A DNA stretch of 64,000 nucleotides from Nitrospira sp. (GTDB lineage Bacteria > Nitrospirota > Thermodesulfovibrionia > Thermodesulfovibrionales > Dissulfurispiraceae), in assembly GCA_002634385.1 (NCBI GenBank), contig NSJL01000005.1, positions 1 to 64,000 on the forward strand, in the 5' to 3' direction. A program made the translations under genes and the position numbers. This document shows, one piece after another, positions 1 to 64,000 of this stretch (its first letter is position 1; each line of letters opens with the position of its first letter). Below the pieces are notes generated by a model. The model did not search any database and was not told the origin of the DNA. It was given only the letters and a program-made list of their open reading frames with translations.

Positions 1-615
1 CTCCCGGCTCCACTGCATTGTCGGCCTCTCCTTCCAGAGCGTATCCCCTGCTTATCATACCTTTTTGTCCCTCCGGTGACCAGTTTCTTTTAGAAAGAAT
101 CCCTGCTGCCCCGGGGATCAGGGGCTCGCAATGACAAAGAGTGAGAACTTTTGAAACACCACCCTGGTATGTCCTCATTTTTACTCATACGAAATACATT
201 TTCTGTGGGAGGAATTTACAGGAATGTCGAAAAATATTACACCATTGAACGACTTCTTCCGTCCTATATGATCAGACGGTTTGCTGTCGCACTACTTCTT
301 CTTGCTCTTTTGTGATCCTTATACAATAAATATATGTAACACAATGAGTTACAGTATTCCCTTCTACTGGTGGCAGCAGAAATTCAGAGGGCTCTTTCCG
401 AGGCGACCGGGAGGTGATGCCCCTCAGAAAAGACCCCTTGTGCTCTCTAAAAAGATGCTAAATGCCTCGCTTTGGTCGGATACTTTAACAATTGCCTCTG
501 TCCATCAAGATCACTGCTCAGAACTCATTAAAATACAGGAAGTTAACAGCTCGGCATGCTTATTGCTTGTTCTTGTAATAAAGGAGAACTATCTTCGTCA
601 GGCGGAGGTGAAACA
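1..615. other. Leading intergenic stretch, no supported gene
   Basis: I see no convincing gene here. The only sizeable open frame (281-619, plus strand) has a composition unlike a bacterial protein and overlaps the ribosome-binding region of the next gene. It is AT-richer than the rest of the window, consistent with an accessory or spacer region. The stretch around 100-140 resembles the short GC-rich dispersed intergenic repeats common in metagenomic genomes, but I cannot define its boundaries. Confidence 0.5.
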
Positions 616-1947
616 ATGAAAAGGGCTTTGATCTTATCGGTGCTGGTGCTGATGGCTCTGTGTGCTCCTCTTTCTGTTTGGGCTGAAGTCGCACGGTACA
701 ACAGCGGCGGGAGTGATTTTGCCCGGGCCATAGCGCTCGGCCCGTCCGGAAACGTGTATGTGACGGGACAAAGTTGTCAAAGCCAAACCAACTGTGACTA
801 CGCCACGGTCGCCTATGATCGGAATCTCAGCCGGCTGTGGGTAGCACGGTACAGCGGCCCGGCAAATGGTGCTGACAATCCTTCAGCCATAGCAACCGAC
901 TCCGCAGGGAATGTCTATGTGACGGGAGAAAGTTGTGAGAGTAACGGGACGAACTGCGACTACGCCACTATTGCCTACGATCCGAACGGCAACGAGCTGT
1001 GGGTAGCGCGCTACAACGGCCTGGGAAATGGTTCTGATTCTGCCCATGCCTTGGCGATTGGTCCATCAGGCACCATCTATGTGACGGGAGGAAGTTATGC
1101 AAGCAAGGCATACAATGACTACGCCACGGTCGCCTATGACGCAAACGGCAATGAGCTGTGGGTAGCTCGCTACAACGGCCTGGCAAATGCTCATGTTTCT
1201 GCCCAGGCCCTCGCAATCGGTCCGTCCGGTACCATTTATGTGACAGGATGGATTGAGGGAACCGGGACAGGCTATGACTACGCCACTATTGCCTACGATT
1301 CCAGCGGCAACGAGCTATGGGCAGCACGCTACAACGGCCCGGGAAATGGGGAAGATCGTGCCGCTGCCCTGGCGACCGACTCCTCCGGCAATGTCTATGT
1401 GACGGGAAGAAGTTATGGAAGCGGAACAAGCTTTGACTACGCCACGGTCGCCTATGACCCCAGCGGCAATGAGCTTTGGGTGGCTCGGTACAACGGCCCG
1501 GGGCATAGGGGTGATTCTGCCGCTGCCCTGGCGACCGATTCCTCGGGAAACGTCTATGTGACGGGAAGAAGCTATGGAGGCGGAACAAGCTTTGACTATG
1601 CCACAATCGCCTATGACCCCAGCGGTAATGAGCTTTGGGTGGCTCGGTACAACGGCCCGGCAAATTTGCAGGATCATGCCGCTGCCCTCGCAATCGGTCC
1701 GTCCGGCAACATTTATGTGACGGGCTATAGCACTGGAAGCGGGACAGGCTGGGACTACGCCACCATTGTCTATGATCCAAACGGCAATGAACGGGCGGTG
1801 ACACGGTACAACAGCCCTGCAAATGGGGATCAGATCGCCACTGCCATGGCCATCGGTCCGTATGGCGGTATTTATATTACAGGCTATAGTTCTGGAACCT
1901 CTTACTACGACTACCTCACCGTGAAGTATGGAGGGGGGAGTCGCTGA
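616..1947 (+). CDS. Secreted SBBP-type beta-propeller repeat protein
   Basis: A 443-residue exported protein. Residues 1-23 form a signal peptide ending near the cleavage-like VWAEVA. The rest is about eight tandem repeats of roughly 50 residues, each carrying GNVYVTG, then DYATVAYD, then GNELWVARYNGP. This is the pattern of SBBP/beta-propeller repeats seen in secreted and surface proteins of environmental bacteria. The start at 616 is chosen because GGAGGTG lies 5-11 bases upstream and the signal peptide begins there; the frame is open further upstream without such support. The repeats are very similar to one another, also at DNA level, so copy number may vary. It is monocistronic and followed by a strong hairpin. 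No catalytic motif is visible; an extracellular binding or structural role is inference. Confidence 0.8.
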   Translation: MKRALILSVLVLMALCAPLSVWAEVARYNSGGSDFARAIALGPSGNVYVTGQSCQSQTNCDYATVAYDRNLSRLWVARYSGPANGADNPSAIATDSAGNVYVTGESCESNGTNCDYATIAYDPNGNELWVARYNGLGNGSDSAHALAIGPSGTIYVTGGSYASKAYNDYATVAYDANGNELWVARYNGLANAHVSAQALAIGPSGTIYVTGWIEGTGTGYDYATIAYDSSGNELWAARYNGPGNGEDRAAALATDSSGNVYVTGRSYGSGTSFDYATVAYDPSGNELWVARYNGPGHRGDSAAALATDSSGNVYVTGRSYGGGTSFDYATIAYDPSGNELWVARYNGPANLQDHAAALAIGPSGNIYVTGYSTGSGTGWDYATIVYDPNGNERAVTRYNSPANGDQIATAMAIGPYGGIYITGYSSGTSYYDYLTVKYGGGSR

Positions 1948-1986
1948 AGAGGGAAGCTGCAAGGTTCAGGGTTGTTTTTGTAAGAA

Positions 1987-2020
1987 GAGTCGGGACCGGC
2001 CTATGCTCCGGTCCCGACTC
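1987..2020 (+). terminator. Hairpin terminator after the SBBP gene
   Basis: A perfect 13-bp stem (GAGTCGGGACCGG at 1987-1999 pairing with 2008-2020) with an 8-base loop, 40 bases after the stop codon. It is followed by CCTTTCC rather than a clean T-run. The stem can also serve the convergent gene at 2058-3389. Confidence 0.75.
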
Positions 2021-2057
2021 CCTTTCCGTACTCCGGGTGGTTTCTCGATCTTCTGTG

Positions 2058-3389
2058 CTAAGGCACGGAGAAGACAATACGTGCCATTTTAAGTGTGCTC
2101 AGTTCAGTATACTCCACCAACTCCTCATCATAGAAGCTGTAGGTGTAATAGATGGCGGTCTTCCCATTCGGCAATGTCAGGGCTTCGGGCTCGGAACGCT
2201 TGGCGGGTGATATCGAAGAGTCCGGGGTTATTCTCTCAGGGGCGGAGTCATCAAAGAGAGTGGCAATCCAGATACTTCCGGTCGCCTCTGTATTCTCTTC
2301 TTTGTAGAATTCCAGAGGCGTAAGTGACGTGGTTGCATAGACGACATACCATTTGCCATCACCCCCCTTAAAGGGTTCAGGGGAAGAGATGAACCGTTCC
2401 GGGGCCTGTGCCTGTGCTTGTATTCTCTTTGTGAGCAGCCAAGAGCCATCCGTTTGTTTTTGGTACACTTCAATTGTCCGATATCCAGTTTCAAGCGTAA
2501 ACAGCATCGTTTCTTTATCTCCGTCTTCGTCGAGATCGAGAATCCAGGGGAAACCTGCCTTTATTGCTGTTTGTTTCACGCATGTCTTGGAGCCGGTGTT
2601 TATGTCATAGATCATGGGGTTTCTTACCGAACTCTCTGGATCCCAGCAACTGTTATCAGGATCAGGGACCTGCGCCAGCGCAATTTGGGTGCCGTCGAAA
2701 CTGAAATGCGCCTGGCTCGCCTCAGCACTCAGCAAAGTTTCTTCATTCTCAAGGTTACCCTCAGGGTCATACAGGTTGCGTCAGTATACTTTGACACCCG
2801 AGCCAGTGAGCTTTTGGTAGAGAATTTTTGCCTCTCCGGTGTTTTCCGAGTAGGTTCCGAGGGCACAGCGTCCCCCTACGGCACTGGGCAGGTAAGAAAT
2901 TGTCCAATCGGCGTAGCTCTCTGCGGTGCCGGCAGAGTTCTCTTTGGCAGTCTTGAGTCGAAATTTAAGAGAAGCATACTGACTTTCTGGGTTTATCGGC
3001 ACGGTGTAGATGATAGAGACTTCTCCATCGACCGAGTAAACCCACTCGGGACCATTGGCATTCTCCGTGTCGATTGGGGCCAAGCCGGTGGCTAATTGAT
3101 AGTGATAGTCCAAGCTAGCCTCAAACTTACCGGTGTCTTCCTCAAGCTTGCTGATCCATAGTTTGTTTGACTCACTCTGCCAGAGTGCTCTCAAATGTAC
3201 GTTGTCAAATTCGGGATCAATGATTTGCAAAGTCAGCTGCCACCCATCGGGAATGGCTCGCTCATCAGCTATTTCCACCTCAAAGGCTTTAGCAAGGCCG
3301 GGTGCGAAGGGCATGAGGACCAGGGTAGAAAAGACGAGGAGCGTAAAAGCGTTGAAAACGATGCTGGAGTAGTGCACGGTGTGTTTCAC
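2058..3389 (-). pseudogene. Secreted beta-rich protein interrupted by in-frame UGA
   Basis: One continuous minus-strand frame of 444 codons carries a single internal TGA (plus-strand positions 2781-2783). It would be read as a 202-residue protein plus a detached downstream frame. The start is GTG at 3389, preceded by GGAAAGGAGAT. The N-terminus is a signal peptide (hydrophobic residues about 10-35). The part after the stop continues sensibly as RNLYDPEGN and includes FSFDGTQIALA and DLDEDGDKETM, typical of beta-propeller-like or calcium-binding secreted proteins. Tryptophan at the stop (TGG to TGA) would fit the context, so a nonsense mutation or sequencing error is the simplest reading. Because the window contains a credible selenocysteine UGA elsewhere, recoding was considered, but no Cys-type active site surrounds this codon. 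I do not recognise the family. Confidence 0.65.
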
Positions 3390-3465
3390 GATCGTATCTC
3401 CTTTCCAAGGGCAAGTTGGACGAGAAAGACGTTGTTCCTAAAGAGAGAGCGACTCAGCCATTACC

Positions 3466-3765
3466 TTATGCAGCGACCTCCTTTCTGTCGATGTCCTTCT
3501 GTTGCAAGGCAACAAGCAGCTTCGGTATCTCTCTACAGCCCTTTATCCGCCTGAACTTCCTTTCCACTCTCAACAGCGCTGCCACGGCCCCTCGATGCAC
3601 CAGCTCACCATTGCGCCACCCCACCAGCAGATGCCCTTTGAATTCTATAGCGCTCTTCTCGTGCAGTAGTAAAACAGACATGATTTTGAATGTCAAGGTG
3701 TTTTTCATAGTTTTGTCGAGGCAAAAAAGAGATATCCGGTTCTTACGCAGCTGCCTGCCAAATCT
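3466..3765 (-). pseudogene. Possible transposase C-terminal relic
   Basis: A minus-strand open stretch whose translation (for example EFKGHLLVGWRNGELVHRG, then RKFRRIKGCREIPKLLVAL) looks to me like the C-terminal tail of a transposase. The FRRIKG...PKL-AL ending is the basis, recalled from memory. There is no ribosome-binding site at the internal ATG (3708), the frame is closed by TGA just upstream of 3765, and no N-terminal catalytic domain or terminal inverted repeats are visible. If real it marks decay of an insertion sequence beside the interrupted secreted-protein gene. It could instead be a small hypothetical protein. Confidence 0.3.
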
Positions 3766-4165
3766 TCATGTAGGCCATCAGCACACTCTGATCGCTCCTC
3801 GTTTCAAACCAGTCATGATGAGAGCCGTCCATCTGCACCATCTCTCCTCTCTGGCTTCCTCCGGATAGAAGGATCCGCCTTGTGCCCTATGCCTGACCAT
3901 AATACTGTCTTTTCCTGTCATCCTGATGCCCTCCCTCAAAGCTCAGTATGACAGCTCCCCAATAGGACATTATCATTTTGCTGTTACACCCGGGTCCACC
4001 GGGTTTGATGTAAGGATAAGTTTTTTGTTACAATAGGTTGAAGGGCATTTGCCAATGAAAAAAGCCGGCTGTACCGTAGACGCCTTGATGGTACGGCAAC
4101 GCCTTCCCGGAAAGAAAATACGCGACTGAAAGCCTTGCCGGTTCCGTCATAATGAAAGGGTAGAT
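3766..4165. other. Gene-free spacer before pgpA
   Basis: About 400 bases without a supportable gene. A weak dyad CTGTCAT...ATGACAG lies near 3916-3953 and a CCGGGT/ACCGGG-type repeat near 3990-4002. The AT-rich segment at 4015-4035 could hold promoter elements for the downstream operon, but I cannot place clear -35/-10 boxes. Confidence 0.4.
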
Positions 4166-4642
4166 ATGAAATGGAATACCTTCTCGAAAGCCCTTTACGG
4201 ACTCCTGTTCCATACTATCGCCACCGTCCTCTTCATCGGATATCTCCCCTTTGCCCCGGGGACCTTCGGTACCCTGGCCGGTGTGCTGTTCCTCCGCCTT
4301 GCGAAGCCGGGTCCGGACATGCTGGTCCTTTTCACCGCCGGGGGGCTGGTGCTGGGGACGATAAGCGCCCATATAACGGAAAAAGGGCTTGGACAGCAGG
4401 ACAGCAAACATATTGTCATTGACGAGTTCGTGGGGTATCTTGTGGCAATGATGTTCCTCCCCCTGACAGGACCCTACCTGGCAGCGTCCTTTTTTTTGTT
4501 CCGGTTTTTCGATATACTAAAGCCGCCCCCCATCAGGAGCATCGAGAGGAGGATAAAGGGGGGTGCCGGGATCATGCTCGATGATGTGGTGGCGGGGCTT
4601 TGTACGAACGGGCTGCTGCAGCTCTGGAGGTATCTCCTGTGA
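4166..4642 (+). CDS. pgpA: Phosphatidylglycerophosphatase A
   Basis: Dephosphorylates phosphatidylglycerol phosphate to phosphatidylglycerol in the inner membrane. The 158-residue protein has the family hallmarks: the GYLPFAPGTFGTLAG segment near the N-terminus, the acidic IVIDEFVG motif mid-protein, FRFFDILKPPPIR, and GGAGIMLDDVVAG near the C-terminus, interspersed with hydrophobic helices. Length matches the family. It opens a tight operon: its stop overlaps the GTG start of thpR by four bases (GTGA), and recA follows. Identification from these motifs is confident. Confidence 0.92.
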   Translation: MKWNTFSKALYGLLFHTIATVLFIGYLPFAPGTFGTLAGVLFLRLAKPGPDMLVLFTAGGLVLGTISAHITEKGLGQQDSKHIVIDEFVGYLVAMMFLPLTGPYLAASFFLFRFFDILKPPPIRSIERRIKGGAGIMLDDVVAGLCTNGLLQLWRYLL

Positions 4643-5202
4643 GATGTTTCATCGCACTGGATATGCCGGCGGAAATCAAGGAGGCCATCGGCGCGGTGGT
4701 CGAAAAGGTACGGCCGGCGGCCAGGGGAATACGATGGGTCCCCCCGCACAACATTCATCTGACCCTGAAATTCCTCGGCGAGATACAGGCGGAGATGGTT
4801 CCGGAGATACAGCGGATCCTCTCCGCTGTCTGTTCCCGCTACCAACCCTTTGCTCTCACCGTCCGGGGGACAGGGGCTTTCCCCTCCCTGAAACACCCCA
4901 GTATCGTATGGGTGGGGATCGGGGATTCCGAAGAGCTGGCGGCGCTGTACCGTGATATCGAGGATTCCCTGCAGGCCCTTGGCTTCGCGAAGGAGGGGCG
5001 GAAATTCTCTCCCCACCTCACCATGGGGAGGGTGAAGGAGAGGACGGGGAAGGCATTATTGGATAAGGAGTTAGCTACATTTAAAGACACCTTTTTTGGT
5101 ACTATAGAGGCGAAAGAGATTTTGCTCATGAAAAGCGAACTGGAGCCGACCGGAGCGGAGTACTCGAAGATAGCCGGTTTTGCACTGACCAACAAAGCGT
5201 AA
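4639..5202 (+). CDS. thpR: RNA 2',3'-cyclic phosphodiesterase (LigT/ThpR family)
   Basis: A 187-residue 2H-phosphoesterase. The two HxT/S motifs that define the family are present: HLTLKFLGE in the N-terminal half and HLTMGRVKE in the C-terminal half. The N-terminus (RCFIALDMP) is typical. I take GTG at 4639 as the start because it overlaps the pgpA stop and gives the normal N-terminus; the frame is open upstream inside pgpA, but that would add an alien extension. Family members hydrolyse 2',3'-cyclic phosphate RNA ends. Placement between pgpA and recA is probably co-transcription rather than functional coupling. Confidence 0.9.
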   Translation: MRCFIALDMPAEIKEAIGAVVEKVRPAARGIRWVPPHNIHLTLKFLGEIQAEMVPEIQRILSAVCSRYQPFALTVRGTGAFPSLKHPSIVWVGIGDSEELAALYRDIEDSLQALGFAKEGRKFSPHLTMGRVKERTGKALLDKELATFKDTFFGTIEAKEILLMKSELEPTGAEYSKIAGFALTNKA

Positions 5203-5268
5203 GCTGCTGCCGCCGCATGCGAGGGGGGGTGCCCTGCACCTGCGGGCAGCGCAGAAGGAGGCATTTGA

Positions 5269-6306
5269 ATGAATAAGGATAAGATCAAGGCGCTCGAGAT
5301 GGCCATCTCCCAGATCGAGAAGAGTTTCGGGAAGGGAGCGATTATGCGCCTCGGGGCGGGTGAGGTGGCCGAAGGAGTGCAGGCGATACCTACCGGGTCC
5401 CTGTCCCTCGATATTGCGACGGGTATCGGGGGCTTTCCCCGGGGGAGAGTGGTCGAAATATTCGGGCCCGAGTCCTCGGGGAAGACGACCCTTGCCCTGC
5501 ATGCCATTGCCCAGGCGCAGAAGGCAGGGGGAGTTGCCGCATTCGTCGATGCCGAGCATGCCCTGGATGTGAACTACGCGGGCAGGCTCGGAGTGAATGT
5601 GGAGGACCTCCTGGTCTCTCAGCCGGACACCGGGGAGCAGGCCCTCGAGGTGGCGGAAACCCTCGTCAGGAGCGGGGCCGTCGACATTATCGTGGTGGAC
5701 TCCGTGGCCGCCCTTGTTCCCAAGGCGGAAATAGAGGGGGATATGGGAGATGCCCTGCCCGGTCTGCAAGCGCGTCTCATGAGCCAGGCAATGAGGAAGC
5801 TCACCGCGGCCATATCGAAATCCATGACCACCCTTATCTTCATCAACCAGATACGGATGAAGATCGGGGTGATGTTCGGCAACCCCGAGACGACTACCGG
5901 AGGGAATGCCCTGAAATTCTATTCTTCCATGAGACTCGATATCAGGAAGATCGACAATCTCAAGGAGGGGCAGGAGACTATCGGGGGCAGGGTGAGAGTC
6001 AAGATCGTAAAGAACAAGGTCGCCCCCCCTTTCCGGCAGGCGGAATTCGACATCTACTTCAATGAAGGGATATCGAAGAACGGGGAGATTATCGACCTCG
6101 GCGTCGATAAAGGCATTATCGAGAAGTCCGGGGCGTGGTACAGCTATGGAGGCAACAGGATCGGCCAGGGGAGGGAAAACGTGAGGGAGTACCTCAAGAG
6201 CAACCCTGCGGTGGCGGAGGAAATAGAGCAGAAAATCAAGGAAATAAACGGGCTGGTAAAGCCTGCGACAGCCCCTGAAGCCAAAAGCAATGGCAAAGAA
6301 AAATAA
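5269..6306 (+). CDS. recA: Recombinase RecA
   Basis: The 345-residue DNA strand-exchange ATPase. The Walker A motif GPESSGKTT lies near residue 66 and Walker B in [13 protein letters not shown] near 140. Loop L2 ([18 protein letters not shown]) and the [15 protein letters not shown] segment are canonical. AAGGAGG sits 8 bases before ATG. I looked for a LexA-type operator in the 66-base upstream gap and did not recognise one. It is followed by a long palindromic repeat and then recX, the usual modulator partner. Confidence 0.98.
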
Positions 6307-6317
6307 ATAACGGCCCT

Positions 6318-6521
6318 TTTCACCGCAGAGGACGCAAAGGACGCAGAGAAAAGAGTAAGAGAGTAAGACAGAATGAGACAGAGATAAGGCAGAATAAAGA
6401 CAGATAACGACAGAGTGAAAGAGAAAAAAGCAGTTTCTTGTCTTCTCTGTCTTACTCTGGTTTTATCTCTGTCTTGTTCTGCTTTTGTTTCTCTGCGCAC
6501 ACTGCGCTTTCTGCGGTGAAA
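6318..6521. repeat. Long imperfect palindrome between recA and recX (copy A)
   Basis: Roughly 200 bases forming one large imperfect inverted repeat. The outer arms TTTCACCGCAGA (6318-6329) and TCTGCGGTGAAA (6510-6521) are perfectly complementary. Inside, the left arm is purine-rich with repeated AGACAGA/GAGTAAGA units and the right arm pyrimidine-rich with CTCTGTCTTACTCTG units. The centre is AAAGCAGTTTCTTGTCT near 6428-6443. The outer ACCGCAGAGG/CGCAGAG units resemble dispersed intergenic repeats I have seen in many environmental genomes. It ends 10 bases before the recX ATG, which has no Shine-Dalgarno. Related copies occur at about 33655 and 43503. Confidence 0.75.
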
Positions 6522-6531
6522 CGGTGTTTTT

Positions 6532-7020
6532 ATGAAAGCCTTTGAAGACACAACGAAAAACGCCCTGCAGCATGCGTTCAGACTGCTTGCGTACCGGGAC
6601 AGGAGCGCGAAGGAGATGCATGACAGGCTTGCGCGAAAGGGCTTTTCAGAAGGGGTGATCGGAGAGACCCTGCATTTCCTGCAGGAGAAACGTTTCATCG
6701 ATGACGAACGGCTTGCCGGAATGCTCAAGCGGGATGCGGTGGAAAGGAAGCATTTCGGCAGGGGGGGCGCGAAGGGCTATCTTCTGAAGAGGGGAATTCC
6801 CGGGGAGGTAGCGGATGCGGTCCTTGGGGACCCTGACGAATATCTCGATGCAGCACGGGAATTGGTGGAGAAAAAACTGAAGACCATGAAGGGGCATGAC
6901 AGGGAGACGGTCAGAAGGAGGTTGTGGGGGCTCCTTTCCCGGAGGGGCTTCTCTCCCGATATCATACGGCGGACGATGAGATCTTTTTGCGACAAGGAGG
7001 AATTCGATGAGAATTGGTAG
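6532..7020 (+). CDS. recX: Regulatory protein RecX
   Basis: A 162-residue all-alpha RecX-type modulator of RecA filaments. It starts with the typical A-x-RLLAYRDRSAKEMHDRL segment, followed by GFSEGVIGETLHFLQEKRFIDDERLA and a third helical repeat near LLSRRGFSPDIIRRTM. Length and three-repeat organisation fit the family. ATG 6532 follows GTGTTTTT with no recognisable ribosome-binding site, and the upstream 200 bases can fold into a giant hairpin, so translation may depend on that structure or on coupling to recA. The 3' end overlaps the following lipoprotein gene by 14 bases. Confidence 0.88.
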   Translation: MKAFEDTTKNALQHAFRLLAYRDRSAKEMHDRLARKGFSEGVIGETLHFLQEKRFIDDERLAGMLKRDAVERKHFGRGGAKGYLLKRGIPGEVADAVLGDPDEYLDAARELVEKKLKTMKGHDRETVRRRLWGLLSRRGFSPDIIRRTMRSFCDKEEFDENW

Positions 7021-7377
7021 AATAATGGGAATAGGAGCGGTGCTTTTTGCCATGGCGTTTTCTGCCGGATGCACCTCCGCCCCGGTACGGTTTACCCACG
7101 ATGAGATAAAGGGGTATCCCCTCGATGTGCAGGAGCGCATCATTAAAGGTGAGATAATGCTGGGCATGACCCAGCAGCAGGTGCGCTATTCCTGGGGATC
7201 TCCCACGACCGTAAAGACGTCGGTGGCGCGTGACGGACGGCAGCGGGAGGAGTGGATCTATTCCGATACTGTCGGGTATAAGAAAAGGCTCCTCTTTGTT
7301 GACGGAAAGTTAAGCGATATCACCGAAGGGCTGTTCCTCAAATCCGGCCAGCCCGGGATAAAGCAACAGGAGACGAA

Positions 7378-7381
<4 letters not shown>
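7007..7381 (+). CDS. Small outer-membrane-type lipoprotein, BamE/SmpA-like
   Basis: A 124-residue predicted lipoprotein. The signal peptide ends in the lipobox FSAGC (Cys about residue 22). The mature part contains LGMTQQQVRYSWGSPTTV followed by a basic/aromatic EEWIY strand and LLFVDGKLSDI. This pattern, a GMT-xx-V helix then strands, is characteristic of the BamE/SmpA/OmlA fold of small outer-membrane lipoproteins. The fold assignment is inference. It overlaps recX upstream and alaS downstream (ATGA overlap), so it is translated as part of the recA-alaS operon. Confidence 0.75.
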
Positions 7382-10014
<2,633 letters not shown>

Positions 10015-10033
10015 AAAGAACGAGGAGGTGCGT

Positions 10034-10360
10034 ATGACGATCTTCGATGTAGTACGGAACGCTGTCCTTGCGGGGTTCGGTGCCCGTGAAAAGGTGAAGG
10101 AGTTTGTGGACGACCTGGTGAAAAAGGGCGAATTGAGCGAATCGCAGGGAGCGAAGCTCATCAAGGAGTGGTCCGAGAGGGTGGACAAGGGTACCTCCGA
10201 CTGGAGCCGGAACATCTCGGACATGATCTCCAAGACCATGGAAAAAATGAATATTCCCACGCGGGACGATATCGAGAAATTGAACAGAAAGATCCAGACC
10301 CTCTCCGCGCGGGTCAAGAAGCTGGAGGGAGCCCACGAGGCGGAAGAGACGGAGCAGTAG
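10034..10360 (+). CDS. Phasin-like small helical protein
   Basis: A 108-residue, almost entirely helical, charged protein: ARE-KVKEFVDDLVKKGELSESQGAKLI, a central amphipathic section, and a C-terminal heptad coiled coil (DIEKLNRKIQTLSARVKKLE). This matches the phasin/PhaF-like family that often sits beside ABC1/UbiB kinases in delta-type and Nitrospirota genomes (recalled, not checked). GAGGAGGTG precedes ATG 10034 by about 3-4 bases; the frame is open from 9998, but the upstream start has poorer support. Whether it coats polyhydroxyalkanoate granules or only shares the coiled-coil shape cannot be told. Confidence 0.65.
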   Translation: MTIFDVVRNAVLAGFGAREKVKEFVDDLVKKGELSESQGAKLIKEWSERVDKGTSDWSRNISDMISKTMEKMNIPTRDDIEKLNRKIQTLSARVKKLEGAHEAEETEQ

Positions 10361-10428
10361 AGACGGATACTCGATACGGGGTGCTTCTCAGCTTTCCTTG
10401 TATCGGTCCGGCATCGCCCGGCACCTAG

Positions 10429-12123
10429 ATGGATATCAGACGGATAACCCGTACCTATAAGTCTGCGAGAAGGCTGCAGCAGATCGTAAACGTATTCCTC
10501 AAGTACGGTTTCGGGCAGGTTATCGAGCAGATCCACCTCGGCAAATACATTCCCTTCAAAAAGCGCCTCAGGACTTTCGGAGTGTGGCCCCCGCTGAAAG
10601 GCGGGGTTCCCGAGAGGCTGCGGATGGCCTTCGAGGAGCTGGGGCCCACTTTCATCAAACTCGCCCAGGTCCTCTCCTCGCGACCCGATCTTATCACCGC
10701 CTACTATGCGGACGAATTCAGAAAACTGCAGGATATGGTCCCCCCCTTTCCCGCCGCCGAGGCGATGAGAATTGTAGAAGAGGAGCTGAAAGCGCCCACA
10801 GGCGTGCTTTTCAGCCGCTTCGATGAAACCCCTATCGCCGCGGCCTCCATCGCCCAGGTGCACCGGGCGACCCTGCTGGACGGCTCCGATGTCATTGTGA
10901 AGGTGCAGAGGCCTTCCATACGGGAGCAGGTGGAGTCGGACATCAATATCCTTGTCACCATTGCCCGGCTCCTCGAAAAGTATGTCCCGGACAGCAGGTT
11001 TTTCAATCCTACGGGAATCGTGGACGAGTTCGCGCGGACGGTGCGGAAAGAGATGGACTTCAAGGAAGAGGCGCGGAACTGCGTCCGCTTCCGGAGGAAC
11101 TTCGAAAACCACCCCGATATCCATATCCCGAAGGCGTGCATGGAGATAGGTACCGAAAAGATCCTGATAATGGAGAGGATCGACGGCGTACGGATCGACA
11201 ATATTCCTGCCATCGAGGAGATGGGGCTCGACCGGAAGCGGCTGGCGCGGGTGGGGGTGGATGCCTTCTTCAAGCAGATGCTGGAGGACGGCTTCTTCCA
11301 TGCGGACCCGCACCCGGGGAACATCCTGGTCATGCCCACCGGCGTGATCGCCTTCGTGGACTTCGGCATTGTGGGGAGGGTATCCGAAGAGCTGAAGGAG
11401 ACGATGGCGAATACGTTCATCGCGCTGATGCAGAAGGATTTCGAACGGCTTATCGACCAGTATGTCGAGTTGGGTATCATCCCCGAGCATGTGGATCTCG
11501 ACGTCTTCAGGAAGGAATTCAAAGCGGACCTGATGGACTTTCTCGAGCCCCTCTACGGCCTCACCCTCCAGGAGATCAATTTCGCCCAGTACCTCGATAC
11601 TCTTACCCGCCTTGCGATCAAGCATAACCTGAAGATTCCTTCGGACCTCCTGTTGATCAATAAAACCATGATCATCCTCGAAAACCTCGGTCGCCAGCTC
11701 GATCCCTCCTTCGATTTCATCGCCGCCGCGGAACCGTATACTTCGCGGCTGATGCGCAGCAGGATCAGCCCCTCGCGCTTCTATGACAGGGCACGAAGGA
11801 ATGTGATGGAGCTCACCGACTTCGCTACTATCTTCCCCCGGCAGATGAAGCAGATCATCAAAAAGACGCTGAAGGACGATATCCAGGTGAAAATGTACCA
11901 CATCAACCTGCCCGAATTCATCAGGGACATGGACAAGGCGAGCAACCGCATCGCTTTTGCGCTGATCGTGAGCTCCATGATCCTGAGCGCTGCCATTCTT
12001 CACACCACGGGGGTGGGACCGAAGATCTTCGGCTTCTCGGTGCTCGCCATGAGCGCCTTCGGCTTCGCCTTCTTCCTCGGCCTCTGGCTTATCATCTCCA
12101 TCATCCGGTCGGGAAGGCTGTAG
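10429..12123 (+). CDS. ABC1/UbiB-family atypical kinase
   Basis: A 564-residue protein-kinase-like protein of the ABC1/AarF/UbiB family, associated with ubiquinone/isoprenoid lipid metabolism. Signature elements are ELGPTFIKLAQVLSSRPDLI (the KxGQ-like N-terminal signature, here KLAQ), the Ala-rich loop AAASIAQVHRATL, the catalytic lysine in VIVKVQRP, FKEEARNC, and the DGFFHADPHPGNILVM catalytic plus IAFVDFGIVGR metal loops. Two C-terminal hydrophobic helices (about 500-560) anchor it in the membrane. Substrate unknown. Because many anaerobes with menaquinone carry such genes, I leave the symbol blank. Confidence 0.9.
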   Translation: MDIRRITRTYKSARRLQQIVNVFLKYGFGQVIEQIHLGKYIPFKKRLRTFGVWPPLKGGVPERLRMAFEELGPTFIKLAQVLSSRPDLITAYYADEFRKLQDMVPPFPAAEAMRIVEEELKAPTGVLFSRFDETPIAAASIAQVHRATLLDGSDVIVKVQRPSIREQVESDINILVTIARLLEKYVPDSRFFNPTGIVDEFARTVRKEMDFKEEARNCVRFRRNFENHPDIHIPKACMEIGTEKILIMERIDGVRIDNIPAIEEMGLDRKRLARVGVDAFFKQMLEDGFFHADPHPGNILVMPTGVIAFVDFGIVGRVSEELKETMANTFIALMQKDFERLIDQYVELGIIPEHVDLDVFRKEFKADLMDFLEPLYGLTLQEINFAQYLDTLTRLAIKHNLKIPSDLLLINKTMIILENLGRQLDPSFDFIAAAEPYTSRLMRSRISPSRFYDRARRNVMELTDFATIFPRQMKQIIKKTLKDDIQVKMYHINLPEFIRDMDKASNRIAFALIVSSMILSAAILHTTGVGPKIFGFSVLAMSAFGFAFFLGLWLIISIIRSGRL

Positions 12124-12221
12124 CACCCTCCCGCGGGTAGTGAAACGCCCCGCCTCCCCCCCTCTTGACAGGTCAGTATCTCTATGTCCATACCTATACG
12201 GAAGCTAGCAAAGAGAGGGTA

Positions 12222-12250
12222 TTGACAGTACATACCTTCCATGGTAATCT
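12222..12250 (+). promoter_or_regulatory. Sigma-70-type promoter driving the riboswitch leader
   Basis: A perfect -35 TTGACA (12222-12227), a 17-base spacer and -10 TAATCT (12245-12250). Initiation would fall near 12257, about 12 bases before the structured RNA at 12269. This is among the best promoter matches in the window. Confidence 0.75.
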
Positions 12251-12268
12251 TTAATCAAGACATAAGGA

Positions 12269-12361
12269 CTGCCACTGCAATCAAGGTAAAGTACAGGTAA
12301 CTGTATGGCACAAAGCCACCTGTCCTATGAAAATAGGAACGAGGGGTTGCTGTGGTGGCAG
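12269..12361 (+). ncRNA. c-di-GMP-I (GEMM-I)-like riboswitch aptamer
   Basis: A three-way structure matches the cyclic-di-GMP-I riboswitch. P1 pairs CTGCC (12269-12273) with GGCAG (12357-12361) and GCAA (12277-12280) with TTGC (12347-12350). P2 is TACAG-GTAA-CTGTA (12292-12305) with a GNRA tetraloop. The joining strand ACAAAGCCACC (12310-12320) resembles the family's CGCAAAGCC with one change. P3 includes TCCTAT-GAAA-ATAGGA (12323-12338), followed by ACGAGGGGTTGC, close to the family's GCGGGGTTACC closing strand. A promoter precedes it and an intrinsic terminator follows 12 bases later, the layout of a transcriptional switch. The class assignment is from memory of the consensus; ligand specificity (c-di-GMP or the cGAMP variant) is not determined. 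Confidence 0.65.
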
Positions 12362-12373
12362 CATTTGATAGAG

Positions 12374-12406
12374 AAAAGGCCTGCTCCAAAAGGGACAGGC
12401 CTTTTT
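12374..12406 (+). terminator. Intrinsic terminator, riboswitch expression platform
   Basis: Stem AAAAGGCCTG (12374-12383) pairs with CAGGCCTTTT (12396-12405), with a 12-base loop and a short T-run. Being only 12 bases downstream of the aptamer, it is the likely expression platform. Confidence 0.8.
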
Positions 12407-12799
12407 GCTGCCCTATAGCTTTCGATCGGGAGTCTGTCAATACCCCCTCTTTTTTTCTCTCCTCCGGGTTATCCAAGAGTCCTGTTCTCTTAATTTGCTT
12501 TTTTTTACAATATAGGGTGTAATAATGATAGCTGGTACTACCTGATTCGTATGGAGAATGTGCAGGGGGCAAAGGGTGCGCGCGGGAGCCGGAGCGCATT
12601 TCCGGGAAAAGTGCTCGAAAACAATAAGAACCGAAAAAAACGGGCACAGACCCTCCAAGACATTCTGAAGTAGTTTGTTGTTCAGGGGAGAGGGAGGCGT
12701 TACTGAGGAAAGGGGAAGGGACTTTGTAAAAGAGCCCCGGGGAGGGGGCCGGCGGGTTCCTGTAAAGCGGCAGTAACGTTGAGGACGGAGGAGGCAGAT
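12407..12799. other. Gene-free stretch between riboswitch and cydAB remnant
   Basis: No gene can be supported over these 390 bases. Plus-strand frames are closed, and minus-strand frames have unnatural composition. T-rich tracts occur at 12449-12457 and 12500-12507; TTGCTT followed after 17 bases by TGTAAT (about 12496-12524) is a weak promoter candidate. The stretch may be further decayed coding sequence once controlled by the riboswitch, but I could not recognise protein fragments in it. Confidence 0.5.
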
Positions 12800-13129
12800 A
12801 TGTATGCCTTATGGGCAGGCAGACTGCAGCGTGCAGTCGCAGCCGCCTTTTATTTCATCGGGAAGCTCTTCCTTCTCAATTTCGCCTTCGGGGTGGTGAC
12901 GGCAACGAGAGTAGTCGGGCTGTATCCCCCCCTCATTTCCTCGAGTCTCGATCCTAACTGCAGCCTGACGGTCTTCACTTCGTCTTTGAGCCATCTCTCC
13001 CTTGGGAATCATGACGGTGATGGCCCTGCTGTTCTTCCGGTGGTCATTGCCAGTCGGCTATGGATCTTCAGAATTTTCAGAAATAAAGTAACGGAAGAGG
13101 AAATACTGAAGGACAAAGAGGCATTCTAA
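12800..13129 (+). pseudogene. Collapsed cytochrome bd oxidase remnant (cydA head fused to cydB tail)
   Basis: The open frame of 109 codons has a good GGAGGAGG site but is a scar. Residues 1-20 (MYALWAGRLQRAVAAAFYFI) match a CydA N-terminus. They jump to GKLFLLNFAFGVVT, the conserved CydA segment normally about 35 residues later. The frame then jumps to GLYPPLISSSLDPNCSLTVF, the C-terminal region of CydB, and ends as RLWIFRIFRNKVTEEEI, the CydB tail. Between these, one extra A near 13007 and one missing C near 13038 shift the frame: reading across both indels restores IMTVMALLF-PVVIAS, as expected for CydB. So at least two deletions and two compensating indels are visible. The family match is by recall of conserved motifs. 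Confidence 0.8.
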
Positions 13130-13156
13130 TAATAAAGAAAGGGGTTTAATGGAGCA

Positions 13157-13591
13157 ATGGAAATTACCCGGGAAACTGATTATGCGATTCGGTGTGTGCT
13201 CTATCTGTCGGGAAAGCAGGAGGAAGTGACTATGGTGGATGAGATCGCCAGGGAGATGTCCGTTCCCAAGAGCTTCCTCGCGAAAATCCTGCAGAAGCTC
13301 GTACGATCGAAGGTCGCCAAGTCGTACCGAGGAGTGAAGGGGGGCTTTCAGCTTGCGAAGAGGCCGGCGGAGATCAGCCTGCTGGATGTGATCGAAACCG
13401 TTCAGGGGCCGGTGGCGATGAATCGCTGCGCCGTGGACGAAAGTATCTGCAATTTCAGCGCCGCCTGCGTGGTGCATCCCGTCTGGGTCGACCTGAGGCG
13501 CAAAGTAGAAGAATATCTGAAAGATGTCACCTTCGAGATGCTGAGGACAGGGACATGCAAGTGCCCGCCCCGGGATATGCTGCGGCGTTAA
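13157..13591 (+). CDS. Rrf2-family transcriptional regulator with Fe-S cysteines
   Basis: A 144-residue winged-helix regulator of the Rrf2/IscR/NsrR/RsrR family. The N-terminal ITRETDYAIRCVLYLS and the recognition helix region VPKSFLAKILQKLVRSKVAKSYRGVKGGF are characteristic. Three cysteines in the C-terminal half (CAVDESIC, then NFSAACVV) match the cluster-binding pattern, so it can probably sense redox, oxygen, NO or Fe-S status; additional cysteines (CKC) lie at the C-terminus. It sits directly upstream of the cbb3 oxidase genes and downstream of the dead cytochrome bd genes, so control of terminal oxidase expression is the natural inference. Confidence 0.88.
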   Translation: MEITRETDYAIRCVLYLSGKQEEVTMVDEIAREMSVPKSFLAKILQKLVRSKVAKSYRGVKGGFQLAKRPAEISLLDVIETVQGPVAMNRCAVDESICNFSAACVVHPVWVDLRRKVEEYLKDVTFEMLRTGTCKCPPRDMLRR

Positions 13592-13648
13592 AAGGGGGGA
13601 TGTCCCGTGGGGACCGTCGAACGATGCGGCAGCGGAGGAAACAGGAAC

Positions 13649-15055
13649 ATGGATGCGTATCGGTACGATAATCAGACGGTGAAAGGATTCATTGTCTCCT
13701 CGATCTTCTGGGGTGTGGCGGGTATTCTGGTAGGGCTCCTCCTGTCGGTGCAGCTATGGAAACCCTCGTGGAACTTCCCGCCTTTTTTTACTTTCGGAAG
13801 GCTGAGGGTGGTACATACCAACGGACTCGCTTTCGGGCTCGGCGTGGGGGCGATTTTCGGGATCACGTATTATATCGTGATGAGGCTTGCCCGGAGGCCG
13901 CTCCTCTTTCCGTCCCTCGCCCGCTTTCATCTTTACCTGTTCAACCTGATCATTGCCCTGGGTGCTTTGAGCCTCCTGGCAGGGATGAACCAGTCCCTCG
14001 AATATGCGGAGCTGGAGTGGCCCCTGGACCTGGGAGTGCTGGCCCTCTGGAGTCTCTTCGCCGTCAATGTTTTCGGCACGATCCTCCGCAGGAGAGAGGA
14101 ACAGCTTTACGTATCCCTCTGGTACATCATTGCCACGGTGGTTGCGGTGGCGGTACTCTATCTTATCAATAATCTTGCGGTCCCGGCGGGTTTGTTCAAG
14201 TCCTATTCGGTCTTTGCGGGGGTGAACAGCGCCAATGTGCAGTGGTGGTACGGACACAACGTCGTGGGGTTCATTTTTACCACCCCCATCCTCGCCATGT
14301 TCTACTACTTCCTGCCGAAGTCCACCGGCATTCCCCTCTACAGCCATCGCCTCTCCATCGTCGCCTTCTGGTCGCTGATCTTTGCCTACCTCTGGACAGG
14401 AGCGCATCACCTCGTGTATACGCCGGTTCCCGACTGGCTCCAGACCCTGGCCATCGTGTTCACCCTCTTCCTGATCGCCCCCTCCTGGGGGTCGGTGGTG
14501 AACGGGTACTACACCATCGGGAGCGACTGGTCGTCCATGAGGAATAATTACCTGACCAAGTTCTTCCTTCTGGGTATCACCTTCTACGCTCTCCAGACGA
14601 TCCAGGGACCTGTCCAGGGATTGCGGACCGTCAGCCAGTTGGTCCATTTTACCGATTGGGTGCCCGGGCATGTGCATATGGGGACGATGGGGTGGGTTAC
14701 CCTGACGGTGACAGCCTCTGTATACTATATTATCCCCAGGATCTATAATACCGAAATCTACAGCGTACGGACAGCAAATACCCATTTCTGGCTCGTTCTG
14801 ATCGGGCAGGTCATCTTTTCCCTTACCATGTGGATTACCGGTATCCAGCAGGGCGCATTATGGAAGGCGGTGGGCCCCGATGGAAATCTCCAGTATACCT
14901 TCATGGAGACCCTGGTAAAGAACTACCCCTACTGGAAGATGAGGACGGTCGCCGGCATTATTTTTACGGCCGGAATGCTTTTCTTTGTCTATACTGTCTT
15001 CATGACGATCCGCAAGGGCAGGATGTCCGCGGCATCCGTCTCCCGGGAGGTGTGA
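13649..15055 (+). CDS. ccoN: cbb3-type cytochrome c oxidase subunit I
   Basis: A 468-residue heme-copper oxidase catalytic subunit with about twelve membrane helices. Heme/copper ligand landmarks are present: HTNGLAFGLG in the second helix, WWYGHNVVGF, YLWTGAHHLVYTPVP (adjacent histidines of the CuB site) and FTDWVPGHVHMGTMGW. ATG 13649 is preferred because GGAGGAAA precedes it by 10 bases and the CcoN N-terminus follows; the frame is open to a GTG at 13607. The stop is one base from the ccoO start. cbb3 enzymes have high oxygen affinity, which suits a microaerophile or an anaerobe that must scavenge oxygen. Confidence 0.93.
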   Translation: MDAYRYDNQTVKGFIVSSIFWGVAGILVGLLLSVQLWKPSWNFPPFFTFGRLRVVHTNGLAFGLGVGAIFGITYYIVMRLARRPLLFPSLARFHLYLFNLIIALGALSLLAGMNQSLEYAELEWPLDLGVLALWSLFAVNVFGTILRRREEQLYVSLWYIIATVVAVAVLYLINNLAVPAGLFKSYSVFAGVNSANVQWWYGHNVVGFIFTTPILAMFYYFLPKSTGIPLYSHRLSIVAFWSLIFAYLWTGAHHLVYTPVPDWLQTLAIVFTLFLIAPSWGSVVNGYYTIGSDWSSMRNNYLTKFFLLGITFYALQTIQGPVQGLRTVSQLVHFTDWVPGHVHMGTMGWVTLTVTASVYYIIPRIYNTEIYSVRTANTHFWLVLIGQVIFSLTMWITGIQQGALWKAVGPDGNLQYTFMETLVKNYPYWKMRTVAGIIFTAGMLFFVYTVFMTIRKGRMSAASVSREV

Positions 15056-15056
15056 G

Positions 15057-15947
15057 ATGGCGGGAGCCATTTACCGGAATCCCCTTCTCTTTGCCATCGC
15101 TTCCGCTGCGGTGATCTTTACGGGGACGGTGGTCACCATGCTCTATCCGATGCTGACTCCCGCGATGCACCCGAAGCTCGCTGCGCTGAAGCCGTATACC
15201 GCTCTGCAGCTTGCGGGAAAGGACATCTACCAGAGGGAGGGGTGCAACAACTGCCATACCCAGACCGTGCGCCCCCTGAAGACAGAAGTAATGCGCTACG
15301 GAGAGTATTCCAAAGCCGGCGAATTCGCCTATGACCGGCCGTTTCTCTGGGGCTCGAAGAGGACGGGGCCGGACCTCGCGCGCATCGGGGGCAAGTACCC
15401 CGACGCGTGGCATTACCGCCATTTCGAAGATCCCCGGGCCTTTTTTGCGGAATCCAACATGCCTTCGTACGGCTGGCTGAAAGACAGGAGACTCGACCCC
15501 GCAGAGGTCGAAGCGCACATGAAGGTGAACGGCTTCCCTTTTACGCCCCTGGAGATCGCTTCCCTCGGGTCGAAGACGGAGCTGGATGCCCTCGTGGCGT
15601 ACATGCAGGCCATCGGGAGCGCAGTAGAGAGGAAAGGTGCACCTGGAGGGGGGGCTGTGACAGAAGAGAGGAATCCCCTCACCGGGGACGGAGAGGCGGT
15701 CCGGAACGGCCGGGACCTGTATAGCCGTAACTGTGCCGCATGCCATGGCGAGCACGGAAAGGGGGCGATCGGCCCCGACCTTACCGATGCGGTGTGGCTC
15801 GGAAGCAGGGGCAACATAAGTGACGGAAAATTGTACTCTATCATAGCTAACGGAACACAGGCGGGCATGCCTCCCTTTCATGCCACCCTCGATAAGGGGA
15901 AAATATGGTCCCTGGTCGCGTATCTGCGTTCGATCCAGGGGAAGTGA
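15057..15947 (+). CDS. ccoO: Fused CcoO-CcoP-like cbb3 cytochrome c subunit
   Basis: A 296-residue membrane-anchored diheme cytochrome. Residues about 7-32 form the anchor. The CcoO part follows, with heme motif CNNCHTQ, the family sequence RPLKTEVMRYGEYSKAGEF and the distal methionine region ESNMPSYGWL. After a Gly-rich linker (about 195-210) a second cytochrome c domain begins (NGRDLYSRNCAACHGEHGKGAIGPDLT) with a likely Met ligand in AGMPPF. This equals one CcoP heme domain fused to CcoO. No separate ccoP or ccoQ follows; a bidirectional terminator ends the unit. Electrons would pass from the C-terminal heme to CcoO and then CcoN. Confidence 0.9.
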   Translation: MAGAIYRNPLLFAIASAAVIFTGTVVTMLYPMLTPAMHPKLAALKPYTALQLAGKDIYQREGCNNCHTQTVRPLKTEVMRYGEYSKAGEFAYDRPFLWGSKRTGPDLARIGGKYPDAWHYRHFEDPRAFFAESNMPSYGWLKDRRLDPAEVEAHMKVNGFPFTPLEIASLGSKTELDALVAYMQAIGSAVERKGAPGGGAVTEERNPLTGDGEAVRNGRDLYSRNCAACHGEHGKGAIGPDLTDAVWLGSRGNISDGKLYSIIANGTQAGMPPFHATLDKGKIWSLVAYLRSIQGK

Positions 15948-15982
15948 TGCCAAGGGAGTAATGATAGGGAGAGAAAACAGCA

Positions 15983-16019
15983 AAAAGGCGGAATGCCTGG
16001 AAAAGACATTCCGCCTTTT
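15983..16019. terminator. Bidirectional terminator between cco operon and acyl-CoA dehydrogenase
   Basis: A perfect 13-bp stem, AAAAGGCGGAATG (15983-15995) with CATTCCGCCTTTT (16007-16019), gives A-run and T-run flanks on both strands. It lies between convergent genes and can terminate both. Confidence 0.88.
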
Positions 16020-16036
16020 GCGCGCAGGATTCTCTG

Positions 16037-17197
16037 CTATTTGCTGCCTTTTGCCGCCTCTTTGATGAGAGCCTGTCCGATGACATTCCTCTGTATCTGG
16101 TTGGTGCCCTCGTAAATCTGGAGGATTTTTGCATCCCGCATCATCTTCTCCACCGGGTATTCTTTCATGTATCCGGCGCCTCCCATTACCTGGAGGGCGT
16201 CCACCGTCACTTTCATCGCTATATCGGTGGCGAAGGTTTTTGCCATTGCGGACTCCTTCGAAATTTCCTTCGCGCCGCTGTCGATATACCGGGCGACGGA
16301 ATAAATCAGGGAGCGCGCCGCTTCGATCTGCATCGCCATATCGGCGAGCATATGCTGAATTGCCTGGAAGCTGATGATCGGATGGCCGAACTGGTGCCGC
16401 TCACGGGCGAATTTCACCGCCTCTTCAAAGGCGCCCTGGGCGACTCCCAGCCCCTGGGCTCCCACGCCTGTTCTCGACTGGTCAAGGGTCTTCATGGCGA
16501 CGATGAACCCCATGCCCTCCTTGCCGATGAGATTTTCCTTCGGTATCCTGCAGTTGTCGAAGACCAGTTCCCTTGTGGAGGAAGCCCGTATGCCCATCTT
16601 GTTCTCCTTCTTGCCGAAAGTGAAACCCGGGGTCCCTTTTTCCACAACAAAGGCGGAGGCGCCCCTCGGACCCTTTGTCTTGTCGGTAATGGCGATGATC
16701 GTGTAAATGTCCGCCTCGCCGCCGTTGGTGATCCACTGCTTCGTGCCGTTCAGGACATATTCATTCCCCTCCAGCCGAGCGGTAGTCTGAATGCCGCTCG
16801 CGTCGCTCCCCGCATTGGCTTCAGTGAGGCCGAAGGCGACCAGTTTCCTGCCCGCTGCAACATCGGGAAGATACTTCTTTTTCTGCTCGTCCGAAGCGAA
16901 GAGGAGAAGGGGGTAGGTTCCCAGGGCGTTGGCGGCATAGGTGGTAGAGACTCCCACGCATGCCCTCGAGATCTCCTCGACGGCGATGCAGAGCTCGAGG
17001 CATCCCTTCCCGAGTCCGCCGTACTCCTCGGGGATGAACAACCCCATCATATCCGACTGGGCCAGTACCTTTATGATTTCCCAAGGGTATTCGTCTTTTT
17101 CGTCCAGTTCCGCCCTGGCCGGCACCACCTTTTCTTCTGCAATCTGTCGGGCCAGGTCACGAATCATCTGCTGCTCTTCCGTAAAAAAATAATCCAT
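16037..17197 (-). CDS. Acyl-CoA dehydrogenase
   Basis: A 386-residue FAD flavoenzyme of the short/butyryl-CoA dehydrogenase type. It shows LFIPEEYGGLG, the FAD-binding AFGLTEANAGSDASG and KQWITNGGEADIY signatures, and the C-terminal MGGAGYMKEYPVEKMMRDAKILQIYEGTNQIQR. The catalytic glutamate falls in the IYEGT motif. The start is ATG 17197 with GAGGAGG 6-7 bases upstream; an adjacent TTG is the alternative. It stands alone, without ETF or thiolase genes nearby, so the physiological acyl chain cannot be told from context. Confidence 0.93.
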   Translation of the reverse strand: MDYFFTEEQQMIRDLARQIAEEKVVPARAELDEKDEYPWEIIKVLAQSDMMGLFIPEEYGGLGKGCLELCIAVEEISRACVGVSTTYAANALGTYPLLLFASDEQKKKYLPDVAAGRKLVAFGLTEANAGSDASGIQTTARLEGNEYVLNGTKQWITNGGEADIYTIIAITDKTKGPRGASAFVVEKGTPGFTFGKKENKMGIRASSTRELVFDNCRIPKENLIGKEGMGFIVAMKTLDQSRTGVGAQGLGVAQGAFEEAVKFARERHQFGHPIISFQAIQHMLADMAMQIEAARSLIYSVARYIDSGAKEISKESAMAKTFATDIAMKVTVDALQVMGGAGYMKEYPVEKMMRDAKILQIYEGTNQIQRNVIGQALIKEAAKGSK

Positions 17198-17320
17198 CAA
17201 ATCCTCCTCAATAGTTCATGACTCACGGCTGATAGCGTGCTCCCAACAAAGAGGATACCGATACGGGAAAACAAGGATAGAATGCATATCTTGAACGACG
17301 CGCCCCAACGCTATCGGCCG

Positions 17321-18661
17321 CTAACCGCTTATATCGATACCCTCAATAAGAAGACTAGAGGAACCTATGTTACCATAAAATCTCAGATCATCGCCAACCA
17401 TTACTATATTGTTGAAAAGGGAGAGGATGTTGCCCGAGATGGCCGCTTCTTTCACCGGATAGCGAATCTCTCCCCCCTCTATCCAGAGCCCCGACGCCCC
17501 CACGGAGAACTCCCCGGAAATGGGGTTCGCGGTATGCATTCCCATGGTTTCCAGCACGTAGAACCCCCTGTCTATGCGCTCCAGGAGACCCGCAAGCCCG
17601 GTTTTGTACTCCTCCGCTGCGGATTCCAGGTAAAGATTGGTGGGGCCTACGGACGGGAGTCCGGTGAATCCGCCCCTGAGCGCATTTCCGGTGGAACGAC
17701 ATCCCTCTTTCCGTGCGGTGTAGGTATTGTACAAAAAGCCCTGGAGCACTCCCTTTTCGATAAGCGTTTTGGTGGTTACAGGCACCCCCTCATCATCCAC
17801 CGGTTTGCTCCCGAGCTTGCCGGTGAGCAATCCATTGTCCACGAGATTGATCCGGGGGCTCACTACCTGCTCCCCTCTCTTCCCTGCGAGCATGGATTTC
17901 TTCTTCTGCACCATTTCGGAGGAGAGGGCGGCGGAAAAGATCTCGAGGAACTCTGTGGCGATGGCGTTGTCGAGGAGGACAAATCCCTTCAGGGGCGCTA
18001 TCTTTCGGGCGCCGAGGAGTTGCAACGCCTTCTGCGCGGCATTTCTGCCGGTCTGTTCAAAGGATACCTCCCGCAGGAGTCTGCTGCCGCTGTAATCCCA
18101 TCCGATCTGGCTTTCGTTCCGGTCTTCCGCTACCGCTGAGAGGGAGGCGGAGCACCCTGTCGATGCGTAGTTGAAAAAGATACCATGGGAATTTGCGATG
18201 CTGATGGAGCTGACGCTAAAGCCCCCCGAAGCCTTTCGTATCCGGGTGATTCTCGTGTCCTCCTCACGGGCCGAGCTCTCGATGAGAAGCACGCGCTGTA
18301 TGGCCTCCTCCTCGGACAAGGAAGCGATGGCATCATCATAGATCCCCCCGGGCCCCGGGGGAGGCGAAAAAGAGGACGGCAGCCCGGCAAATTCGTCCGG
18401 TTCCGTGTATTTTGAGGCCTCCACCGCTCTCTCTGCAACGCTGTCCGCCTCCCCGGGATCCGTGGAATAGGAGAAGCCGACCCTTTTGTCCCTGATTACC
18501 CGCACGCAGTATCCCCGTGTGACGGACGATTCGAGGGTATCCACTTTCCGGTCCCTGACCTCGATGCCGAGGCGGCGCACTGTCCTCAGGTAGACTTCCG
18601 CTTCGTCAGCCCCTGTATCCAGGGCCTTGCCGACAAGTTTCTCCACGAATTCCTTGTCCAT
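17321..18661 (-). CDS. pmbA: PmbA/TldD-family metalloprotease-like protein
   Basis: A 446-residue protein of the TldD/PmbA family (modulator of DNA gyrase; microcin and modified-peptide maturation). The N-terminal GADEAEVYLRTVRRLGIEVR, the GYCVRVIRDKRVGFSYSTD strand pair and the C-terminal GGFTGLPSVGPTNLYLE and SGEFSVGASGLWIEGGEI fit PmbA. It lacks an HExxxH zinc site, as expected for the PmbA rather than the TldD subunit. No tldD partner is in the window, so the heterodimer partner must lie elsewhere or be absent. ATG 18661 has GGAGAAAA upstream. Confidence 0.88.
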   Translation of the reverse strand: MDKEFVEKLVGKALDTGADEAEVYLRTVRRLGIEVRDRKVDTLESSVTRGYCVRVIRDKRVGFSYSTDPGEADSVAERAVEASKYTEPDEFAGLPSSFSPPPGPGGIYDDAIASLSEEEAIQRVLLIESSAREEDTRITRIRKASGGFSVSSISIANSHGIFFNYASTGCSASLSAVAEDRNESQIGWDYSGSRLLREVSFEQTGRNAAQKALQLLGARKIAPLKGFVLLDNAIATEFLEIFSAALSSEMVQKKKSMLAGKRGEQVVSPRINLVDNGLLTGKLGSKPVDDEGVPVTTKTLIEKGVLQGFLYNTYTARKEGCRSTGNALRGGFTGLPSVGPTNLYLESAAEEYKTGLAGLLERIDRGFYVLETMGMHTANPISGEFSVGASGLWIEGGEIRYPVKEAAISGNILSLFNNIVMVGDDLRFYGNIGSSSLLIEGIDISG

Positions 18662-18727
18662 ATTTTTCTCCTTGCATACAATCGGGTGCGTACTGAATGT
18701 GCCATCTGCCTTTCCGGAAAGAGCTGA

Positions 18728-18761
18728 AAAGGGGAGAGGAGGGGAGGGAGCTCCCCTTTTC
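18728..18761 (-). terminator. Hairpin in the queD-pmbA spacer
   Basis: AAAAGGGGAG (18728-18737) and CTCCCCTTTT (18752-18761) form a 10-bp stem downstream of queD on the minus strand. It would separate queD transcription from pmbA. The rest of the 237-base spacer shows nothing I recognise. Confidence 0.5.
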
Positions 18762-18898
18762 CGTTGTGCGTTGCTTTTTCTATGTCCGCCGGGCAGGGAC
18801 GGACTGCCCGCCGGCTGGCTCGGGAAGAAAGGCGCTCCTGCCGCCGGCTGCCGTCCTCGTAACGGTTTTACACTATTTACCCCGCGCAGCGGCGGCGG

Positions 18899-19276
18899 TC
18901 AATCTTCTTCATAGTAAGTAGCGGAAGCGGTTTCCGACTCCCATACGGTGACGGCGGAAACGGCGATTCCCTTATACTCTACCAGCCGTTTTTTCAGAGA
19001 GTCGAAGATCCACCGTGCAATATTCTCCGAGGAGGGGTTTCGCTCGGTGAAGGGAAAGACATCGTTGAGGCAGGTATGGTCGAGCTGCGAGATAATCTCA
19101 TTGGTCATTGCCTTCAAGTCATGAAAATCGATGGCGATATCGATCTCGTTCAGACGTTCCGCCACAATGTACGTCTGTACCTTCCAGTTGTGACCATGCA
19201 GATTCTCACATTTCCCCTTATATCCCCTCAACTGGTGGGCTGACGCAAAGCCTGTCTCTATCATCAGTTCGTACAT
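18899..19276 (-). CDS. queD: 6-carboxy-tetrahydropterin synthase QueD / PTPS family
   Basis: A 125-residue 6-pyruvoyl-tetrahydropterin synthase-type enzyme, most likely QueD of the queuosine/7-deazaguanine pathway. Zinc ligands are visible as H in FASAHQL and the pair in NLHGHNW, and the catalytic cysteine lies in KGKCENLHGH. The central LDHTCLND and the C-terminal VTVWESETASATY segments are typical. ATG 19276 is selected because GGAGG precedes it by about 7 bases and the protein then starts at MYELMIE; a longer frame begins at 19300. No other que genes are nearby, so the pathway assignment is family-based. Confidence 0.88.
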   Translation of the reverse strand: MYELMIETGFASAHQLRGYKGKCENLHGHNWKVQTYIVAERLNEIDIAIDFHDLKAMTNEIISQLDHTCLNDVFPFTERNPSSENIARWIFDSLKKRLVEYKGIAVSAVTVWESETASATYYEED

Positions 19277-19392
19277 GCATATACCTCCGGTTTGGTTCAA
19301 TTTCTTCTTGCTCCGGCTGTCGCCCGGCGAAGAGGCCCATTATCCATTGAGAACGAAACCTTTTTGAGCCATGAGCTAAGTGCCGGGAGCAA

Positions 19393-19914
19393 TTATGTCT
19401 CTTTCTTGAAGAGTGCCAGGTAGGGCAGATTCCTGTATTTGTTATCGTAATCAAGGCCGTAGCCAACCAGAAACTGGTTGGGAATCTCGAAACCGACATA
19501 CTCCACCGGCACCTCCACCAGGCGGCGCTCCCTCTTGTCCAGGAACATGCATAGCTTCAGGCTGGACGGCCCTTTGGACAGGATCCGCTCCCTGATGAAA
19601 TTGATGGAGATGCCCGTATCGATAATATCATCGATAAGCAGGACATCACGCCCTGCTATCTCCTCCCGGATGTCATAATATATTTTGACCTCACCCGATG
19701 AGCTGGTTTTCACATAGCTCGATGCGACGACGAAGTCCACGGAGACGGGAATCCTGAGCGCCCTGATAAGGTCGGCGAAGAACATGAAAGAGCCTTTCAA
19801 TATGCCGACGGCAAGGACCTCCTTGCCCAGGTAGTCGTGCGATATCTGACCGGCGAGTTCTGCTATCCTGTCGCGTATCTGTTCTGCTGATAGAAATGGT
19901 TTTCCGATGATCAT
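19393..19914 (-). CDS. hpt: Hypoxanthine phosphoribosyltransferase
   Basis: A 173-residue purine-salvage enzyme that makes IMP/GMP from hypoxanthine/guanine and PRPP. The PRPP-binding motif DVLLIDDIIDTGISI is intact, as are GILKGSFMFFADLIR and the C-terminal VGYGLDYDNKYRNLPYLA. Length matches bacterial Hpt. ATG 19914 (MIIGKPFLS) is the family start and has a G-rich upstream segment; the frame is open 17 codons further. Confidence 0.93.
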   Translation of the reverse strand: MIIGKPFLSAEQIRDRIAELAGQISHDYLGKEVLAVGILKGSFMFFADLIRALRIPVSVDFVVASSYVKTSSSGEVKIYYDIREEIAGRDVLLIDDIIDTGISINFIRERILSKGPSSLKLCMFLDKRERRLVEVPVEYVGFEIPNQFLVGYGLDYDNKYRNLPYLALFKKET

Positions 19915-20094
19915 TACCCGTCCCCCTGTATGATGATGTATATATAATACTTGTATTCGCCCCATATCTCAACCACCATGCCCCGGCTTCTGCCTGCCGG
20001 GAAAGCGTGGTGCAGGAGGGCACGTTGTTTTTTCGCGGAGGTATTCTGTGTTATAGTTATAGGCAAATTTCCCGATAATAAATGAGGTAGGGAT

Positions 20095-21621
20095 ATGCAG
20101 ACGAGAAGAACGGATACACTTTCCTCTCTCTTCCTCGCCCTCTGGTGCGCCATCTCTCTCCTGCTCGCTGCGGGGGTGGTATCAGCCGAGAAGAGGACCC
20201 CGCACGATGTGGTGAAGACTTCACCGCCCCCCCAAAAGAGCGGACCGGACCGGGGCTTCGATATTGTCCTCCTCATGGACAGTTCGGGGAGCATGAAGAA
20301 GTCCGATCCCCACAATTACCGGAAGGACGCCGCACGGCTTTTCATCTCCCTGTTGGATAATGAGGACAGAATCGGCATTGTGAGCTTCGGGGATACGGCG
20401 AAGACCCTGATTCCTCTCGCTCAGAACACGAAGGAGAACCGGGGAAAGCTTTTCAGTGCCGTCAATGCGGTCTCCTCGAAGGAGTTCTCTACCCATATCC
20501 ACGATGCAGTGAAAAAGGGGTATGAGGAACTCGCCTCTTCCGGGAGAAAGAACAGGATTCTTATTCTCCTTTCGGACGGGAAGCTTACCCTTGGCGCAAA
20601 GGAGAAAGAGGACGCCGCCTTCGCTGAACTGGCAAAGCTCCTCCCCGAACTGGCAAAGGCGCAGGTGAAGCTGTATTCCGTGGCCTTCACCGACCAGGCC
20701 GATGCACGGCTTCTGGAGAAGCTGGCAAAGGAAACCGGAGGCTTTTTCCGGTTTGCAAAGACCGATAGAGACGTGCATGTCATGTTCGCTTCCCTGTTCG
20801 AGAAGGTAAAATCCCCGGATGCCCTTCCCCTGGAGGGGGAGGAGTTTTCTGTGGATAAGGAGGTCAGGGAGGCTGTCCTCCTCATCACCAGGAAGCCGGG
20901 TACGTCCACCATCCTGTTCGATCCCTCCCGGAGAAAAAACACTCCTGTCCACTATGCGGAAAACATTCAGTGGTACGAGGCAAAGACCTTCGACATGATT
21001 ACGGTGCGGACTCCCGCACCGGGCAGGTGGAGAGTAAAACTGAGCTCGACCGAGGGCAACAGGGTCTTTGTGGTGACGGACCTCAGCCTGAAGAGCTCCT
21101 TTACCAGGAGCTTTGTGAATAAGGGAGAGACAGTGCATCTCGATGCCTGGCTCGAAAAGGGAAACAGCATTATCGCCGAAAAGGATTTCCTGGAGAAGGT
21201 GTCTTTCTTTACGGACGTGACAGGACCCGACAGGAAGAGCGCGAAGATGGGCCTTGCCGAGGCCTCTTCTCCTCCGAACGGGAAATATTCCGGGGCGCTG
21301 GCAGTAGGCGCTACGGGAGAGTACGAGGTGAGGATCGTGGCGGAAGGGAAGACCTTCAAGAGGGAGAAGCTCGTGGCATTCAAGGCCGCCGAGCCCCCTG
21401 CCGGGCCCCCTGCGGAACAGAAGAAGAACCCTGAAGCCGCCCCCAAAAAGAAGCAGGAGCCGGCAGGGGAAGCCTCCTGGAAGCAGGTCCTGGTGAAGTT
21501 CGGGATCATTAATGCATCCCTTGCTGCAGTCATTTCGCTGGCGTATCTTGTCAGGTGGGGTATGATAAAGACAAAGGCGGGAAAGGGGAGGGGAAAGAAA
21601 AGAGATGATACTCAAGATTGA
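20095..21621 (+). CDS. Membrane-anchored von Willebrand factor A domain protein
   Basis: A 508-residue protein with an N-terminal signal peptide (about 10-32), a VWA domain (about 55-235), a beta-rich middle (240-430), a Pro/Glu/Lys-rich linker and a C-terminal transmembrane helix (about 475-492) ending in a basic tail. The metal-ion-dependent adhesion site is intact: DIVLLMDSSGSM gives DxSxS, the threonine lies in FSTHIHDA and the aspartate in ILLSDGKL. The large domain should be periplasmic. The gene overlaps by 17 bases a second membrane/coiled-coil gene, suggesting a two-protein envelope complex. Function unknown; VWA proteins usually mediate protein contacts. Confidence 0.8.
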   Translation: MQTRRTDTLSSLFLALWCAISLLLAAGVVSAEKRTPHDVVKTSPPPQKSGPDRGFDIVLLMDSSGSMKKSDPHNYRKDAARLFISLLDNEDRIGIVSFGDTAKTLIPLAQNTKENRGKLFSAVNAVSSKEFSTHIHDAVKKGYEELASSGRKNRILILLSDGKLTLGAKEKEDAAFAELAKLLPELAKAQVKLYSVAFTDQADARLLEKLAKETGGFFRFAKTDRDVHVMFASLFEKVKSPDALPLEGEEFSVDKEVREAVLLITRKPGTSTILFDPSRRKNTPVHYAENIQWYEAKTFDMITVRTPAPGRWRVKLSSTEGNRVFVVTDLSLKSSFTRSFVNKGETVHLDAWLEKGNSIIAEKDFLEKVSFFTDVTGPDRKSAKMGLAEASSPPNGKYSGALAVGATGEYEVRIVAEGKTFKREKLVAFKAAEPPAGPPAEQKKNPEAAPKKKQEPAGEASWKQVLVKFGIINASLAAVISLAYLVRWGMIKTKAGKGRGKKRDDTQD

Positions 21622-22465
21622 TGCCTTATCTCTTCTGCTGCTGATCGAGCTCTCCCTTGTCCTCCTGGGGGCGACAGTGTTTCTCCTCTTCCGCGCCAGG
21701 AAATACAAGGAGTTGTACCGCAAAGGGGTCGAAGGAGCGGGGGGAGGACAGAGGACGGCGCCGCTCCCGCAGGAGGTACCGGACGGTCCCGGGGAAAAGG
21801 AGGAGGTCCTGACGGGTCAGACGGTGCAGGAAGCCGCTGCCCTCCCGGAGCAGGAGGGTTTCCGGACTGCAGAGGAGGACGACTCCCGCTCCGGCCTTCA
21901 GGGAGAAATCAGCAAGCTGCAGCGCATCGTCGATTACCAGAAGGGCAGAATTCTGGATCTGATGTGCTATAAAGACATATTCGAAAGCGCCCAGAAAAGA
22001 CTTGCCTCGATCCAGCAGAAATACCAGGAACTGCAGGAAAAGATCGAGGGACTGGCGGCTTCCTCGGGAGAGAACCAGGAGGGGCTTGCGGTCATGACGG
22101 GCATTCTCCAGGATAACAACCGGGAGCTTGCTTCCTATATAGGGGTTCTCTCGGGGGAGAACACCGTCCTTTCCGAAAAGTTTGTCCGTTGGGAGAAAGA
22201 GCTCAGGATATTCTGGGAGGAGGCAGGAACGGTCTCCGGGGCAGGCGCAGGAGCCGGCTCAGGAAAAGGCGGGGCTATCGACGAGGAAAGGTACGAGGAG
22301 ATCCTCCGTGAGAAAGAGGAGCTGATGGACAAAGTGAAGGGTTTCGAGGGAAAGCTGGAGGAAAAGAGCAGGCTGCTTGAAGAGATGCAGAAGCAGTATG
22401 AGGATATGGAGAAGGAATACATGATCCTTTATAACCAGCAGCAGGCGGCCCAGCAACAGCTCTGA
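21605..22465 (+). CDS. Membrane-anchored coiled-coil protein
   Basis: A 286-residue protein with one N-terminal transmembrane helix (about 9-30, ALSLLLLIELSLVLLGATVF) and long coiled coils (residues about 95-145 and 225-280, rich in E/K/L heptads such as EILREKEELMDKVKGFEGKLE). It is Gln-rich at the end (QQQAAQQQ). No enzymatic motif is visible. It is translated with the VWA gene (17-base overlap), so the two probably form a unit, the coiled coil on the cytoplasmic side and the VWA on the periplasmic side. I do not recognise a named family. Confidence 0.7.
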   Translation: MILKIDALSLLLLIELSLVLLGATVFLLFRARKYKELYRKGVEGAGGGQRTAPLPQEVPDGPGEKEEVLTGQTVQEAAALPEQEGFRTAEEDDSRSGLQGEISKLQRIVDYQKGRILDLMCYKDIFESAQKRLASIQQKYQELQEKIEGLAASSGENQEGLAVMTGILQDNNRELASYIGVLSGENTVLSEKFVRWEKELRIFWEEAGTVSGAGAGAGSGKGGAIDEERYEEILREKEELMDKVKGFEGKLEEKSRLLEEMQKQYEDMEKEYMILYNQQQAAQQQL

Positions 22466-22496
22466 ACCCGTACTGTTTTTTGCGGGAGAGTCCCTG

Positions 22497-22691
22497 CTAC
22501 TCCCCTATCCCCGAGCCTGCATAGTAGAATGCAGCGACCGCAAAGAGCAGGGATACTACGGTCAATGCCATGAAGTAGAGCGCCCGGGGTATGTTCTTCA
22601 TCCGGAAATGCAGGAGCATCTTCGGGGCAAGGGTAAGCGCTCCGAACAGGAGCATCAAACCCATAAGGATCTGGGTAACACTGCGTATCAT
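22497..22691 (-). CDS. Small two-helix membrane protein
   Basis: A 64-residue protein with two hydrophobic segments (about 5-24 and 35-58) separated by a short basic loop (HFRMKNIPRA). ATG 22691 is chosen because AAGGAGGA lies just upstream; the longer frame adds an improbable Cys/Pro-rich leader. It lies about 100 bases downstream of the sensor kinase on the same strand and may be co-transcribed with it. Function unknown. Confidence 0.6.
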   Translation of the reverse strand: MIRSVTQILMGLMLLFGALTLAPKMLLHFRMKNIPRALYFMALTVVSLLFAVAAFYYAGSGIGE

Positions 22692-22792
22692 ATTCCTCCT
22701 TGCCGGACAGGGAGGATGCCCCCCCGTATTCCTCATTGTACTGTTTCTACCGGTTCCGTATCAAATTATCCGGGAGCGGTGGGGTGCGGAGC

Positions 22793-24697
22793 TCATCCCT
22801 GTGGTATCGGCAAACGGAGGGTGAAGAGAGTCCCTTTCCCCGGCTCACTCTCCACTGAAATGTTTCCGTTATGGCTTCTGATAATACTGTATGCGGTGGA
22901 AAGCCCCAGCCCCCGGTGATTGAGACATCCCTTGGTCGTGAAGAAAGGCTCGTAAATATGCGACCTTACCTCTTCGGACATTCCCTGTCCCGTGTCGCGT
23001 ATCCTGATGACGGCATATCCCCCCCGCCCCTGTGGCGCGGGGTCCGCAAGCGTCATTTCCTCGTAGAGAGTCTCCACCCGAAGGATCCCGCCGCCCGGCA
23101 TGGCGTCCCGGGCGTTGAGGCAGATACTCAGAATCACCTGCTGGATCATGGCTCCGTCTGCCTCGATTTCCGCAACATCCTCGCGGAGGTCGGTTTCGAT
23201 GGAGATGCTCTTGGGAAAGGAGAGGATAATGACGCGCAATGCGTCGTTGACGATGGTGTTCGGGTGGACCCTCTTTGTCTCGTACTGCGTCTTTTTCGCA
23301 AAGGCTGCAAGTTGTCTGATCAGATCGGAGGCCCTCCGGGAGGAGTTTTCGATGATTTCGATATGGCTCTCCGCATCCGCCAGTTCCGGAAGGGTGAGGG
23401 ACGACAGGCGCAGCCGGAGCAGTCCTGCATACCCGAGGACGCCGGTGAGGAGGTTATTGAGGTTATGGGAGAGTCCCGCCGCCAGGGTGGCCACCGATTG
23501 GATCCTTTGGGATTCGATCAGATATTTCTCAAGGAGTTTCTTTTCGGTGAGGTCGATCCCGGTGCCGATCACGTACACGGTTTCGGCCTGGTCGCCGGTA
23601 ATGACCGTATTGTTCCAAATGATGAACTTCTCTTTCCCATCCTTTGCAAGGCAGGGGTTTTCATACGACGAGGCCGGGATCCTGTTGCTGCGGAGGTCGT
23701 TGAAAACCGTCCGGGCGTGGGGAAGGAAGCGTTCGGGAATGAGAAAGTCCCAGATGGGTTTCCCCATCACCTCCTCCCGGGAGAAGCCCGTGACCTCCTC
23801 GCATTTCCTGTTGAACATGACCACCCGTGCCCCGGTGTCCAGCACGAGGATCAGGGCTCCCACGGTGGAGATGAGCGTGTCCATGAAGTCCTTCTGCTGC
23901 TGCAGTTCCCTTAGGACGTTGTGCAATCTTTCGGTCCGGAGGCCGATGACATATTCAAGGTTTTTCGTGTAGTGGGTCAGCTCCGCATTGGTGATGGCAA
24001 GTCTTTCCACCATGGCATTGAAGTTCCGTGCAAGGACGCCCAGCTCGTCGCCGGAGGTGACCGGAACGGAGAGGGAGAGGTCTCCCTCCGCAACCTTTTT
24101 CGATGTATCGATGATAGAAACGAGGGGGGAAAGGAACTTCCTTGTAAGAATCAGCCCTGCCAGGATGGCGAGCATGACGAGAAATCCGGTCAGGGGGACA
24201 AAGAAATCCCTTTTTTCCTCCAGGGAACGGGGCAGAAAGTCGGCGGTAAAGGAAATATAGAGAAAGCCGACTACCTCATTTCTTTCAAAAAGGGGGTCGA
24301 GGCGCATGAGCCGGTATCCGTCCCAGCGTTGGGCAGGGGCCGTTTTTTCCATCCCTTCCCGTATCCACGGCTCAGCAGGGGCCGTTCCCCGGGGATGCAG
24401 ACCCGCCGTGTCCGCCCGCAGAAGACCGTTCCGGTCATAGAGGCGCATATCGGAGACGCTCTGCAGTGCTGCGCTCTTTCTCCGTATCTCTTCTGCGATG
24501 ACCTGATAGTCTCCCTTCGCACTATGGGGAGCGAAATCCGCGCTTTCAATACGGGAAAGGGATTCCACCCACTGTTCGATATGCTTCCGTTCGTCCCGCT
24601 GGTAATATTCTCTGAGCAACACGTTGAACAGAATGCCGGTCGAAAGGAGGGCTGCTGCGATCAGAAAATTAATTTTGAAAAAGAAAGAGCGTGTCAT
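22793..24697 (-). CDS. Transmembrane PAS sensor histidine kinase
   Basis: A 634-residue sensor kinase. It has TM1 (about 7-29), a periplasmic sensor domain (30-165), TM2 (about 168-188), HAMP (ISTSKKVAEGDLSLSVPVTSGDELG, given in part), a PAS domain (about 275-390), a dimerisation helix with phospho-acceptor in AAGLSHNLNNLL, and HATPase_c with N-box LNARDAM, G1 box DTGQGM and G2 box GLGLSTA. The H-box carries His-Asn-Leu-Asn-Asn, the variant seen in many PAS-linked kinases. No response regulator is adjacent, so its partner is elsewhere. It lies divergent from trxA. Confidence 0.88.
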   Translation of the reverse strand: MTRSFFFKINFLIAAALLSTGILFNVLLREYYQRDERKHIEQWVESLSRIESADFAPHSAKGDYQVIAEEIRRKSAALQSVSDMRLYDRNGLLRADTAGLHPRGTAPAEPWIREGMEKTAPAQRWDGYRLMRLDPLFERNEVVGFLYISFTADFLPRSLEEKRDFFVPLTGFLVMLAILAGLILTRKFLSPLVSIIDTSKKVAEGDLSLSVPVTSGDELGVLARNFNAMVERLAITNAELTHYTKNLEYVIGLRTERLHNVLRELQQQKDFMDTLISTVGALILVLDTGARVVMFNRKCEEVTGFSREEVMGKPIWDFLIPERFLPHARTVFNDLRSNRIPASSYENPCLAKDGKEKFIIWNNTVITGDQAETVYVIGTGIDLTEKKLLEKYLIESQRIQSVATLAAGLSHNLNNLLTGVLGYAGLLRLRLSSLTLPELADAESHIEIIENSSRRASDLIRQLAAFAKKTQYETKRVHPNTIVNDALRVIILSFPKSISIETDLREDVAEIEADGAMIQQVILSICLNARDAMPGGGILRVETLYEEMTLADPAPQGRGGYAVIRIRDTGQGMSEEVRSHIYEPFFTTKGCLNHRGLGLSTAYSIIRSHNGNISVESEPGKGTLFTLRLPIPQG

Positions 24698-24880
24698 TTT
24701 CCCCGCTTTTCAGAGGATATACGGATATTTCCCGACTATAATATCGTATTTCGAAGAATTTTGAAACAAAGGCGCAGTGGGCAGCCCGGGGCTGCTTCTC
24801 CGCGTCGGGCGGCAGGAGCGGGGCAGTGGCGGAGAAGGGCGAAAAGTGTAGCATATCCCGACACTTATCCCGGGACAAAA

Positions 24881-24910
24881 TTGACAAAACACTGGTGCAA
24901 AAACTATAAT
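24881..24910 (+). promoter_or_regulatory. Sigma-70-type promoter of trxA
   Basis: -35 TTGACA (24881-24886), an 18-base spacer and a perfect -10 TATAAT (24905-24910), about 47 bases before the trxA start. The rest of the 24698-24956 intergenic region also serves the divergent kinase gene. Confidence 0.75.
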
Positions 24911-24956
24911 TTTGTTAAAAGGGCGTTCATCTCTTCGATAAGGAGCAGGAGGTATT

Positions 24957-25289
24957 ATGGCAGAAGGTGTTGTTGAATTGACGAGTGCATCATGGGATCA
25001 GGAGGTATTACAATCCAATGGATTGATTATGGTGGATTTCTGGGCGGTATGGTGCGGGCCGTGCAGGATGGTCGCCCCGACGGTTGAGGAGCTGGCGAAG
25101 GAGTATATCGGCAAAGTGAAAGTGGGAAAATTGAACACGGATGAAAATCCCGATGTGGCGAGCAAATACAAGATCATGGGAATTCCTACCCTTATGTTTT
25201 TTAGAGATGGACAGAAGGTAGACCAGATTGTGGGGGCCGTTCCCAAACCCCAGCTCAAGGCCAAGATAGACGCGCTGCTTGGAAGTTGA
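24957..25289 (+). CDS. trxA: Thioredoxin
   Basis: A 110-residue cytoplasmic thiol-disulfide oxidoreductase with the canonical active site WCGPC in FWAVWCGPCRM, the cis-proline segment MGIPTLMFF and standard length. AGGAGGTATT precedes the ATG. Its stop overlaps by one base (TGATG) the start of a TlpA-like lipoprotein gene, so a cytoplasmic and an envelope thioredoxin are made together under the promoter at 24881. Confidence 0.95.
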   Translation: MAEGVVELTSASWDQEVLQSNGLIMVDFWAVWCGPCRMVAPTVEELAKEYIGKVKVGKLNTDENPDVASKYKIMGIPTLMFFRDGQKVDQIVGAVPKPQLKAKIDALLGS

Positions 25290-25801
25290 TGAGACGTTTG
25301 CAGTTTCTCGCTGCGGTATGCAGCATTGCAGTTCTATTCATTTCCTGTTCGAAAAGTGAAAAGGGAGCGGTTACCGGGAGCACTTCCGAAGCTCCCTCTT
25401 TCATTGTTACTGATATCTCTCACAAGAGGATACGTCTTGCCGATTACCGGGGCAAGGTGGTTTTACTGGAGTTCTTTGCATCATGGTGTCCTCCCTGTCG
25501 GATATCGGCGCCGGATCTCCGGGCGGTGTATGAAAAATACCGGGACAAAGGATTGGTCGTCCTCTCGATCTCTATTGATGAGGGGCCTGGAGCGCTATCC
25601 GCGGTGGATTCCTTCATGAAGGAATTCGGACTCCCCTTTCCTGCTGTGCTCGATGACGGCGAGATAAGCGGACAGTATGGAATCGTCAGCATCCCCACAA
25701 GTATTATTATCGATAAGCAGGGAGCTATCCGGAACAGACATATCGGAATGATTCCTGATATGAAAGAAACCTTATCAAGGGAAATAGAGGCGTTGCTGTA
25801 G
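25289..25801 (+). CDS. TlpA/ResA-like thioredoxin lipoprotein
   Basis: A 170-residue envelope thiol-disulfide oxidoreductase. The N-terminal signal ends in a lipobox-like VLFISC (Cys about 20). The thioredoxin fold follows, with active site WCPPC in FFASWCPPCRIS, VLSISIDEGPG and the cis-Pro segment VSIPTSIIID. The AhpC/TSA-TlpA type fits a ResA-like reductant for cytochrome c maturation, consistent with the ResB/CcsA system later in the window; that link is inference. Start: ATG 25289, where the frame also has TTG three bases earlier. Confidence 0.88.
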   Translation: MRRLQFLAAVCSIAVLFISCSKSEKGAVTGSTSEAPSFIVTDISHKRIRLADYRGKVVLLEFFASWCPPCRISAPDLRAVYEKYRDKGLVVLSISIDEGPGALSAVDSFMKEFGLPFPAVLDDGEISGQYGIVSIPTSIIIDKQGAIRNRHIGMIPDMKETLSREIEALL

Positions 25802-25898
25802 GCGCGCCGGCACCTGCACCCGGAAAGCGGACTCCGTCCCCTGATTCGATGGTGCAGGAGAGGGGGCCGGCCGATAGAAAAAGAGTACGAGGAGAAAG

Positions 25899-27221
25899 AT
25901 GTTTGAATCACTGAGCGATAAGCTGGATTCCATATTCAAGAAGCTGAAGGGCAGGGGGCTGCTCAAGGAGGAGGATGTTGATGCCGCCCTCAAGGAGATA
26001 CGCCTTGCCCTGCTCGAGGCCGATGTCAACTTCAAGGTGGTAAAAGACTTTATCCAGCATATACGGGAAAGGGCAGTGGGCAAAGAGGTGCTGGAAAGCC
26101 TTTCCCCCGGGCAGCAGGTGGTAAAGATCGTTCATGATGCGCTCTGCGAGCTGCTGGGTGCTACGAATACGAGGGTTCAGCTTGCGCCCAATCCTCCCAC
26201 TGTCATCATGATGATCGGTCTCCAGGGGTCCGGTAAGACGACCACCACGGCGAAACTTGCGCGCTTTTTCAAAAAAGAGGGCAGGAGGCCCCTGCTCGTT
26301 GCAGCGGACCTGCAGAGGCCTGCCGCGATCGACCAGCTGGTGACCCTGGGCAGGCAGCTGGACCTTCCCGTTTTCCATTCCCGGGAGACGAAGGACCCCG
26401 TGGCGGTAAGCGAAGAAGCGCTGAAGAGTGCAAAGCTGGACGGCAGGGATATCGTGCTGATCGACACCGCGGGCAGGCTGCATATCAATGAAGAGCTCAT
26501 GGTCGAGCTGAAGCGGATAAAGGAAAAAGTGAGCCCCCGGGAGATCCTCCTGGTGGCGGATGCCATGACGGGCCAGGATGCGGTAACCATGGCGAAAAGC
26601 TTCAACGACCAGATAGGGATTGACGGGATCATTCTTACCAAAATGGACGGCGATGCCCGCGGTGGTGCCGCGCTTTCCATCCGCCATATCACCGGCAAGC
26701 CCATCAAGTTCATCGGCACCGGAGAGAAGATCGATATGATCGAGCCCTTCTACCCCGACAGGATCGCCAGCAGGATACTGGGAATGGGGGATGTGCTCAG
26801 CCTGATTGAGCAGGCGCAGAAATCCTTCGATCAGAAGGAGGCGGAAAAGCTCCAGAAGAGCATTATGGAGGAGAGTTTTTCCTTCGAGGACCTCCGCGAC
26901 CAGCTAAAAAAGATACGGAACATGGGGCCCATCGAGAACCTTCTCGGCATGATCCCCGGGATGGGGAAGGCGTTGAAGGAGGTAAAGGTCGATGAAAAGG
27001 AGTTTGTCAGGATCGAAGCGATCATCAATTCCATGACGCCGGAGGAAAGGAGGAACCATCAGATCATAAACGGCAGCAGGAGGAAGAGGATCGCCATGGG
27101 AAGCGGAACGACGGCTGCTGATGTGAACCGGCTCATCAAGCAGTACCTCGAAATGAAAAAGATGATGAAGATGTTCAAAGGGAAAAAGGGGTTCCGGCTT
27201 CCGAAGATGATGCCCTTCTGA
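25899..27221 (+). CDS. ffh: Signal recognition particle protein Ffh
   Basis: A 440-residue SRP54 GTPase targeting nascent membrane proteins. The N domain is residues 1-85. The G domain has G1 GLQGSGKTTTTAKLA, ADLQRPAAIDQL, DTAGRLH and TKMDGDARGGAALS. A methionine-rich M domain ends in KGKKGFRLPKMMPF. GAGGAGAAAG precedes ATG. It heads the ffh-rpsP-khpA-trmD-rplS-rnhB cluster, a common bacterial arrangement. Confidence 0.97.
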   Translation: MFESLSDKLDSIFKKLKGRGLLKEEDVDAALKEIRLALLEADVNFKVVKDFIQHIRERAVGKEVLESLSPGQQVVKIVHDALCELLGATNTRVQLAPNPPTVIMMIGLQGSGKTTTTAKLARFFKKEGRRPLLVAADLQRPAAIDQLVTLGRQLDLPVFHSRETKDPVAVSEEALKSAKLDGRDIVLIDTAGRLHINEELMVELKRIKEKVSPREILLVADAMTGQDAVTMAKSFNDQIGIDGIILTKMDGDARGGAALSIRHITGKPIKFIGTGEKIDMIEPFYPDRIASRILGMGDVLSLIEQAQKSFDQKEAEKLQKSIMEESFSFEDLRDQLKKIRNMGPIENLLGMIPGMGKALKEVKVDEKEFVRIEAIINSMTPEERRNHQIINGSRRKRIAMGSGTTAADVNRLIKQYLEMKKMMKMFKGKKGFRLPKMMPF

Positions 27222-27363
27222 GGGTAACCCTTGCCTCATTGCAAGGAAATGTAGTAAAATTCAGTTTTTCTTCAGAGGGCTTTGCCCTTTTGGAAAAGAT
27301 AAAGGCAGAAAATTTCAGGGAGTGTAAAGAATAGAGTCCCGTTAAAATGCAGGAGGTGAACAG

Positions 27364-27600
27364 TTGGTAAAGATCAGGTTGACAAGGATGGGGTCTCATA
27401 AGAAACCATTTTATAGAATCATCGTTGCGGACGCACGGGCCCGGAGGGATGGTCCTTTTGTGGAGATTATCGGGACCTACGATCCGAAAAAGGAGCCGTC
27501 GGACATAAAGGTTGACATGGAAAGGGCCAAATACTGGATCAATTGCGGTGCGCAGCCGACGGATACGGTGAAGAAGCTCTTACAGAAAGCCGGCATGTGA
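27364..27600 (+). CDS. rpsP: 30S ribosomal protein S16, TTG start
   Basis: A 78-residue S16: [24 protein letters not shown], then the YDPKKEP and [17 protein letters not shown] segments. The start codon is TTG at 27364, supported by AGGAGGTG 5-6 bases upstream and the invariant VKIRL N-terminus. The 142-base gap from ffh contains a short GGGC-TTT-GCCC hairpin followed by TTTT (about 27279-27292), a weak attenuator or terminator candidate. Confidence 0.96.
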
Positions 27601-27656
27601 TACGGGTCTCTCAGAAACTGGGTTGGGTACTGCTCAAACCAACATGGAGGTGGATG

Positions 27657-27887
27657 ATGAAGGCATTGATCGAGACAATGGCAAAATCGCTGGTGGATAA
27701 GCCCGAAGAAGTGAAGGTGACTGAAATCGACGGAGAGAAGACCATTGTGTACGAGCTGCGTGTATCTCCAAGCGATCTGGGTAAAGTGATTGGGAAGCAG
27801 GGAAAGACCGCCCGTTCCATGAGAACCATTTTGGGTGCTGCCGGTACGAAAGTCGGTAAGCGTTGTGTCTTAGAGATTTTGGAATAA
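27657..27887 (+). CDS. khpA: KH-domain RNA-binding protein KhpA
   Basis: A 76-residue single-KH-domain protein that usually sits between rpsP and trmD/rimM. It begins [19 protein letters not shown] and has the KH core with the [18 protein letters not shown] loop (GxxG as GKQG). ATG 27657 is 6 bases from GGAGG; an in-frame ATG three bases earlier is the alternative. KhpA works with KhpB in RNA binding in Gram-positives. No rimM is found here between khpA and trmD. Confidence 0.92.
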
Positions 27888-27912
27888 CGAAACGTTTCTT
27901 CTTAACGGATAA

Positions 27913-27939
27913 GGGGCGTTTGTGACAAACGCCCCTTCT
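27913..27939 (+). terminator. Strong hairpin between khpA and trmD
   Basis: GGGGCGTTTG (27913-27922) pairs perfectly with CAAACGCCCC (27926-27935) around a 3-base loop, followed by TTCTTATT. It lies inside an otherwise continuous operon, only 19 bases before the trmD ATG, so it may attenuate read-through or influence trmD translation. Confidence 0.75.
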
Positions 27940-27954
27940 TATTGCATTGAACGA

Positions 27955-28746
27955 ATGAGCGCCGGATTCGATATACTTACCCTCTTCCCCGGGATGTTCC
28001 AGGCATACCTCGGCGAGAGCATTATGAAAAGAGCGGTGCAGAGGGGTCTGATTGATGTGAAGGTGTACAATACGAGGGATTATGCTGCGGACAAGCACCG
28101 GATCGTGGACGATTACCCGTACGGCGGCGGATCGGGGATGGTAATGAAGATAGAGCCCCTCTACCGGGCGGTGCAGTCCGTAAAGGCCGACGGGAGCGAG
28201 CGTCTGACCGTACTCCTTAGCCCCCAAGGCACCCTCTTTCACCAGGGAAAAGCGGAGGCTTTGGCGCAGGAGCAACGGAGAATCCTGTTCATTTGCGGCC
28301 GCTACGAGGGGATCGATGAGAGGGTGAAGGAGCTGCTGGTGGATGAGGAGATTTCTATCGGCGACTATGTGATGACTGGTGGAGAGCTGGCGGCTTTGGT
28401 TATAATAGACAGCGTCGCCCGCTTGATCCCCGGAGTGCTGGGTGATGAGGACTCCGCCAAGGAGGAGTCTTTCACCTGGGGGATTCTCGACTATCCCCAT
28501 TATACGCGGCCCCCTGAGTTCCTGGGACTGAAGGTGCCGGATGTCCTCCTTTCGGGGAACCACAGGGAGATAGCGCGGTATCGGCGCAAGGAAGCGTTGC
28601 GGCGGACGCTGCAGAGGAGACCCGATCTCCTCGAAAGGGCTGCCCTGAGCAGAGAGGATTGTGCTATCATCGATGAGCTTTGCTCTGAAGATACGGAAAT
28701 GACGAGGAAACGGAGGAGAAAAAATGAATCTGATACATGCTGTTGA
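27955..28746 (+). CDS. trmD: tRNA (guanine-N1-)-methyltransferase
   Basis: A 263-residue SPOUT methyltransferase making m1G37 in tRNA. The N-terminal [29 protein letters not shown], the trefoil-knot motif [12 protein letters not shown], and [18 protein letters not shown] with [14 protein letters not shown] are all present. I chose ATG 27955 because the upstream part of the frame lies within the hairpin; its ribosome-binding site is poor. The 3' end overlaps rplS by 23 bases. Confidence 0.96.
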
Positions 28747-29071
28747 AGAAGGCTTCAAGAGAGAGGTTCCGCAGTTCAATATCGGGGATACCATCAGGAT
28801 GCATGTCAAAGTGGTGGAAGGGGACAAGGAGAGACTTCAGCCCTTTGAGGGTGTGGTGATCGCGCGCAAGGGGAGCGGTATCAAAGAGACCTTCATGGTG
28901 AGAAAAGTCTCCTTCGGCGTCGGTGTGGAAAGGATCTTCCCCATCCATTCGCCCTCCATCGACAAGATCGAAGTCCTGAAGCGCGGCAGCGTGAGAAAGG
29001 CGAAACTGTATTATCTCAGGGACAAGAAGGGGAAAGAGGCGAAGGTAAAGGAAAAGGCGAGAGAGAGGTAG
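28724..29071 (+). CDS. rplS: 50S ribosomal protein L19
   Basis: A 115-residue L19 with the conserved [35 protein letters not shown] core (given in part: [13 protein letters not shown]) and [28 protein letters not shown] precedes the ATG inside the trmD tail. Confidence 0.97.
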
Positions 29072-29103
29072 CTCTCTTTTCTCGGGGCGCTCCGGCTGAC
29101 GGC

Positions 29104-29724
29104 ATGGACCTCTATGCGTACGATGATGCTATCAGACAGGAAGGGTTTGAGGTCATCGCCGGAGTGGACGAGGCCGGCAGGGGACCGCTGGCGGGTCCGG
29201 TGGTGGCGGCAGCGGTAATTTTACCCCGGGAATGCCCACTGAAGGGCATACGTGATTCCAAGACAGTACCGGAGAAGGAGAGGGAGCATCTCTATGAGGA
29301 GATCTCCCGCGTTGCTCTTGCCTTCGGTATCGGCATCATTGGAACGGAGGAAATCGACAGGATCAACATACTGGAAGCCACCCGCCATGCGATGCTGGCT
29401 GCAATTGCAGGGCTCGGAAGTGCGATGGATATCGTCCTCATCGATGCCCTATCTCTCCCCTCCCTTCCCGGCCCGCAGAGGCCGATTATCAAGGGGGACG
29501 CCCAAAGCGCCTCCATTGCCGCCGCCTCCCTTCTCGCAAAGGTTCACCGGGATCGCCTCATGAGGGAGTACCATTCCCTCTACCCCCAGTATGGGTTCGA
29601 CAGACACAAGGGATACGCCACGAAGGCGCATTGTGCCGCATTGCGTGAGTACGGGCCCAGTCCCCTGCACCGGAAGAGCTTTCAACGGGTGCTGTCGCTC
29701 CCGCTGCCTTTTGCCGTGGAATAA
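29104..29724 (+). CDS. rnhB: Ribonuclease HII
   Basis: A 206-residue RNase H that removes ribonucleotides from DNA-RNA hybrids. The catalytic motif AGVDEAGRGPLAGPVVAAAV, the RDSKTVPEKERE segment, a third acidic residue in IVLIDALSLP, and the AASLLAKVHRDRLM/YGFDRHKGYATKAH pair are intact. It is the last gene of the operon. The following 150 bases are AT-rich with a T-run at 29815-29822. Confidence 0.95.
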   Translation: MDLYAYDDAIRQEGFEVIAGVDEAGRGPLAGPVVAAAVILPRECPLKGIRDSKTVPEKEREHLYEEISRVALAFGIGIIGTEEIDRINILEATRHAMLAAIAGLGSAMDIVLIDALSLPSLPGPQRPIIKGDAQSASIAAASLLAKVHRDRLMREYHSLYPQYGFDRHKGYATKAHCAALREYGPSPLHRKSFQRVLSLPLPFAVE

Positions 29725-29877
29725 ACGGCTTCCCTCCATATCATCTGAGAGCTTCCCCGTCATCGGCTTGCAGCCCACCCGTCCTGTTTCTGAAAATTGT
29801 AAAAATGAGGTTCGTTTTTTTATTATTAGGTAACGTATCGGTATGCTGGTGAAAGACCGGAAGGGAGGGAAAGAGGA

Positions 29878-30534
29878 ATGGAAATGGAAAAGGAACGGAT
29901 CGACGAGGCCCTGGAGCTTCTATGGGTGATGGGAGAAGAGGGATACGGGGAGGTAAAGCGCTTCGAGCTGAACTCCGACGATCCGGATATAGAACAGCTC
30001 ATCCTGTCCCTGAAGTCCGGGGGGCTGGTTTCCGTAGGGGATTCCCGCATTACCTTGACCGAGAAGGGCAATCACCTCGCAAGGGGGCTCATCAGGCGGC
30101 ACCGGCTTGCGGAGCGGCTCTTCACCGATGTTTTTGACCTCCCGAAGGATGCGGTATGCGAGGATGCCTGCAAGATGGAGCATATCCTGAGCGAGGAGCT
30201 TACCGACAGTGTCTGCACCTTTCTCGGACACCCCCCTACCTGTCCCCACGGAAAACCGATCCCCCGGGGGGAATGCTGTAAGAAGTATGCGGTGGACGTA
30301 CGTCCCGTGGTGGTCAGACTGACGGATTTCGAGGTGGGGCAACAGGGGAAGATCGTGTTTATTACCCCGTCCGAAGCGGCCCGAATAAGCCGTCTGAGCT
30401 CCATCGGCATCATTCCCGGGACTACCCTGCGGCTGCTCCAGCGAAAACCTTCCGTTGTCCTCCAGATCGACGAGACCACTATCGCCATCGATCCCGAGCT
30501 TGCCAGGGACATCTTTGTGAAAAAAGTGGTGTAA
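29878..30534 (+). CDS. DtxR/MntR-family metal regulator with FeoA domain
   Basis: A 218-residue metalloregulator. The N-terminal winged helix (about 5-65) is shortened. The DtxR dimerisation/metal-binding region has RRHRLAERLFTDVF, EDACKMEHILSEELTDSVCTFL and HPPTCPHGKPIPRGECC. A C-terminal SH3-like FeoA domain (about 143-218) begins VRLTDFEVGQQGKIVFI. The CxxxMEH and His/Cys residues match metal sites of the family. ATG 29878 has GGGAGGGAAAGAGG upstream. It lies about 650 bases upstream of the Ni/Fe hydrogenase operon on the same strand, so metal-dependent control of it is possible but unproven. Confidence 0.85.
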   Translation: MEMEKERIDEALELLWVMGEEGYGEVKRFELNSDDPDIEQLILSLKSGGLVSVGDSRITLTEKGNHLARGLIRRHRLAERLFTDVFDLPKDAVCEDACKMEHILSEELTDSVCTFLGHPPTCPHGKPIPRGECCKKYAVDVRPVVVRLTDFEVGQQGKIVFITPSEAARISRLSSIGIIPGTTLRLLQRKPSVVLQIDETTIAIDPELARDIFVKKVV

Positions 30535-30923
30535 GGGGCCTCAGAAACGGAACTTTTACGCCTCCGCCCTTCCGCCGCATCATTTTTCCGCAACGCACGG
30601 GCATGGAGAAATTCTCTTTTATTGGGAAATTTGTCCCTACCCTCCTTCCAACCCGCGAAAACAGAAAACGTGTTTTGTCAGATAGATAGCTATTGTGTCC
30701 GCTTGGCATAAAGCTTGATTGGTGAGCGCGGTGTTCGCACCGTGGGAGCGGAAGGCAACAGCGAGAGATGCATAGGGGTATCTACCCTGTTGATTCTCTT
30801 GCCTGCTTGATTTGTGGGAGAGCGCTATGCACCGGGAGAGCGGCTGAAGGGGTAGTATCATTGCCGGAGCTGCTGCCGTACGGCTGAGAGCATGCCAGGC
30901 ATATCTGCCTTGCACGATAGTAA
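30535..30923. other. Gene-free 390-base spacer with structured-RNA candidates
   Basis: No protein gene is supportable. Several nested hairpins stand out on the plus strand. CGGTG-TTCG-CACCG (about 30729-30742) has a UUCG tetraloop. AGGGGTA-TC-TACCCT (about 30774-30788) has one bulged G and is enclosed by AGAGA...TCTCT arms (about 30763-30803). A repeated GGGAGAGC (30824-30850 region) follows. The arrangement could be an uncharacterised structured leader or small RNA; I could not match a known riboswitch class. Confidence 0.4.
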
Positions 30924-30952
30924 TTGACAGACCGGGGCTTCTTTCTGATAAT
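30924..30952 (+). promoter_or_regulatory. Sigma-70-type promoter of the hydrogenase operon
   Basis: -35 TTGACA (30924-30929), a 17-base spacer and -10 GATAAT (30947-30952), predicting initiation near 30959, about 220 bases upstream of the small-subunit gene. Confidence 0.65.
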
Positions 30953-30962
30953 AAACCTGATG

Positions 30963-30982
30963 CCGTACAGGTGCCTGTATGG
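30963..30982. promoter_or_regulatory. Candidate operator dyad at the hydrogenase promoter
   Basis: CCGTACAGG-TG-CCTGTATGG is a 9-base dyad with a 2-base centre (one G-T mismatch), positioned from about +4 to +24 relative to the predicted start. The placement fits a repressor site; the regulator is unknown. It does not resemble a classical DtxR box. Confidence 0.4.
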
Positions 30983-31005
30983 TTTGACGGGAAAAGAGGT
31001 GGAAT

Positions 31006-31203
31006 ATGGGAGCGAAAATGATGTCGCTCGGGATCAAAGGGAAGTTTGGAGCCGGGTACCTGTTGATGACTGTTGTTCTGTACCTTCCTTTCCTGAGCGC
31101 TTGGAGCTCCACCGACAGGGTGGTCGAAATGTATGAGGCGGCCCTGAAGAAGGCAGCCTCTCACCAGGCGGGAGGAGCACTATGCCGGAAAAGCCGAAGT
31201 TGA
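31006..31203 (+). CDS. Small hydrophobic ORF upstream of the hydrogenase small subunit
   Basis: A 65-residue frame starting at ATG 31006, with AAAGAGGTGG correctly spaced upstream. It has one hydrophobic segment (about 14-32, FGAGYLLMTVVLYLPFL) followed by an amphipathic helix, and overlaps the next gene by 22 bases. The MSLGIKGKFGAGYLL start resembles the membrane entry of a chemoreceptor, so it may be the stub of a truncated receptor gene or a true leader peptide or small membrane protein. Being the first frame on the hydrogenase transcript, it may set translation of the small subunit. Confidence 0.35.
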   Translation: MGAKMMSLGIKGKFGAGYLLMTVVLYLPFLSAWSSTDRVVEMYEAALKKAASHQAGGALCRKSRS

Positions 31204-32171
31204 GCATGTACTGGGCAGCCTCATGCGGGGGATGCGAGATTGCCCTGGTGAACCTGCACGAGAAAATACTGGATGTCGATGCCGCTTTCGATTTCGTGTT
31301 CTGCCCCTGTCTTCTCGATACGAAAAAGAGGGATGTCGAGGCGATGCCCGACGGGAGCATTGCCCTCACTCTTTTCAACGGCGCCATACGGACCGAAGAG
31401 AACGAGGAGATGGCCCATCTGCTCAGAAGGAAATCCCGGCTTCTTATCGCCTTTGGGTCGTGCTCGTACGAAGGGTGCATTCCCGGTCTCGGGAACCTTT
31501 CTGAAAGGGATGAGTTCATGAGGACCGTCTACCTCGAGAATCCCACCACCGAGAACCCGGGCGGGATCGTCCCCCGGACTGAAACCGAAGTTCCGGAAGG
31601 GGTGCTGCATCTTCCCTCTTTTTACGACAGGGTCAGGACGCTGGCACAGGTGACCGGGGTGGATTATTTCATTCCCGGGTGTCCCCCCGAGCCCCATCAG
31701 ATCGGGAATGTGGTAGAAGCGGTGGTCCAGGGGAAGCCTTTGCCCCCAAAGGGGAGCGTTATCGGAGCGGGAAGGTCGTCGGTCTGCGAGGAGTGCTCCA
31801 GGAAAAGAGAGGATAAGAAGCTGAAGGGGTTTCGCAGGATCTACGAATTCATCCCCGACAGGGAGAAGTGCCTGCTCGATCAGGGAGTGCTCTGTATGGG
31901 GATTGCCACCCGGGACGGATGCGGAGCCCTCTGTCCCAAAGTGAATATGCCCTGCACCGGCTGCTACGGTCCGCCCGAGGGAGTGCTCGACCAGGGGGCC
32001 AAGATGGTGGCTGCCCTGGGATCCCTTCTCGATATCGGAGAGGTGAAGGGGCTGCCGGAGGAGGAAATCGACAGAAGAATCGATGCGCTGATCGACTCGA
32101 TTCCCGATTTTGCGGGGACCTTTTACAAGTACAGTTTGCCCGGCTCAATTCTGAAAGGGAGGATTGCATGA
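31182..32171 (+). CDS. mvhG: [NiFe] hydrogenase small subunit, group 3c (MvhG-like)
   Basis: A 329-residue electron-transfer subunit of a cytoplasmic F420-non-reducing/methyl-viologen-reducing hydrogenase. It begins MYWAASCGGCEIALVNL, the proximal [4Fe-4S] CxxC, and continues FGSCSYEGCIPGLGN and FIPGCPPEPHQI. It then has the C-terminal cluster cysteines (SVCEECSRKR, CLLDQGVLCMG, GALCPKVNMPCTGCYGPPEG). No signal peptide, so it is cytoplasmic, as in Mvh. GGGAGGAGC precedes ATG. The stop overlaps the large-subunit start by four bases (ATGA). Electrons should pass from the Ni-Fe site through this subunit to MvhD and HdrA encoded downstream. Confidence 0.9.
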   Translation: MPEKPKLSMYWAASCGGCEIALVNLHEKILDVDAAFDFVFCPCLLDTKKRDVEAMPDGSIALTLFNGAIRTEENEEMAHLLRRKSRLLIAFGSCSYEGCIPGLGNLSERDEFMRTVYLENPTTENPGGIVPRTETEVPEGVLHLPSFYDRVRTLAQVTGVDYFIPGCPPEPHQIGNVVEAVVQGKPLPPKGSVIGAGRSSVCEECSRKREDKKLKGFRRIYEFIPDREKCLLDQGVLCMGIATRDGCGALCPKVNMPCTGCYGPPEGVLDQGAKMVAALGSLLDIGEVKGLPEEEIDRRIDALIDSIPDFAGTFYKYSLPGSILKGRIA

Positions 32172-33655
32172 AGCGTATCACCATTGATCCGATCACACGG
32201 CTCGAGGGACACGGAAAGATAGAGATATTTCTCAATGAGGAGGGGAATGTCGCCAATACCTACTTCCAGGTGCCCGAATTGCGGGGATTCGAACAGTTTT
32301 CCGTGGGGCGTCTTGCTGAAGATATGCCGGTGGTGATGAACCGCATCTGTGGTGTCTGACCCGAAGCACACCATATGGCGTCAGTTAAGGCGCTCGACGA
32401 GCTTTTCGGAGTACAGCCCCCTTCAGCGGGGAGCAAAATAAGAGAACTGGTCTACATGGCTTTTTTCGTTACCGACCATGCCACCCATTTCTATGCACTG
32501 GGTGGGCCCGATTTCATCGTGGGACCCGATGCCCCGCCGTCCGAGAGGAACATTCTCGGGGTTATCCGGAAAGTGGGTCTGGATATCGGCAGGCAGGTGA
32601 TCGATTGCCGGGCACGGAATCACCAGGTGATCACCCTGTTGGGGGGCAGGGGGATACATCCGGCAGCGGGCCTCCCGGGGGGGTGGAGCAAACCCCTGAG
32701 CGGGGAGGAGAGGAAAGAGATCGAGGAGACCGCCCGGAAGAACATCGATTTCGCCCTCTTCACCCTCAAGCTCTTTGACGACATCGTCCTGAAAAGTCCG
32801 GCATACCTCGACCTCGTCACCTCTGATGTCTATCTGCACCGGACTTATTACATGGGGACCGTAGATGAGAGGAACAGGGCCAACTTCTTTGACGGGATGA
32901 TACGCATTGTGGACCCCGAAGGGAAAGAGCTCGTCAAATATCCTCCCCGGGAATACGCGACGCATATCGCCGAACATGTGGAACCATGGACGTATCTGAA
33001 ATATGCCTATCTCCGGCAGATCGGATGGAAGGGCTTTACGGACGGGAAGGAAAGCGGCGTCTATGCTGCTTCTCCCCTTTCGCGGCTCAATGTCTCGGAC
33101 AGCCTGGCTACCCCGAGGGCACAGGAACATTTCGAGAGGTTCTACGAGACCTTCGGGAGCAAAAAGGTGGACGGGCGGTATCAGCCCGTCCATTACCGGC
33201 TCGCTACTCATTGGGCAAGGGTGATCGAGCTCCTCTATGCGGCGGAGCGCATGCTCGAGCTTGCCACCGACCCCGAGATCACTTCGCCTGAAGTCAGGAA
33301 TATTCCCGGAAGGATTACGGGGGAGGGGATCGGATCCGTGGAGGCGCCGCGGGGTACCCTGACGCACCATTATGTTTCCGATGAAAGAGGGGTCTTGAAA
33401 AAGGTGAACCTCATCGTGGCGACGACGAACAACTATGCGCCGATGACGATGTCCATCAAGAGGGCTGCCGAGAAGCTGATCACCGGGGGCAGAGTCATCG
33501 AGGAGGGGCTGCTGAACAGGATAGAGATGGCCTTCAGACTGTACGATCCCTGCCTGTCCTGCGCTACCCATTCCCTGCCGGGGAAGATGCCCCTGACCGT
33601 GAACCTGAGAAACAGCAACGGCGAGATCCTCAGAACGTTTAAAAGGACAGAGTAA
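32168..33655 (+). CDS. mvhA: [NiFe] hydrogenase large subunit, group 3c, with in-frame UGA (selenocysteine) in the N-terminal Ni motif
   Basis: H2-activating subunit. A single frame of 496 codons has one internal TGA at 32357-32359 (codon 64). Around it the protein reads NRICGV-U-PEAHHMAS, exactly the L1 motif RxCGxCPxxHH with Sec in place of the second cysteine. The second nickel motif is DPCLSCATH (Cys462, Cys465, His468), with both cysteines, followed by a 27-residue tail that the adjacent protease (33808) should remove. The N-terminus ITIDPITRLEGHGKIEIF is the standard large-subunit start. Both sides of the UGA encode well-conserved sequence, so this is neither decay nor a frameshift. Automated calling would give a false 426-residue protein starting at 32375. 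By D. gigas numbering the replaced residue corresponds to bridging Cys68, not to terminal Cys530, the Sec site of classical [NiFeSe] enzymes. Confidence 0.9.
32379..32399 (+). promoter_or_regulatory. Candidate bacterial SECIS hairpin downstream of the UGA
   Basis: The RNA CGUCAGU-UAAGGC-GCU-C-GACG can form a 7-bp stem with one bulged C and a 6-base loop containing GG. The loop starts 29 bases after the U of UGA, within the 16-37 base window usual for bacterial SECIS elements. A second, overlapping pairing, CUGAC with GUCAG (32356-32360 with 32380-32384), would enclose the UGA. I cannot run a SECIS predictor; the fold is drawn by hand. Confidence 0.45.
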
Positions 33656-33803
33656 AGGCAGGTAGAGGTAAAGGTGAAGAAAAGGCAGAATAAAACAGGT
33701 AAAGGCAAAGGTAGAGCAAAAACAAAACAACTGTCTTTCTCTTTCTTTTTCTTTTCTGTTTTACCTTTACCTGTCTCATTCTTTACCTGTTTTTTTCTGT
33801 CTT
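33655..33803. repeat. Long purine/pyrimidine palindrome between mvhA and protease (copy B)
   Basis: About 150 bases. The left half is almost all purine with AGGTAAAGGCAAAGGTAGAG and CAGAATAAAACAGG units. The right half is its imperfect complement, rich in CTGTTTTACCTTTACCTG and TTTCTCTTTC. The centre AACAACTGTCTTTCTC (about 33727-33742) parallels copy A. It starts at the mvhA stop and ends 4 bases before the next ATG, which lacks a Shine-Dalgarno. Confidence 0.7.
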
Positions 33804-33807
33804 CATT

Positions 33808-34284
33808 ATGAGGACGATTGTCATCGGATTGGGAAACCCCCTCCTCTCCGACGACAGCGTGGGGATCAAGGCGGTACGGGCAGTGAGGGAGCTCCTGGAC
33901 GGACAGAACAGGGGTGATATCGACGTAATCGAGCTCTACGCAGGGGGCATCCGTCTGATGGATGCGTTGCGGGGGTATGACAGGGCGGTGCTTATCGATG
34001 CCATGGTGACCGGGACCGTGGAACCGGGGACAGTGCGACGTCTTTCTCCGTCCGACCTCCTCTCCACGAAAAACAGCCTCTCGGTCCATGACATGGATCT
34101 GCCTACTGCCCTTGAGTTGGGACGGATGCTGGGAATCCCCCTCCCCTCCGAAATCGTCATATGGGGCATAGAGGCGAAGGAGGTAGAGACTTTCGGGGAG
34201 GAGCTCACGGAGGAAGTTGCTGGTGCTCTCCCCCGGGTGGTGGATCGTATCTGCGGGGAGCTGGATACCAACGCGGCGCAGTAA
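33808..34284 (+). CDS. Hydrogenase maturation protease (HyaD/HycI family)
   Basis: A 158-residue endopeptidase that removes the C-terminal extension of a [NiFe] large subunit after nickel insertion. The N-terminal VIGLGNPLLSDDSVGIKAV motif carries the first acidic metal ligand region, DVIELYAGGIRLMDALRGYDRAVLIDAM the second, and SVHDMDLPTALELGRMLG the histidine. The partner substrate is the large subunit just upstream, whose tail follows DPCLSCATH. The ATG follows the pyrimidine arm of the palindrome with no clear ribosome-binding site, so translation may rely on coupling across the hairpin. Confidence 0.9.
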   Translation: MRTIVIGLGNPLLSDDSVGIKAVRAVRELLDGQNRGDIDVIELYAGGIRLMDALRGYDRAVLIDAMVTGTVEPGTVRRLSPSDLLSTKNSLSVHDMDLPTALELGRMLGIPLPSEIVIWGIEAKEVETFGEELTEEVAGALPRVVDRICGELDTNAAQ

Positions 34285-34304
34285 TGGAGTAAAAGGGGGC
34301 AAGC

Positions 34305-36266
34305 ATGAAAATCGGCGTATATTTCTGCAAGTGCGGCACGAATATTTCCGGTAAAGTGGATGCGGATGACGTCAGAGAGAGGATCGGAACCGGTTCCGGC
34401 GAGGTGCATTTCAGGTCCGTCGATTTCATGTGTTCCGAGGAAGGGAAGGCGTTCCTGGAGAAGGAAGTGCGGGAAAAAGGCCTGGAGCGTGTTGTGGTCT
34501 CCGCCTGTTCCCCCCGGGAGCACGAGGCCACCTTCATGCGGGTACTTGCAAAGGCGGGGCTGAATTCCTACCTGCTGCAGATGGTCAATGCGAGAGAGCA
34601 GGTTGCATGGGTGACGGAGGAAAGGGCGAAGGCAACGGAAAAGGTGGCGCGGTATATCAATGCCGCAGTCAGAAGGGTGGCTCTCCATGATCCCCTCGAA
34701 AAAAAGGAGGTCGATGCGTGTCCGGACGTGCTGGTGATCGGCGCCGGACCTGCGGGCCTGAAGCTTGCCCTGAGCATGGCGGAGGCGGGACGGAAAGTGG
34801 TGGTGGTGGAAAAGACTCCCGTCATCGGCGGCATGCCGGTGCGCTTCGAGGAGCTTTTCCCCGCGATGGAGTGCGGCCCGTGTATGCTGGAGCCGGTGAT
34901 GGGAGATGTCCTCCATGGAGAGCACGCGGAAAAAATAGAGCTGCTGACCATGGCACAGGTGACGGACGTGGTGGGCTCGTACGGTAATTTCACCGTAACG
35001 ATACGGCAGGCGCCCCGCTATACCGATATGCGGAAATGCATCGGGTGCGCGGAATGCATCGAACCGTGCCCCGTATCGGCGCAGAACGAATTCAATTGCG
35101 GGCTGAGCGGGCGGAAGGCCATTTCGTTCCCCTTTGCGGGGGCGCTGCCCAATGCGCCCTTTATTGACGGATCCCTCTGTTTGAGAGAGAGAGGAGAGGA
35201 ATGCCGTCTCTGCAAGGATGCCTGCCCGATGGAGGACGCCATCGATTTCGGGGATACGGAAAAGATCCTCAAGAGGAACGTGGGAGCCATTGTCATCGCC
35301 ATCGGTTCCGGTCTTTATGACTGCAGGAACATACCGGCCCTGGGATACGGAACCTTTCCGGACGTGTATACCGGGGTCGAATTCGAGAGGATAATGGCAT
35401 CCAACGGTCCCACGGAGGGAGAGATCAGGACGACGGAGGGTACCCCTCCCGGAGCGGTGGCGATAGTCCACTGCGTGGGCAGCCTTGACGGGAACCATAA
35501 GGAATACTGTTCGGGAGTATGCTGCCAGTATGCGTTCAAGTTCAACCGTATGATCGAAAAGAAGCTGCCGGGAACGAAAGTGTATCACCTTTACAAGGAG
35601 CTTGCCCTTTCCGGAAAAGAGGAGTTCAGCCTCTATCAGCACGCCAGGAACAATCCGGATACCACCTTTATCCGGTATGCCGATATAGGAGATCTGAAGG
35701 TGACCCGGCAGAGTGGAGGGAAGGTTATGCGGTTCAGGAATGTCATGGGGGAGGAGGGCGATATTCCCGTAGATATGGTGATCCTGTGTCCGGCGGTGGT
35801 TCCGGTAAAGGAGGCGAACGCGCTCGGTGCCCTGCTGGAGGCGGCCCACGACCGGTTCGGGTTCTTCGAGGAACTGCACGGCAGAATGGATTCAGCGCAG
35901 AGCACGATAAAAGGTGTTTACCTGGCCGGAACCTGCCAGGCACCCATGGATATACAGAAGGCCATGAACCAGGGCATGGCGGTGGCAGGATATACCCTGT
36001 CGGGGCTGGTGGCAGGGAGGAAGATCGAGATCAACCCCCTGGCGGCCCTTGTTGATGCCGACCGCTGCTCGGGATGCCGGGTCTGCATCTCCGTCTGCCC
36101 CTACCGGGCGATCTCCTACGATGCTGAAAAGGGGGTTTCCGCGGTGAATGATCTCCTCTGCCAGGGGTGCGGTACCTGTGTAGCGGCATGTCCGTCGGGG
36201 GCCGCCACCGGTAACCATTTTACGACACGGGAAATTTTCGCTGAAATTGAGGGGGTGCTGGCATGA
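34305..36266 (+). CDS. hdrA: Heterodisulfide reductase subunit A-like flavoprotein
   Basis: A 653-residue iron-sulfur flavoprotein, the electron-bifurcating core of Hdr complexes. It has the N-terminal cysteine motif YFCKCGTNISG, a CSPREHEATF segment, and an FAD Rossmann motif VLVIGAGPAGLKLALSMAEAG near 143. MECGPCMLEP, at the site that is Sec in some methanogens, here is TGC and encodes Cys. Ferredoxin-type clusters follow (CIGCAECIEPCP; CRLCKDACPM) and a C-terminal pair (CSGCRVCISVCPYRA and CQGCGTCVAACPSGA). It overlaps mvhD by four bases. HdrB and HdrC are not in the window, so the disulfide-reducing or other acceptor module must be encoded elsewhere. Confidence 0.92.
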   Translation: MKIGVYFCKCGTNISGKVDADDVRERIGTGSGEVHFRSVDFMCSEEGKAFLEKEVREKGLERVVVSACSPREHEATFMRVLAKAGLNSYLLQMVNAREQVAWVTEERAKATEKVARYINAAVRRVALHDPLEKKEVDACPDVLVIGAGPAGLKLALSMAEAGRKVVVVEKTPVIGGMPVRFEELFPAMECGPCMLEPVMGDVLHGEHAEKIELLTMAQVTDVVGSYGNFTVTIRQAPRYTDMRKCIGCAECIEPCPVSAQNEFNCGLSGRKAISFPFAGALPNAPFIDGSLCLRERGEECRLCKDACPMEDAIDFGDTEKILKRNVGAIVIAIGSGLYDCRNIPALGYGTFPDVYTGVEFERIMASNGPTEGEIRTTEGTPPGAVAIVHCVGSLDGNHKEYCSGVCCQYAFKFNRMIEKKLPGTKVYHLYKELALSGKEEFSLYQHARNNPDTTFIRYADIGDLKVTRQSGGKVMRFRNVMGEEGDIPVDMVILCPAVVPVKEANALGALLEAAHDRFGFFEELHGRMDSAQSTIKGVYLAGTCQAPMDIQKAMNQGMAVAGYTLSGLVAGRKIEINPLAALVDADRCSGCRVCISVCPYRAISYDAEKGVSAVNDLLCQGCGTCVAACPSGAATGNHFTTREIFAEIEGVLA

Positions 36267-36709
36267 CGGCAGGGAAAGGGGAGGGGCCGCAAAGAGATTT
36301 CGAGCCGAGGATTGTGGGGTTCCTTTGCAATTGGTGCTCCTATGCCGGTGCGGATAAGGCCGGGACCGCGCAGAACCCGTATCCGCCCAATGTCAGTGTC
36401 ATACGAGTGATGTGCAGCGGGAGGGTCGATCCCCAATTTGTCCTGAAAGCCTTCGAAAAGGGAGCCGACGGTGTTATAATACTCGCGTGTCATCCGGGAG
36501 ACTGCCACTATAAGGAGGGCAACTACCGCGCGGTCCAGCGTCACCGCATGCTGTTGCGGCTCCTGGGACAGCTCGGCATCGAAGAGCAACGGTGCCGTTT
36601 CGATTATGTATCTGCGGGGGAGGGGGACAGGTTCGTCTCTGTGATCACGGATACAGTAGAGGCGGTCAGAAGATTGGGACCGCTACGGCGGGGGAACGGC
36701 GGACAATAA
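36263..36709 (+). CDS. mvhD: Methyl-viologen-reducing hydrogenase delta subunit (MvhD)
   Basis: A 148-residue [2Fe-2S] protein that connects MvhAG to HdrA. The family signatures FLCNWCSYAGADKAG, PPNVSVIRVMCSGRVDP and LACHPGDCHYKEGNY are all present. The final cysteine of HPGDC, which is Sec in some relatives, is encoded by TGC here. Its ATG overlaps the hdrA stop, implying a fixed stoichiometry. The gene after it is TusA-like. Confidence 0.92.
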   Translation: MTAGKGEGPQRDFEPRIVGFLCNWCSYAGADKAGTAQNPYPPNVSVIRVMCSGRVDPQFVLKAFEKGADGVIILACHPGDCHYKEGNYRAVQRHRMLLRLLGQLGIEEQRCRFDYVSAGEGDRFVSVITDTVEAVRRLGPLRRGNGGQ

Positions 36710-36721
36710 GGAGGAAAGGGA

Positions 36722-36943
36722 ATGGCATTGGTTACGCTTGATGCAAGGGGGCTTAAGTGCCCGCAGCCGACGCTCAAAATAACGGCGATGGCAGTGAAGA
36801 TGAAACCGGGGGATGTCCTGGAAGCGATTGCGGATTGCTCCACCTTCGAGAAGGATGTGCGGGACTGGTGCACCCGCTCCAAAAAGATCCTGCTCTGGAT
36901 CAGGGAGGAGGGGAGTGCCAGGAAATGCCAGATACAATTCTGA
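36722..36943 (+). CDS. TusA/SirA-like sulfur carrier protein
   Basis: A 73-residue protein with the TusA fold signature. DARGLKCPQPTLKI contains the CPxP active cysteine near residue 14, and MKPGDVLEAIADCSTFEKDVRDWC is the typical second half, with two further cysteines. TusA-like proteins carry persulfide sulfur. AAGGAGGAAAGG precedes ATG by 2-6 bases. Co-location with Hdr/Mvh genes suggests a sulfur or thiol substrate for the complex, by analogy with sulfur-oxidising Hdr-like systems; this is inference. Confidence 0.85.
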   Translation: MALVTLDARGLKCPQPTLKITAMAVKMKPGDVLEAIADCSTFEKDVRDWCTRSKKILLWIREEGSARKCQIQF

Positions 36944-37240
36944 CGGTATCGCCTCATTGTTTCGGGTGGATGAAGATATTCTCCTGTCGCAGATGAGCAC
37001 GTATACTATCAGGTAGTTGAGAGGAAACCTCCTCGAGAAGCGTCGATTGCAAGCCCCCCATGCAGGGTGCCTACATGATGAGGGGTTGGCGGCACCGTTT
37101 CTCATGGAAAAATGCCATGAAGTTGGAAAAATTCCATGCCATTCAGGGAGGGAGAAGGGGGTCTCCAATAAAAGAAGTGTTATGAACCAATAGGGGAGAA
37201 GGGACACTTCCTGGTATCTTATTTGCTTATTTCCGGGGAT

Positions 37241-37738
37241 ATGAGGAAGATGAAGAAGCTCTTTTCTTTTTCTTTTTATATGGTGTTGCTCTGCTCACCG
37301 GCGGGCTGTCTCTTTGACAGGTCGGCTCCCTCGCAGGAGGCGGCGCTCACCGGGGGAAGAGGCGATACGGAACGCCTCGCCGCCATGGCAGGGAATGGAG
37401 AGGAGGTGACCGCTTCCTTTATCGTCGAACGGCCCGATGAGATCAGTGATGAGGAACTGATGGAGATACGGGCATCCCATACCTCCGCCGAGATGACGCT
37501 GGACGAGGCGAAGAGGCTCATCGAATTGCACGCGGACAGGCAAAAAATGCCGGAAAGCATGAGGGAATCAATATTTGAAACCCTGAAAGGGCTGGCCCGG
37601 CATATTCCGGTGAAGGAGGCGTACAAGCTTGTCTCCCTTCGTTTCAATCTTTCAGATCTGAATGAATTCAAGAGATCCGGCAGTGCCGATTACGAAAAGA
37701 GCATCGGCCTCAATGGCAGGGCAGTTTTCCGCCGATAG
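37241..37738 (+). CDS. Predicted lipoprotein of unknown function
   Basis: A 165-residue protein with a signal peptide ending in lipobox CSPAGC (Cys about 24 from 37241). The mature part is helical and acidic, with no recognised domain. An ATG at 37250 is an equally good start. It precedes the che cluster in the same direction by 77 bases. The spacer 36944-37240 shows only a short dyad-like pair, ATGGAAAAATGCCAT / TTGGAAAAATTCCATG, near 37107-37141. Confidence 0.6.
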   Translation: MRKMKKLFSFSFYMVLLCSPAGCLFDRSAPSQEAALTGGRGDTERLAAMAGNGEEVTASFIVERPDEISDEELMEIRASHTSAEMTLDEAKRLIELHADRQKMPESMRESIFETLKGLARHIPVKEAYKLVSLRFNLSDLNEFKRSGSADYEKSIGLNGRAVFRR

Positions 37739-37814
37739 TTTCCGGGTTTGACAACAAAGAAAAAGAGTATTATGATACAAACCGATTTCCCTGCAAGGGG
37801 CGGGGAGAAAGTCA

Positions 37815-38252
37815 GTGGAGAGCGGGTACGCTATGCTGGAAAAAGTGCGGATATTGATAGTGGATGACATGCCCCCGATGCGGGCATTCATCAGGGCCGG
37901 CATCAAGGCGTCCATTTCAAAGGACATTGAGATAGACGAAGCCGGAAATGCCGAAGCGGCCAGGGAGAAACTGAAGATCCAGCAGTACGATCTTATCCTG
38001 TGCGACTGGAACATGCCCGGAGTGAAGGGGACCGAGCTGTTGCAGTGGGTACGGGAGCAGGAGGGGCTGAAAAGGATCCCCTTTCTCATGGTGACTGCCC
38101 ACAACGAGAAAGATGTGGTTATGGAAGCGATCAAGTTGGGGGTGAGCGACTACCTTATGAAGCCGATCACTGTCGATGTCCTGAGCAAGAAGGTCAGGGC
38201 TGCTCTTGCCGCATCCATCCTCGGCAGACAGGGGAAAGACGCGGACGTCTGA
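37815..38252 (+). CDS. CheY-like single-domain response regulator
   Basis: A 145-residue receiver domain: acidic pocket in ILIVDDMPPMR, phospho-acceptor Asp in LILCDWNMPGVKG, Thr/Ser in FLMVTAHNE and the switch Lys in DYLMKPITVD. The GTG start at 37815 has GGGGAGAAA upstream; ATG 37833 is the alternative. As first gene of the chemosensory operon it can serve as the phosphate sink or diffusible output of CheA. Confidence 0.88.
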   Translation: MESGYAMLEKVRILIVDDMPPMRAFIRAGIKASISKDIEIDEAGNAEAAREKLKIQQYDLILCDWNMPGVKGTELLQWVREQEGLKRIPFLMVTAHNEKDVVMEAIKLGVSDYLMKPITVDVLSKKVRAALAASILGRQGKDADV

Positions 38253-38294
38253 CAGAGCGCGGCGGGGGCGCTGTATTCGGGGGAGACGGTACCG

Positions 38295-38810
38295 GTGGAA
38301 GAAAATACTTTAAAAAGCGACTGCATCCTGGAAGAGCTCAGGAGACGCAAGAGCCGCGGAAAGATCGTCGATGTGGAGGAAGAGAAGGTGAAAGTGGTCA
38401 TCTTCTCCCTCCTGGATGAATGGTATGCCTTTTACGGCAGTGAGGTGAAGGAAATACTTCACCTGACAGAAATCTTTTACGTTCCGGGCTCCCCTGATTG
38501 CATTCTCGGGGTGATCAATGTCAGGGGGGACATAGAGTCGGTAATTGCCGTCAATGCCTTCCTTGGACTTCCCGAAGGACAGCGGACCCACCGAAGCCGG
38601 ATCGCCCTGGTAGCGGCTGCCGGTGTCCGTTCCGGCATACTGGTCGATTCCATTATCGATGTGGTCGATGTCCCGGTGCGTTCCATCAGTCCTCCCCTTG
38701 CAACCCTCGATTCCCCTAAAAAGGAATATGTAGCGGGCAGCCTGCACTTCAACTCCATGAGTGTCACTCTCCTGAATATCGGGACGATCCTCGGGAGGAT
38801 TGCGGCATGA
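38295..38810 (+). CDS. CheW-like coupling protein 1
   Basis: A 171-residue SH3-type CheW adaptor. A variable N-terminal 40 residues precede the CheW core: KVVIFSLLDEWYAFYGSEVKEIL, then ILGVINVRGDIESVIAVNAFLGL and LVDSIIDVVDVPV. It couples receptors to CheA. GTG start at 38295 with GGGGGAGA upstream. It overlaps the next gene by four bases. In a Wsp reading it corresponds to WspB or WspD. Confidence 0.85.
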   Translation: MEENTLKSDCILEELRRRKSRGKIVDVEEEKVKVVIFSLLDEWYAFYGSEVKEILHLTEIFYVPGSPDCILGVINVRGDIESVIAVNAFLGLPEGQRTHRSRIALVAAAGVRSGILVDSIIDVVDVPVRSISPPLATLDSPKKEYVAGSLHFNSMSVTLLNIGTILGRIAA

Positions 38811-39268
38811 CCGGTGATCCGGGACAAAGACCCGCCTGCCCCCGGGAGATCCGGCTGCTCACCTTCACTGTCGGGGGAGTCGCCCTTGGAGTGGATGCGG
38901 ACCAGGTAGAAGGATTCCTCGAACCGGGGCAGGCCGTTTCGGCTGTTCCGGAAGGAATACCGGTCTATGACTTTCACGAGATAGTCCCTTTCCGGGGAGA
39001 ATCTTCCCGGACTGCAGCACCCTGGACTCTTTTTGTCAGACATCCGGAGACCCCCTACGGAGTTCTGATCGACAGACCCGAAGAGATTGTTCCGATACCG
39101 GTGGATTCCCTTCAGCCCCTGCCCCCTCTCCTCGCCTCCTGCTATGGAAGGCGGGGAGCTTTCTGGGGAGCGTGGGTGAGGGAGGACGCGATTATCCTGC
39201 TCGTCGATTTTTACCGACTGGGAGGGGGGAGAAATAAAATGTCAGGCCGATCGGAGGCAAAGAGATGA
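38807..39268 (+). CDS. CheW-like coupling protein 2, divergent
   Basis: A 153-residue shorter, divergent CheW-domain protein. IRLLTFTVGGVALGVDADQVEGFL at the start and YGVLIDRPEEIVPIPVDSLQPLP later keep the CheW pattern, but the central hydrophobic binding region is shortened. Its ends overlap both neighbours by four bases (ATGA), so it is translationally coupled between CheW1 and the receptor. Two CheW copies flanking one receptor is a Wsp-like trait. Confidence 0.75.
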   Translation: MTGDPGQRPACPREIRLLTFTVGGVALGVDADQVEGFLEPGQAVSAVPEGIPVYDFHEIVPFRGESSRTAAPWTLFVRHPETPYGVLIDRPEEIVPIPVDSLQPLPPLLASCYGRRGAFWGAWVREDAIILLVDFYRLGGGRNKMSGRSEAKR

Positions 39269-40971
39269 AGCTTTTTTTCAGAAAGACAGGCGGCGTCCAC
39301 AGCTCCCTGAACAACCAGGTCTTCTTGTTCTCGGTCATTCCCATGATCGTCGTCTTCTGTATCCTGACCTATCTTGCCGTATCCACCATTATCGGGCGGG
39401 GTGAAGAAAAGTTGCGGATATACAGGAACATGCTGCTCAATGAGCGCAAGGAGATGATAAGAGGCTATACGGACCTAGCGGTCAGGGCCATAGAGACCCT
39501 TCCCCGGAATGACGCGGAAAGGGCGATCAAGAGGCTCAAATATGGAAAGAACGGCTATTTCTGGATAAATGATTTCAACCATTTCATGATCTCCCACCCG
39601 GACCCGAAGCTGGAGGGGAGGGATACCAGCGACCTCCGGGACCCGAACGGGGTTTATATTCTGAAAGAGATTGTCAGGGTATGCAGGGAGAACGGGGAGG
39701 GCTTTGTCGCCTATTCATGGAAAACGCCTAATGACGAGAGGCTGCAACCGAAGATTTCCTATGCGAAAGCGATCGGGAAATGGAACTGGATCGTCGGGAC
39801 GGGCATCTACGTAAATGACATCGATGAGACGGTCGTTAAGGAGAAAGAGAGGATACAGAGGGAAGTCGCGGCCCTCATACGGAAGATCATTATCATGTCC
39901 CTTGTGGTTATGGCAGTTCTCATCTTCCTGGTCAGGTTTTTCGTCGATCGCCTGATCAACAAACCGGCGGAAAAAATAACCGAAACAGTGAAGAGATTCG
40001 ATAATGACCTTACGGTCCGCATACCGGTGACCACCCGTAACGAGATAGGCGAGCTTGCTTCCTGGTTCAATCACTACATCGAGGGGATGCGCGATGTCGT
40101 CAGCAAGGTTTCCGGAGCCGTGGCGGGGATTACGTCCTACGCTCACGAAGTTTCCCGCGCTGTCGAGCAGCAGGCGACGGTGGCCTCCCAGCAATCCGCC
40201 GCCGTAGCCGAGATCACCTCCACCATGGAAGAGCTTTCGGCCTCATCCACCCAGATAGCCGATCACTCCCATTCCGTGGTGGGAATCGCCTCCAAGACAT
40301 GGGAGGATACCAAGAAGGGAGCGAATGCGGTGGAGTCGGTCATTTTCAAGATGAACGAAATCCATAACGATAACCAGGCCAGTATCCGTGAGATTGTCGA
40401 ACTGGGAAGGAAGTCGAAGGAGATCTCGAAGGTGATGGAGATCATCAATTCGATTGCGGACCAGACCAAGCTCATCGCTTTCAATGCAGCCCTGGAGGCG
40501 TCCAGCGCCGGGGAGTCCGGCAGGAGGTTCGGTGTCGTGGCAGTGGAGATCCGCAGGCTTGCCGACAGTGTCATGGAGTCCACCGGCGAAATCGAAGCGA
40601 AGATCAATGAGATCCAGGAAGCGATCAACCGCCTGGTGATCGCGTCGGAAAAGGGTTCGAAGGGCATCCAGGAGGGAATGGAATACTCGAACCAGACAGC
40701 GACGCTGCTTATCGATATTGTGGACGCGGCCCAGGCCACCACCGATGCCGCCCGGCAGATTTCCCTCTCGACCCAGCAGCAGAAGACGGCAAGCAATCAG
40801 GTGGTGACTGCCTTGCGTGAAATCGTGGCGGGGGCAGGGCAGACTTCCGATTCCATAAACCAGATCAGTGCTATAAGCAGAGAGCTGTCCGCCCTTTCCG
40901 ATGATCTGAAGCACCTGGTGGAACGGTTCAAGGTACAGGAAACCCCGGCTGCGGGTGGCGAAGGACGATGA
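39265..40971 (+). CDS. Methyl-accepting chemotaxis protein with Cache sensor
   Basis: A 568-residue receptor. TM1 is about 22-45. The periplasmic single-Cache-type domain (46-205) has GYFWINDFNHFMISHPDPKLEGRD and WNWIVGTGIYVNDID. TM2 is about 210-232, followed by HAMP (KRFDNDLTVRIPVTTRNEIGEL) and a long signalling coiled coil whose hairpin tip reads IADQTKLIAFNAALEASSAGE. The tip departs slightly from the common E-A-A-R-A-G-E. Methylatable Glu/Gln sites flank it. GYFW-type Cache_2 sensors commonly bind small organic ligands. Confidence 0.9.
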   Translation: MKLFFRKTGGVHSSLNNQVFLFSVIPMIVVFCILTYLAVSTIIGRGEEKLRIYRNMLLNERKEMIRGYTDLAVRAIETLPRNDAERAIKRLKYGKNGYFWINDFNHFMISHPDPKLEGRDTSDLRDPNGVYILKEIVRVCRENGEGFVAYSWKTPNDERLQPKISYAKAIGKWNWIVGTGIYVNDIDETVVKEKERIQREVAALIRKIIIMSLVVMAVLIFLVRFFVDRLINKPAEKITETVKRFDNDLTVRIPVTTRNEIGELASWFNHYIEGMRDVVSKVSGAVAGITSYAHEVSRAVEQQATVASQQSAAVAEITSTMEELSASSTQIADHSHSVVGIASKTWEDTKKGANAVESVIFKMNEIHNDNQASIREIVELGRKSKEISKVMEIINSIADQTKLIAFNAALEASSAGESGRRFGVVAVEIRRLADSVMESTGEIEAKINEIQEAINRLVIASEKGSKGIQEGMEYSNQTATLLIDIVDAAQATTDAARQISLSTQQQKTASNQVVTALREIVAGAGQTSDSINQISAISRELSALSDDLKHLVERFKVQETPAAGGEGR

Positions 40972-42035
40972 AACAGATCCGGGTGCTTGTGGCTGACGAC
41001 AGCGGTTTTGCCCGTGAATTGATCATCGCCATCCTGTCCACCGACAGTGAGATCAGGGTGGTGGGAGAGGCGGTGAACGGGCGGGATGCAGTGGAAAAGG
41101 TCAAGGCTCTCAAGCCCGATATCGTCACCCTTGATATCGAAATGCCGGTCATGGACGGGCTGGAGGCCATCGAGGAGATCATGGCATCCCATGCCGTACC
41201 GATTCTTGTGGTTACCACTCGGGGAGATGCGAGGACCGCGTATGCTGCCATTGCAAAAGGGGCGCTCGACCTGGTGGCAAAGCCTGATATCAATTTGGAA
41301 GAGGCACAGGAATTCATCGATAAAATCAAGCTGCTGTCCAAAATCCGGGTGATCACCCATCTCAGCGGGAAGAGAATACCGAAAGAGGAGAAGGAGGCCC
41401 TGAAACCCGTATTCAAGGGGGGGGCGTCGGAGGACAGAATTGTCGCTATCGCTTCTTCCACCGGCGGACCCGAAGCCCTCTCCATCATTCTGTCCCGGCT
41501 TCCTTCCCCTTTCCCCTGCCCCATCGTGATCGCCCAGCATATTTCGGACGGATTCGTTTCCGGGATGGTGGAATGGCTGAAGAAGATAGCGAAGCGGGAA
41601 GTGAAAGTGCCGGCTGCAGGAGAGCCCCTTGCCCCCGGGGTGGCATATGTGTCCCCGTCGGAGCGACATATGGAAGTGACCGGGAGCCGGAGAATCGCTT
41701 TTGTGGAGAGGCACCCGAAGGATATCTACCGTCCCTCCTGCGATCTGCTCCTGTCTTCCGTAGCGGAGGTGTACGGATCCCGGGGGATCGGCATCATACT
41801 GACCGGCATGGGGAGTGACGGGGTGCAAGGGCTGGAGAGGATCAAGACTGCGGGGGGAGTTACCGTTGCCCAGGATGAAAAAACCTCTGTCGTCTTCGGG
41901 ATGCCGAAGGTGGCCATAGAGCGGGGGTGTGTCGATTCCATCCTTTCCCTCGACGAGATAAGCGGCGAAATTACGAGGCTGTTGTATGCGGGGGGGACGC
42001 CCGCCGATTCCGCTCTCCGGTCCGTCAGGCGATAA
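40968..42035 (+). CDS. cheB: Protein-glutamate methylesterase CheB
   Basis: A 355-residue receptor methylesterase. The N-terminal receiver (VLVADDSGFARELI, Asp in IVTLDIEMPVMDG) is linked to the esterase domain with catalytic Ser in IASSTGGPEAL, His in VIAQHISDGF and Asp in LTGMGSDGVQG. Its start overlaps the receptor stop (ATGA). It corresponds to WspF in a Wsp-type pathway. Confidence 0.95.
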   Translation: MKQIRVLVADDSGFARELIIAILSTDSEIRVVGEAVNGRDAVEKVKALKPDIVTLDIEMPVMDGLEAIEEIMASHAVPILVVTTRGDARTAYAAIAKGALDLVAKPDINLEEAQEFIDKIKLLSKIRVITHLSGKRIPKEEKEALKPVFKGGASEDRIVAIASSTGGPEALSIILSRLPSPFPCPIVIAQHISDGFVSGMVEWLKKIAKREVKVPAAGEPLAPGVAYVSPSERHMEVTGSRRIAFVERHPKDIYRPSCDLLLSSVAEVYGSRGIGIILTGMGSDGVQGLERIKTAGGVTVAQDEKTSVVFGMPKVAIERGCVDSILSLDEISGEITRLLYAGGTPADSALRSVRR

Positions 42036-42037
42036 CC

Positions 42038-43516
42038 ATGGAGGTAACCCTTTTCAAGGATCTTGTCAGAGAGAGGTGCGGTCTCTCCTTTGATGAGGTA
42101 AGGATGGCCACCCTGGCGGACAGTCTTCAGGCCAGGATGGCGGAGAGGGGGATCGAATCATCGGTACAGTATCTCGATTGCCTGATAAACGATCAGGACG
42201 AATTTCATACCCTGGTGAACCTCCTGACCGTGAACGAGACCTATTTTTTCCGCGAGCCGGCCCATCTGGAACTGCTCGCAAAGAGGATCGTCCCCCGGCT
42301 GCTTGCCGGAAAAAGGCCGGGAGAGAGGATACGGATAATGAGCGCGGGATGCTCCACGGGGGAGGAGCCCTATTCTCTGGTCATTGCCCTCATGGAGCAC
42401 TACGGTGTTGCACTGCAGCATTTTCTTGCGGTTATCGGAGCCGACATCGACAGCGACGCGATTGCGAAGGCGAAAAAAGGAGTCTACAAAAACCATTCCT
42501 TCCGGGGATTCCCCGACTCCCTGAAGAGCAAGTATTTTGAGCCCGTGGAAGGAAACCGTTTCCGCATCAGGAAGTGCATCAGGGAACGGGTGGAGTTCCG
42601 AACCCTCAACCTCCTCAGCGATGCGTATCCCGAAGAGGTACGGGGGATGGACGTAGTGTTTTACCGGAATGTCTCCATCTATTTCGAGCCGGAAACACAG
42701 AAAAACATTTTCAGGAAACTTGCAGACCTGCTGAACGAAAACGGCTGCCTCTTCGTAAGCTCCACCGAGACCCTCTCCCATACTATCGGGGTGCTTCCCC
42801 TGGTGGAAATAGAAGGCGTCTTCCTGTACCGGAAGAGCACCGGAGACCCTCTTGAGGGAACGAGGAGATCCCGGCGCAGCAGGGAGCTGGAGCCTCCCGA
42901 AAGGGAGCAACCCCTTCAACCCCTCTCCTCCCCCCGTCCTCCCTCTGCCGTTCCGAAGGAATCCGTGCCGCGAGGAACGAAGGGTGCTGGAGGGAGAGGG
43001 GATGTCAGTATTCTTTTCGAGCAGGCGCTTTCACTGGCGCATGAAAAGCGGTATGGAGAGGCCTTGCGTCACGTCGAAATCCTTATCGCGCAGGAGCCCT
43101 CCCTTCTCAAGGCGTACCTGCTGAAGGCGGGCATCCTGATCAATCTGAAGAGGCTCGACGAGGCCGAGAGCGCCTGTCTGCAGGGGATGGAGCGGGACCG
43201 CTGGTGTCTGGAAGCCTTTCTTCTCCGGGGGGTGATCGCAAAGCTCCGGAATGACGAGGAGGACGCCCTGAAGAGGTTCAAGGAAGCGCTGTATATTCAG
43301 TCTTCGTGCTGGCTTGCCCATTTCTGCCTGGCGGAGATACACCGGTCCCGGGGGGAGACGGACAGGGCGTGCCGCGAGTATGAGATTGTCGTCAAGCTCC
43401 TGGAAAGGGGAAACCTGAATGATCCCGGATTCACGTTCTTCCCCCTTTCCTTTTCCGTGGAGCAGATAGCGCATCTCTGCCGGCACCACCTGTCAAAACT
43501 GAAAAAGGCAGAGTAA
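42038..43516 (+). CDS. cheR: CheR methyltransferase with C-terminal TPR domain
   Basis: A 492-residue receptor methyltransferase. The N-terminal helical domain leads to the SAM site in RIMSAGCSTGEEPYSL, IGADIDSDAIAKAKKG and VVFYRNVSIYFEP. A Pro/Arg-rich linker (about 270-320) is followed by TPR-like repeats (330-470, for example RYGEALRHVEIL). The TPR extension is characteristic of WspC rather than of ordinary flagellar CheR. ATG 42038 follows the cheB stop by two bases; the longer frame runs back into cheB. Confidence 0.92.
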   Translation: MEVTLFKDLVRERCGLSFDEVRMATLADSLQARMAERGIESSVQYLDCLINDQDEFHTLVNLLTVNETYFFREPAHLELLAKRIVPRLLAGKRPGERIRIMSAGCSTGEEPYSLVIALMEHYGVALQHFLAVIGADIDSDAIAKAKKGVYKNHSFRGFPDSLKSKYFEPVEGNRFRIRKCIRERVEFRTLNLLSDAYPEEVRGMDVVFYRNVSIYFEPETQKNIFRKLADLLNENGCLFVSSTETLSHTIGVLPLVEIEGVFLYRKSTGDPLEGTRRSRRSRELEPPEREQPLQPLSSPRPPSAVPKESVPRGTKGAGGRGDVSILFEQALSLAHEKRYGEALRHVEILIAQEPSLLKAYLLKAGILINLKRLDEAESACLQGMERDRWCLEAFLLRGVIAKLRNDEEDALKRFKEALYIQSSCWLAHFCLAEIHRSRGETDRACREYEIVVKLLERGNLNDPGFTFFPLSFSVEQIAHLCRHHLSKLKKAE

Positions 43517-43643
43517 AACAGAAAAAGAAAGGTAAAGACAGAATGAAGCAGAGAACTGCAGAGAGGAACAGAAAAGAGAAAAACAGCAGTTTTTTGTCTC
43601 CTCTGTCTCATTCTGTCTCACTCTGCCTTATCTCTGTTTTTTA
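43503..43643. repeat. Long purine/pyrimidine palindrome between cheR and cheA (copy C)
   Basis: About 140 bases overlapping the last codons of cheR. The left half has AAAGACAGAATGAAGCAGAG and GAACAGAAAAGAG units. The right half has their complement, CTCTGTCTCATTCTGTCTCA and CTCTGCCTTATCTCTG. The centre AAACAGCAGTTTTTTGTCTC (about 43580-43599) is nearly the same as the centre of copy A. It ends 10 bases before the cheA ATG; AGGAG of the cheA ribosome-binding site begins right at its edge. Confidence 0.75.
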
Positions 43644-43653
43644 GGAGTTTGTC

Positions 43654-45966
43654 ATGGCATTTGACCTATCGAAGTTTCTGGCGCGGTTTGTGGAAGAGGC
43701 CCGTGAGCATGTGGAAAAGCTCAACGCGGGCCTGGTCCTGCTTGAGAAGGACCCGGACGACACGGAAAACATCAACGCTATTTTCCGCTCCGCACATACC
43801 CTTAAGGGGTCTTCGCGCATGATGAAGCTCACCCCGATTACCGAGGTTGCGCATAAAGTGGAGGACGCGCTGGGTGCCCTGCGGGAAAAAAAGATCCGTC
43901 ATTCCCGGGAGCTTGCCGATCTCCTCTTCCGGGGAATCGATACGATTTCCGCCATGATCGAGAAGACGGCGGAGGGACAGGCCATCGAGACGGACAGCAG
44001 TACCCTTTGCGAGGACCTGATGAAAGCGGCGGAAGGTTTTTTTGCCGGGATGCCGGTGCATGCGGGAAAAGAGGAGATGTCTTCCGCTCTCCCGCAGGTA
44101 AATGTTTCCGGCTCCGCGGGGGTCCCGAACGAAGGAGCGGAGGCGCCCGTAACGGAGACCCTGCGGGAGACTCCCGGAGAGGGGAGGCAGAGGGAGGGAA
44201 CGCGCCCTTCGGAGCAGAGTCCTCCGGAACAGAGTACAGCCAGGGGGGGCAAGGCAGGGGAGACGGTCCGCATCAATGCGGAGAAACTGGATGAGCTCAT
44301 CAAACTGGTGGGTGAAATCGTATCGAACCAGAACCGTCTGAAGCAGCGCCTGGCCGATGTCAAGGACATGGAGAGGATTGCGAACAGGTGCATAAGGCTT
44401 GCTTCGCGGCTCGATCAACAGGATGCGGAGAACGGGGAGGGAATTCTCTCCATGACCCGTTCCCTTTTTGTAAAGAGCAGGCAGCTTGTCTCCCAGGTGA
44501 AGGATGATGCCGTTCTCCAGGAACTCTTGACGGGAGAGCTCCAGGAAAAGGCTCTTTTGTTGAGGATGGTCCCCCTTTCGACGGTGTTCGATTCCCTGCA
44601 CCGGATGGTCCGGGATATCGCCCATGCCATGGGAAAGGAGGTGGACCTCATTATCGAGGGGAGCGAAATTGAGCTGGATAAAAAAATGGTCGAAAAGCTC
44701 GGGGACCCGCTTGTCCACATGCTCAGGAACGCCATCGATCACGGCATCGAGGAGAGGGGAGAGCGAAGGCTGGCCGGAAAGACGGAGAGGGGAACCGTAC
44801 GGGTATCCGCCGGGTACGATGCCGGGAGCGTTGTCATAGAGGTGAGCGACGACGGCCGGGGCATTCCCCTCGAAAAGATAAAAGAGAGGGCCCTGCGCAA
44901 GAAAATGCTCAGCGCGGATGCGGTGGAGGGGATGTCGGAAGCGGCTCTTGTGGACCTGATCTTTCATCCCGGCTTCAGCACCAGCACTATTATTACCGAT
45001 GTTTCCGGCAGGGGGGTGGGGATGGACGTGGTGAAGAGGAACATCGTCGAAGAACTGGGGGGGGCTATCGGCATCGAAACGGGAGAGGGCAGGGGGACCA
45101 CCTTCTCCCTGCGTCTTCCTCTCACCCTTGCGATCATGCGACTTCTGCTCGTCACGGTCTCGGGCACTCCCTTGGCCCTTCCTGCCCACTACGCCAGCGA
45201 AATTATACGGGTTCCGGAGAGCAGGCTCATCACGGTGGTGGATAAGAGGGCGGTCAGGCTCCGCGAGGAATTCATCCCTATGGCAGCCCTCGATGCGCTC
45301 CTGAAGCTTCCCGGAAGGGGCCCGGCACCACCGGCGCGCCCGGGGGGGGACGTGCTCATTCTTATCGTATATGTGGGCAACGAGAAGCTCGGTCTCGTTA
45401 TCGATGCCCTCCTCGACGAAGAGGACAGGGTGATCAAGACCCTCCCTGCCCATATGAAAGGGATACAGCTTGTCTCGGGCGTGACATTATCGGGGAAAAG
45501 CGAGATCATCAATGTGCTGAATGTCCCGGCGGTAATCGCTGCCGCGCGGGAAGTAAAGGAGACGAAGCCGTCCCGTGATGGCATGAAGGAGGAAGGGAGC
45601 GCGGTGCATATCCTCGTGGTGGACGACTCCGTCAATACCCGGGAGATAGAAAAGAGTATTCTGGAAGCGTACGGGTACCGGGTAACCCTTGCCGGCGACG
45701 GGAGGGAGGCGTTGGAGAAGACGCGGGAGTTCAGGTATGACCTTGTGATTACCGATGTCGAGATGCCGCATCTGGATGGCTTTTCGCTCACGGAGAGGCT
45801 GAGAAGCGACAGCACGTACCGGGGTACCCCCATCATTATTGTTACCTCGCGGGAAAAGGAGGAGGACAAGAGGAAGGGTATTCAGGTGGGTGCCGATGCC
45901 TATATCGTCAAAGGAGCTTTCGACCAGTCCAACCTGCTGGAAACCATCCAGAACCTTGTGGGGTGA
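43654..45966 (+). CDS. cheA: CheA-REC hybrid chemosensory kinase
   Basis: A 770-residue kinase. The Hpt domain (phospho-His in IFRSAHTLKGSSRMM) is followed by a variable Glu/Pro-rich linker and the dimerisation helices from VRINAEKLDELIKLVGEIV. The HATPase has HMLRNAIDHGIE, VSDDGRGI and GRGVGMDVVKRNI; then a CheW-like regulatory domain and a C-terminal receiver (ILVVDDSVNTREIE, Asp in LVITDVEMPHLDG, Lys at the YIVKG position). Fusion of CheA with REC is found in WspE and other alternative-function systems. It lies after a long palindrome separating it from cheR. Confidence 0.95.
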   Translation: MAFDLSKFLARFVEEAREHVEKLNAGLVLLEKDPDDTENINAIFRSAHTLKGSSRMMKLTPITEVAHKVEDALGALREKKIRHSRELADLLFRGIDTISAMIEKTAEGQAIETDSSTLCEDLMKAAEGFFAGMPVHAGKEEMSSALPQVNVSGSAGVPNEGAEAPVTETLRETPGEGRQREGTRPSEQSPPEQSTARGGKAGETVRINAEKLDELIKLVGEIVSNQNRLKQRLADVKDMERIANRCIRLASRLDQQDAENGEGILSMTRSLFVKSRQLVSQVKDDAVLQELLTGELQEKALLLRMVPLSTVFDSLHRMVRDIAHAMGKEVDLIIEGSEIELDKKMVEKLGDPLVHMLRNAIDHGIEERGERRLAGKTERGTVRVSAGYDAGSVVIEVSDDGRGIPLEKIKERALRKKMLSADAVEGMSEAALVDLIFHPGFSTSTIITDVSGRGVGMDVVKRNIVEELGGAIGIETGEGRGTTFSLRLPLTLAIMRLLLVTVSGTPLALPAHYASEIIRVPESRLITVVDKRAVRLREEFIPMAALDALLKLPGRGPAPPARPGGDVLILIVYVGNEKLGLVIDALLDEEDRVIKTLPAHMKGIQLVSGVTLSGKSEIINVLNVPAVIAAAREVKETKPSRDGMKEEGSAVHILVVDDSVNTREIEKSILEAYGYRVTLAGDGREALEKTREFRYDLVITDVEMPHLDGFSLTERLRSDSTYRGTPIIIVTSREKEEDKRKGIQVGADAYIVKGAFDQSNLLETIQNLVG

Positions 45967-46036
45967 GCCTTTGGGGGAAGTGGAGTGAAACGCCTTTGCT
46001 GCCAAAGGCGCAGCTTTTAGAGAGGAGGGGGTCTCT

Positions 46037-47251
46037 ATGGTTTCTTCTGAGGTGAAAGTGCTCGTTGTGGATGACGATTCTTTCGTACGGGACATGCTGG
46101 CCATGATTCTCGGAACGGGGGGCTATGATGTGACGACAGCGGGGAACGGGGCCGACGCTCTTTCACGGTACAGCCGGGAGCCCGGCATCGGTCTCGTCAT
46201 CTCGGACATGAATATGCCGGAGATGAACGGCCTCGAACTGATCAGGAACCTGCGCGGGGCGGAGGACGATGTGCCGATTGTCATTCTTACCGGGAACAAC
46301 GAGATCTCCGTTGCGGTGGAGGCGCTGAACAGCGGGGCCAGCGACTATCTCCTGAAGGACGAGAATATCCAGGATACCCTTCTGCTGTCCGCGGCCAAGG
46401 TGCTGGAGAAGCATCATCTGAAGAGGCAGAACCTGCAGTTGATGAGGGACCTCGCCCTGAAGAACAGTGAGCTGGAAAAATCGAATGGTGAGCTTCTTGC
46501 GCTGAATGCATTGAAAAACAAGTTCCTCGGTATTGCCGCACATGATCTCAGGAACCCCCTGACCTCCATAAGGGGACTGAGCGAAATCCTTATCGGCGAG
46601 ACCTTCGGGCCGCTGACGGAAGAGCAGAAGGAGTATCTCACCATCATCAATACCACTTCCGACGAGATGCTTTCCCTGGTGAACGACCTGCTCGATGTCT
46701 CCGTTATCGAGAGTGGGAAGCTCGAGCTCCTCATCGCCCCCCGTTCCCTGAAGGAAGTGATCGAGGAGAGGATCCGGATGAATACAGTGGTGGCGGAGCG
46801 GAAAGGGATCTCCCTCCAGTCCGGGCTGGCCGGGCCGGACGAGGTGCCCGATATCCTTTTCGACGCACACCGTATTGCGCAGGTGATCGATAACCTTGTA
46901 GGCAATGCGATAAAGTTCTCTCCCCCCGGCTCTTCCCTCCTCATCAGTCTTGCCCGGGAGGGGAATGCCGCAAAAGTCAGCGTATGCGACGAGGGGCCCG
47001 GCATCCCTCCCGAAGAGCGTTCCAAGCTCTTCGGGGAGTTCCAGAAGCTCAGCGTGCAGCCGACGGGCGGAGAAAGAAGCACCGGACTGGGTCTGGCAAT
47101 CGTGAAGAAGATTGTGGATGCGCACCGGGGAAGCCTCTCAGTGGAGAGCCAGGTGGGCTCGGGTTCCACTTTCAGCTTTTTTCTTCCCCTGGATTCCGGG
47201 GTGGAAGAATGCGGACGGGAACAATTCGGTACTCATCAGGAAGGGAAGTGA
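46037..47251 (+). CDS. Response regulator-histidine kinase hybrid
   Basis: A 404-residue soluble protein: N-terminal receiver (VLVVDDDSFVRDML, Asp in LVISDMNMPEMNG), a coiled-coil connector (about 125-160), HisKA with phospho-His in IAAHDLRNPLTSIRG, and HATPase with DNLVGNAIKF, CDEGPGIPPEE and STGLGLAIVKKI. No membrane segment or sensor domain. It lies between CheA and the diguanylate cyclase (its stop is adjacent to the next ATG), so it may relay the chemosensory signal to the cyclase's Hpt/REC domains. Confidence 0.88.
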   Translation: MVSSEVKVLVVDDDSFVRDMLAMILGTGGYDVTTAGNGADALSRYSREPGIGLVISDMNMPEMNGLELIRNLRGAEDDVPIVILTGNNEISVAVEALNSGASDYLLKDENIQDTLLLSAAKVLEKHHLKRQNLQLMRDLALKNSELEKSNGELLALNALKNKFLGIAAHDLRNPLTSIRGLSEILIGETFGPLTEEQKEYLTIINTTSDEMLSLVNDLLDVSVIESGKLELLIAPRSLKEVIEERIRMNTVVAERKGISLQSGLAGPDEVPDILFDAHRIAQVIDNLVGNAIKFSPPGSSLLISLAREGNAAKVSVCDEGPGIPPEERSKLFGEFQKLSVQPTGGERSTGLGLAIVKKIVDAHRGSLSVESQVGSGSTFSFFLPLDSGVEECGREQFGTHQEGK

Positions 47252-48919
47252 ATGGCGGACCCGGCGGATTCGATACGCGAAAGATTGAGAGCGCTGCGCG
47301 AGGCGTACCGGGCGCAGATGCCTGAAAAGGTCAGCCAGATAGAAGAGGTCTGGAGCAGCCTGCTGAAGGATTCCGGGGAGAGGGACGACCTGGATGCAGT
47401 GCTCCGCCTGGTGCACACCCTTGCGGGGTCGTCCGCCTCTTTCGGTCTCAAAGAGGTGAGTGCGGCCGCCCGGTCTCTGGAGGAGGAATTGAAAACGGCG
47501 GTGGAGAAGGGGTACGATTCCCGGAGAGTCGCCTCCCTGCCGGTTTCTGCGCTCCTGGAGAAGCTGAAAGAGGTCTGCGGCGGATCCTGCCAGGATGCCG
47601 AGGAGGCGACACGGGAAGCCGGGGAAACGAAATTCCCGGGCGGAACGCTTGAAGGAGGACCCCCCCCTGAGAGAAAAACCATCTTCCTGGTAGAGGATGA
47701 TCCTGTCCTGCTGGAGAGCCTGTCTCTCCAGATAGGCCACTTCGGGTACGAGGTGCAGGGTTTCTCTGCGCTGGCTCCTGCCCGGGAGGAGGCGAGGAGG
47801 TCTTTTCCCGCTGCCATTATTATGGATATGTCCTTCCCCGAAGGGGTCTTCGCCGGTGCCGAGACCGTGGCGGCTGTCCAAAGGGGGAGAGAGGAGAGAA
47901 TCCCCATCATTTTCATTTCGAGCCGCAATGATTTTACCTCCCATCTCCAGGCGGCCCGCGCCGGCGCCGACGCCTATTTTGCAAAACCCGTAAACGTGGG
48001 CGTCCTTATCGACAAGCTGGACATGATCACCAGAAAAGAAGTAGTTGAGCCCTACCGTATCCTTATTGTCGATGACGACGCGGATCTCGCTTCCTATCAT
48101 GCGCTGATTCTCCAGGAGGCGGGGATGACCACCTTTGTGGTGACCGATCCCCTGCAGGTAGTCTCCTCCCTCTCCCGTTTCAACCCGGATCTTATTCTCA
48201 TGGACATGTATATGCCGGAGTGCGGCGGGCAGGAGTTGGCGACAATTATCCGCTGGATGGATACGTACGTCAGCATTCCCATCGTGTTCCTTTCCGCGGA
48301 GACGAACCTTTCGAAGCAGCTGTCCGCCATGAGCACGGGGGGGGACGACTTCCTCACCAAACCGATTCGTCCGGAGCACCTGATCGCATCGGTGACCATG
48401 AGGGCGGAACGCATGCGTATCATCCGTTCCTTTATGGACCGTGACAGTCTTACCGGGCTGCTCAACCATACGAAGACGAAGGAGCAGCTCGAGATATGCC
48501 TGGAAAGAGTGAAGAGACAGAAAGGGCGGCTTGCTTTCGCCATGGTCGATATCGACAGGTTCAAGAAAGTAAATGATACGTACGGACATCCCGTGGGAGA
48601 CAGGGTACTCCTGAGCCTGTCCCGTCTCTTTCAGCAGCGTCTCCGTAAAACCGATATCATCGGACGCTACGGGGGAGAGGAATTTGCAGTGATCCTCAAT
48701 GACATCGATGCGCCCGGCGCGGCGAAGGTTCTCGATGCCCTCCGTATCAGTTTTTCAGGAATACGGCACCACGGTGAGGGGGGAGAATTTTCCGTGACCT
48801 TCAGTTGCGGCATCGCTTCCTTTCCCGGATACGGCGATCCGGCGCAGCTGAGCAATGCCGCGGATAAGGCGCTGTATGAGGCGAAGAACAGCGGCAGGAA
48901 CCGGGTTGTGATAAAATAA
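47252..48919 (+). CDS. Hpt-REC-REC-GGDEF diguanylate cyclase
   Basis: A 555-residue output enzyme making cyclic-di-GMP. The N-terminal Hpt has its His in LRLVHTLAGSSASFG. Receiver 1 is IFLVEDDPVLLES with Asp in AIIMDMSFPEG; receiver 2 is ILIVDDDADLASY with Asp in LILMDMYMPECGG. The GGDEF domain has MVDIDRFKKVNDTYGH, catalytic GGEEF, and the allosteric inhibitory RxxD (RKTD) five residues upstream, so product feedback is intact. The ATG abuts the preceding stop. It is the WspR-like output of the cluster, but with an Hpt and an extra REC, pointing to phosphorelay input. Confidence 0.92.
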   Translation: MADPADSIRERLRALREAYRAQMPEKVSQIEEVWSSLLKDSGERDDLDAVLRLVHTLAGSSASFGLKEVSAAARSLEEELKTAVEKGYDSRRVASLPVSALLEKLKEVCGGSCQDAEEATREAGETKFPGGTLEGGPPPERKTIFLVEDDPVLLESLSLQIGHFGYEVQGFSALAPAREEARRSFPAAIIMDMSFPEGVFAGAETVAAVQRGREERIPIIFISSRNDFTSHLQAARAGADAYFAKPVNVGVLIDKLDMITRKEVVEPYRILIVDDDADLASYHALILQEAGMTTFVVTDPLQVVSSLSRFNPDLILMDMYMPECGGQELATIIRWMDTYVSIPIVFLSAETNLSKQLSAMSTGGDDFLTKPIRPEHLIASVTMRAERMRIIRSFMDRDSLTGLLNHTKTKEQLEICLERVKRQKGRLAFAMVDIDRFKKVNDTYGHPVGDRVLLSLSRLFQQRLRKTDIIGRYGGEEFAVILNDIDAPGAAKVLDALRISFSGIRHHGEGGEFSVTFSCGIASFPGYGDPAQLSNAADKALYEAKNSGRNRVVIK

Positions 48920-49024
48920 AAGGAAGCCGGCAGTGTACCTGCTAAAAGGAGTGAATGCGATGTATCGTGCCGTCCCCCCGCTGATTCTACGCGCCCTCCC
49001 CTGGACTCCGGGCCCCTGCTTCCC

Positions 49025-51295
49025 ATGACCGTGGAAAAGAAGATACTCCTTTTCTCCCTTGCTGCGGGTGTCTGTGCGGCGGTCCTGGATGCAACGGTGG
49101 ATTCTCTCTTTTTTCACAAAGGTCCGTTCCTGGAAAATCTCCTCTTTGAAGCGCCCCCCTTCGAGCTGTTCTTCAGGGGAGTCATCCTGGCAGTCTTTGC
49201 CGCCTCCGGGTTTATCGTTTCCCGCTCTTTCGTGCGGATTCGCCGGGTGGAAGAGGAGCTGCGGAGGAACCGGGATACCTTCGAAGAAACGGTAGCCTGG
49301 CGCACTGCCTTTTTGAGGGAGGCCAACGGGCGGCTCGAGGGGGAGCTCCGCGACCGGGTAAGGATCGAGGAGGAATTGCGGAACGCAGTCACGCGGGTGG
49401 AAGAGGAAAAAGCGAAGACAGAGGCGATTATCGCCACCATCGGAGACGGCCTTTCCATTCTGGATACCGACTACCGTATCTTGTACCAGAATAAGAAAGT
49501 GATACAATTCATCGGCGAGCTCACCGGTGAGCTCTGCTATAAGGCGATCCATGGCAACGATACGGTTTGCGAGGGCTGTCCGGTGGCGCTCTCCTTCCGG
49601 GATGGAGAAATCCATACCTGCGAAAGGACTATCGAGACCGGGAGGGGGAGCCTCTACTTCGAGAACACCGCCTCCCCTTTGAGGGACGCTTCCGGAAGGA
49701 TCATCGCGGGGATTGAGCTGGTACGGGATATCACCGCACGCAAGCATGCGGAAAAAGCCCTCGAATTCGAACGTGAGAAGCTCCGCCTCCTGTACGACAA
49801 CAGCCCTGACGGAGTCGTCGTCATGGATACGAAGAGGAGGATTCTCTATGCGAACCGGAAGACGGAAGAACTGGTGGGGGTGTCCTCCGAACTGCTAAAA
49901 GGACGGCAATGCTTCGAGGCGATCCTGGGGCGCAGCACGGATTGCCCGGGCTGCAAGGTCGAGGAGGTCATCCGGGCGGGCTCCCCCCGCTCCCGTATCA
50001 AGCACGAAGTCACCGCTTCGGGAAGGGAGAATTGGCTCCAGCAGCTCTGGTATCCGGTATTCGACAGCGAGGGCGTTATCGACTCGGTCGTGGAAATAGC
50101 CCGGGACATCACCGAGATGAAGAGACTGGAAGCGGAGCTCCTCAAAGCAAAAAAAATAGAGTCCATAGGCATCCTCGCGGGGGGGATCGCCCATGACTTC
50201 AATAACCTGCTTACGGGTATCATGGGGTGCCTCTCCATCGCCCGCGATATGGCGAAGCCGGGGGACGAGATACACGAAGTGCTGACCATGGCCCAGAAGG
50301 CATCCCGGCAGGCGAAGGATCTGACCTACCAATTGCTTACCTTTTCACGGGGCGGAGAGCCGGTGAAGAAGGCTACCCTCCTTTACGAATTGTTGAAAGA
50401 GGCTGCCCTTTTTGCACTGAGCGGCTCAGCGGTAAAATGCGAGTTCCTTCTTCCCGGCGATCTTTGGCCGGTGGAAATCGACGAGGGGCAGATACGGCAG
50501 GTGATTCACAATATTGCGCTCAATGCCCGGGAGGCAATGCAGGAAGGGGGCACGGTTGTCCTTCGTGCGGAGAACTGTATTCTAGAGGGGAATGAGACGC
50601 TCCCGCTGCAGAGGGGCCGGTATGTGAAGGTCTCCCTGCAGGACCGGGGGGTAGGCATTCCCGGGGAAAATCTGCCCAGGATATTCGACCCCTATTTCAC
50701 CACGAAAAGCCTGGGAAACCGCAAAGGCACGGGACTGGGCCTCGCCATTTGCTACACGATTATGAAGAACCACGACGGCCTCATTGCGGCGGAGTCCCGG
50801 GAGGGGGAGGGCTCCCTGTTCACCCTCTATCTTCCTGCGGCTCCCGGAAGGGAGGTTCCCGGCGACAGGGAAAGGGAGATTCCTGCCGGTGCGGGTACCG
50901 GCCGGGTTCTCATCATGGACGACGAGGAGCTTATCGGGCAGATTACAGGCAGGGTGCTGAGGAGGGCGGGCTATGAGACAGCGTGTGCGAGAAGCGGTGA
51001 AGAGGCCGTGGCCCTCTACTGCGAAGCCCAGGAGGCGGGGAGGCCGTTCGACCTGGTGATCCTGGATCTGACCATCCCGGGGGGCATGGGAGGAATAGAG
51101 ACGCTGGAGAGGCTCCGGTCGATGAGCCCCGGCGTTTTCGCCATTGTTTCGAGCGGATATTCGGAGGACCAGGTAGTATCCTCCTACAGGGAATACGGAT
51201 TTCAGGGGGCACTGGTAAAACCCTATGAAAAAGCGGATCTGCTGGACACGGTGCAGGGCGTCCTCGGGACAAGGGGAGAGGGCCGGACTCCCTGA
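49025..51295 (+). CDS. Membrane PAS-PAS hybrid histidine kinase with REC
   Basis: A 756-residue protein. Two N-terminal transmembrane helices (about 7-25 and 48-68) are followed by a coiled coil and two PAS domains (about 130-245 and 255-370), each with a C-P-G/C-x-G-C cysteine pair (CEGCPVALS, CPGCKVEE). HisKA has His in LAGGIAHDFNNLLTG; HATPase has NIALNAREAM, DRGVGIPGEN and GTGLGLAICY; a C-terminal receiver has Asp in LVILDLTIPGG. The Cys pairs in both PAS domains are the motif often found in redox- or Fe-S/heme-associated PAS folds, an inference only. It is the last gene of the signalling region. Confidence 0.88.
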   Translation: MTVEKKILLFSLAAGVCAAVLDATVDSLFFHKGPFLENLLFEAPPFELFFRGVILAVFAASGFIVSRSFVRIRRVEEELRRNRDTFEETVAWRTAFLREANGRLEGELRDRVRIEEELRNAVTRVEEEKAKTEAIIATIGDGLSILDTDYRILYQNKKVIQFIGELTGELCYKAIHGNDTVCEGCPVALSFRDGEIHTCERTIETGRGSLYFENTASPLRDASGRIIAGIELVRDITARKHAEKALEFEREKLRLLYDNSPDGVVVMDTKRRILYANRKTEELVGVSSELLKGRQCFEAILGRSTDCPGCKVEEVIRAGSPRSRIKHEVTASGRENWLQQLWYPVFDSEGVIDSVVEIARDITEMKRLEAELLKAKKIESIGILAGGIAHDFNNLLTGIMGCLSIARDMAKPGDEIHEVLTMAQKASRQAKDLTYQLLTFSRGGEPVKKATLLYELLKEAALFALSGSAVKCEFLLPGDLWPVEIDEGQIRQVIHNIALNAREAMQEGGTVVLRAENCILEGNETLPLQRGRYVKVSLQDRGVGIPGENLPRIFDPYFTTKSLGNRKGTGLGLAICYTIMKNHDGLIAAESREGEGSLFTLYLPAAPGREVPGDREREIPAGAGTGRVLIMDDEELIGQITGRVLRRAGYETACARSGEEAVALYCEAQEAGRPFDLVILDLTIPGGMGGIETLERLRSMSPGVFAIVSSGYSEDQVVSSYREYGFQGALVKPYEKADLLDTVQGVLGTRGEGRTP

Positions 51296-51388
51296 GGAAC
51301 GTGTTCCTCCTGTTTCCCGTTGTTTGACCGGGTTTTCCTGTGCTATGCTACACCCTGCTTGTAGTAACCGCTAATCGGGAGTGTCGCT

Positions 51389-51937
51389 ATGGTCAAGAAC
51401 GACAGATGGATACGGGAGATGGCGCAGAAGGGCATGATCGAGCCTTTCAATAAGAGTCAGGTCCGGAAGGGGGTTATTTCCTACGGGGTCAGTTCCTACG
51501 GCTACGACATGCGCGTGGGGGACGAGTTCAAGATCTTTACCAATATCAACAGCACGGTTGTCGATCCGAAACGGTTCGACCCGAAGAGCTTTGTCGATTT
51601 CAAGGGGGATGTCTGCATCATCCCTCCCAACTCCTTCGCTCTTGCCAGTTCCCTGGAGTATTTCAGGATCCCCCGGGAGGTGTTGGTGATCTGCCTCGGC
51701 AAGTCCACCTATGCGCGATGCGGTCTTGTGGTGAATGTCACTCCTCTGGAACCGGAATGGGAGGGACATGTCACCATCGAGATTTCCAACACCACTCCGC
51801 TCCCTGCAAAGATATACGCCCGGGAAGGGATCGCACAGTTGCTTTTCATCCAGGCAGCGGAAACCTGCGAGACCTCCTACCGGGACAAGGCCGGAAAGTA
51901 CCAGGCACAGAGGGGGATTACCCTGCCGAAACTATAA
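51389..51937 (+). CDS. dcd: dCTP deaminase
   Basis: A 182-residue trimeric nucleotide deaminase supplying dUTP for dTMP synthesis. [32 protein letters not shown], the [28 protein letters not shown] core (signature GKSTYAR) and [11 protein letters not shown] are family hallmarks. It starts a nucleotide-metabolism pair with pyrF 19 bases downstream. GGGAG upstream of ATG. Confidence 0.95.
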
Positions 51938-51956
51938 TGATCGACGAGGTTGCGCT

Positions 51957-52676
51957 ATGCCCTGGAAAGAGAGATTGATTATTGCACTGGACGTGTCCGA
52001 TGCCGGACGCGCGCTGGAAATCGTGGACAGCCTGGGAGAGTATGCGGGCGTTTTCAAGGTAGGCTTCGAGCTTTTTGTCTCTGCCGGACCCAAAGTGGTG
52101 GAAGACATACACGGAAAGGGGAAGAAGGTTTTCCTCGATCTCAAGTTTCACGACATTCCCACCACGGTGGCGAAGGCCGCTGTTGCGGCCGCCCGGCTCG
52201 GGGTCCATATGCTCAACGTCCATGCATCGGGCGGTACGGAGATGATGAGAAAGTGCAGGGAGTCGGTGGAGGAAGTATGCGCCCGCGAGGGGCTGGCCAG
52301 GCCCAGGATCATCGGGGTCACCGCCCTTACCAGCCTTGATACCGGTATATTGAAGAACGAATTGTGTGTCCCCCACGGTCTCAAAACTCATGTGAAGCAC
52401 CTTGCCCTCCTCACCCGCAAGGCAGGGCTTGACGGGGTGGTTGCCTCTCCCCACGAGATCTCCATGGTAAAGGAGCAGTGCGGCAGGGAGTTCCTCGTGG
52501 TCACTCCCGGCATACGGCCCTCATGGGTGGCCCCGGATGACCAGAGGCGTACCGCCACTCCCCGTGAAGCGATACGGGAGGGTGCCGATTATATCGTAAT
52601 GGGCCGGGGAATCCTGAAACAGGAGGATCCGGTCAAGGCGCTGGAGCTTATCTCCCTCGAAATGCTGACGGCATAA
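51957..52676 (+). CDS. pyrF: Orotidine-5'-phosphate decarboxylase
   Basis: A 239-residue TIM barrel catalysing the last step of UMP synthesis. LIIALDVSDAGRALEIVD, the catalytic Asp/Lys array FLDLKFHDIPTTVAKA, VTALTSLD and TPGIRP...DQRRTATPREAI are present. ATG 51957 gives the normal N-terminus with ACGAGG upstream; the frame stays open into dcd but without family similarity. It is followed three bases later by repeat copy 1 (52680). Confidence 0.96.
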   Translation: MPWKERLIIALDVSDAGRALEIVDSLGEYAGVFKVGFELFVSAGPKVVEDIHGKGKKVFLDLKFHDIPTTVAKAAVAAARLGVHMLNVHASGGTEMMRKCRESVEEVCAREGLARPRIIGVTALTSLDTGILKNELCVPHGLKTHVKHLALLTRKAGLDGVVASPHEISMVKEQCGREFLVVTPGIRPSWVAPDDQRRTATPREAIREGADYIVMGRGILKQEDPVKALELISLEMLTA

Positions 52677-52679
52677 CTT

Positions 52680-52770
52680 CTCCTCACCTCCCTTTTCCAA
52701 AGGGAGGAAGCCCCCTCTTTGAAAAAGAGGGGTAAGGGGAGATTTCGTGAGAGCGAGGACTCTTTGCTGA
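52680..52770 (+). repeat. 91-bp hairpin repeat, copy 1
   Basis: Contains two adjacent hairpins (CCTCCCTTTTCC-AAAGGGAGG and CCCCCTCTTT-GAAAAAGAGGGG) plus a tail to TTTGCTGA. It is identical except for one base to the reverse complement of 56333-56423. It sits directly after pyrF, where its first hairpins could act as a terminator. The rest of the gap to the next gene (52771-52891) shows nothing further. Confidence 0.85.
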
Positions 52771-52891
52771 TCTCCCCCCGTACACAAGGTATATGACTCT
52801 GCTTTTCATTGCGACCGTCGGGCTTCCCTGCTTTGAATTTTGGCCTTCCTTTATTTCATAATACCCGGTACGACGACAACAGGAACGGTGA

Positions 52892-54442
52892 GTGGTGGGG
52901 ACAGTACTGAGCACGAAGAAAGCATTTCTCGAAGAGATAAAGGGAGGGCGCATCCCTCCCCTTCCCCTGGAGATTCCCTACGGGGATCCCTGCGGCATCT
53001 ATGAGGCACTGGTGCGGAGCGGGGGGAGCACGCGGAACAGTATGCTTCTGGAGAGCGTGAAGGGGCCGTTCAAGATAGCCCGCTATTCGTTCATTCTCTT
53101 TGATCCGTATCTACTGCTGCGCGCCAAAGAGGGCGAAGTGACGATCCACTCCACCGCAGGGGACAGGCATTCCGTATCCTACCGCCCCCCGCTTGACCGG
53201 CTGAGAGAGTTGGTGGAGGCATACCCGCAGAGGCCTTCCCCTGAGCTCCCCCCCTTTCAAGGGGGCGCCGCAGGGCTGATCAGCTACGATTTTGTACGTT
53301 ATATAGAGGATATCCCGAAAAAAGCGCTGGATGACCTCCGCATACCCGATATCCATTTCATGATGGCCGACCGGGTGATCGCCTTCGATCATAAAGAAAA
53401 GAGATCCTGGATCATTGTTTCTCCCGGCGCGAGGGATACACAGTTGGGATACAGGGACATCGGGCAGATCGATTTCAACCGTGCATACGATGAAGCACGG
53501 GAAATCCTGCGGGCAACGGAGCGCAGGATAGCGGATCAGAAAGCGGCGGAGCCTGCTCCGTCCGCCCCTCGCCCCCCTTCTACCCTCTTACGGTACGAAA
53601 TGACCAAAGAGCGTTACATGGATATCGTCAGGAGGGCCAAGGAGTATATCGCCGCGGGGGACATCTTCCAGGCGAATCTCTCCCAGAGGATTTCCTCCCC
53701 CATCGGGGGCAGGGAACCGTGGGAGATCTATAAAGCGCTCCGCGATATCAACCCGTCGCCCTTTGCCGCGTATGCCGACTTCGGCGAGTACCAGATCGTG
53801 AGCTCGTCGCCGGAAAGGCTGGTGAAGGTAACGGACGGGACTATCGAGACGAGGCCCATCGCTGGGACGAGGCCGCGGGGAAAGGACGGCAGCGAGGATG
53901 AGGTGATGCGCTCCGAGCTGCTGCTGCATCCCAAGGAAAGGGCGGAGCATATCATGCTCATCGATCTTGAGAGGAACGATATCGGGAGGGTTTCGGAATA
54001 TGGCAGTGTTACGGTGGACGAGCTGATGATCACCGAGGATTATTCCCATGTCATCCATATCGTGTCGAACGTCAAAGGCATTCTGCAGAAGGGAAAGACT
54101 TCCTTCGACGTCATCAGGGCCACCTTTCCGGGGGGAACGATAACCGGGGTTCCCAAGGTGAGATGCATGGAAATTATCGACGAGCTGGAGCCGGTGGTGC
54201 GGGGCCCCTATACCGGCTCCCTCGGATATGTCGGCTTCTCCGGGAATATGGACCTGAACATCATCATCAGGACGTTCACCATAAAGGACGGCATCGCCTA
54301 TGTGCAGGCGGGAGCGGGGATCGTCGCCGATTCCGACCCGGAAAAGGAATACTACGAGACCCTGAAAAAGGCGGAAGCGCTGGTAAGGACCCTGGAAGCC
54401 CTCTCCGGCGTTTCATGCAGGACGCACCGGCGGGAAGGATAG
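52892..54442 (+). CDS. Anthranilate/aminodeoxychorismate synthase component I
   Basis: A 516-residue chorismate-utilising enzyme. The N-terminal domain has LLESVKGPFKIARYSF and GGAAGLISYDFVRY. The catalytic domain has DIFQANLSQRI, SSSPERLVKV, ETRPIAGTRPRG, IDLERNDIGRV, TFPGGTITGVPKVRCMEIIDELE and YVQAGAGIVADSDPEKEYYET. TrpE and PabB are hard to separate by eye. The PIAGTRPRG motif and the SVKGPFKIARYSF-type N-terminus slightly favour TrpE, but no trpG or other trp gene is adjacent. Start GTG 52892 has only a weak upstream AGGAACGG; a second GTG follows immediately. Confidence 0.88.
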   Translation: MVGTVLSTKKAFLEEIKGGRIPPLPLEIPYGDPCGIYEALVRSGGSTRNSMLLESVKGPFKIARYSFILFDPYLLLRAKEGEVTIHSTAGDRHSVSYRPPLDRLRELVEAYPQRPSPELPPFQGGAAGLISYDFVRYIEDIPKKALDDLRIPDIHFMMADRVIAFDHKEKRSWIIVSPGARDTQLGYRDIGQIDFNRAYDEAREILRATERRIADQKAAEPAPSAPRPPSTLLRYEMTKERYMDIVRRAKEYIAAGDIFQANLSQRISSPIGGREPWEIYKALRDINPSPFAAYADFGEYQIVSSSPERLVKVTDGTIETRPIAGTRPRGKDGSEDEVMRSELLLHPKERAEHIMLIDLERNDIGRVSEYGSVTVDELMITEDYSHVIHIVSNVKGILQKGKTSFDVIRATFPGGTITGVPKVRCMEIIDELEPVVRGPYTGSLGYVGFSGNMDLNIIIRTFTIKDGIAYVQAGAGIVADSDPEKEYYETLKKAEALVRTLEALSGVSCRTHRREG

Positions 54443-54465
54443 CTGCCGGCAAGGAGGAGCGGGGA

Positions 54466-56307
54466 ATGAAAATAGCTTTTTCCCAAAAAATCGGGGTGAG
54501 AGTCGTCTTTTTCCCGATGACGGTGCTGTGCGCCGCCTTTATCGTGGCCGGCGTCCTCTTTTACGCCTTCAGTCCCCCCTATTTCGTCCAGGGGTTTCAT
54601 ACCGTGCACCTTAGGAATCTTGTTGCGGAGAAGAGGGCCGTCTTTGATGCGTGGTTTGCCCGTTCCGGGAAATACCTGAAGATCCTGGCAAGGGACCGGG
54701 TGCTTCTTGATGCCCTCCCGCTGCCGGATGCCGTCCCTTCCGCTGCGGGTATGCGCAGGAAAGGTGTTGCGGAAGCCCTGGACAAGGCCCGGGCGAATGT
54801 ATCGAGGAGGCTGGAAGAGGCTGTTCCTCTCTCCCCCTTTACCCTGCTCGCCCTCGTGGCGCAGGACGGAAGGGTTGTCGCCGCCAGCCGGACGGATCTG
54901 ATCGGAGAGGACTGGTCCGGGAAGGATCTCATCAGGAATGCGCTGGCTGAGGCGAAAGCTGCCGAGGCAGCCAGCTTCTTTTCCGAGGGGGCCGGGGGAG
55001 GTGGCATCTTTTTCCTCACGCCTCTGTTCGACACCGGGGGAGAGGTTCGCGCGGTGCTTTGCGCTGTTTCCCCCGCCGATGAGCCGGCCCGCTCCCTCGT
55101 TCTGCAGAGTGGCGTCTACCGGACGGAAAAGGTGGAGCTGATCGACCGGGAGGGGAACCTGGTCCTTACCCAGGGAGGCATTCCCCATAAAAAGCTTCGT
55201 TATAATGTGCCAAAAACCGGAAAGGAAGACAGGGTCAGGCTGAAAGATCATCTGTACTTCTATGCTTCATCCCTTTCGAATGCACCGTACCGGCTCATCG
55301 CCACTGTCAGGGAGGCGGAGGTGGTGCACCCCTTCGGGCTGGCGAAGACCCTTTATTTCTCTTTTGCGGGAATTCTTCTGCTCATTGCGGCGCTGCAGAC
55401 CCTCCTTTCGCGGCGTCTTATTGACAAGCCGGCAACCCGGCTCTTGCACGCTGTGGATGCGGCTGCTTCGGGCGGTAGGAGGCCGGAAGGAGAGAAAGGG
55501 GATTCCGGCGAGCTGCAGGCCCTGCAGGGGAGAGTGGAGGGCCTGCTTATGGAATTGAGAGAGAAGGAAGCTCTCCTGAGGGAGAGCGGGGCGCGGAGGA
55601 AAGAAGTCCTCCCTGATCTGCTCCCGAGGCTTTTCCGGGAAGTGGACAGAGAGGTGGGCTCTTTTGCAGGAGAGATGGAACGCGTGCTCGGAAGGGAGAG
55701 AGGTCTGAACGAGAGGGACAGGAAGACCCTCGAGGGAGCGGTACATGCCGCCAGGGGGTTGCTGCCCCTTATGGAGGGCCTCCTCGAGCTTGCCCGGACC
55801 GGAGAGGGCCGGAGTGAAGGCGGCCGGAGTGAAGACGGATTGAGAGAAGTGACGCATGCCGCTGCAAAGGGGTTCATGCTTTGTGATCTCCTGCGCGAAG
55901 TGGAAGAGTTTGCCGGAGGACTTGCCGGAGCCAGGGAAGTAGAGGTGCTTGCCGAATGCGACGAGTCCCTTGCGGACTCTCCTCTCTCCGCGGACAGGGA
56001 CAGGATACGGCAGGTAATGATGAATCTCGCCGTCCATGCCGTGGAGTCTTCGGATTCGGGTGTGGTCACCGTTCTCTCGACGCAGTCTGTGCGGGGGGGA
56101 AAGGAGTATCTCGAGATATCCGTTGCCCACTCGGGGAAAGGGAGTGTGCCTGGAAGGGAGGATCAGAGCCCTGGAGGTTTCTCCTCCCTGGCCCCCTTGC
56201 GGGTCGCTGTCTCCATGAGTCTGGCGGAGGCGCTGGGGGGTGAATGCATCGCTGAAGACGAAGACGGCGTGGGAGTCGTTTTCACGGTAACCATTCCATT
56301 GGCATGA
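54466..56307 (+). CDS. Cache-type membrane sensor with degenerate histidine-kinase module
   Basis: A 613-residue protein: TM1 about 12-38, a large periplasmic Cache-like domain (40-295, with VAQDGRVVAASRTDLIGEDWSGKD and LIDREGNLVLTQGG), TM2 about 300-322, a linker, then a kinase-like C-terminal half. The dimerisation helix region (EVGSFAGEMERVLGRERGL) has Glu-Met-Glu where a phospho-His would be expected. The ATPase N-box is MMNLAVHAVESS instead of N-x-x-x-N-A, and the G boxes are eroded (VAHSGKGS). It is therefore probably a non-catalytic sensor or a decaying kinase. GAGGAGCGGGGA precedes ATG 54466; the frame is open upstream in trpE. It follows trpE by 23 bases. Confidence 0.75.
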   Translation: MKIAFSQKIGVRVVFFPMTVLCAAFIVAGVLFYAFSPPYFVQGFHTVHLRNLVAEKRAVFDAWFARSGKYLKILARDRVLLDALPLPDAVPSAAGMRRKGVAEALDKARANVSRRLEEAVPLSPFTLLALVAQDGRVVAASRTDLIGEDWSGKDLIRNALAEAKAAEAASFFSEGAGGGGIFFLTPLFDTGGEVRAVLCAVSPADEPARSLVLQSGVYRTEKVELIDREGNLVLTQGGIPHKKLRYNVPKTGKEDRVRLKDHLYFYASSLSNAPYRLIATVREAEVVHPFGLAKTLYFSFAGILLLIAALQTLLSRRLIDKPATRLLHAVDAAASGGRRPEGEKGDSGELQALQGRVEGLLMELREKEALLRESGARRKEVLPDLLPRLFREVDREVGSFAGEMERVLGRERGLNERDRKTLEGAVHAARGLLPLMEGLLELARTGEGRSEGGRSEDGLREVTHAAAKGFMLCDLLREVEEFAGGLAGAREVEVLAECDESLADSPLSADRDRIRQVMMNLAVHAVESSDSGVVTVLSTQSVRGGKEYLEISVAHSGKGSVPGREDQSPGGFSSLAPLRVAVSMSLAEALGGECIAEDEDGVGVVFTVTIPLA

Positions 56308-56332
56308 ACGATTTGCAGGGGCACTGTGACAG

Positions 56333-56423
56333 TCAGCAAAGAGTCATCGCTCTCACGAAATCTCCCCTTACCCCTCTTTTTCAAAGAGGGGGCTTCCTCC
56401 CTTTGGAAAAGGGAGGTGAGGAG
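56333..56423 (-). repeat. 91-bp hairpin repeat, copy 2 (inverted)
   Basis: Reverse complement of 52680-52770 with a single mismatch (GAGCGATGAC against GAGCGAGGAC). It lies 25 bases after the sensor gene. The two copies in opposite orientation enclose trpE/pabB and the degenerate sensor, about 3.6 kb. Confidence 0.85.
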
Positions 56424-56771
56424 GGATTTTCCTGAATGAAAAATCATTTCGCTGAGAGACGCAACGAAATCCTCCCGATATCGCTCTTCCCCCCTGCTGC
56501 CTCCCCCTCCCCTGAGACGCCTCTTTGTGTTGCCCTTTGATTACACCCTTTCGGGCTGTTGCAGATTGGGGAGGTTTTTGTTAAACTTAACTGTCGTCTT
56601 GTCGAATTTCTTCATAAGTAATTCATATTCTATCGTATATACTTTCGATGGGCGATTCGGAGTCACGGGGGAAGGGGGCCCCTGGTGCAGCTCCCGGCTC
56701 GTCATGGCATGCAACAGCCTGGTAAGCGGAAGGTAGCCCTCCTGTACATCACAGAGAGAAAAGAGGAACAG
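56424..56771. other. Gene-free spacer before resB
   Basis: About 350 bases with no supportable gene. AT-rich tracts at 56572-56650 could hold the promoter of the resB-ccsA operon, but no consensus pair is clear. The frame from 56685 into resB is open, but its start lacks a ribosome-binding site. Confidence 0.4.
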
Positions 56772-58187
56772 ATGGTAAACAATCAGAATGCCGGTCAGTC
56801 CATAGTAGACAGGGTATGGAGTTTCTTTTCCTCCATCACCCTCGCTGTCATCATCTTCACGATTATCTCCCTGACTTCCATTGTCGGTACCATTGTCGAA
56901 CAGCAGGCCGAGCCGGAGCGCAATATCAAGCTGCTTGCAAAGTTTTTCGGCGATTCGGCCCCGGGCGTGTACCGGGTGCTGGATGCCCTCGGGTTCACCA
57001 ATATGTTCCACTCCTGGTGGTTCATGGCCCTCCTTTTTCTTTTCGCCGCGAATCTCATTATCTGTTCTCTTGACCGGCTTCCGAAGATATGGAAAATGGC
57101 AAAGGAGCCGGTGAAGCCGCTCCCGCCGGACCTCTTCGCCTCTATGCCCGTAAAGAGGGAGGTGGCGGTGAAGGAAAAACCCGATTCCGCCCGGGCAAAG
57201 GTGGAAGAGGCACTGAAAAAGATAGGCTTCGCTCCATCCGTCCATGAGGAAGAGGGGGGGGTGCAGTTGTACGCCGAGAAGGGGAGACACAGCAGGCTCG
57301 GTGTCTACGTGGTGCATCTCAGTATCCTGATCATCCTTATCGGAGCGGTGGTGGGAATGGTGGCGGGCTTCAATGCATCCCTGAATCTGCTCGAAGGGAC
57401 CTCTTCCTCCGTCGCCTACCAGGGCGGGCCCGAAAAAACGATTCCCCTCGGCTTCGAGATACGGTGCGATGATTTCGAGGTGGCCTTCTATGAAAATTCT
57501 GATACTCCCAAGGCATTCAGAAGCTGGCTTGCGGTGCTCGAGAACGGAAGGGAAGTCCTCAGGAAAGAGATAGATGTCAACCACCCCCTGAAATACAAAG
57601 GCATCACTTTCTACCAGTCCAGTTACGGTTTCTCCCCTTCGCGTGACTCTATCTTCAAGTTCAGCGTACTGGGCAACGGCGGCAAGACCGAGACGGTGGG
57701 GGTCCGTTTCGGCGAATCCTTCTCTCTTCCCGGGACGAAGGTGACGGCAAAGGTGGTGGACTTCAGTCCCGCGTTGGGCATGGACGAGTCCGGAAAGTTG
57801 TTTACCTATGCGGAGATGATGAATAACCCCGCCGCCTTTGTGGAGTTTTCCGAAAACGGTAAGGTCAAGTACAATCAATGGATTCTGAAAAGGTATTCCC
57901 AGACATGGAAGGTCCCCGACGGGGTAGTGGAGTTCAAGGACCTTTGGGGCGCCCAGTATACGGGGCTCCAGGTGCGGAAAGACCCCGGGGTCTGGATTGT
58001 TTATCTCGGTTGTCTTGTAATGGGGATCGGGCTGTATGCCTCCTTCTTTATGAATCATGCACGGGTATGGGTACGTCTCAGGGAAGAAAAGGGTGGCACA
58101 AAGGTCTCCCTTGCCGCTTCGACAAACAAGAACAAGCTGGCCTTCGAGCAGAAGATGGATACGTATATCGCATCACTGGAAAAGTAG
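56772..58187 (+). CDS. resB: Cytochrome c biogenesis protein ResB/Ccs1
   Basis: A 471-residue membrane component of system II cytochrome c maturation. It begins with the cytoplasmic DRVWSFFSSITLAVIIFTIISLTSIVGTIVEQ (first TM, given in part), then FHSWWFMALLFLFAANLIICSLDR (second TM). A third TM is near 185-205 (VYVVHLSILIILIGAVVG), then a large periplasmic domain with HPLKYKGITFYQSSYG, and a last TM at about 415-435. It works with CcsA to deliver heme to apocytochromes, needed for the diheme CcoO here. ATG 56772 has GAGGAACAG upstream. Confidence 0.92.
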   Translation: MVNNQNAGQSIVDRVWSFFSSITLAVIIFTIISLTSIVGTIVEQQAEPERNIKLLAKFFGDSAPGVYRVLDALGFTNMFHSWWFMALLFLFAANLIICSLDRLPKIWKMAKEPVKPLPPDLFASMPVKREVAVKEKPDSARAKVEEALKKIGFAPSVHEEEGGVQLYAEKGRHSRLGVYVVHLSILIILIGAVVGMVAGFNASLNLLEGTSSSVAYQGGPEKTIPLGFEIRCDDFEVAFYENSDTPKAFRSWLAVLENGREVLRKEIDVNHPLKYKGITFYQSSYGFSPSRDSIFKFSVLGNGGKTETVGVRFGESFSLPGTKVTAKVVDFSPALGMDESGKLFTYAEMMNNPAAFVEFSENGKVKYNQWILKRYSQTWKVPDGVVEFKDLWGAQYTGLQVRKDPGVWIVYLGCLVMGIGLYASFFMNHARVWVRLREEKGGTKVSLAASTNKNKLAFEQKMDTYIASLEK

Positions 58188-58234
58188 GCTGCTGGGTTGT
58201 TCCGCGCTCAATTACTCGAAACCGGAGGTTTTTT

Positions 58235-59320
58235 ATGGATAGCTCTCAATTTTACGGCATAGCGAGTATTGCTTACATCCTCGCGATGGTGGCCTATATA
58301 GCGTACCTCAGCTTCAGGAACGGGACGGTGGGGGTCGTCGCCACCACCATCACCGTCATCGGCTTCGTCTCCCATACCATCGCTTTCTTCATCCGCTGGA
58401 AGGAATTCTATGATATCGGCCAAATGGGGGTCATGAGGGCGATCCCCCTGACCAACCTCTACGAGTCCCTCATTTTCTTCGTTTGGTGCCTTATCCTCGG
58501 ATATCTTGTCATCGAATGGCAATACAAGAACCGTTCCTTCGGCGCATTCATTACCCCCATTGCAGGCATGGCCCTGGCTTTCATCGACATCTCCGGCATG
58601 TCAAAGGACATCCATCCCCTTATCCCCGCGCTCCAGAGTAACTGGCTTCTGGCCCATGTCACCATGAGCTTTATCGCCTATGCTACTTTCGCCATCTCCT
58701 TTGCGACGGGGATCATGTTCCTGGCGGTCACCGTAACCGATAAGAAGAGCGGCGCGTATCTCTTCTGGACGATAACCCTCGGGGTATTCCTGGCAATCCT
58801 CATCGCCATGGGAATCGATTTCATTGTTTTCAAGGCGGCGGCGCAAAACCCCGAGTCCTTTATCAAAAGCTATCTCTTCAAAGCGACTTTCAGGAGCGGG
58901 AACGGGGTGATATCCCTTATCAGCTATATCGCCGCGGCGGGGTTCATCTTCCTTGTGTGGAAGTACGGGCAGGTGCTCAGCAGGATCATTTCCTCCTTCT
59001 CCCTGAACAGGGACCTGCTCGACGACCTCACCTATAAGAGTATCGCCATCGGATTCCCGGTTTTCACTTTGGGCGGTCTCATCTTCGGCGCCATATGGGC
59101 GGACCAGGCATGGGGCAAGTACTGGAGCTGGGACCCGAAGGAGACCTGGTCGCTGATAACCTGGTTTGTGTATGCTTTTTATCTCCATGCGCGCTTCATG
59201 AGGGGCTGGAAAGATACGAAGATAGCCGTGGTGGCGGTAATCGGCTTCGTCTGCACGATCTTCACGTATCTCGGCGTCAACCTTCTCCTGAGCGGTCTCC
59301 ATTCCTACGGAGGAGCATAA
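58235..59320 (+). CDS. ccsA: Cytochrome c biogenesis protein CcsA/CcsB
   Basis: A 361-residue polytopic heme-handling protein of system II. The tryptophan-rich WWD-type signature is WGKYWSWDPKETWSLITWFVYAFYLHARF (given in part: AWGKYWSWDPKETWSLITW), with conserved histidines in NWLLAHVTMSFIAYA, the HARF segment and the C-terminal GLHSYGG. Eight or so hydrophobic helices. GGAGG precedes ATG 58235. The gene forms an operon with resB, 47 bases apart; resB-ccsA and ccoN-ccoO in one genome fit a c-type cytochrome-dependent microaerobic respiration. Confidence 0.93.
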   Translation: MDSSQFYGIASIAYILAMVAYIAYLSFRNGTVGVVATTITVIGFVSHTIAFFIRWKEFYDIGQMGVMRAIPLTNLYESLIFFVWCLILGYLVIEWQYKNRSFGAFITPIAGMALAFIDISGMSKDIHPLIPALQSNWLLAHVTMSFIAYATFAISFATGIMFLAVTVTDKKSGAYLFWTITLGVFLAILIAMGIDFIVFKAAAQNPESFIKSYLFKATFRSGNGVISLISYIAAAGFIFLVWKYGQVLSRIISSFSLNRDLLDDLTYKSIAIGFPVFTLGGLIFGAIWADQAWGKYWSWDPKETWSLITWFVYAFYLHARFMRGWKDTKIAVVAVIGFVCTIFTYLGVNLLLSGLHSYGGA

Positions 59321-59401
59321 GAAGCGAGTGAGAGAGGGGACGGAAGGGGGGGAAAGGCCCTCTTCCCGTTTCCCTCTTTTCTTTCGCACTCCCCGCGTAC
59401 A

Positions 59402-60421
59402 ATGATTATCCTCGGCATTGATACTTCTTGTGACGATACTTCCGCGGCAGTGGTTGCCGATGGACGGCACATCCTTTCCAATATCGTCTCCTCGCAGACG
59501 GATATCCACCGAAAGTACGGGGGTATTGTCCCCGAACTGGCATCACGCAGGCATATCGAGATGATCTGGCCCGTGGTGACCGAGGCATTGGAAACCGCCC
59601 GCGTTCCCCTCGATACCCTTGGCGCCATTGCCGTCTGCTACGGACCCGGGCTGATCGGCTCACTTCTGGTGGGGTGCAACTTTGCGAAGGCGGTGGGGTA
59701 TGCCCGCAAGCTTCCCCTTGTGGGGGTGAACCACCTGGAAGGGCACATGTTTTCCGCGTTTCTCGAGGAGGAGAGCCCGGGGTTCCCTTTTCTCTCGTTG
59801 ATCGTTTCGGGGGGGCATACCAGCCTCTACCTGGTGCACGCCTTCGGTTCCTATACGGAGCTGGGGAGGACCCGGGACGATGCGGCGGGGGAAGCCTATG
59901 ACAAGGTCGCCAAGCTCCTCGGACTCGGCTATCCCGGGGGCCCGGTAATCGACAGGCTGGCGAAGAACGGGAATCCCCGTGCCTTCGACTTTCCCCGTGC
60001 CTATGTGCCGGAGTCCTTCGATTTCAGTTTCAGCGGGCTGAAGACCGCGGTACGATCGGCAGTGCTCGGTGCGGGCCTGCCGGCGGCCGGTCAGTCTCCA
60101 CCGGGGGAATCCACGGTCATCAGGGATATCGCCGCCTCCTTCCAGGCCTCGGTGGTAGACGTTCTGGTGAGGAAAGTGGAGTGGGCCCTCATCAGGAAAG
60201 GAGTTCGCCGGGTGGTCCTTTCCGGGGGGGTCTCCGCAAACAGCGCGGTACGGCAGAGGATGAAAGAAATGGCGGAGGAGCGGGAGGTGGAGCTTTTTCT
60301 TCCCTCTCTGCCCCTTTGTACCGATAATGCAGCCATGATCGCCGCTGCCGGACACCACCGCTTTCTCGCCGGGGAGAGTGCCGGACTGGATCTGAACCCG
60401 AAAGCCTATCTGCCCTTATAA
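59402..60421 (+). CDS. tsaD: tRNA N6-adenosine threonylcarbamoyltransferase TsaD
   Basis: A 339-residue ASKHA-fold enzyme of t6A37 tRNA modification. LGIDTSCDDTSAAVV at the N-terminus, metal-binding VNHLEGHMFSAFLE, SGGHTSLYLV, GEAYDKVAKLLGLGYPGGP and LSGGVSANSAVR are canonical. The gene is convergent with the glycosidase-like gene; its last sense codon TTA is the reverse complement of that gene's TAA stop, so the coding regions overlap by three to six bases. Confidence 0.97.
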   Translation: MIILGIDTSCDDTSAAVVADGRHILSNIVSSQTDIHRKYGGIVPELASRRHIEMIWPVVTEALETARVPLDTLGAIAVCYGPGLIGSLLVGCNFAKAVGYARKLPLVGVNHLEGHMFSAFLEEESPGFPFLSLIVSGGHTSLYLVHAFGSYTELGRTRDDAAGEAYDKVAKLLGLGYPGGPVIDRLAKNGNPRAFDFPRAYVPESFDFSFSGLKTAVRSAVLGAGLPAAGQSPPGESTVIRDIAASFQASVVDVLVRKVEWALIRKGVRRVVLSGGVSANSAVRQRMKEMAEEREVELFLPSLPLCTDNAAMIAAAGHHRFLAGESAGLDLNPKAYLPL

Positions 60422-62203
60422 CCGCGCAGCAGCACGCCTCCTCTTTCTTACCCATACCGTAGCGCCCCCTATTGCCACGATCAGGCCGAAGGGGTGAGGA
60501 TATTTGACTGCGTAGACAACCGGGGTGAGCACCCACCGCGTCACGAGCCGTGCCGCTTCATGCTTCCGTATGAAGTCTGCGGCGGGGGGCGACAGACGAT
60601 AGTACAGAGCGACGAGCTTTCTTCCCGGGGGGGTGGTAAGGAGGAAGGAATCCCTGAAATCCCGCAACGCCTGCACTTCGGGCGCAAGATAGCTCCCGAA
60701 AGCCGCGGTGGCAATGAAGCATCCTCCTCCGCTCCCTCCGCTGCCCGTGCTGCCCGAAGAGCCGGCGCCGGATGCATGGCCGGTATCGGCAACCGCCCCC
60801 GTTTCGGAGAGGGCCGCCTGCACGACTGGCACCTCCGCGTCATTGGAGGGGATATTCAGGAGCGCGCTCTTGGAGTCGGAAGAGGCTGGCGAAAAGACGA
60901 CCTGAAGGGTACACTCCTTTCCGGGGGTGACTGTCTGTCCCGAACAGGTATCATTCTGCACCGTGAACTCCGAAGCGTTGTCGCCGGAAAGGAAGATAGT
61001 CCCCATTGTAAGATCCGCCGTGCCGGTGTTGAAAACGGTAAGGCTCATCGGTGGGGAGCTGGAGCCGGGCGAAACGGTATCGAAGACGTAGGTGGTGGAG
61101 GACAGGGAGATATTGGGCGCGGGGGAGGGTACCTGCATGAAGGAGGTATGATTTGCGATAACTCCCTGTACTGCAGCGAAGGAAGGCTTCTCCCTGAAGG
61201 TCACCTCTCCGGAGGTCGTGTCTTCCAGCTGTTCGAGCAGCCCCTCATCGCGGTCGGTTTCAGAGAGTTCCTGGTTATCCCGCAGGGTGATGAATACCTT
61301 GCTTGCCCCATTCTGCAATAATGTCTTAACGGACGAGGTATAGTATTCCGCCTGCGATTCGGGTCCGTTATTGTAGGCAGGGTCCGACTGATACGCGGGA
61401 TCGGAGGTGTACCCGTGCTCCGAGACCCAGATGGCGCCGTGGAAGCCCGCCGCCCTGAAGTCGGTGCCGAAAGCCTGGAGTTGGGAGACCAGCCCGGACA
61501 GGTTCGTGCGCACATGGATAGTGCCGATATCGAATTTCCCCGGAGCGTTCTGCGCCACCTCTTTGATCCAGGTGGTGAGGTTCTCCCTGTGTGCCGGCAT
61601 GAAGACCCCGGCGATAAGGACTTTTGCCGAATGGTCGGCCGCCTTTACCGCGTCATAGGTTGTCGACAGGAGCTTCGCATATTCTGCCGCGTCTCCGTAA
61701 AAGAACCCCCTGCATGCCGTACCGCTGCATTCGTACTCGTTGGGCTCGTTCCAGACCTCCCAGTAGTGAATGGTGTTCTTGTAGCGGGTGACAATGGCTT
61801 TTATCCAATCGGACCACTGGCCGTAATCGGCGGGGGGACAGTAGTTGGGGTTGTAGGAGTAGGAAGCCGAAGGGCACTTTCCCGCCCAGTCGGGCATGGA
61901 GTTGAATGTCCCGAGGATCTGGACACCGTATCGTGCGGACATCTCCGCGAGCCTGTCCATGTGGGTCCAATCGGGCGGCGCGTCTTTTTTAGCATAGATT
62001 GCGGAGAGCTGGACATCCAGCCTGATGTAGCCCGCCCCGAGGCGGGAAGTGTACGAGAAGAGCGACTCCTGCGCGCTGGTAGGCATATCGGGGAAGATCA
62101 TGGAATGGGCACCGTACGAGTCGTCGCTGCCTGCATAGCAGTTTCCCCAGGGGAGGAGTGCCATCATGATCGTAAGAAAGAGAAACAAACCCCTTGGTTT
62201 CAT
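60416..62203 (-). CDS. Secreted glycoside-hydrolase-like protein with CFI-box C-terminus
   Basis: A 595-residue exported protein. The signal peptide (1-24) ends WGNCYAG. A TIM-barrel glycosidase-like domain follows (about 30-370), with YWEVWNEPNEYECSG carrying the acid/base-like Glu in the WNEPNE motif of clan A (GH39/GH5-type) enzymes, and WVSEHGYTSDP as a likely nucleophile strand. A beta-sandwich 'choice-of-anchor'-like domain (about 385-480, DTVSPGSSSPPMSLTVFNTG) leads to a Ser/Gly linker. The C-terminal GGGCFIATAAFGSYLAPEVQ module (about 500-595, CFI-box) is followed by a hydrophobic helix and a basic end, as in envelope-sorted proteins. ATG 62203 gives the signal peptide. Confidence 0.8.
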   Translation of the reverse strand: MKPRGLFLFLTIMMALLPWGNCYAGSDDSYGAHSMIFPDMPTSAQESLFSYTSRLGAGYIRLDVQLSAIYAKKDAPPDWTHMDRLAEMSARYGVQILGTFNSMPDWAGKCPSASYSYNPNYCPPADYGQWSDWIKAIVTRYKNTIHYWEVWNEPNEYECSGTACRGFFYGDAAEYAKLLSTTYDAVKAADHSAKVLIAGVFMPAHRENLTTWIKEVAQNAPGKFDIGTIHVRTNLSGLVSQLQAFGTDFRAAGFHGAIWVSEHGYTSDPAYQSDPAYNNGPESQAEYYTSSVKTLLQNGASKVFITLRDNQELSETDRDEGLLEQLEDTTSGEVTFREKPSFAAVQGVIANHTSFMQVPSPAPNISLSSTTYVFDTVSPGSSSPPMSLTVFNTGTADLTMGTIFLSGDNASEFTVQNDTCSGQTVTPGKECTLQVVFSPASSDSKSALLNIPSNDAEVPVVQAALSETGAVADTGHASGAGSSGSTGSGGSGGGCFIATAAFGSYLAPEVQALRDFRDSFLLTTPPGRKLVALYYRLSPPAADFIRKHEAARLVTRWVLTPVVYAVKYPHPFGLIVAIGGATVWVRKRRRAAARL

Positions 62204-62355
62204 TGCGCAGTACCCCACTCGGTCCTCCCTCGTTTTCTGAATTTTTTGCTCTCCTACTTTACGGCTGATCCCCTCCGTTGTCAAGGGCGCCTGCCCATTC
62301 CGGGAAGATGTTATAATGAGCGGATGCGGAAATATGCGAGGAGGCACCGGAATAT

Positions 62356-62838
62356 ATGATCGTCGGCATTATCGCGGATTCCCACGACCATCTCGACAAC
62401 CTCAGGAAGGTGTTGAGTATCTTTCACGAGCGAAAGGTGGAACATATCATTCATGCGGGGGACTTTACGTCCGCTTTCACCTGGAGGGCGCTGAAACATT
62501 TCCCGGGAGGGTTTACCGGCATCTTCGGCAATAATGATGGAGAGAGGGTTCTCCTGAAGAAGCTGTACCAGGGAAGGGTATTCGCACAGCCGTACCGGTT
62601 TTCCCTTCACCACCGGCGCATTGTGGTGATGCATGAGCCGGATGTGGTGGATGCCCTGGCGGACAGCGGGCATTTCGATCTCGTCGTATACGGCCACACC
62701 CATGAACCGGTGGTCAGGAAAGTGGCAAATACGCTGGTAGTGAATCCCGGAGAGGCGTGCGGCTGGCTTTACGAAAACCCCACGGCGGCAGTGGTGGATC
62801 TGGAAAGGATGGAGGCGGAGATCCTGCCGATCAGGTGA
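62356..62838 (+). CDS. YfcE/MJ0936-family metallophosphoesterase
   Basis: A 160-residue phosphodiesterase with the calcineurin-like motifs GIIADSHDHLDNL, IIHAGDFTS, FGNNDGE, VMHEPD (in place of the usual GH pair) and VVYGHTHEPVV. Length matches YfcE-type enzymes acting on phosphodiesters such as cAMP or artificial substrates; the physiological substrate is unknown. It begins 9 bases after a TATAAT-like sequence region, with GGAGG-type support at GAGGAGGCACCGG. Confidence 0.88.
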   Translation: MIVGIIADSHDHLDNLRKVLSIFHERKVEHIIHAGDFTSAFTWRALKHFPGGFTGIFGNNDGERVLLKKLYQGRVFAQPYRFSLHHRRIVVMHEPDVVDALADSGHFDLVVYGHTHEPVVRKVANTLVVNPGEACGWLYENPTAAVVDLERMEAEILPIR

Positions 62839-62866
62839 CGCACGGGAGGCGTTGCCTTCCCCTTCC

Positions 62867-63781
62867 TTATGCGCTGATTCCGTCGATCCTCTTCAGTCCG
62901 GCGGAAAGGGCCATATGTATGGCTTCGTCGTATTCCTTGCGGGTGAGCCGCCGGTCCAGGGGCGGGTATTCATCCGCATGATAACAGGGATAATATTGGT
63001 CCATAATGTTGATGTACGTATCCCTCGAAATCTCCTCCGCGATGAAGCGTACCACCTCCGCTGTCCCGGCCCTCCCTTCGGGGAGTACGAGGTGACGGAC
63101 GAGCAGCCCCCGAAGGGCGATCCCCCTCTCATCGAGGAGGAGATCTCCTACCTGCCGGTGCATTTCGCGCAGGGCCGCCTTGACGGTCGCGGGGTAATCT
63201 TCCACCTTCGAGAGCATCCGTGCGGTTTCAGGATCCGCGTATTTGAAGTCGGGCATGTAGATGTCGATGATCCCGTCGAGCATTCTCAGGGCCTCCAGGG
63301 ATTCATATCCCCCGCAATTGTAGACAACGGGCACATTCAGCCCCCTCTCCGCCGCCAGTGCCAGGGAGCGGAGGATCATGGGCACCTGGTGCGTGGGAGA
63401 TACGAGGTCGATATTGTGGCATCCCCGCTCCTGCAGTTCCAGAAACACCTCCGCAAGCTGTCCGCAGGACATCTCCCGGCCCTCCCCCGTATGGCTGATG
63501 GACCAGTTCTGGCAGAACACGCACCCCAGGTTGCACCGGGTGAAAAAAACAGTGCCGGAACCGTGCCTCCCCACCAGGGGGGCCTCCTCCCCGAAATGGG
63601 GACCCCAGCTCGCCACAAGGGGCCTGTCACCGGTTTTGCAGAAGCCGATCTCCCCTCTGCTGCGGTCCACCCTGCACCTGCGCGGGCAGAGAGAGCACTC
63701 CTTCAGCATCCCCTCGGCAGTCCGTACCCGGTTCCACAGGTCAGCGGGCGAAAGAAGGCGATATGCTGGAACAAAAGCCAT
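62867..63781 (-). CDS. PflX-like radical SAM protein
   Basis: A 304-residue radical SAM enzyme of the PflA-like (COG1313, PflX) group. The [4Fe-4S] motif is FTRCNLGCVFCQNWSIS (CxxxCxxC). N-terminal cysteines CSLCPRRC...GFC form an additional conserved set. Downstream come SPTHQVPMI, YNCGGYES and DIYMPDFKYAD. The family is usually described as uncharacterised, related to pyruvate formate-lyase activating enzymes. No glycyl-radical enzyme gene is adjacent. Confidence 0.85.
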   Translation of the reverse strand: MAFVPAYRLLSPADLWNRVRTAEGMLKECSLCPRRCRVDRSRGEIGFCKTGDRPLVASWGPHFGEEAPLVGRHGSGTVFFTRCNLGCVFCQNWSISHTGEGREMSCGQLAEVFLELQERGCHNIDLVSPTHQVPMILRSLALAAERGLNVPVVYNCGGYESLEALRMLDGIIDIYMPDFKYADPETARMLSKVEDYPATVKAALREMHRQVGDLLLDERGIALRGLLVRHLVLPEGRAGTAEVVRFIAEEISRDTYINIMDQYYPCYHADEYPPLDRRLTRKEYDEAIHMALSAGLKRIDGISA

Positions 63782-63895
63782 TGCTTATAGTATAGAACAA
63801 TTGACACCCCTCTCCAACCGGCACCGGCGGCCAGGGACAAAAGCAGGTGAATGCCGTCGCTTTCTTTCCAAACTTTATTTTTTTGATTTTTCCTG

Positions 63896-63904
63896 TGATA
63901 TAAT
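63896..63904 (+). promoter_or_regulatory. Extended -10 promoter element near the right edge
   Basis: TG-A-TATAAT (63896-63904) is an extended -10 element, with a T-rich upstream tract but no good -35. It lies 34 bases before the partial gene at 63938. Confidence 0.45.
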
Positions 63905-63937
63905 GTCTGGGCATTGTCATTACGATGCGGGAGGTTT

Positions 63938-64000
63938 ATGGTGCCGAAGGTTTCTGTGAACAGCCTCAAACCGGGAATGAAGCTGGCAAAACCGGTGATG
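63938..64000 (+). CDS. Partial gene, N-terminus of a possible HD-domain/c-di-GMP protein
   Basis: The window ends 21 codons into this gene. It begins MVPKVSVNSLKPGMKLAKPVM, after CGGGAGG 3-4 bases from ATG. The VSV-x-x-L-K-PGM-x-LAKPV opening is typical of HD-GYP/HDOD-associated N-terminal strands, so a c-di-GMP phosphodiesterase is possible. Too little is visible to decide. Confidence 0.5.
   Translation, partial: MVPKVSVNSLKPGMKLAKPVM

Follow-up and report, generated by a model that had tools for sequence, protein, structure and literature searches.

The analyzed DNA (64,000 nt, referred to below as the window) contains a gene for a [NiFe] hydrogenase large subunit, whose reading frame includes a TGA codon exactly where the nickel-binding motif L1 should carry its second cysteine. 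This raises the question of whether the TGA is a lesion, a stop codon decoded in some other way, or a codon for selenocysteine (Sec), which would then occupy a ligand position different from that in the described [NiFeSe] hydrogenases. We consider, with a probability of about 0.9, that the product of the gene is a functional group 3c large subunit, with Sec specified by UGA codon 64, and that it is one member of a broader class of hydrogenases in which Sec recurs in L1.

The large subunit and its operon

The initial annotation had placed the TGA at the second cysteine of L1 and had stated that both L2 cysteines are retained, and reading of the 495-residue frame, which has a single internal stop, confirmed both points (Table 1). 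The list of open reading frames splits the gene at the TGA into an upstream piece and a 426-aa downstream frame. A search of the host's own genome, which is a draft (77 contigs; estimated contamination 5.9%), identified one full-length copy of the large subunit gene with exactly one TGA.

Table 1. Features of the hydrogenase locus (positions within the window).
Feature	Position	Strand	Remarks
Small subunit, MvhG/VhuG-like	31182..32171	+	Profile matches; 4-nt overlap with the start of the large subunit gene
Group 3c (MvhA/VhuA-like) [NiFe] hydrogenase large subunit gene	32168..33655	+	495 codons and a stop codon, with a single TGA inside the frame
L1 nickel-binding motif RICGV-U-PEAHH	32342..32374	+	
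In-frame TGA	32357-32359	+	Codon 64; second cysteine of L1, position of the bridging Ni-Fe ligand; read as probable Sec
SECIS-like hairpin	32377..32394	+	Stem GGCGTC (32377-32382), loop AGTTAA (32383-32388), stem GGCGCT (32389-32394)
L2 motif DPCLSCATH	33545..33571	+	Both nickel-binding cysteines retained
Hydrogenase maturation protease (HycI/HupD family)	33808..34284	+	
HdrA-like iron-sulfur flavoprotein	34305..36266	+	Without in-frame TGA
MvhD/VhuD (FlpD) subunit	36263..36709	+	Without in-frame TGA

In [NiFe] hydrogenases, the second cysteines of L1 and L2 bridge the nickel and iron atoms, and the first cysteine of each motif is a terminal ligand. The equivalents of the two bridging residues in the D. 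gigas enzyme are Cys68 (L1; codon 64 here) and Cys533 (L2).

The large subunit scores above the cut-off of Pfam family PF00374 (NiFeSe_Hases). When Cys was written for Sec in the query, the NCBIfam VhuA model matched with an E value of 3e-112, although the match fell short of the model's equivalog cut-off. In the June 2026 release of NCBIfam, no model scored high enough to pass its cut-off with either the window protein or the group 1 Sec protein (see below) that was scanned. Among solved structures, 7t2r and 5odc are the best matches in sequence, and MvhA 5odc is the best match in fold (TMt 0.95). The AlphaFold model of the large subunit (pLDDT 86.9) predicts, for the whole gene, the same fold as that expected from a Cys enzyme. 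Codon 64 can be assigned to the bridging L1 cysteine on the basis of the motif, the way the protein aligns with MvhA 5odc and shares its fold, and the established structure of [NiFe] enzymes. Since this cysteine bridges the two metals, Sec64 should bridge them as well, which agrees with the position proposed for it in the initial annotation.

The large subunit gene is the second of a tight operon of five genes, encoding (i) an MvhG-like small subunit, (ii) the large subunit, (iii) a maturation protease, (iv) an HdrA-like protein and (v) MvhD. The presence of MvhG, MvhD and HdrA in the operon, as well as the L1 and L2 motifs and the large-subunit fold, is that expected of group 3c. The same gene order is kept around two relatives with Sec (L012 and L032) and five with Cys (L013-L015, L017 and L045). 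No hdrB or hdrC was noticed beside the operon, at this locus.

Directly 5′ of the operon lies a gene (29878-30534) for a DtxR/MntR-like metal-dependent repressor with a FeoA domain; it is possible that this protein exerts metal control over the hydrogenase operon. On the 3′ side, the region 39265-51295 is occupied by a large chemotaxis and two-component cluster (MCP, CheR, hybrid CheA, histidine kinases and a diguanylate cyclase). Further downstream are a gene for a 714-aa protein with zero NCBIfam matches (54163-56307, plus strand) and one whose product contains CFI-box-CTERM and choice-of-anchor D domains (60416-62347, minus strand).

Distribution of TGA codons in the L1 motif

An untargeted protein search of genome contigs yielded 63 loci. 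Among those with a readable L1, codon 64 is TGA in two (L012 and L032) and TGC or TGT in the rest. A search of the phylum revealed TGA at the same codon in two further loci, L088 (genome G230) and L089 (G248), the latter of which looks identical to L012. In an alignment of 28 sequences, residue 64 is Cys in all other members. The exchange of Cys for Sec at codon 64, which the initial annotation had recommended looking for among group 3c proteins, was thus found, with TGA in other species and conservation on both sides of the codon.

We also ran the DNA pattern ICG(V/I)-TGA-xxxH, with a reversed control pattern, on 176 genomes of the order. The pattern gave 21 matches and the control none; upon reading, 20 of the 21 proved to be hydrogenase large subunits, and the frame of the remaining one (G292) showed it to be a chance match. 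In a careful tree, for which Sec was written as Cys in every row, the four distinct Sec copies (including that of the window) formed a single clade, which had a support of 87/94 and was present in 90% of bootstrap trees, and the Sec of the window was therefore probably inherited, rather than being a private mutation. An early quick tree, superseded by this one, had not grouped the window with the remaining Sec copies.

A second group 3c lineage, 47% identical, carries the motif TICGV-U-RGVHF. It was present in 12 genomes of the order, some of them near single-contig assemblies (several cases); close Cys forms also occur (L127 and L128). It is likely that the carriers belong mostly to the genus Thermodesulfovibrio, which has cultured members: the Thermodesulfovibrio record L032 matches G422, a genome with the genus label that most carriers share. 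Beyond the phylum (Nitrospirota), a wider pattern, ICG(V/I/M)-TGA-xxxH, revealed group 3c genes with Sec in L1 in the phylum of Geobacter (G662, G500 and G536) and in Chloroflexota (G878 and G882). When 95 group 3c proteins were combined in one tree, at least three changes of the Sec state were required.

Several candidates were dropped. Frame reading identified chance pattern matches in short frames (L134, L153, L155-L157, L161, L164-L167, L169-L171 and L173). The stop-containing rows of G083, G062, G099 and G332 were not taken as Sec; in the first three of these, L1 has Cys, and the stop that was counted is consistent with the normal end of the gene.

Comparison of the window gene with L012 gave dN values of 0.07 for the part upstream of the codon and 0.12 for the part downstream (dS is saturated); the corresponding dN/dS ratios in the second lineage were 0.02 and 0.04, respectively. 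This constraint indicates that translation past the UGA is under selection. The view of the initial annotation that decay is unlikely is therefore upheld, as the frame is intact and both conservation and constraint continue beyond the TGA.

The feature had been ascribed to group 3c, where it does occur, but it is not limited to this group: it recurs in group 1, often at both L1 cysteines. Group 1 type large subunits with the motif RICGVUTTVHS are encoded in G232, G109 and G184 and, in the phylum of Geobacter, in G593, G564 and G584, and one with RICGVUPTAHG in G166. A protein search of the 176 genomes of the order, using one group 1 Sec sequence as the query, gave matches in 121; at E 1e-100, the window's own genome gave none. 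According to a hand count, about 63 of the matching rows contain two in-frame TGAs and about 25 contain one.

Of the double-TGA genes, 29 distinct ones were read, and every one of these encodes RI-U-GV-U or RF-U-GV-U, so that both L1 cysteines are replaced, with the L2 motif DPC(M/L/I)AC intact; the two UGAs lie 9 nt apart. These enzymes apparently have an active site with two selenocysteines, as judged from their genes. The 29 loci are L177-L186, L188, L190-L203, L209, L210, L215 and L217. The single-TGA genes that were read have CxxU, never UxxC, and Cys-only forms are also present. Genes with RFCGV-U were observed at L204-L208 and L213 (G186, G124, G113, G152, G322 and G278). The group 1 tree contains several switches of the Sec state. 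Taken together, dozens of relatives from three phyla appear to have the single or the double exchange. A two-TGA pattern run on 395 genomes in the phylum of G438 gave five matches, all with short open frames, none of which was accepted.

Such switching bears on the question of whether Sec confers any benefit. Repeated interchange of Sec and Cys among closely related genes is what would be seen if Sec were inserted to no advantage and its state drifted neutrally among selenium users, an explanation that is compatible with a functional Sec64. We regard it as unlikely, however, since the two-Sec forms of group 1 are kept in about 60 loci in many families of the order, and since lineages far apart have repeatedly acquired Sec on this one ligand, an outcome that drift would not favor.

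Decoding of UGA codon 64

The genome was searched for the genes selA, selB, selC and selD, and all four were found: SelB (370 bits) and tRNA-Sec (71 bits; anticodon UCA) are encoded on contig C62, SelA (613 bits) on C59 and SelD (325 bits) on C44. The host SelD (L084, G000:C44:37974-38888) is itself a Sec protein, with an in-frame TGA in KAAGU-AAK. In the window, TGA terminates 22 of the 46 long non-overlapping frames, including that of the small subunit of the same operon; as an ordinary stop elsewhere in the window, it makes a general change of the code unlikely.

A SECIS-like hairpin begins 17 nt past the TGA of the window gene, and every Sec copy of group 3c has a short stem approximately 17-35 nt downstream of its UGA. 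Hairpin strength was scored against synonymous recodings generated with each gene's own codon use. The mean z of the apical hairpin was -1.95 in Sec genes (n=14) and -0.45 in Cys genes (n=83; p 2.6e-6), and the comparison gave p 4e-8 in an enlarged group 3c set and p 0.009 in group 1, these values being optimistic because related sequences were counted as independent. The window copy taken alone has a hairpin marginally stronger than its synonymous recodings, which is a weak signal (z about -1.5). A search of Rfam around the codon yielded nothing above chance, as expected for a bacterial SECIS.

Most Cys homologues lack such a signal. Two close relatives with Cys at residue 64, L090 (G014) and L092 (G130), speak against the hairpin as a mark of Sec, since theirs, at the site of the SECIS, is unusually strong and equals that of Sec genes (z -3.6 and -2.8, respectively); it is perhaps a remnant of a reversion from Sec to Cys. 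The RFCGVU genes of group 1 that were read have, for the most part, a different and striking 8-bp stem, ACGCACTG-GCTT-CAGTGCGT, directly after the UGA (it is weaker in L207), and it is likely that this hairpin constitutes a SECIS.

The UGA might instead be decoded as another amino acid, e.g. as Cys if a suppressor tRNA were present or the code were altered, which would make the protein an ordinary [NiFe] hydrogenase. The Cys of the homologues at codon 64 would fit such decoding, and a Cys-tRNA(UCA) might be encoded elsewhere in the genome, the reading of the UCA anticodon having covered tRNA-Sec; we nevertheless find this very improbable in view of the stop function of TGA in the window, the complete Sec machinery with its Sec-type SelD, and a hairpin signal that favors the Sec copies. 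It is also very improbable that the gene is a decaying or an ordinary Cys gene whose TGA arose by nonsense mutation or through an error of sequencing or assembly. TGA is one base from TGC and TGT, the nearest relatives have Cys, and the genome assembly is a draft; but several other species (near single-contig genomes included) have TGA at the same codon, downstream constraint is strong, and the TGA always falls on the same ligand position, with no match to the reversed pattern in the order.

With UGA read as Sec, the following course can be proposed: (i) codon 64 would be decoded by SelB and tRNA-Sec, aided by the hairpin just 3′ of it, (ii) the selenium of Sec64 would take the place of the sulfur that bridges nickel and iron, (iii) a C-terminal assembly peptide would be removed by the protease encoded nearby, and (iv) electrons from H2 would pass through MvhG and MvhD to HdrA. 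The last step follows what is known of the family, in which operon content of this kind suggests that H2 oxidation supplies an HdrA module with electrons, as it does in Mvh-Hdr complexes.

Relation to known hydrogenases

The described [NiFeSe] hydrogenases (those of Desulfomicrobium baculatum, HysAB of Desulfovibrio vulgaris, and VhuU and the Sec-type FrhA of methanogens) share with the window enzyme a single UGA-encoded Sec among the four nickel ligands. In those enzymes Sec comes first in L2 (DPUxxC) and is a terminal nickel ligand, whereas here it is second in L1 (CxxU), at the Ni-Fe bridge, and L2 has Cys at both positions. The group 3c complex MvhADG-HdrA of Methanothermococcus thermolithotrophicus (MvhA, 5odc) has in common with the window the fold, the L1 and L2 motifs and the MvhG/HdrA/MvhD gene set. 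The window enzyme differs from MvhA in being bacterial, in its sequence (approximately 39% identical) and in the replacement of the second L1 Cys by Sec.

Equivalent bridging positions have been engineered in Hyd-1 and Hyd-2 of E. coli, in which Sec was placed at each of the four nickel ligands (Evans, Krahn et al.; PMC11212049, PMC9961374). These variants are laboratory-made and have lowered activity, whereas the window enzyme is natural and known from its sequence. All four Hyd-2 variants matured and oxidized H2, at lower activity, which indicates that a bridging Sec site can work (PMC11212049). A review of Hyd-1 ties a large gain in O2 tolerance to the natural, terminal Sec position (PMC9961374). 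The changes in oxygen sensitivity and redox tuning that the initial annotation expected of a bridging Sec go beyond this evidence and are a conjecture, as would be an effect on catalysis.

In a May 2026 review of prokaryotic selenoproteins, hydrogenase large subunits appear as UxxC only, and the UxxU entries that were read are non-hydrogenases (PMC13188914). A review from 2022 gives the same UxxC motif for hydrogenases (PMC9312934), and a survey from 2006 includes selenoproteins of the FrhA type (PMC1794560). No report of a natural hydrogenase with Sec in L1 was found in the open-licence literature that was searched; one may have appeared elsewhere. A Sec-containing [NiFe] hydrogenase with its selenium on L1 instead of L2 is therefore apparently undescribed. 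The feature itself is real, conserved and recurrent. It is probable that this is a second [NiFeSe] class, which evolved repeatedly in groups 3c and 1, with Sec always on the bridging L1 residue and, in many group 1 enzymes, also on the neighboring terminal one. The second L1 cysteine would thus be the favored site in both groups, and the first may also be replaced.

As TGA annotated as a stop splits such genes or causes them to be dropped, annotations of many Nitrospirota genomes may be wrong for a main H2-oxidizing enzyme. The literature that was searched places the selenium of natural [NiFe] hydrogenases at one terminal ligand, and ideas on selenium-linked O2 tolerance and H2 production have been built on that site. 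Natural enzymes with Sec at the bridge, single or double, would provide a direct test of which ligand matters, with their close Cys relatives as controls.
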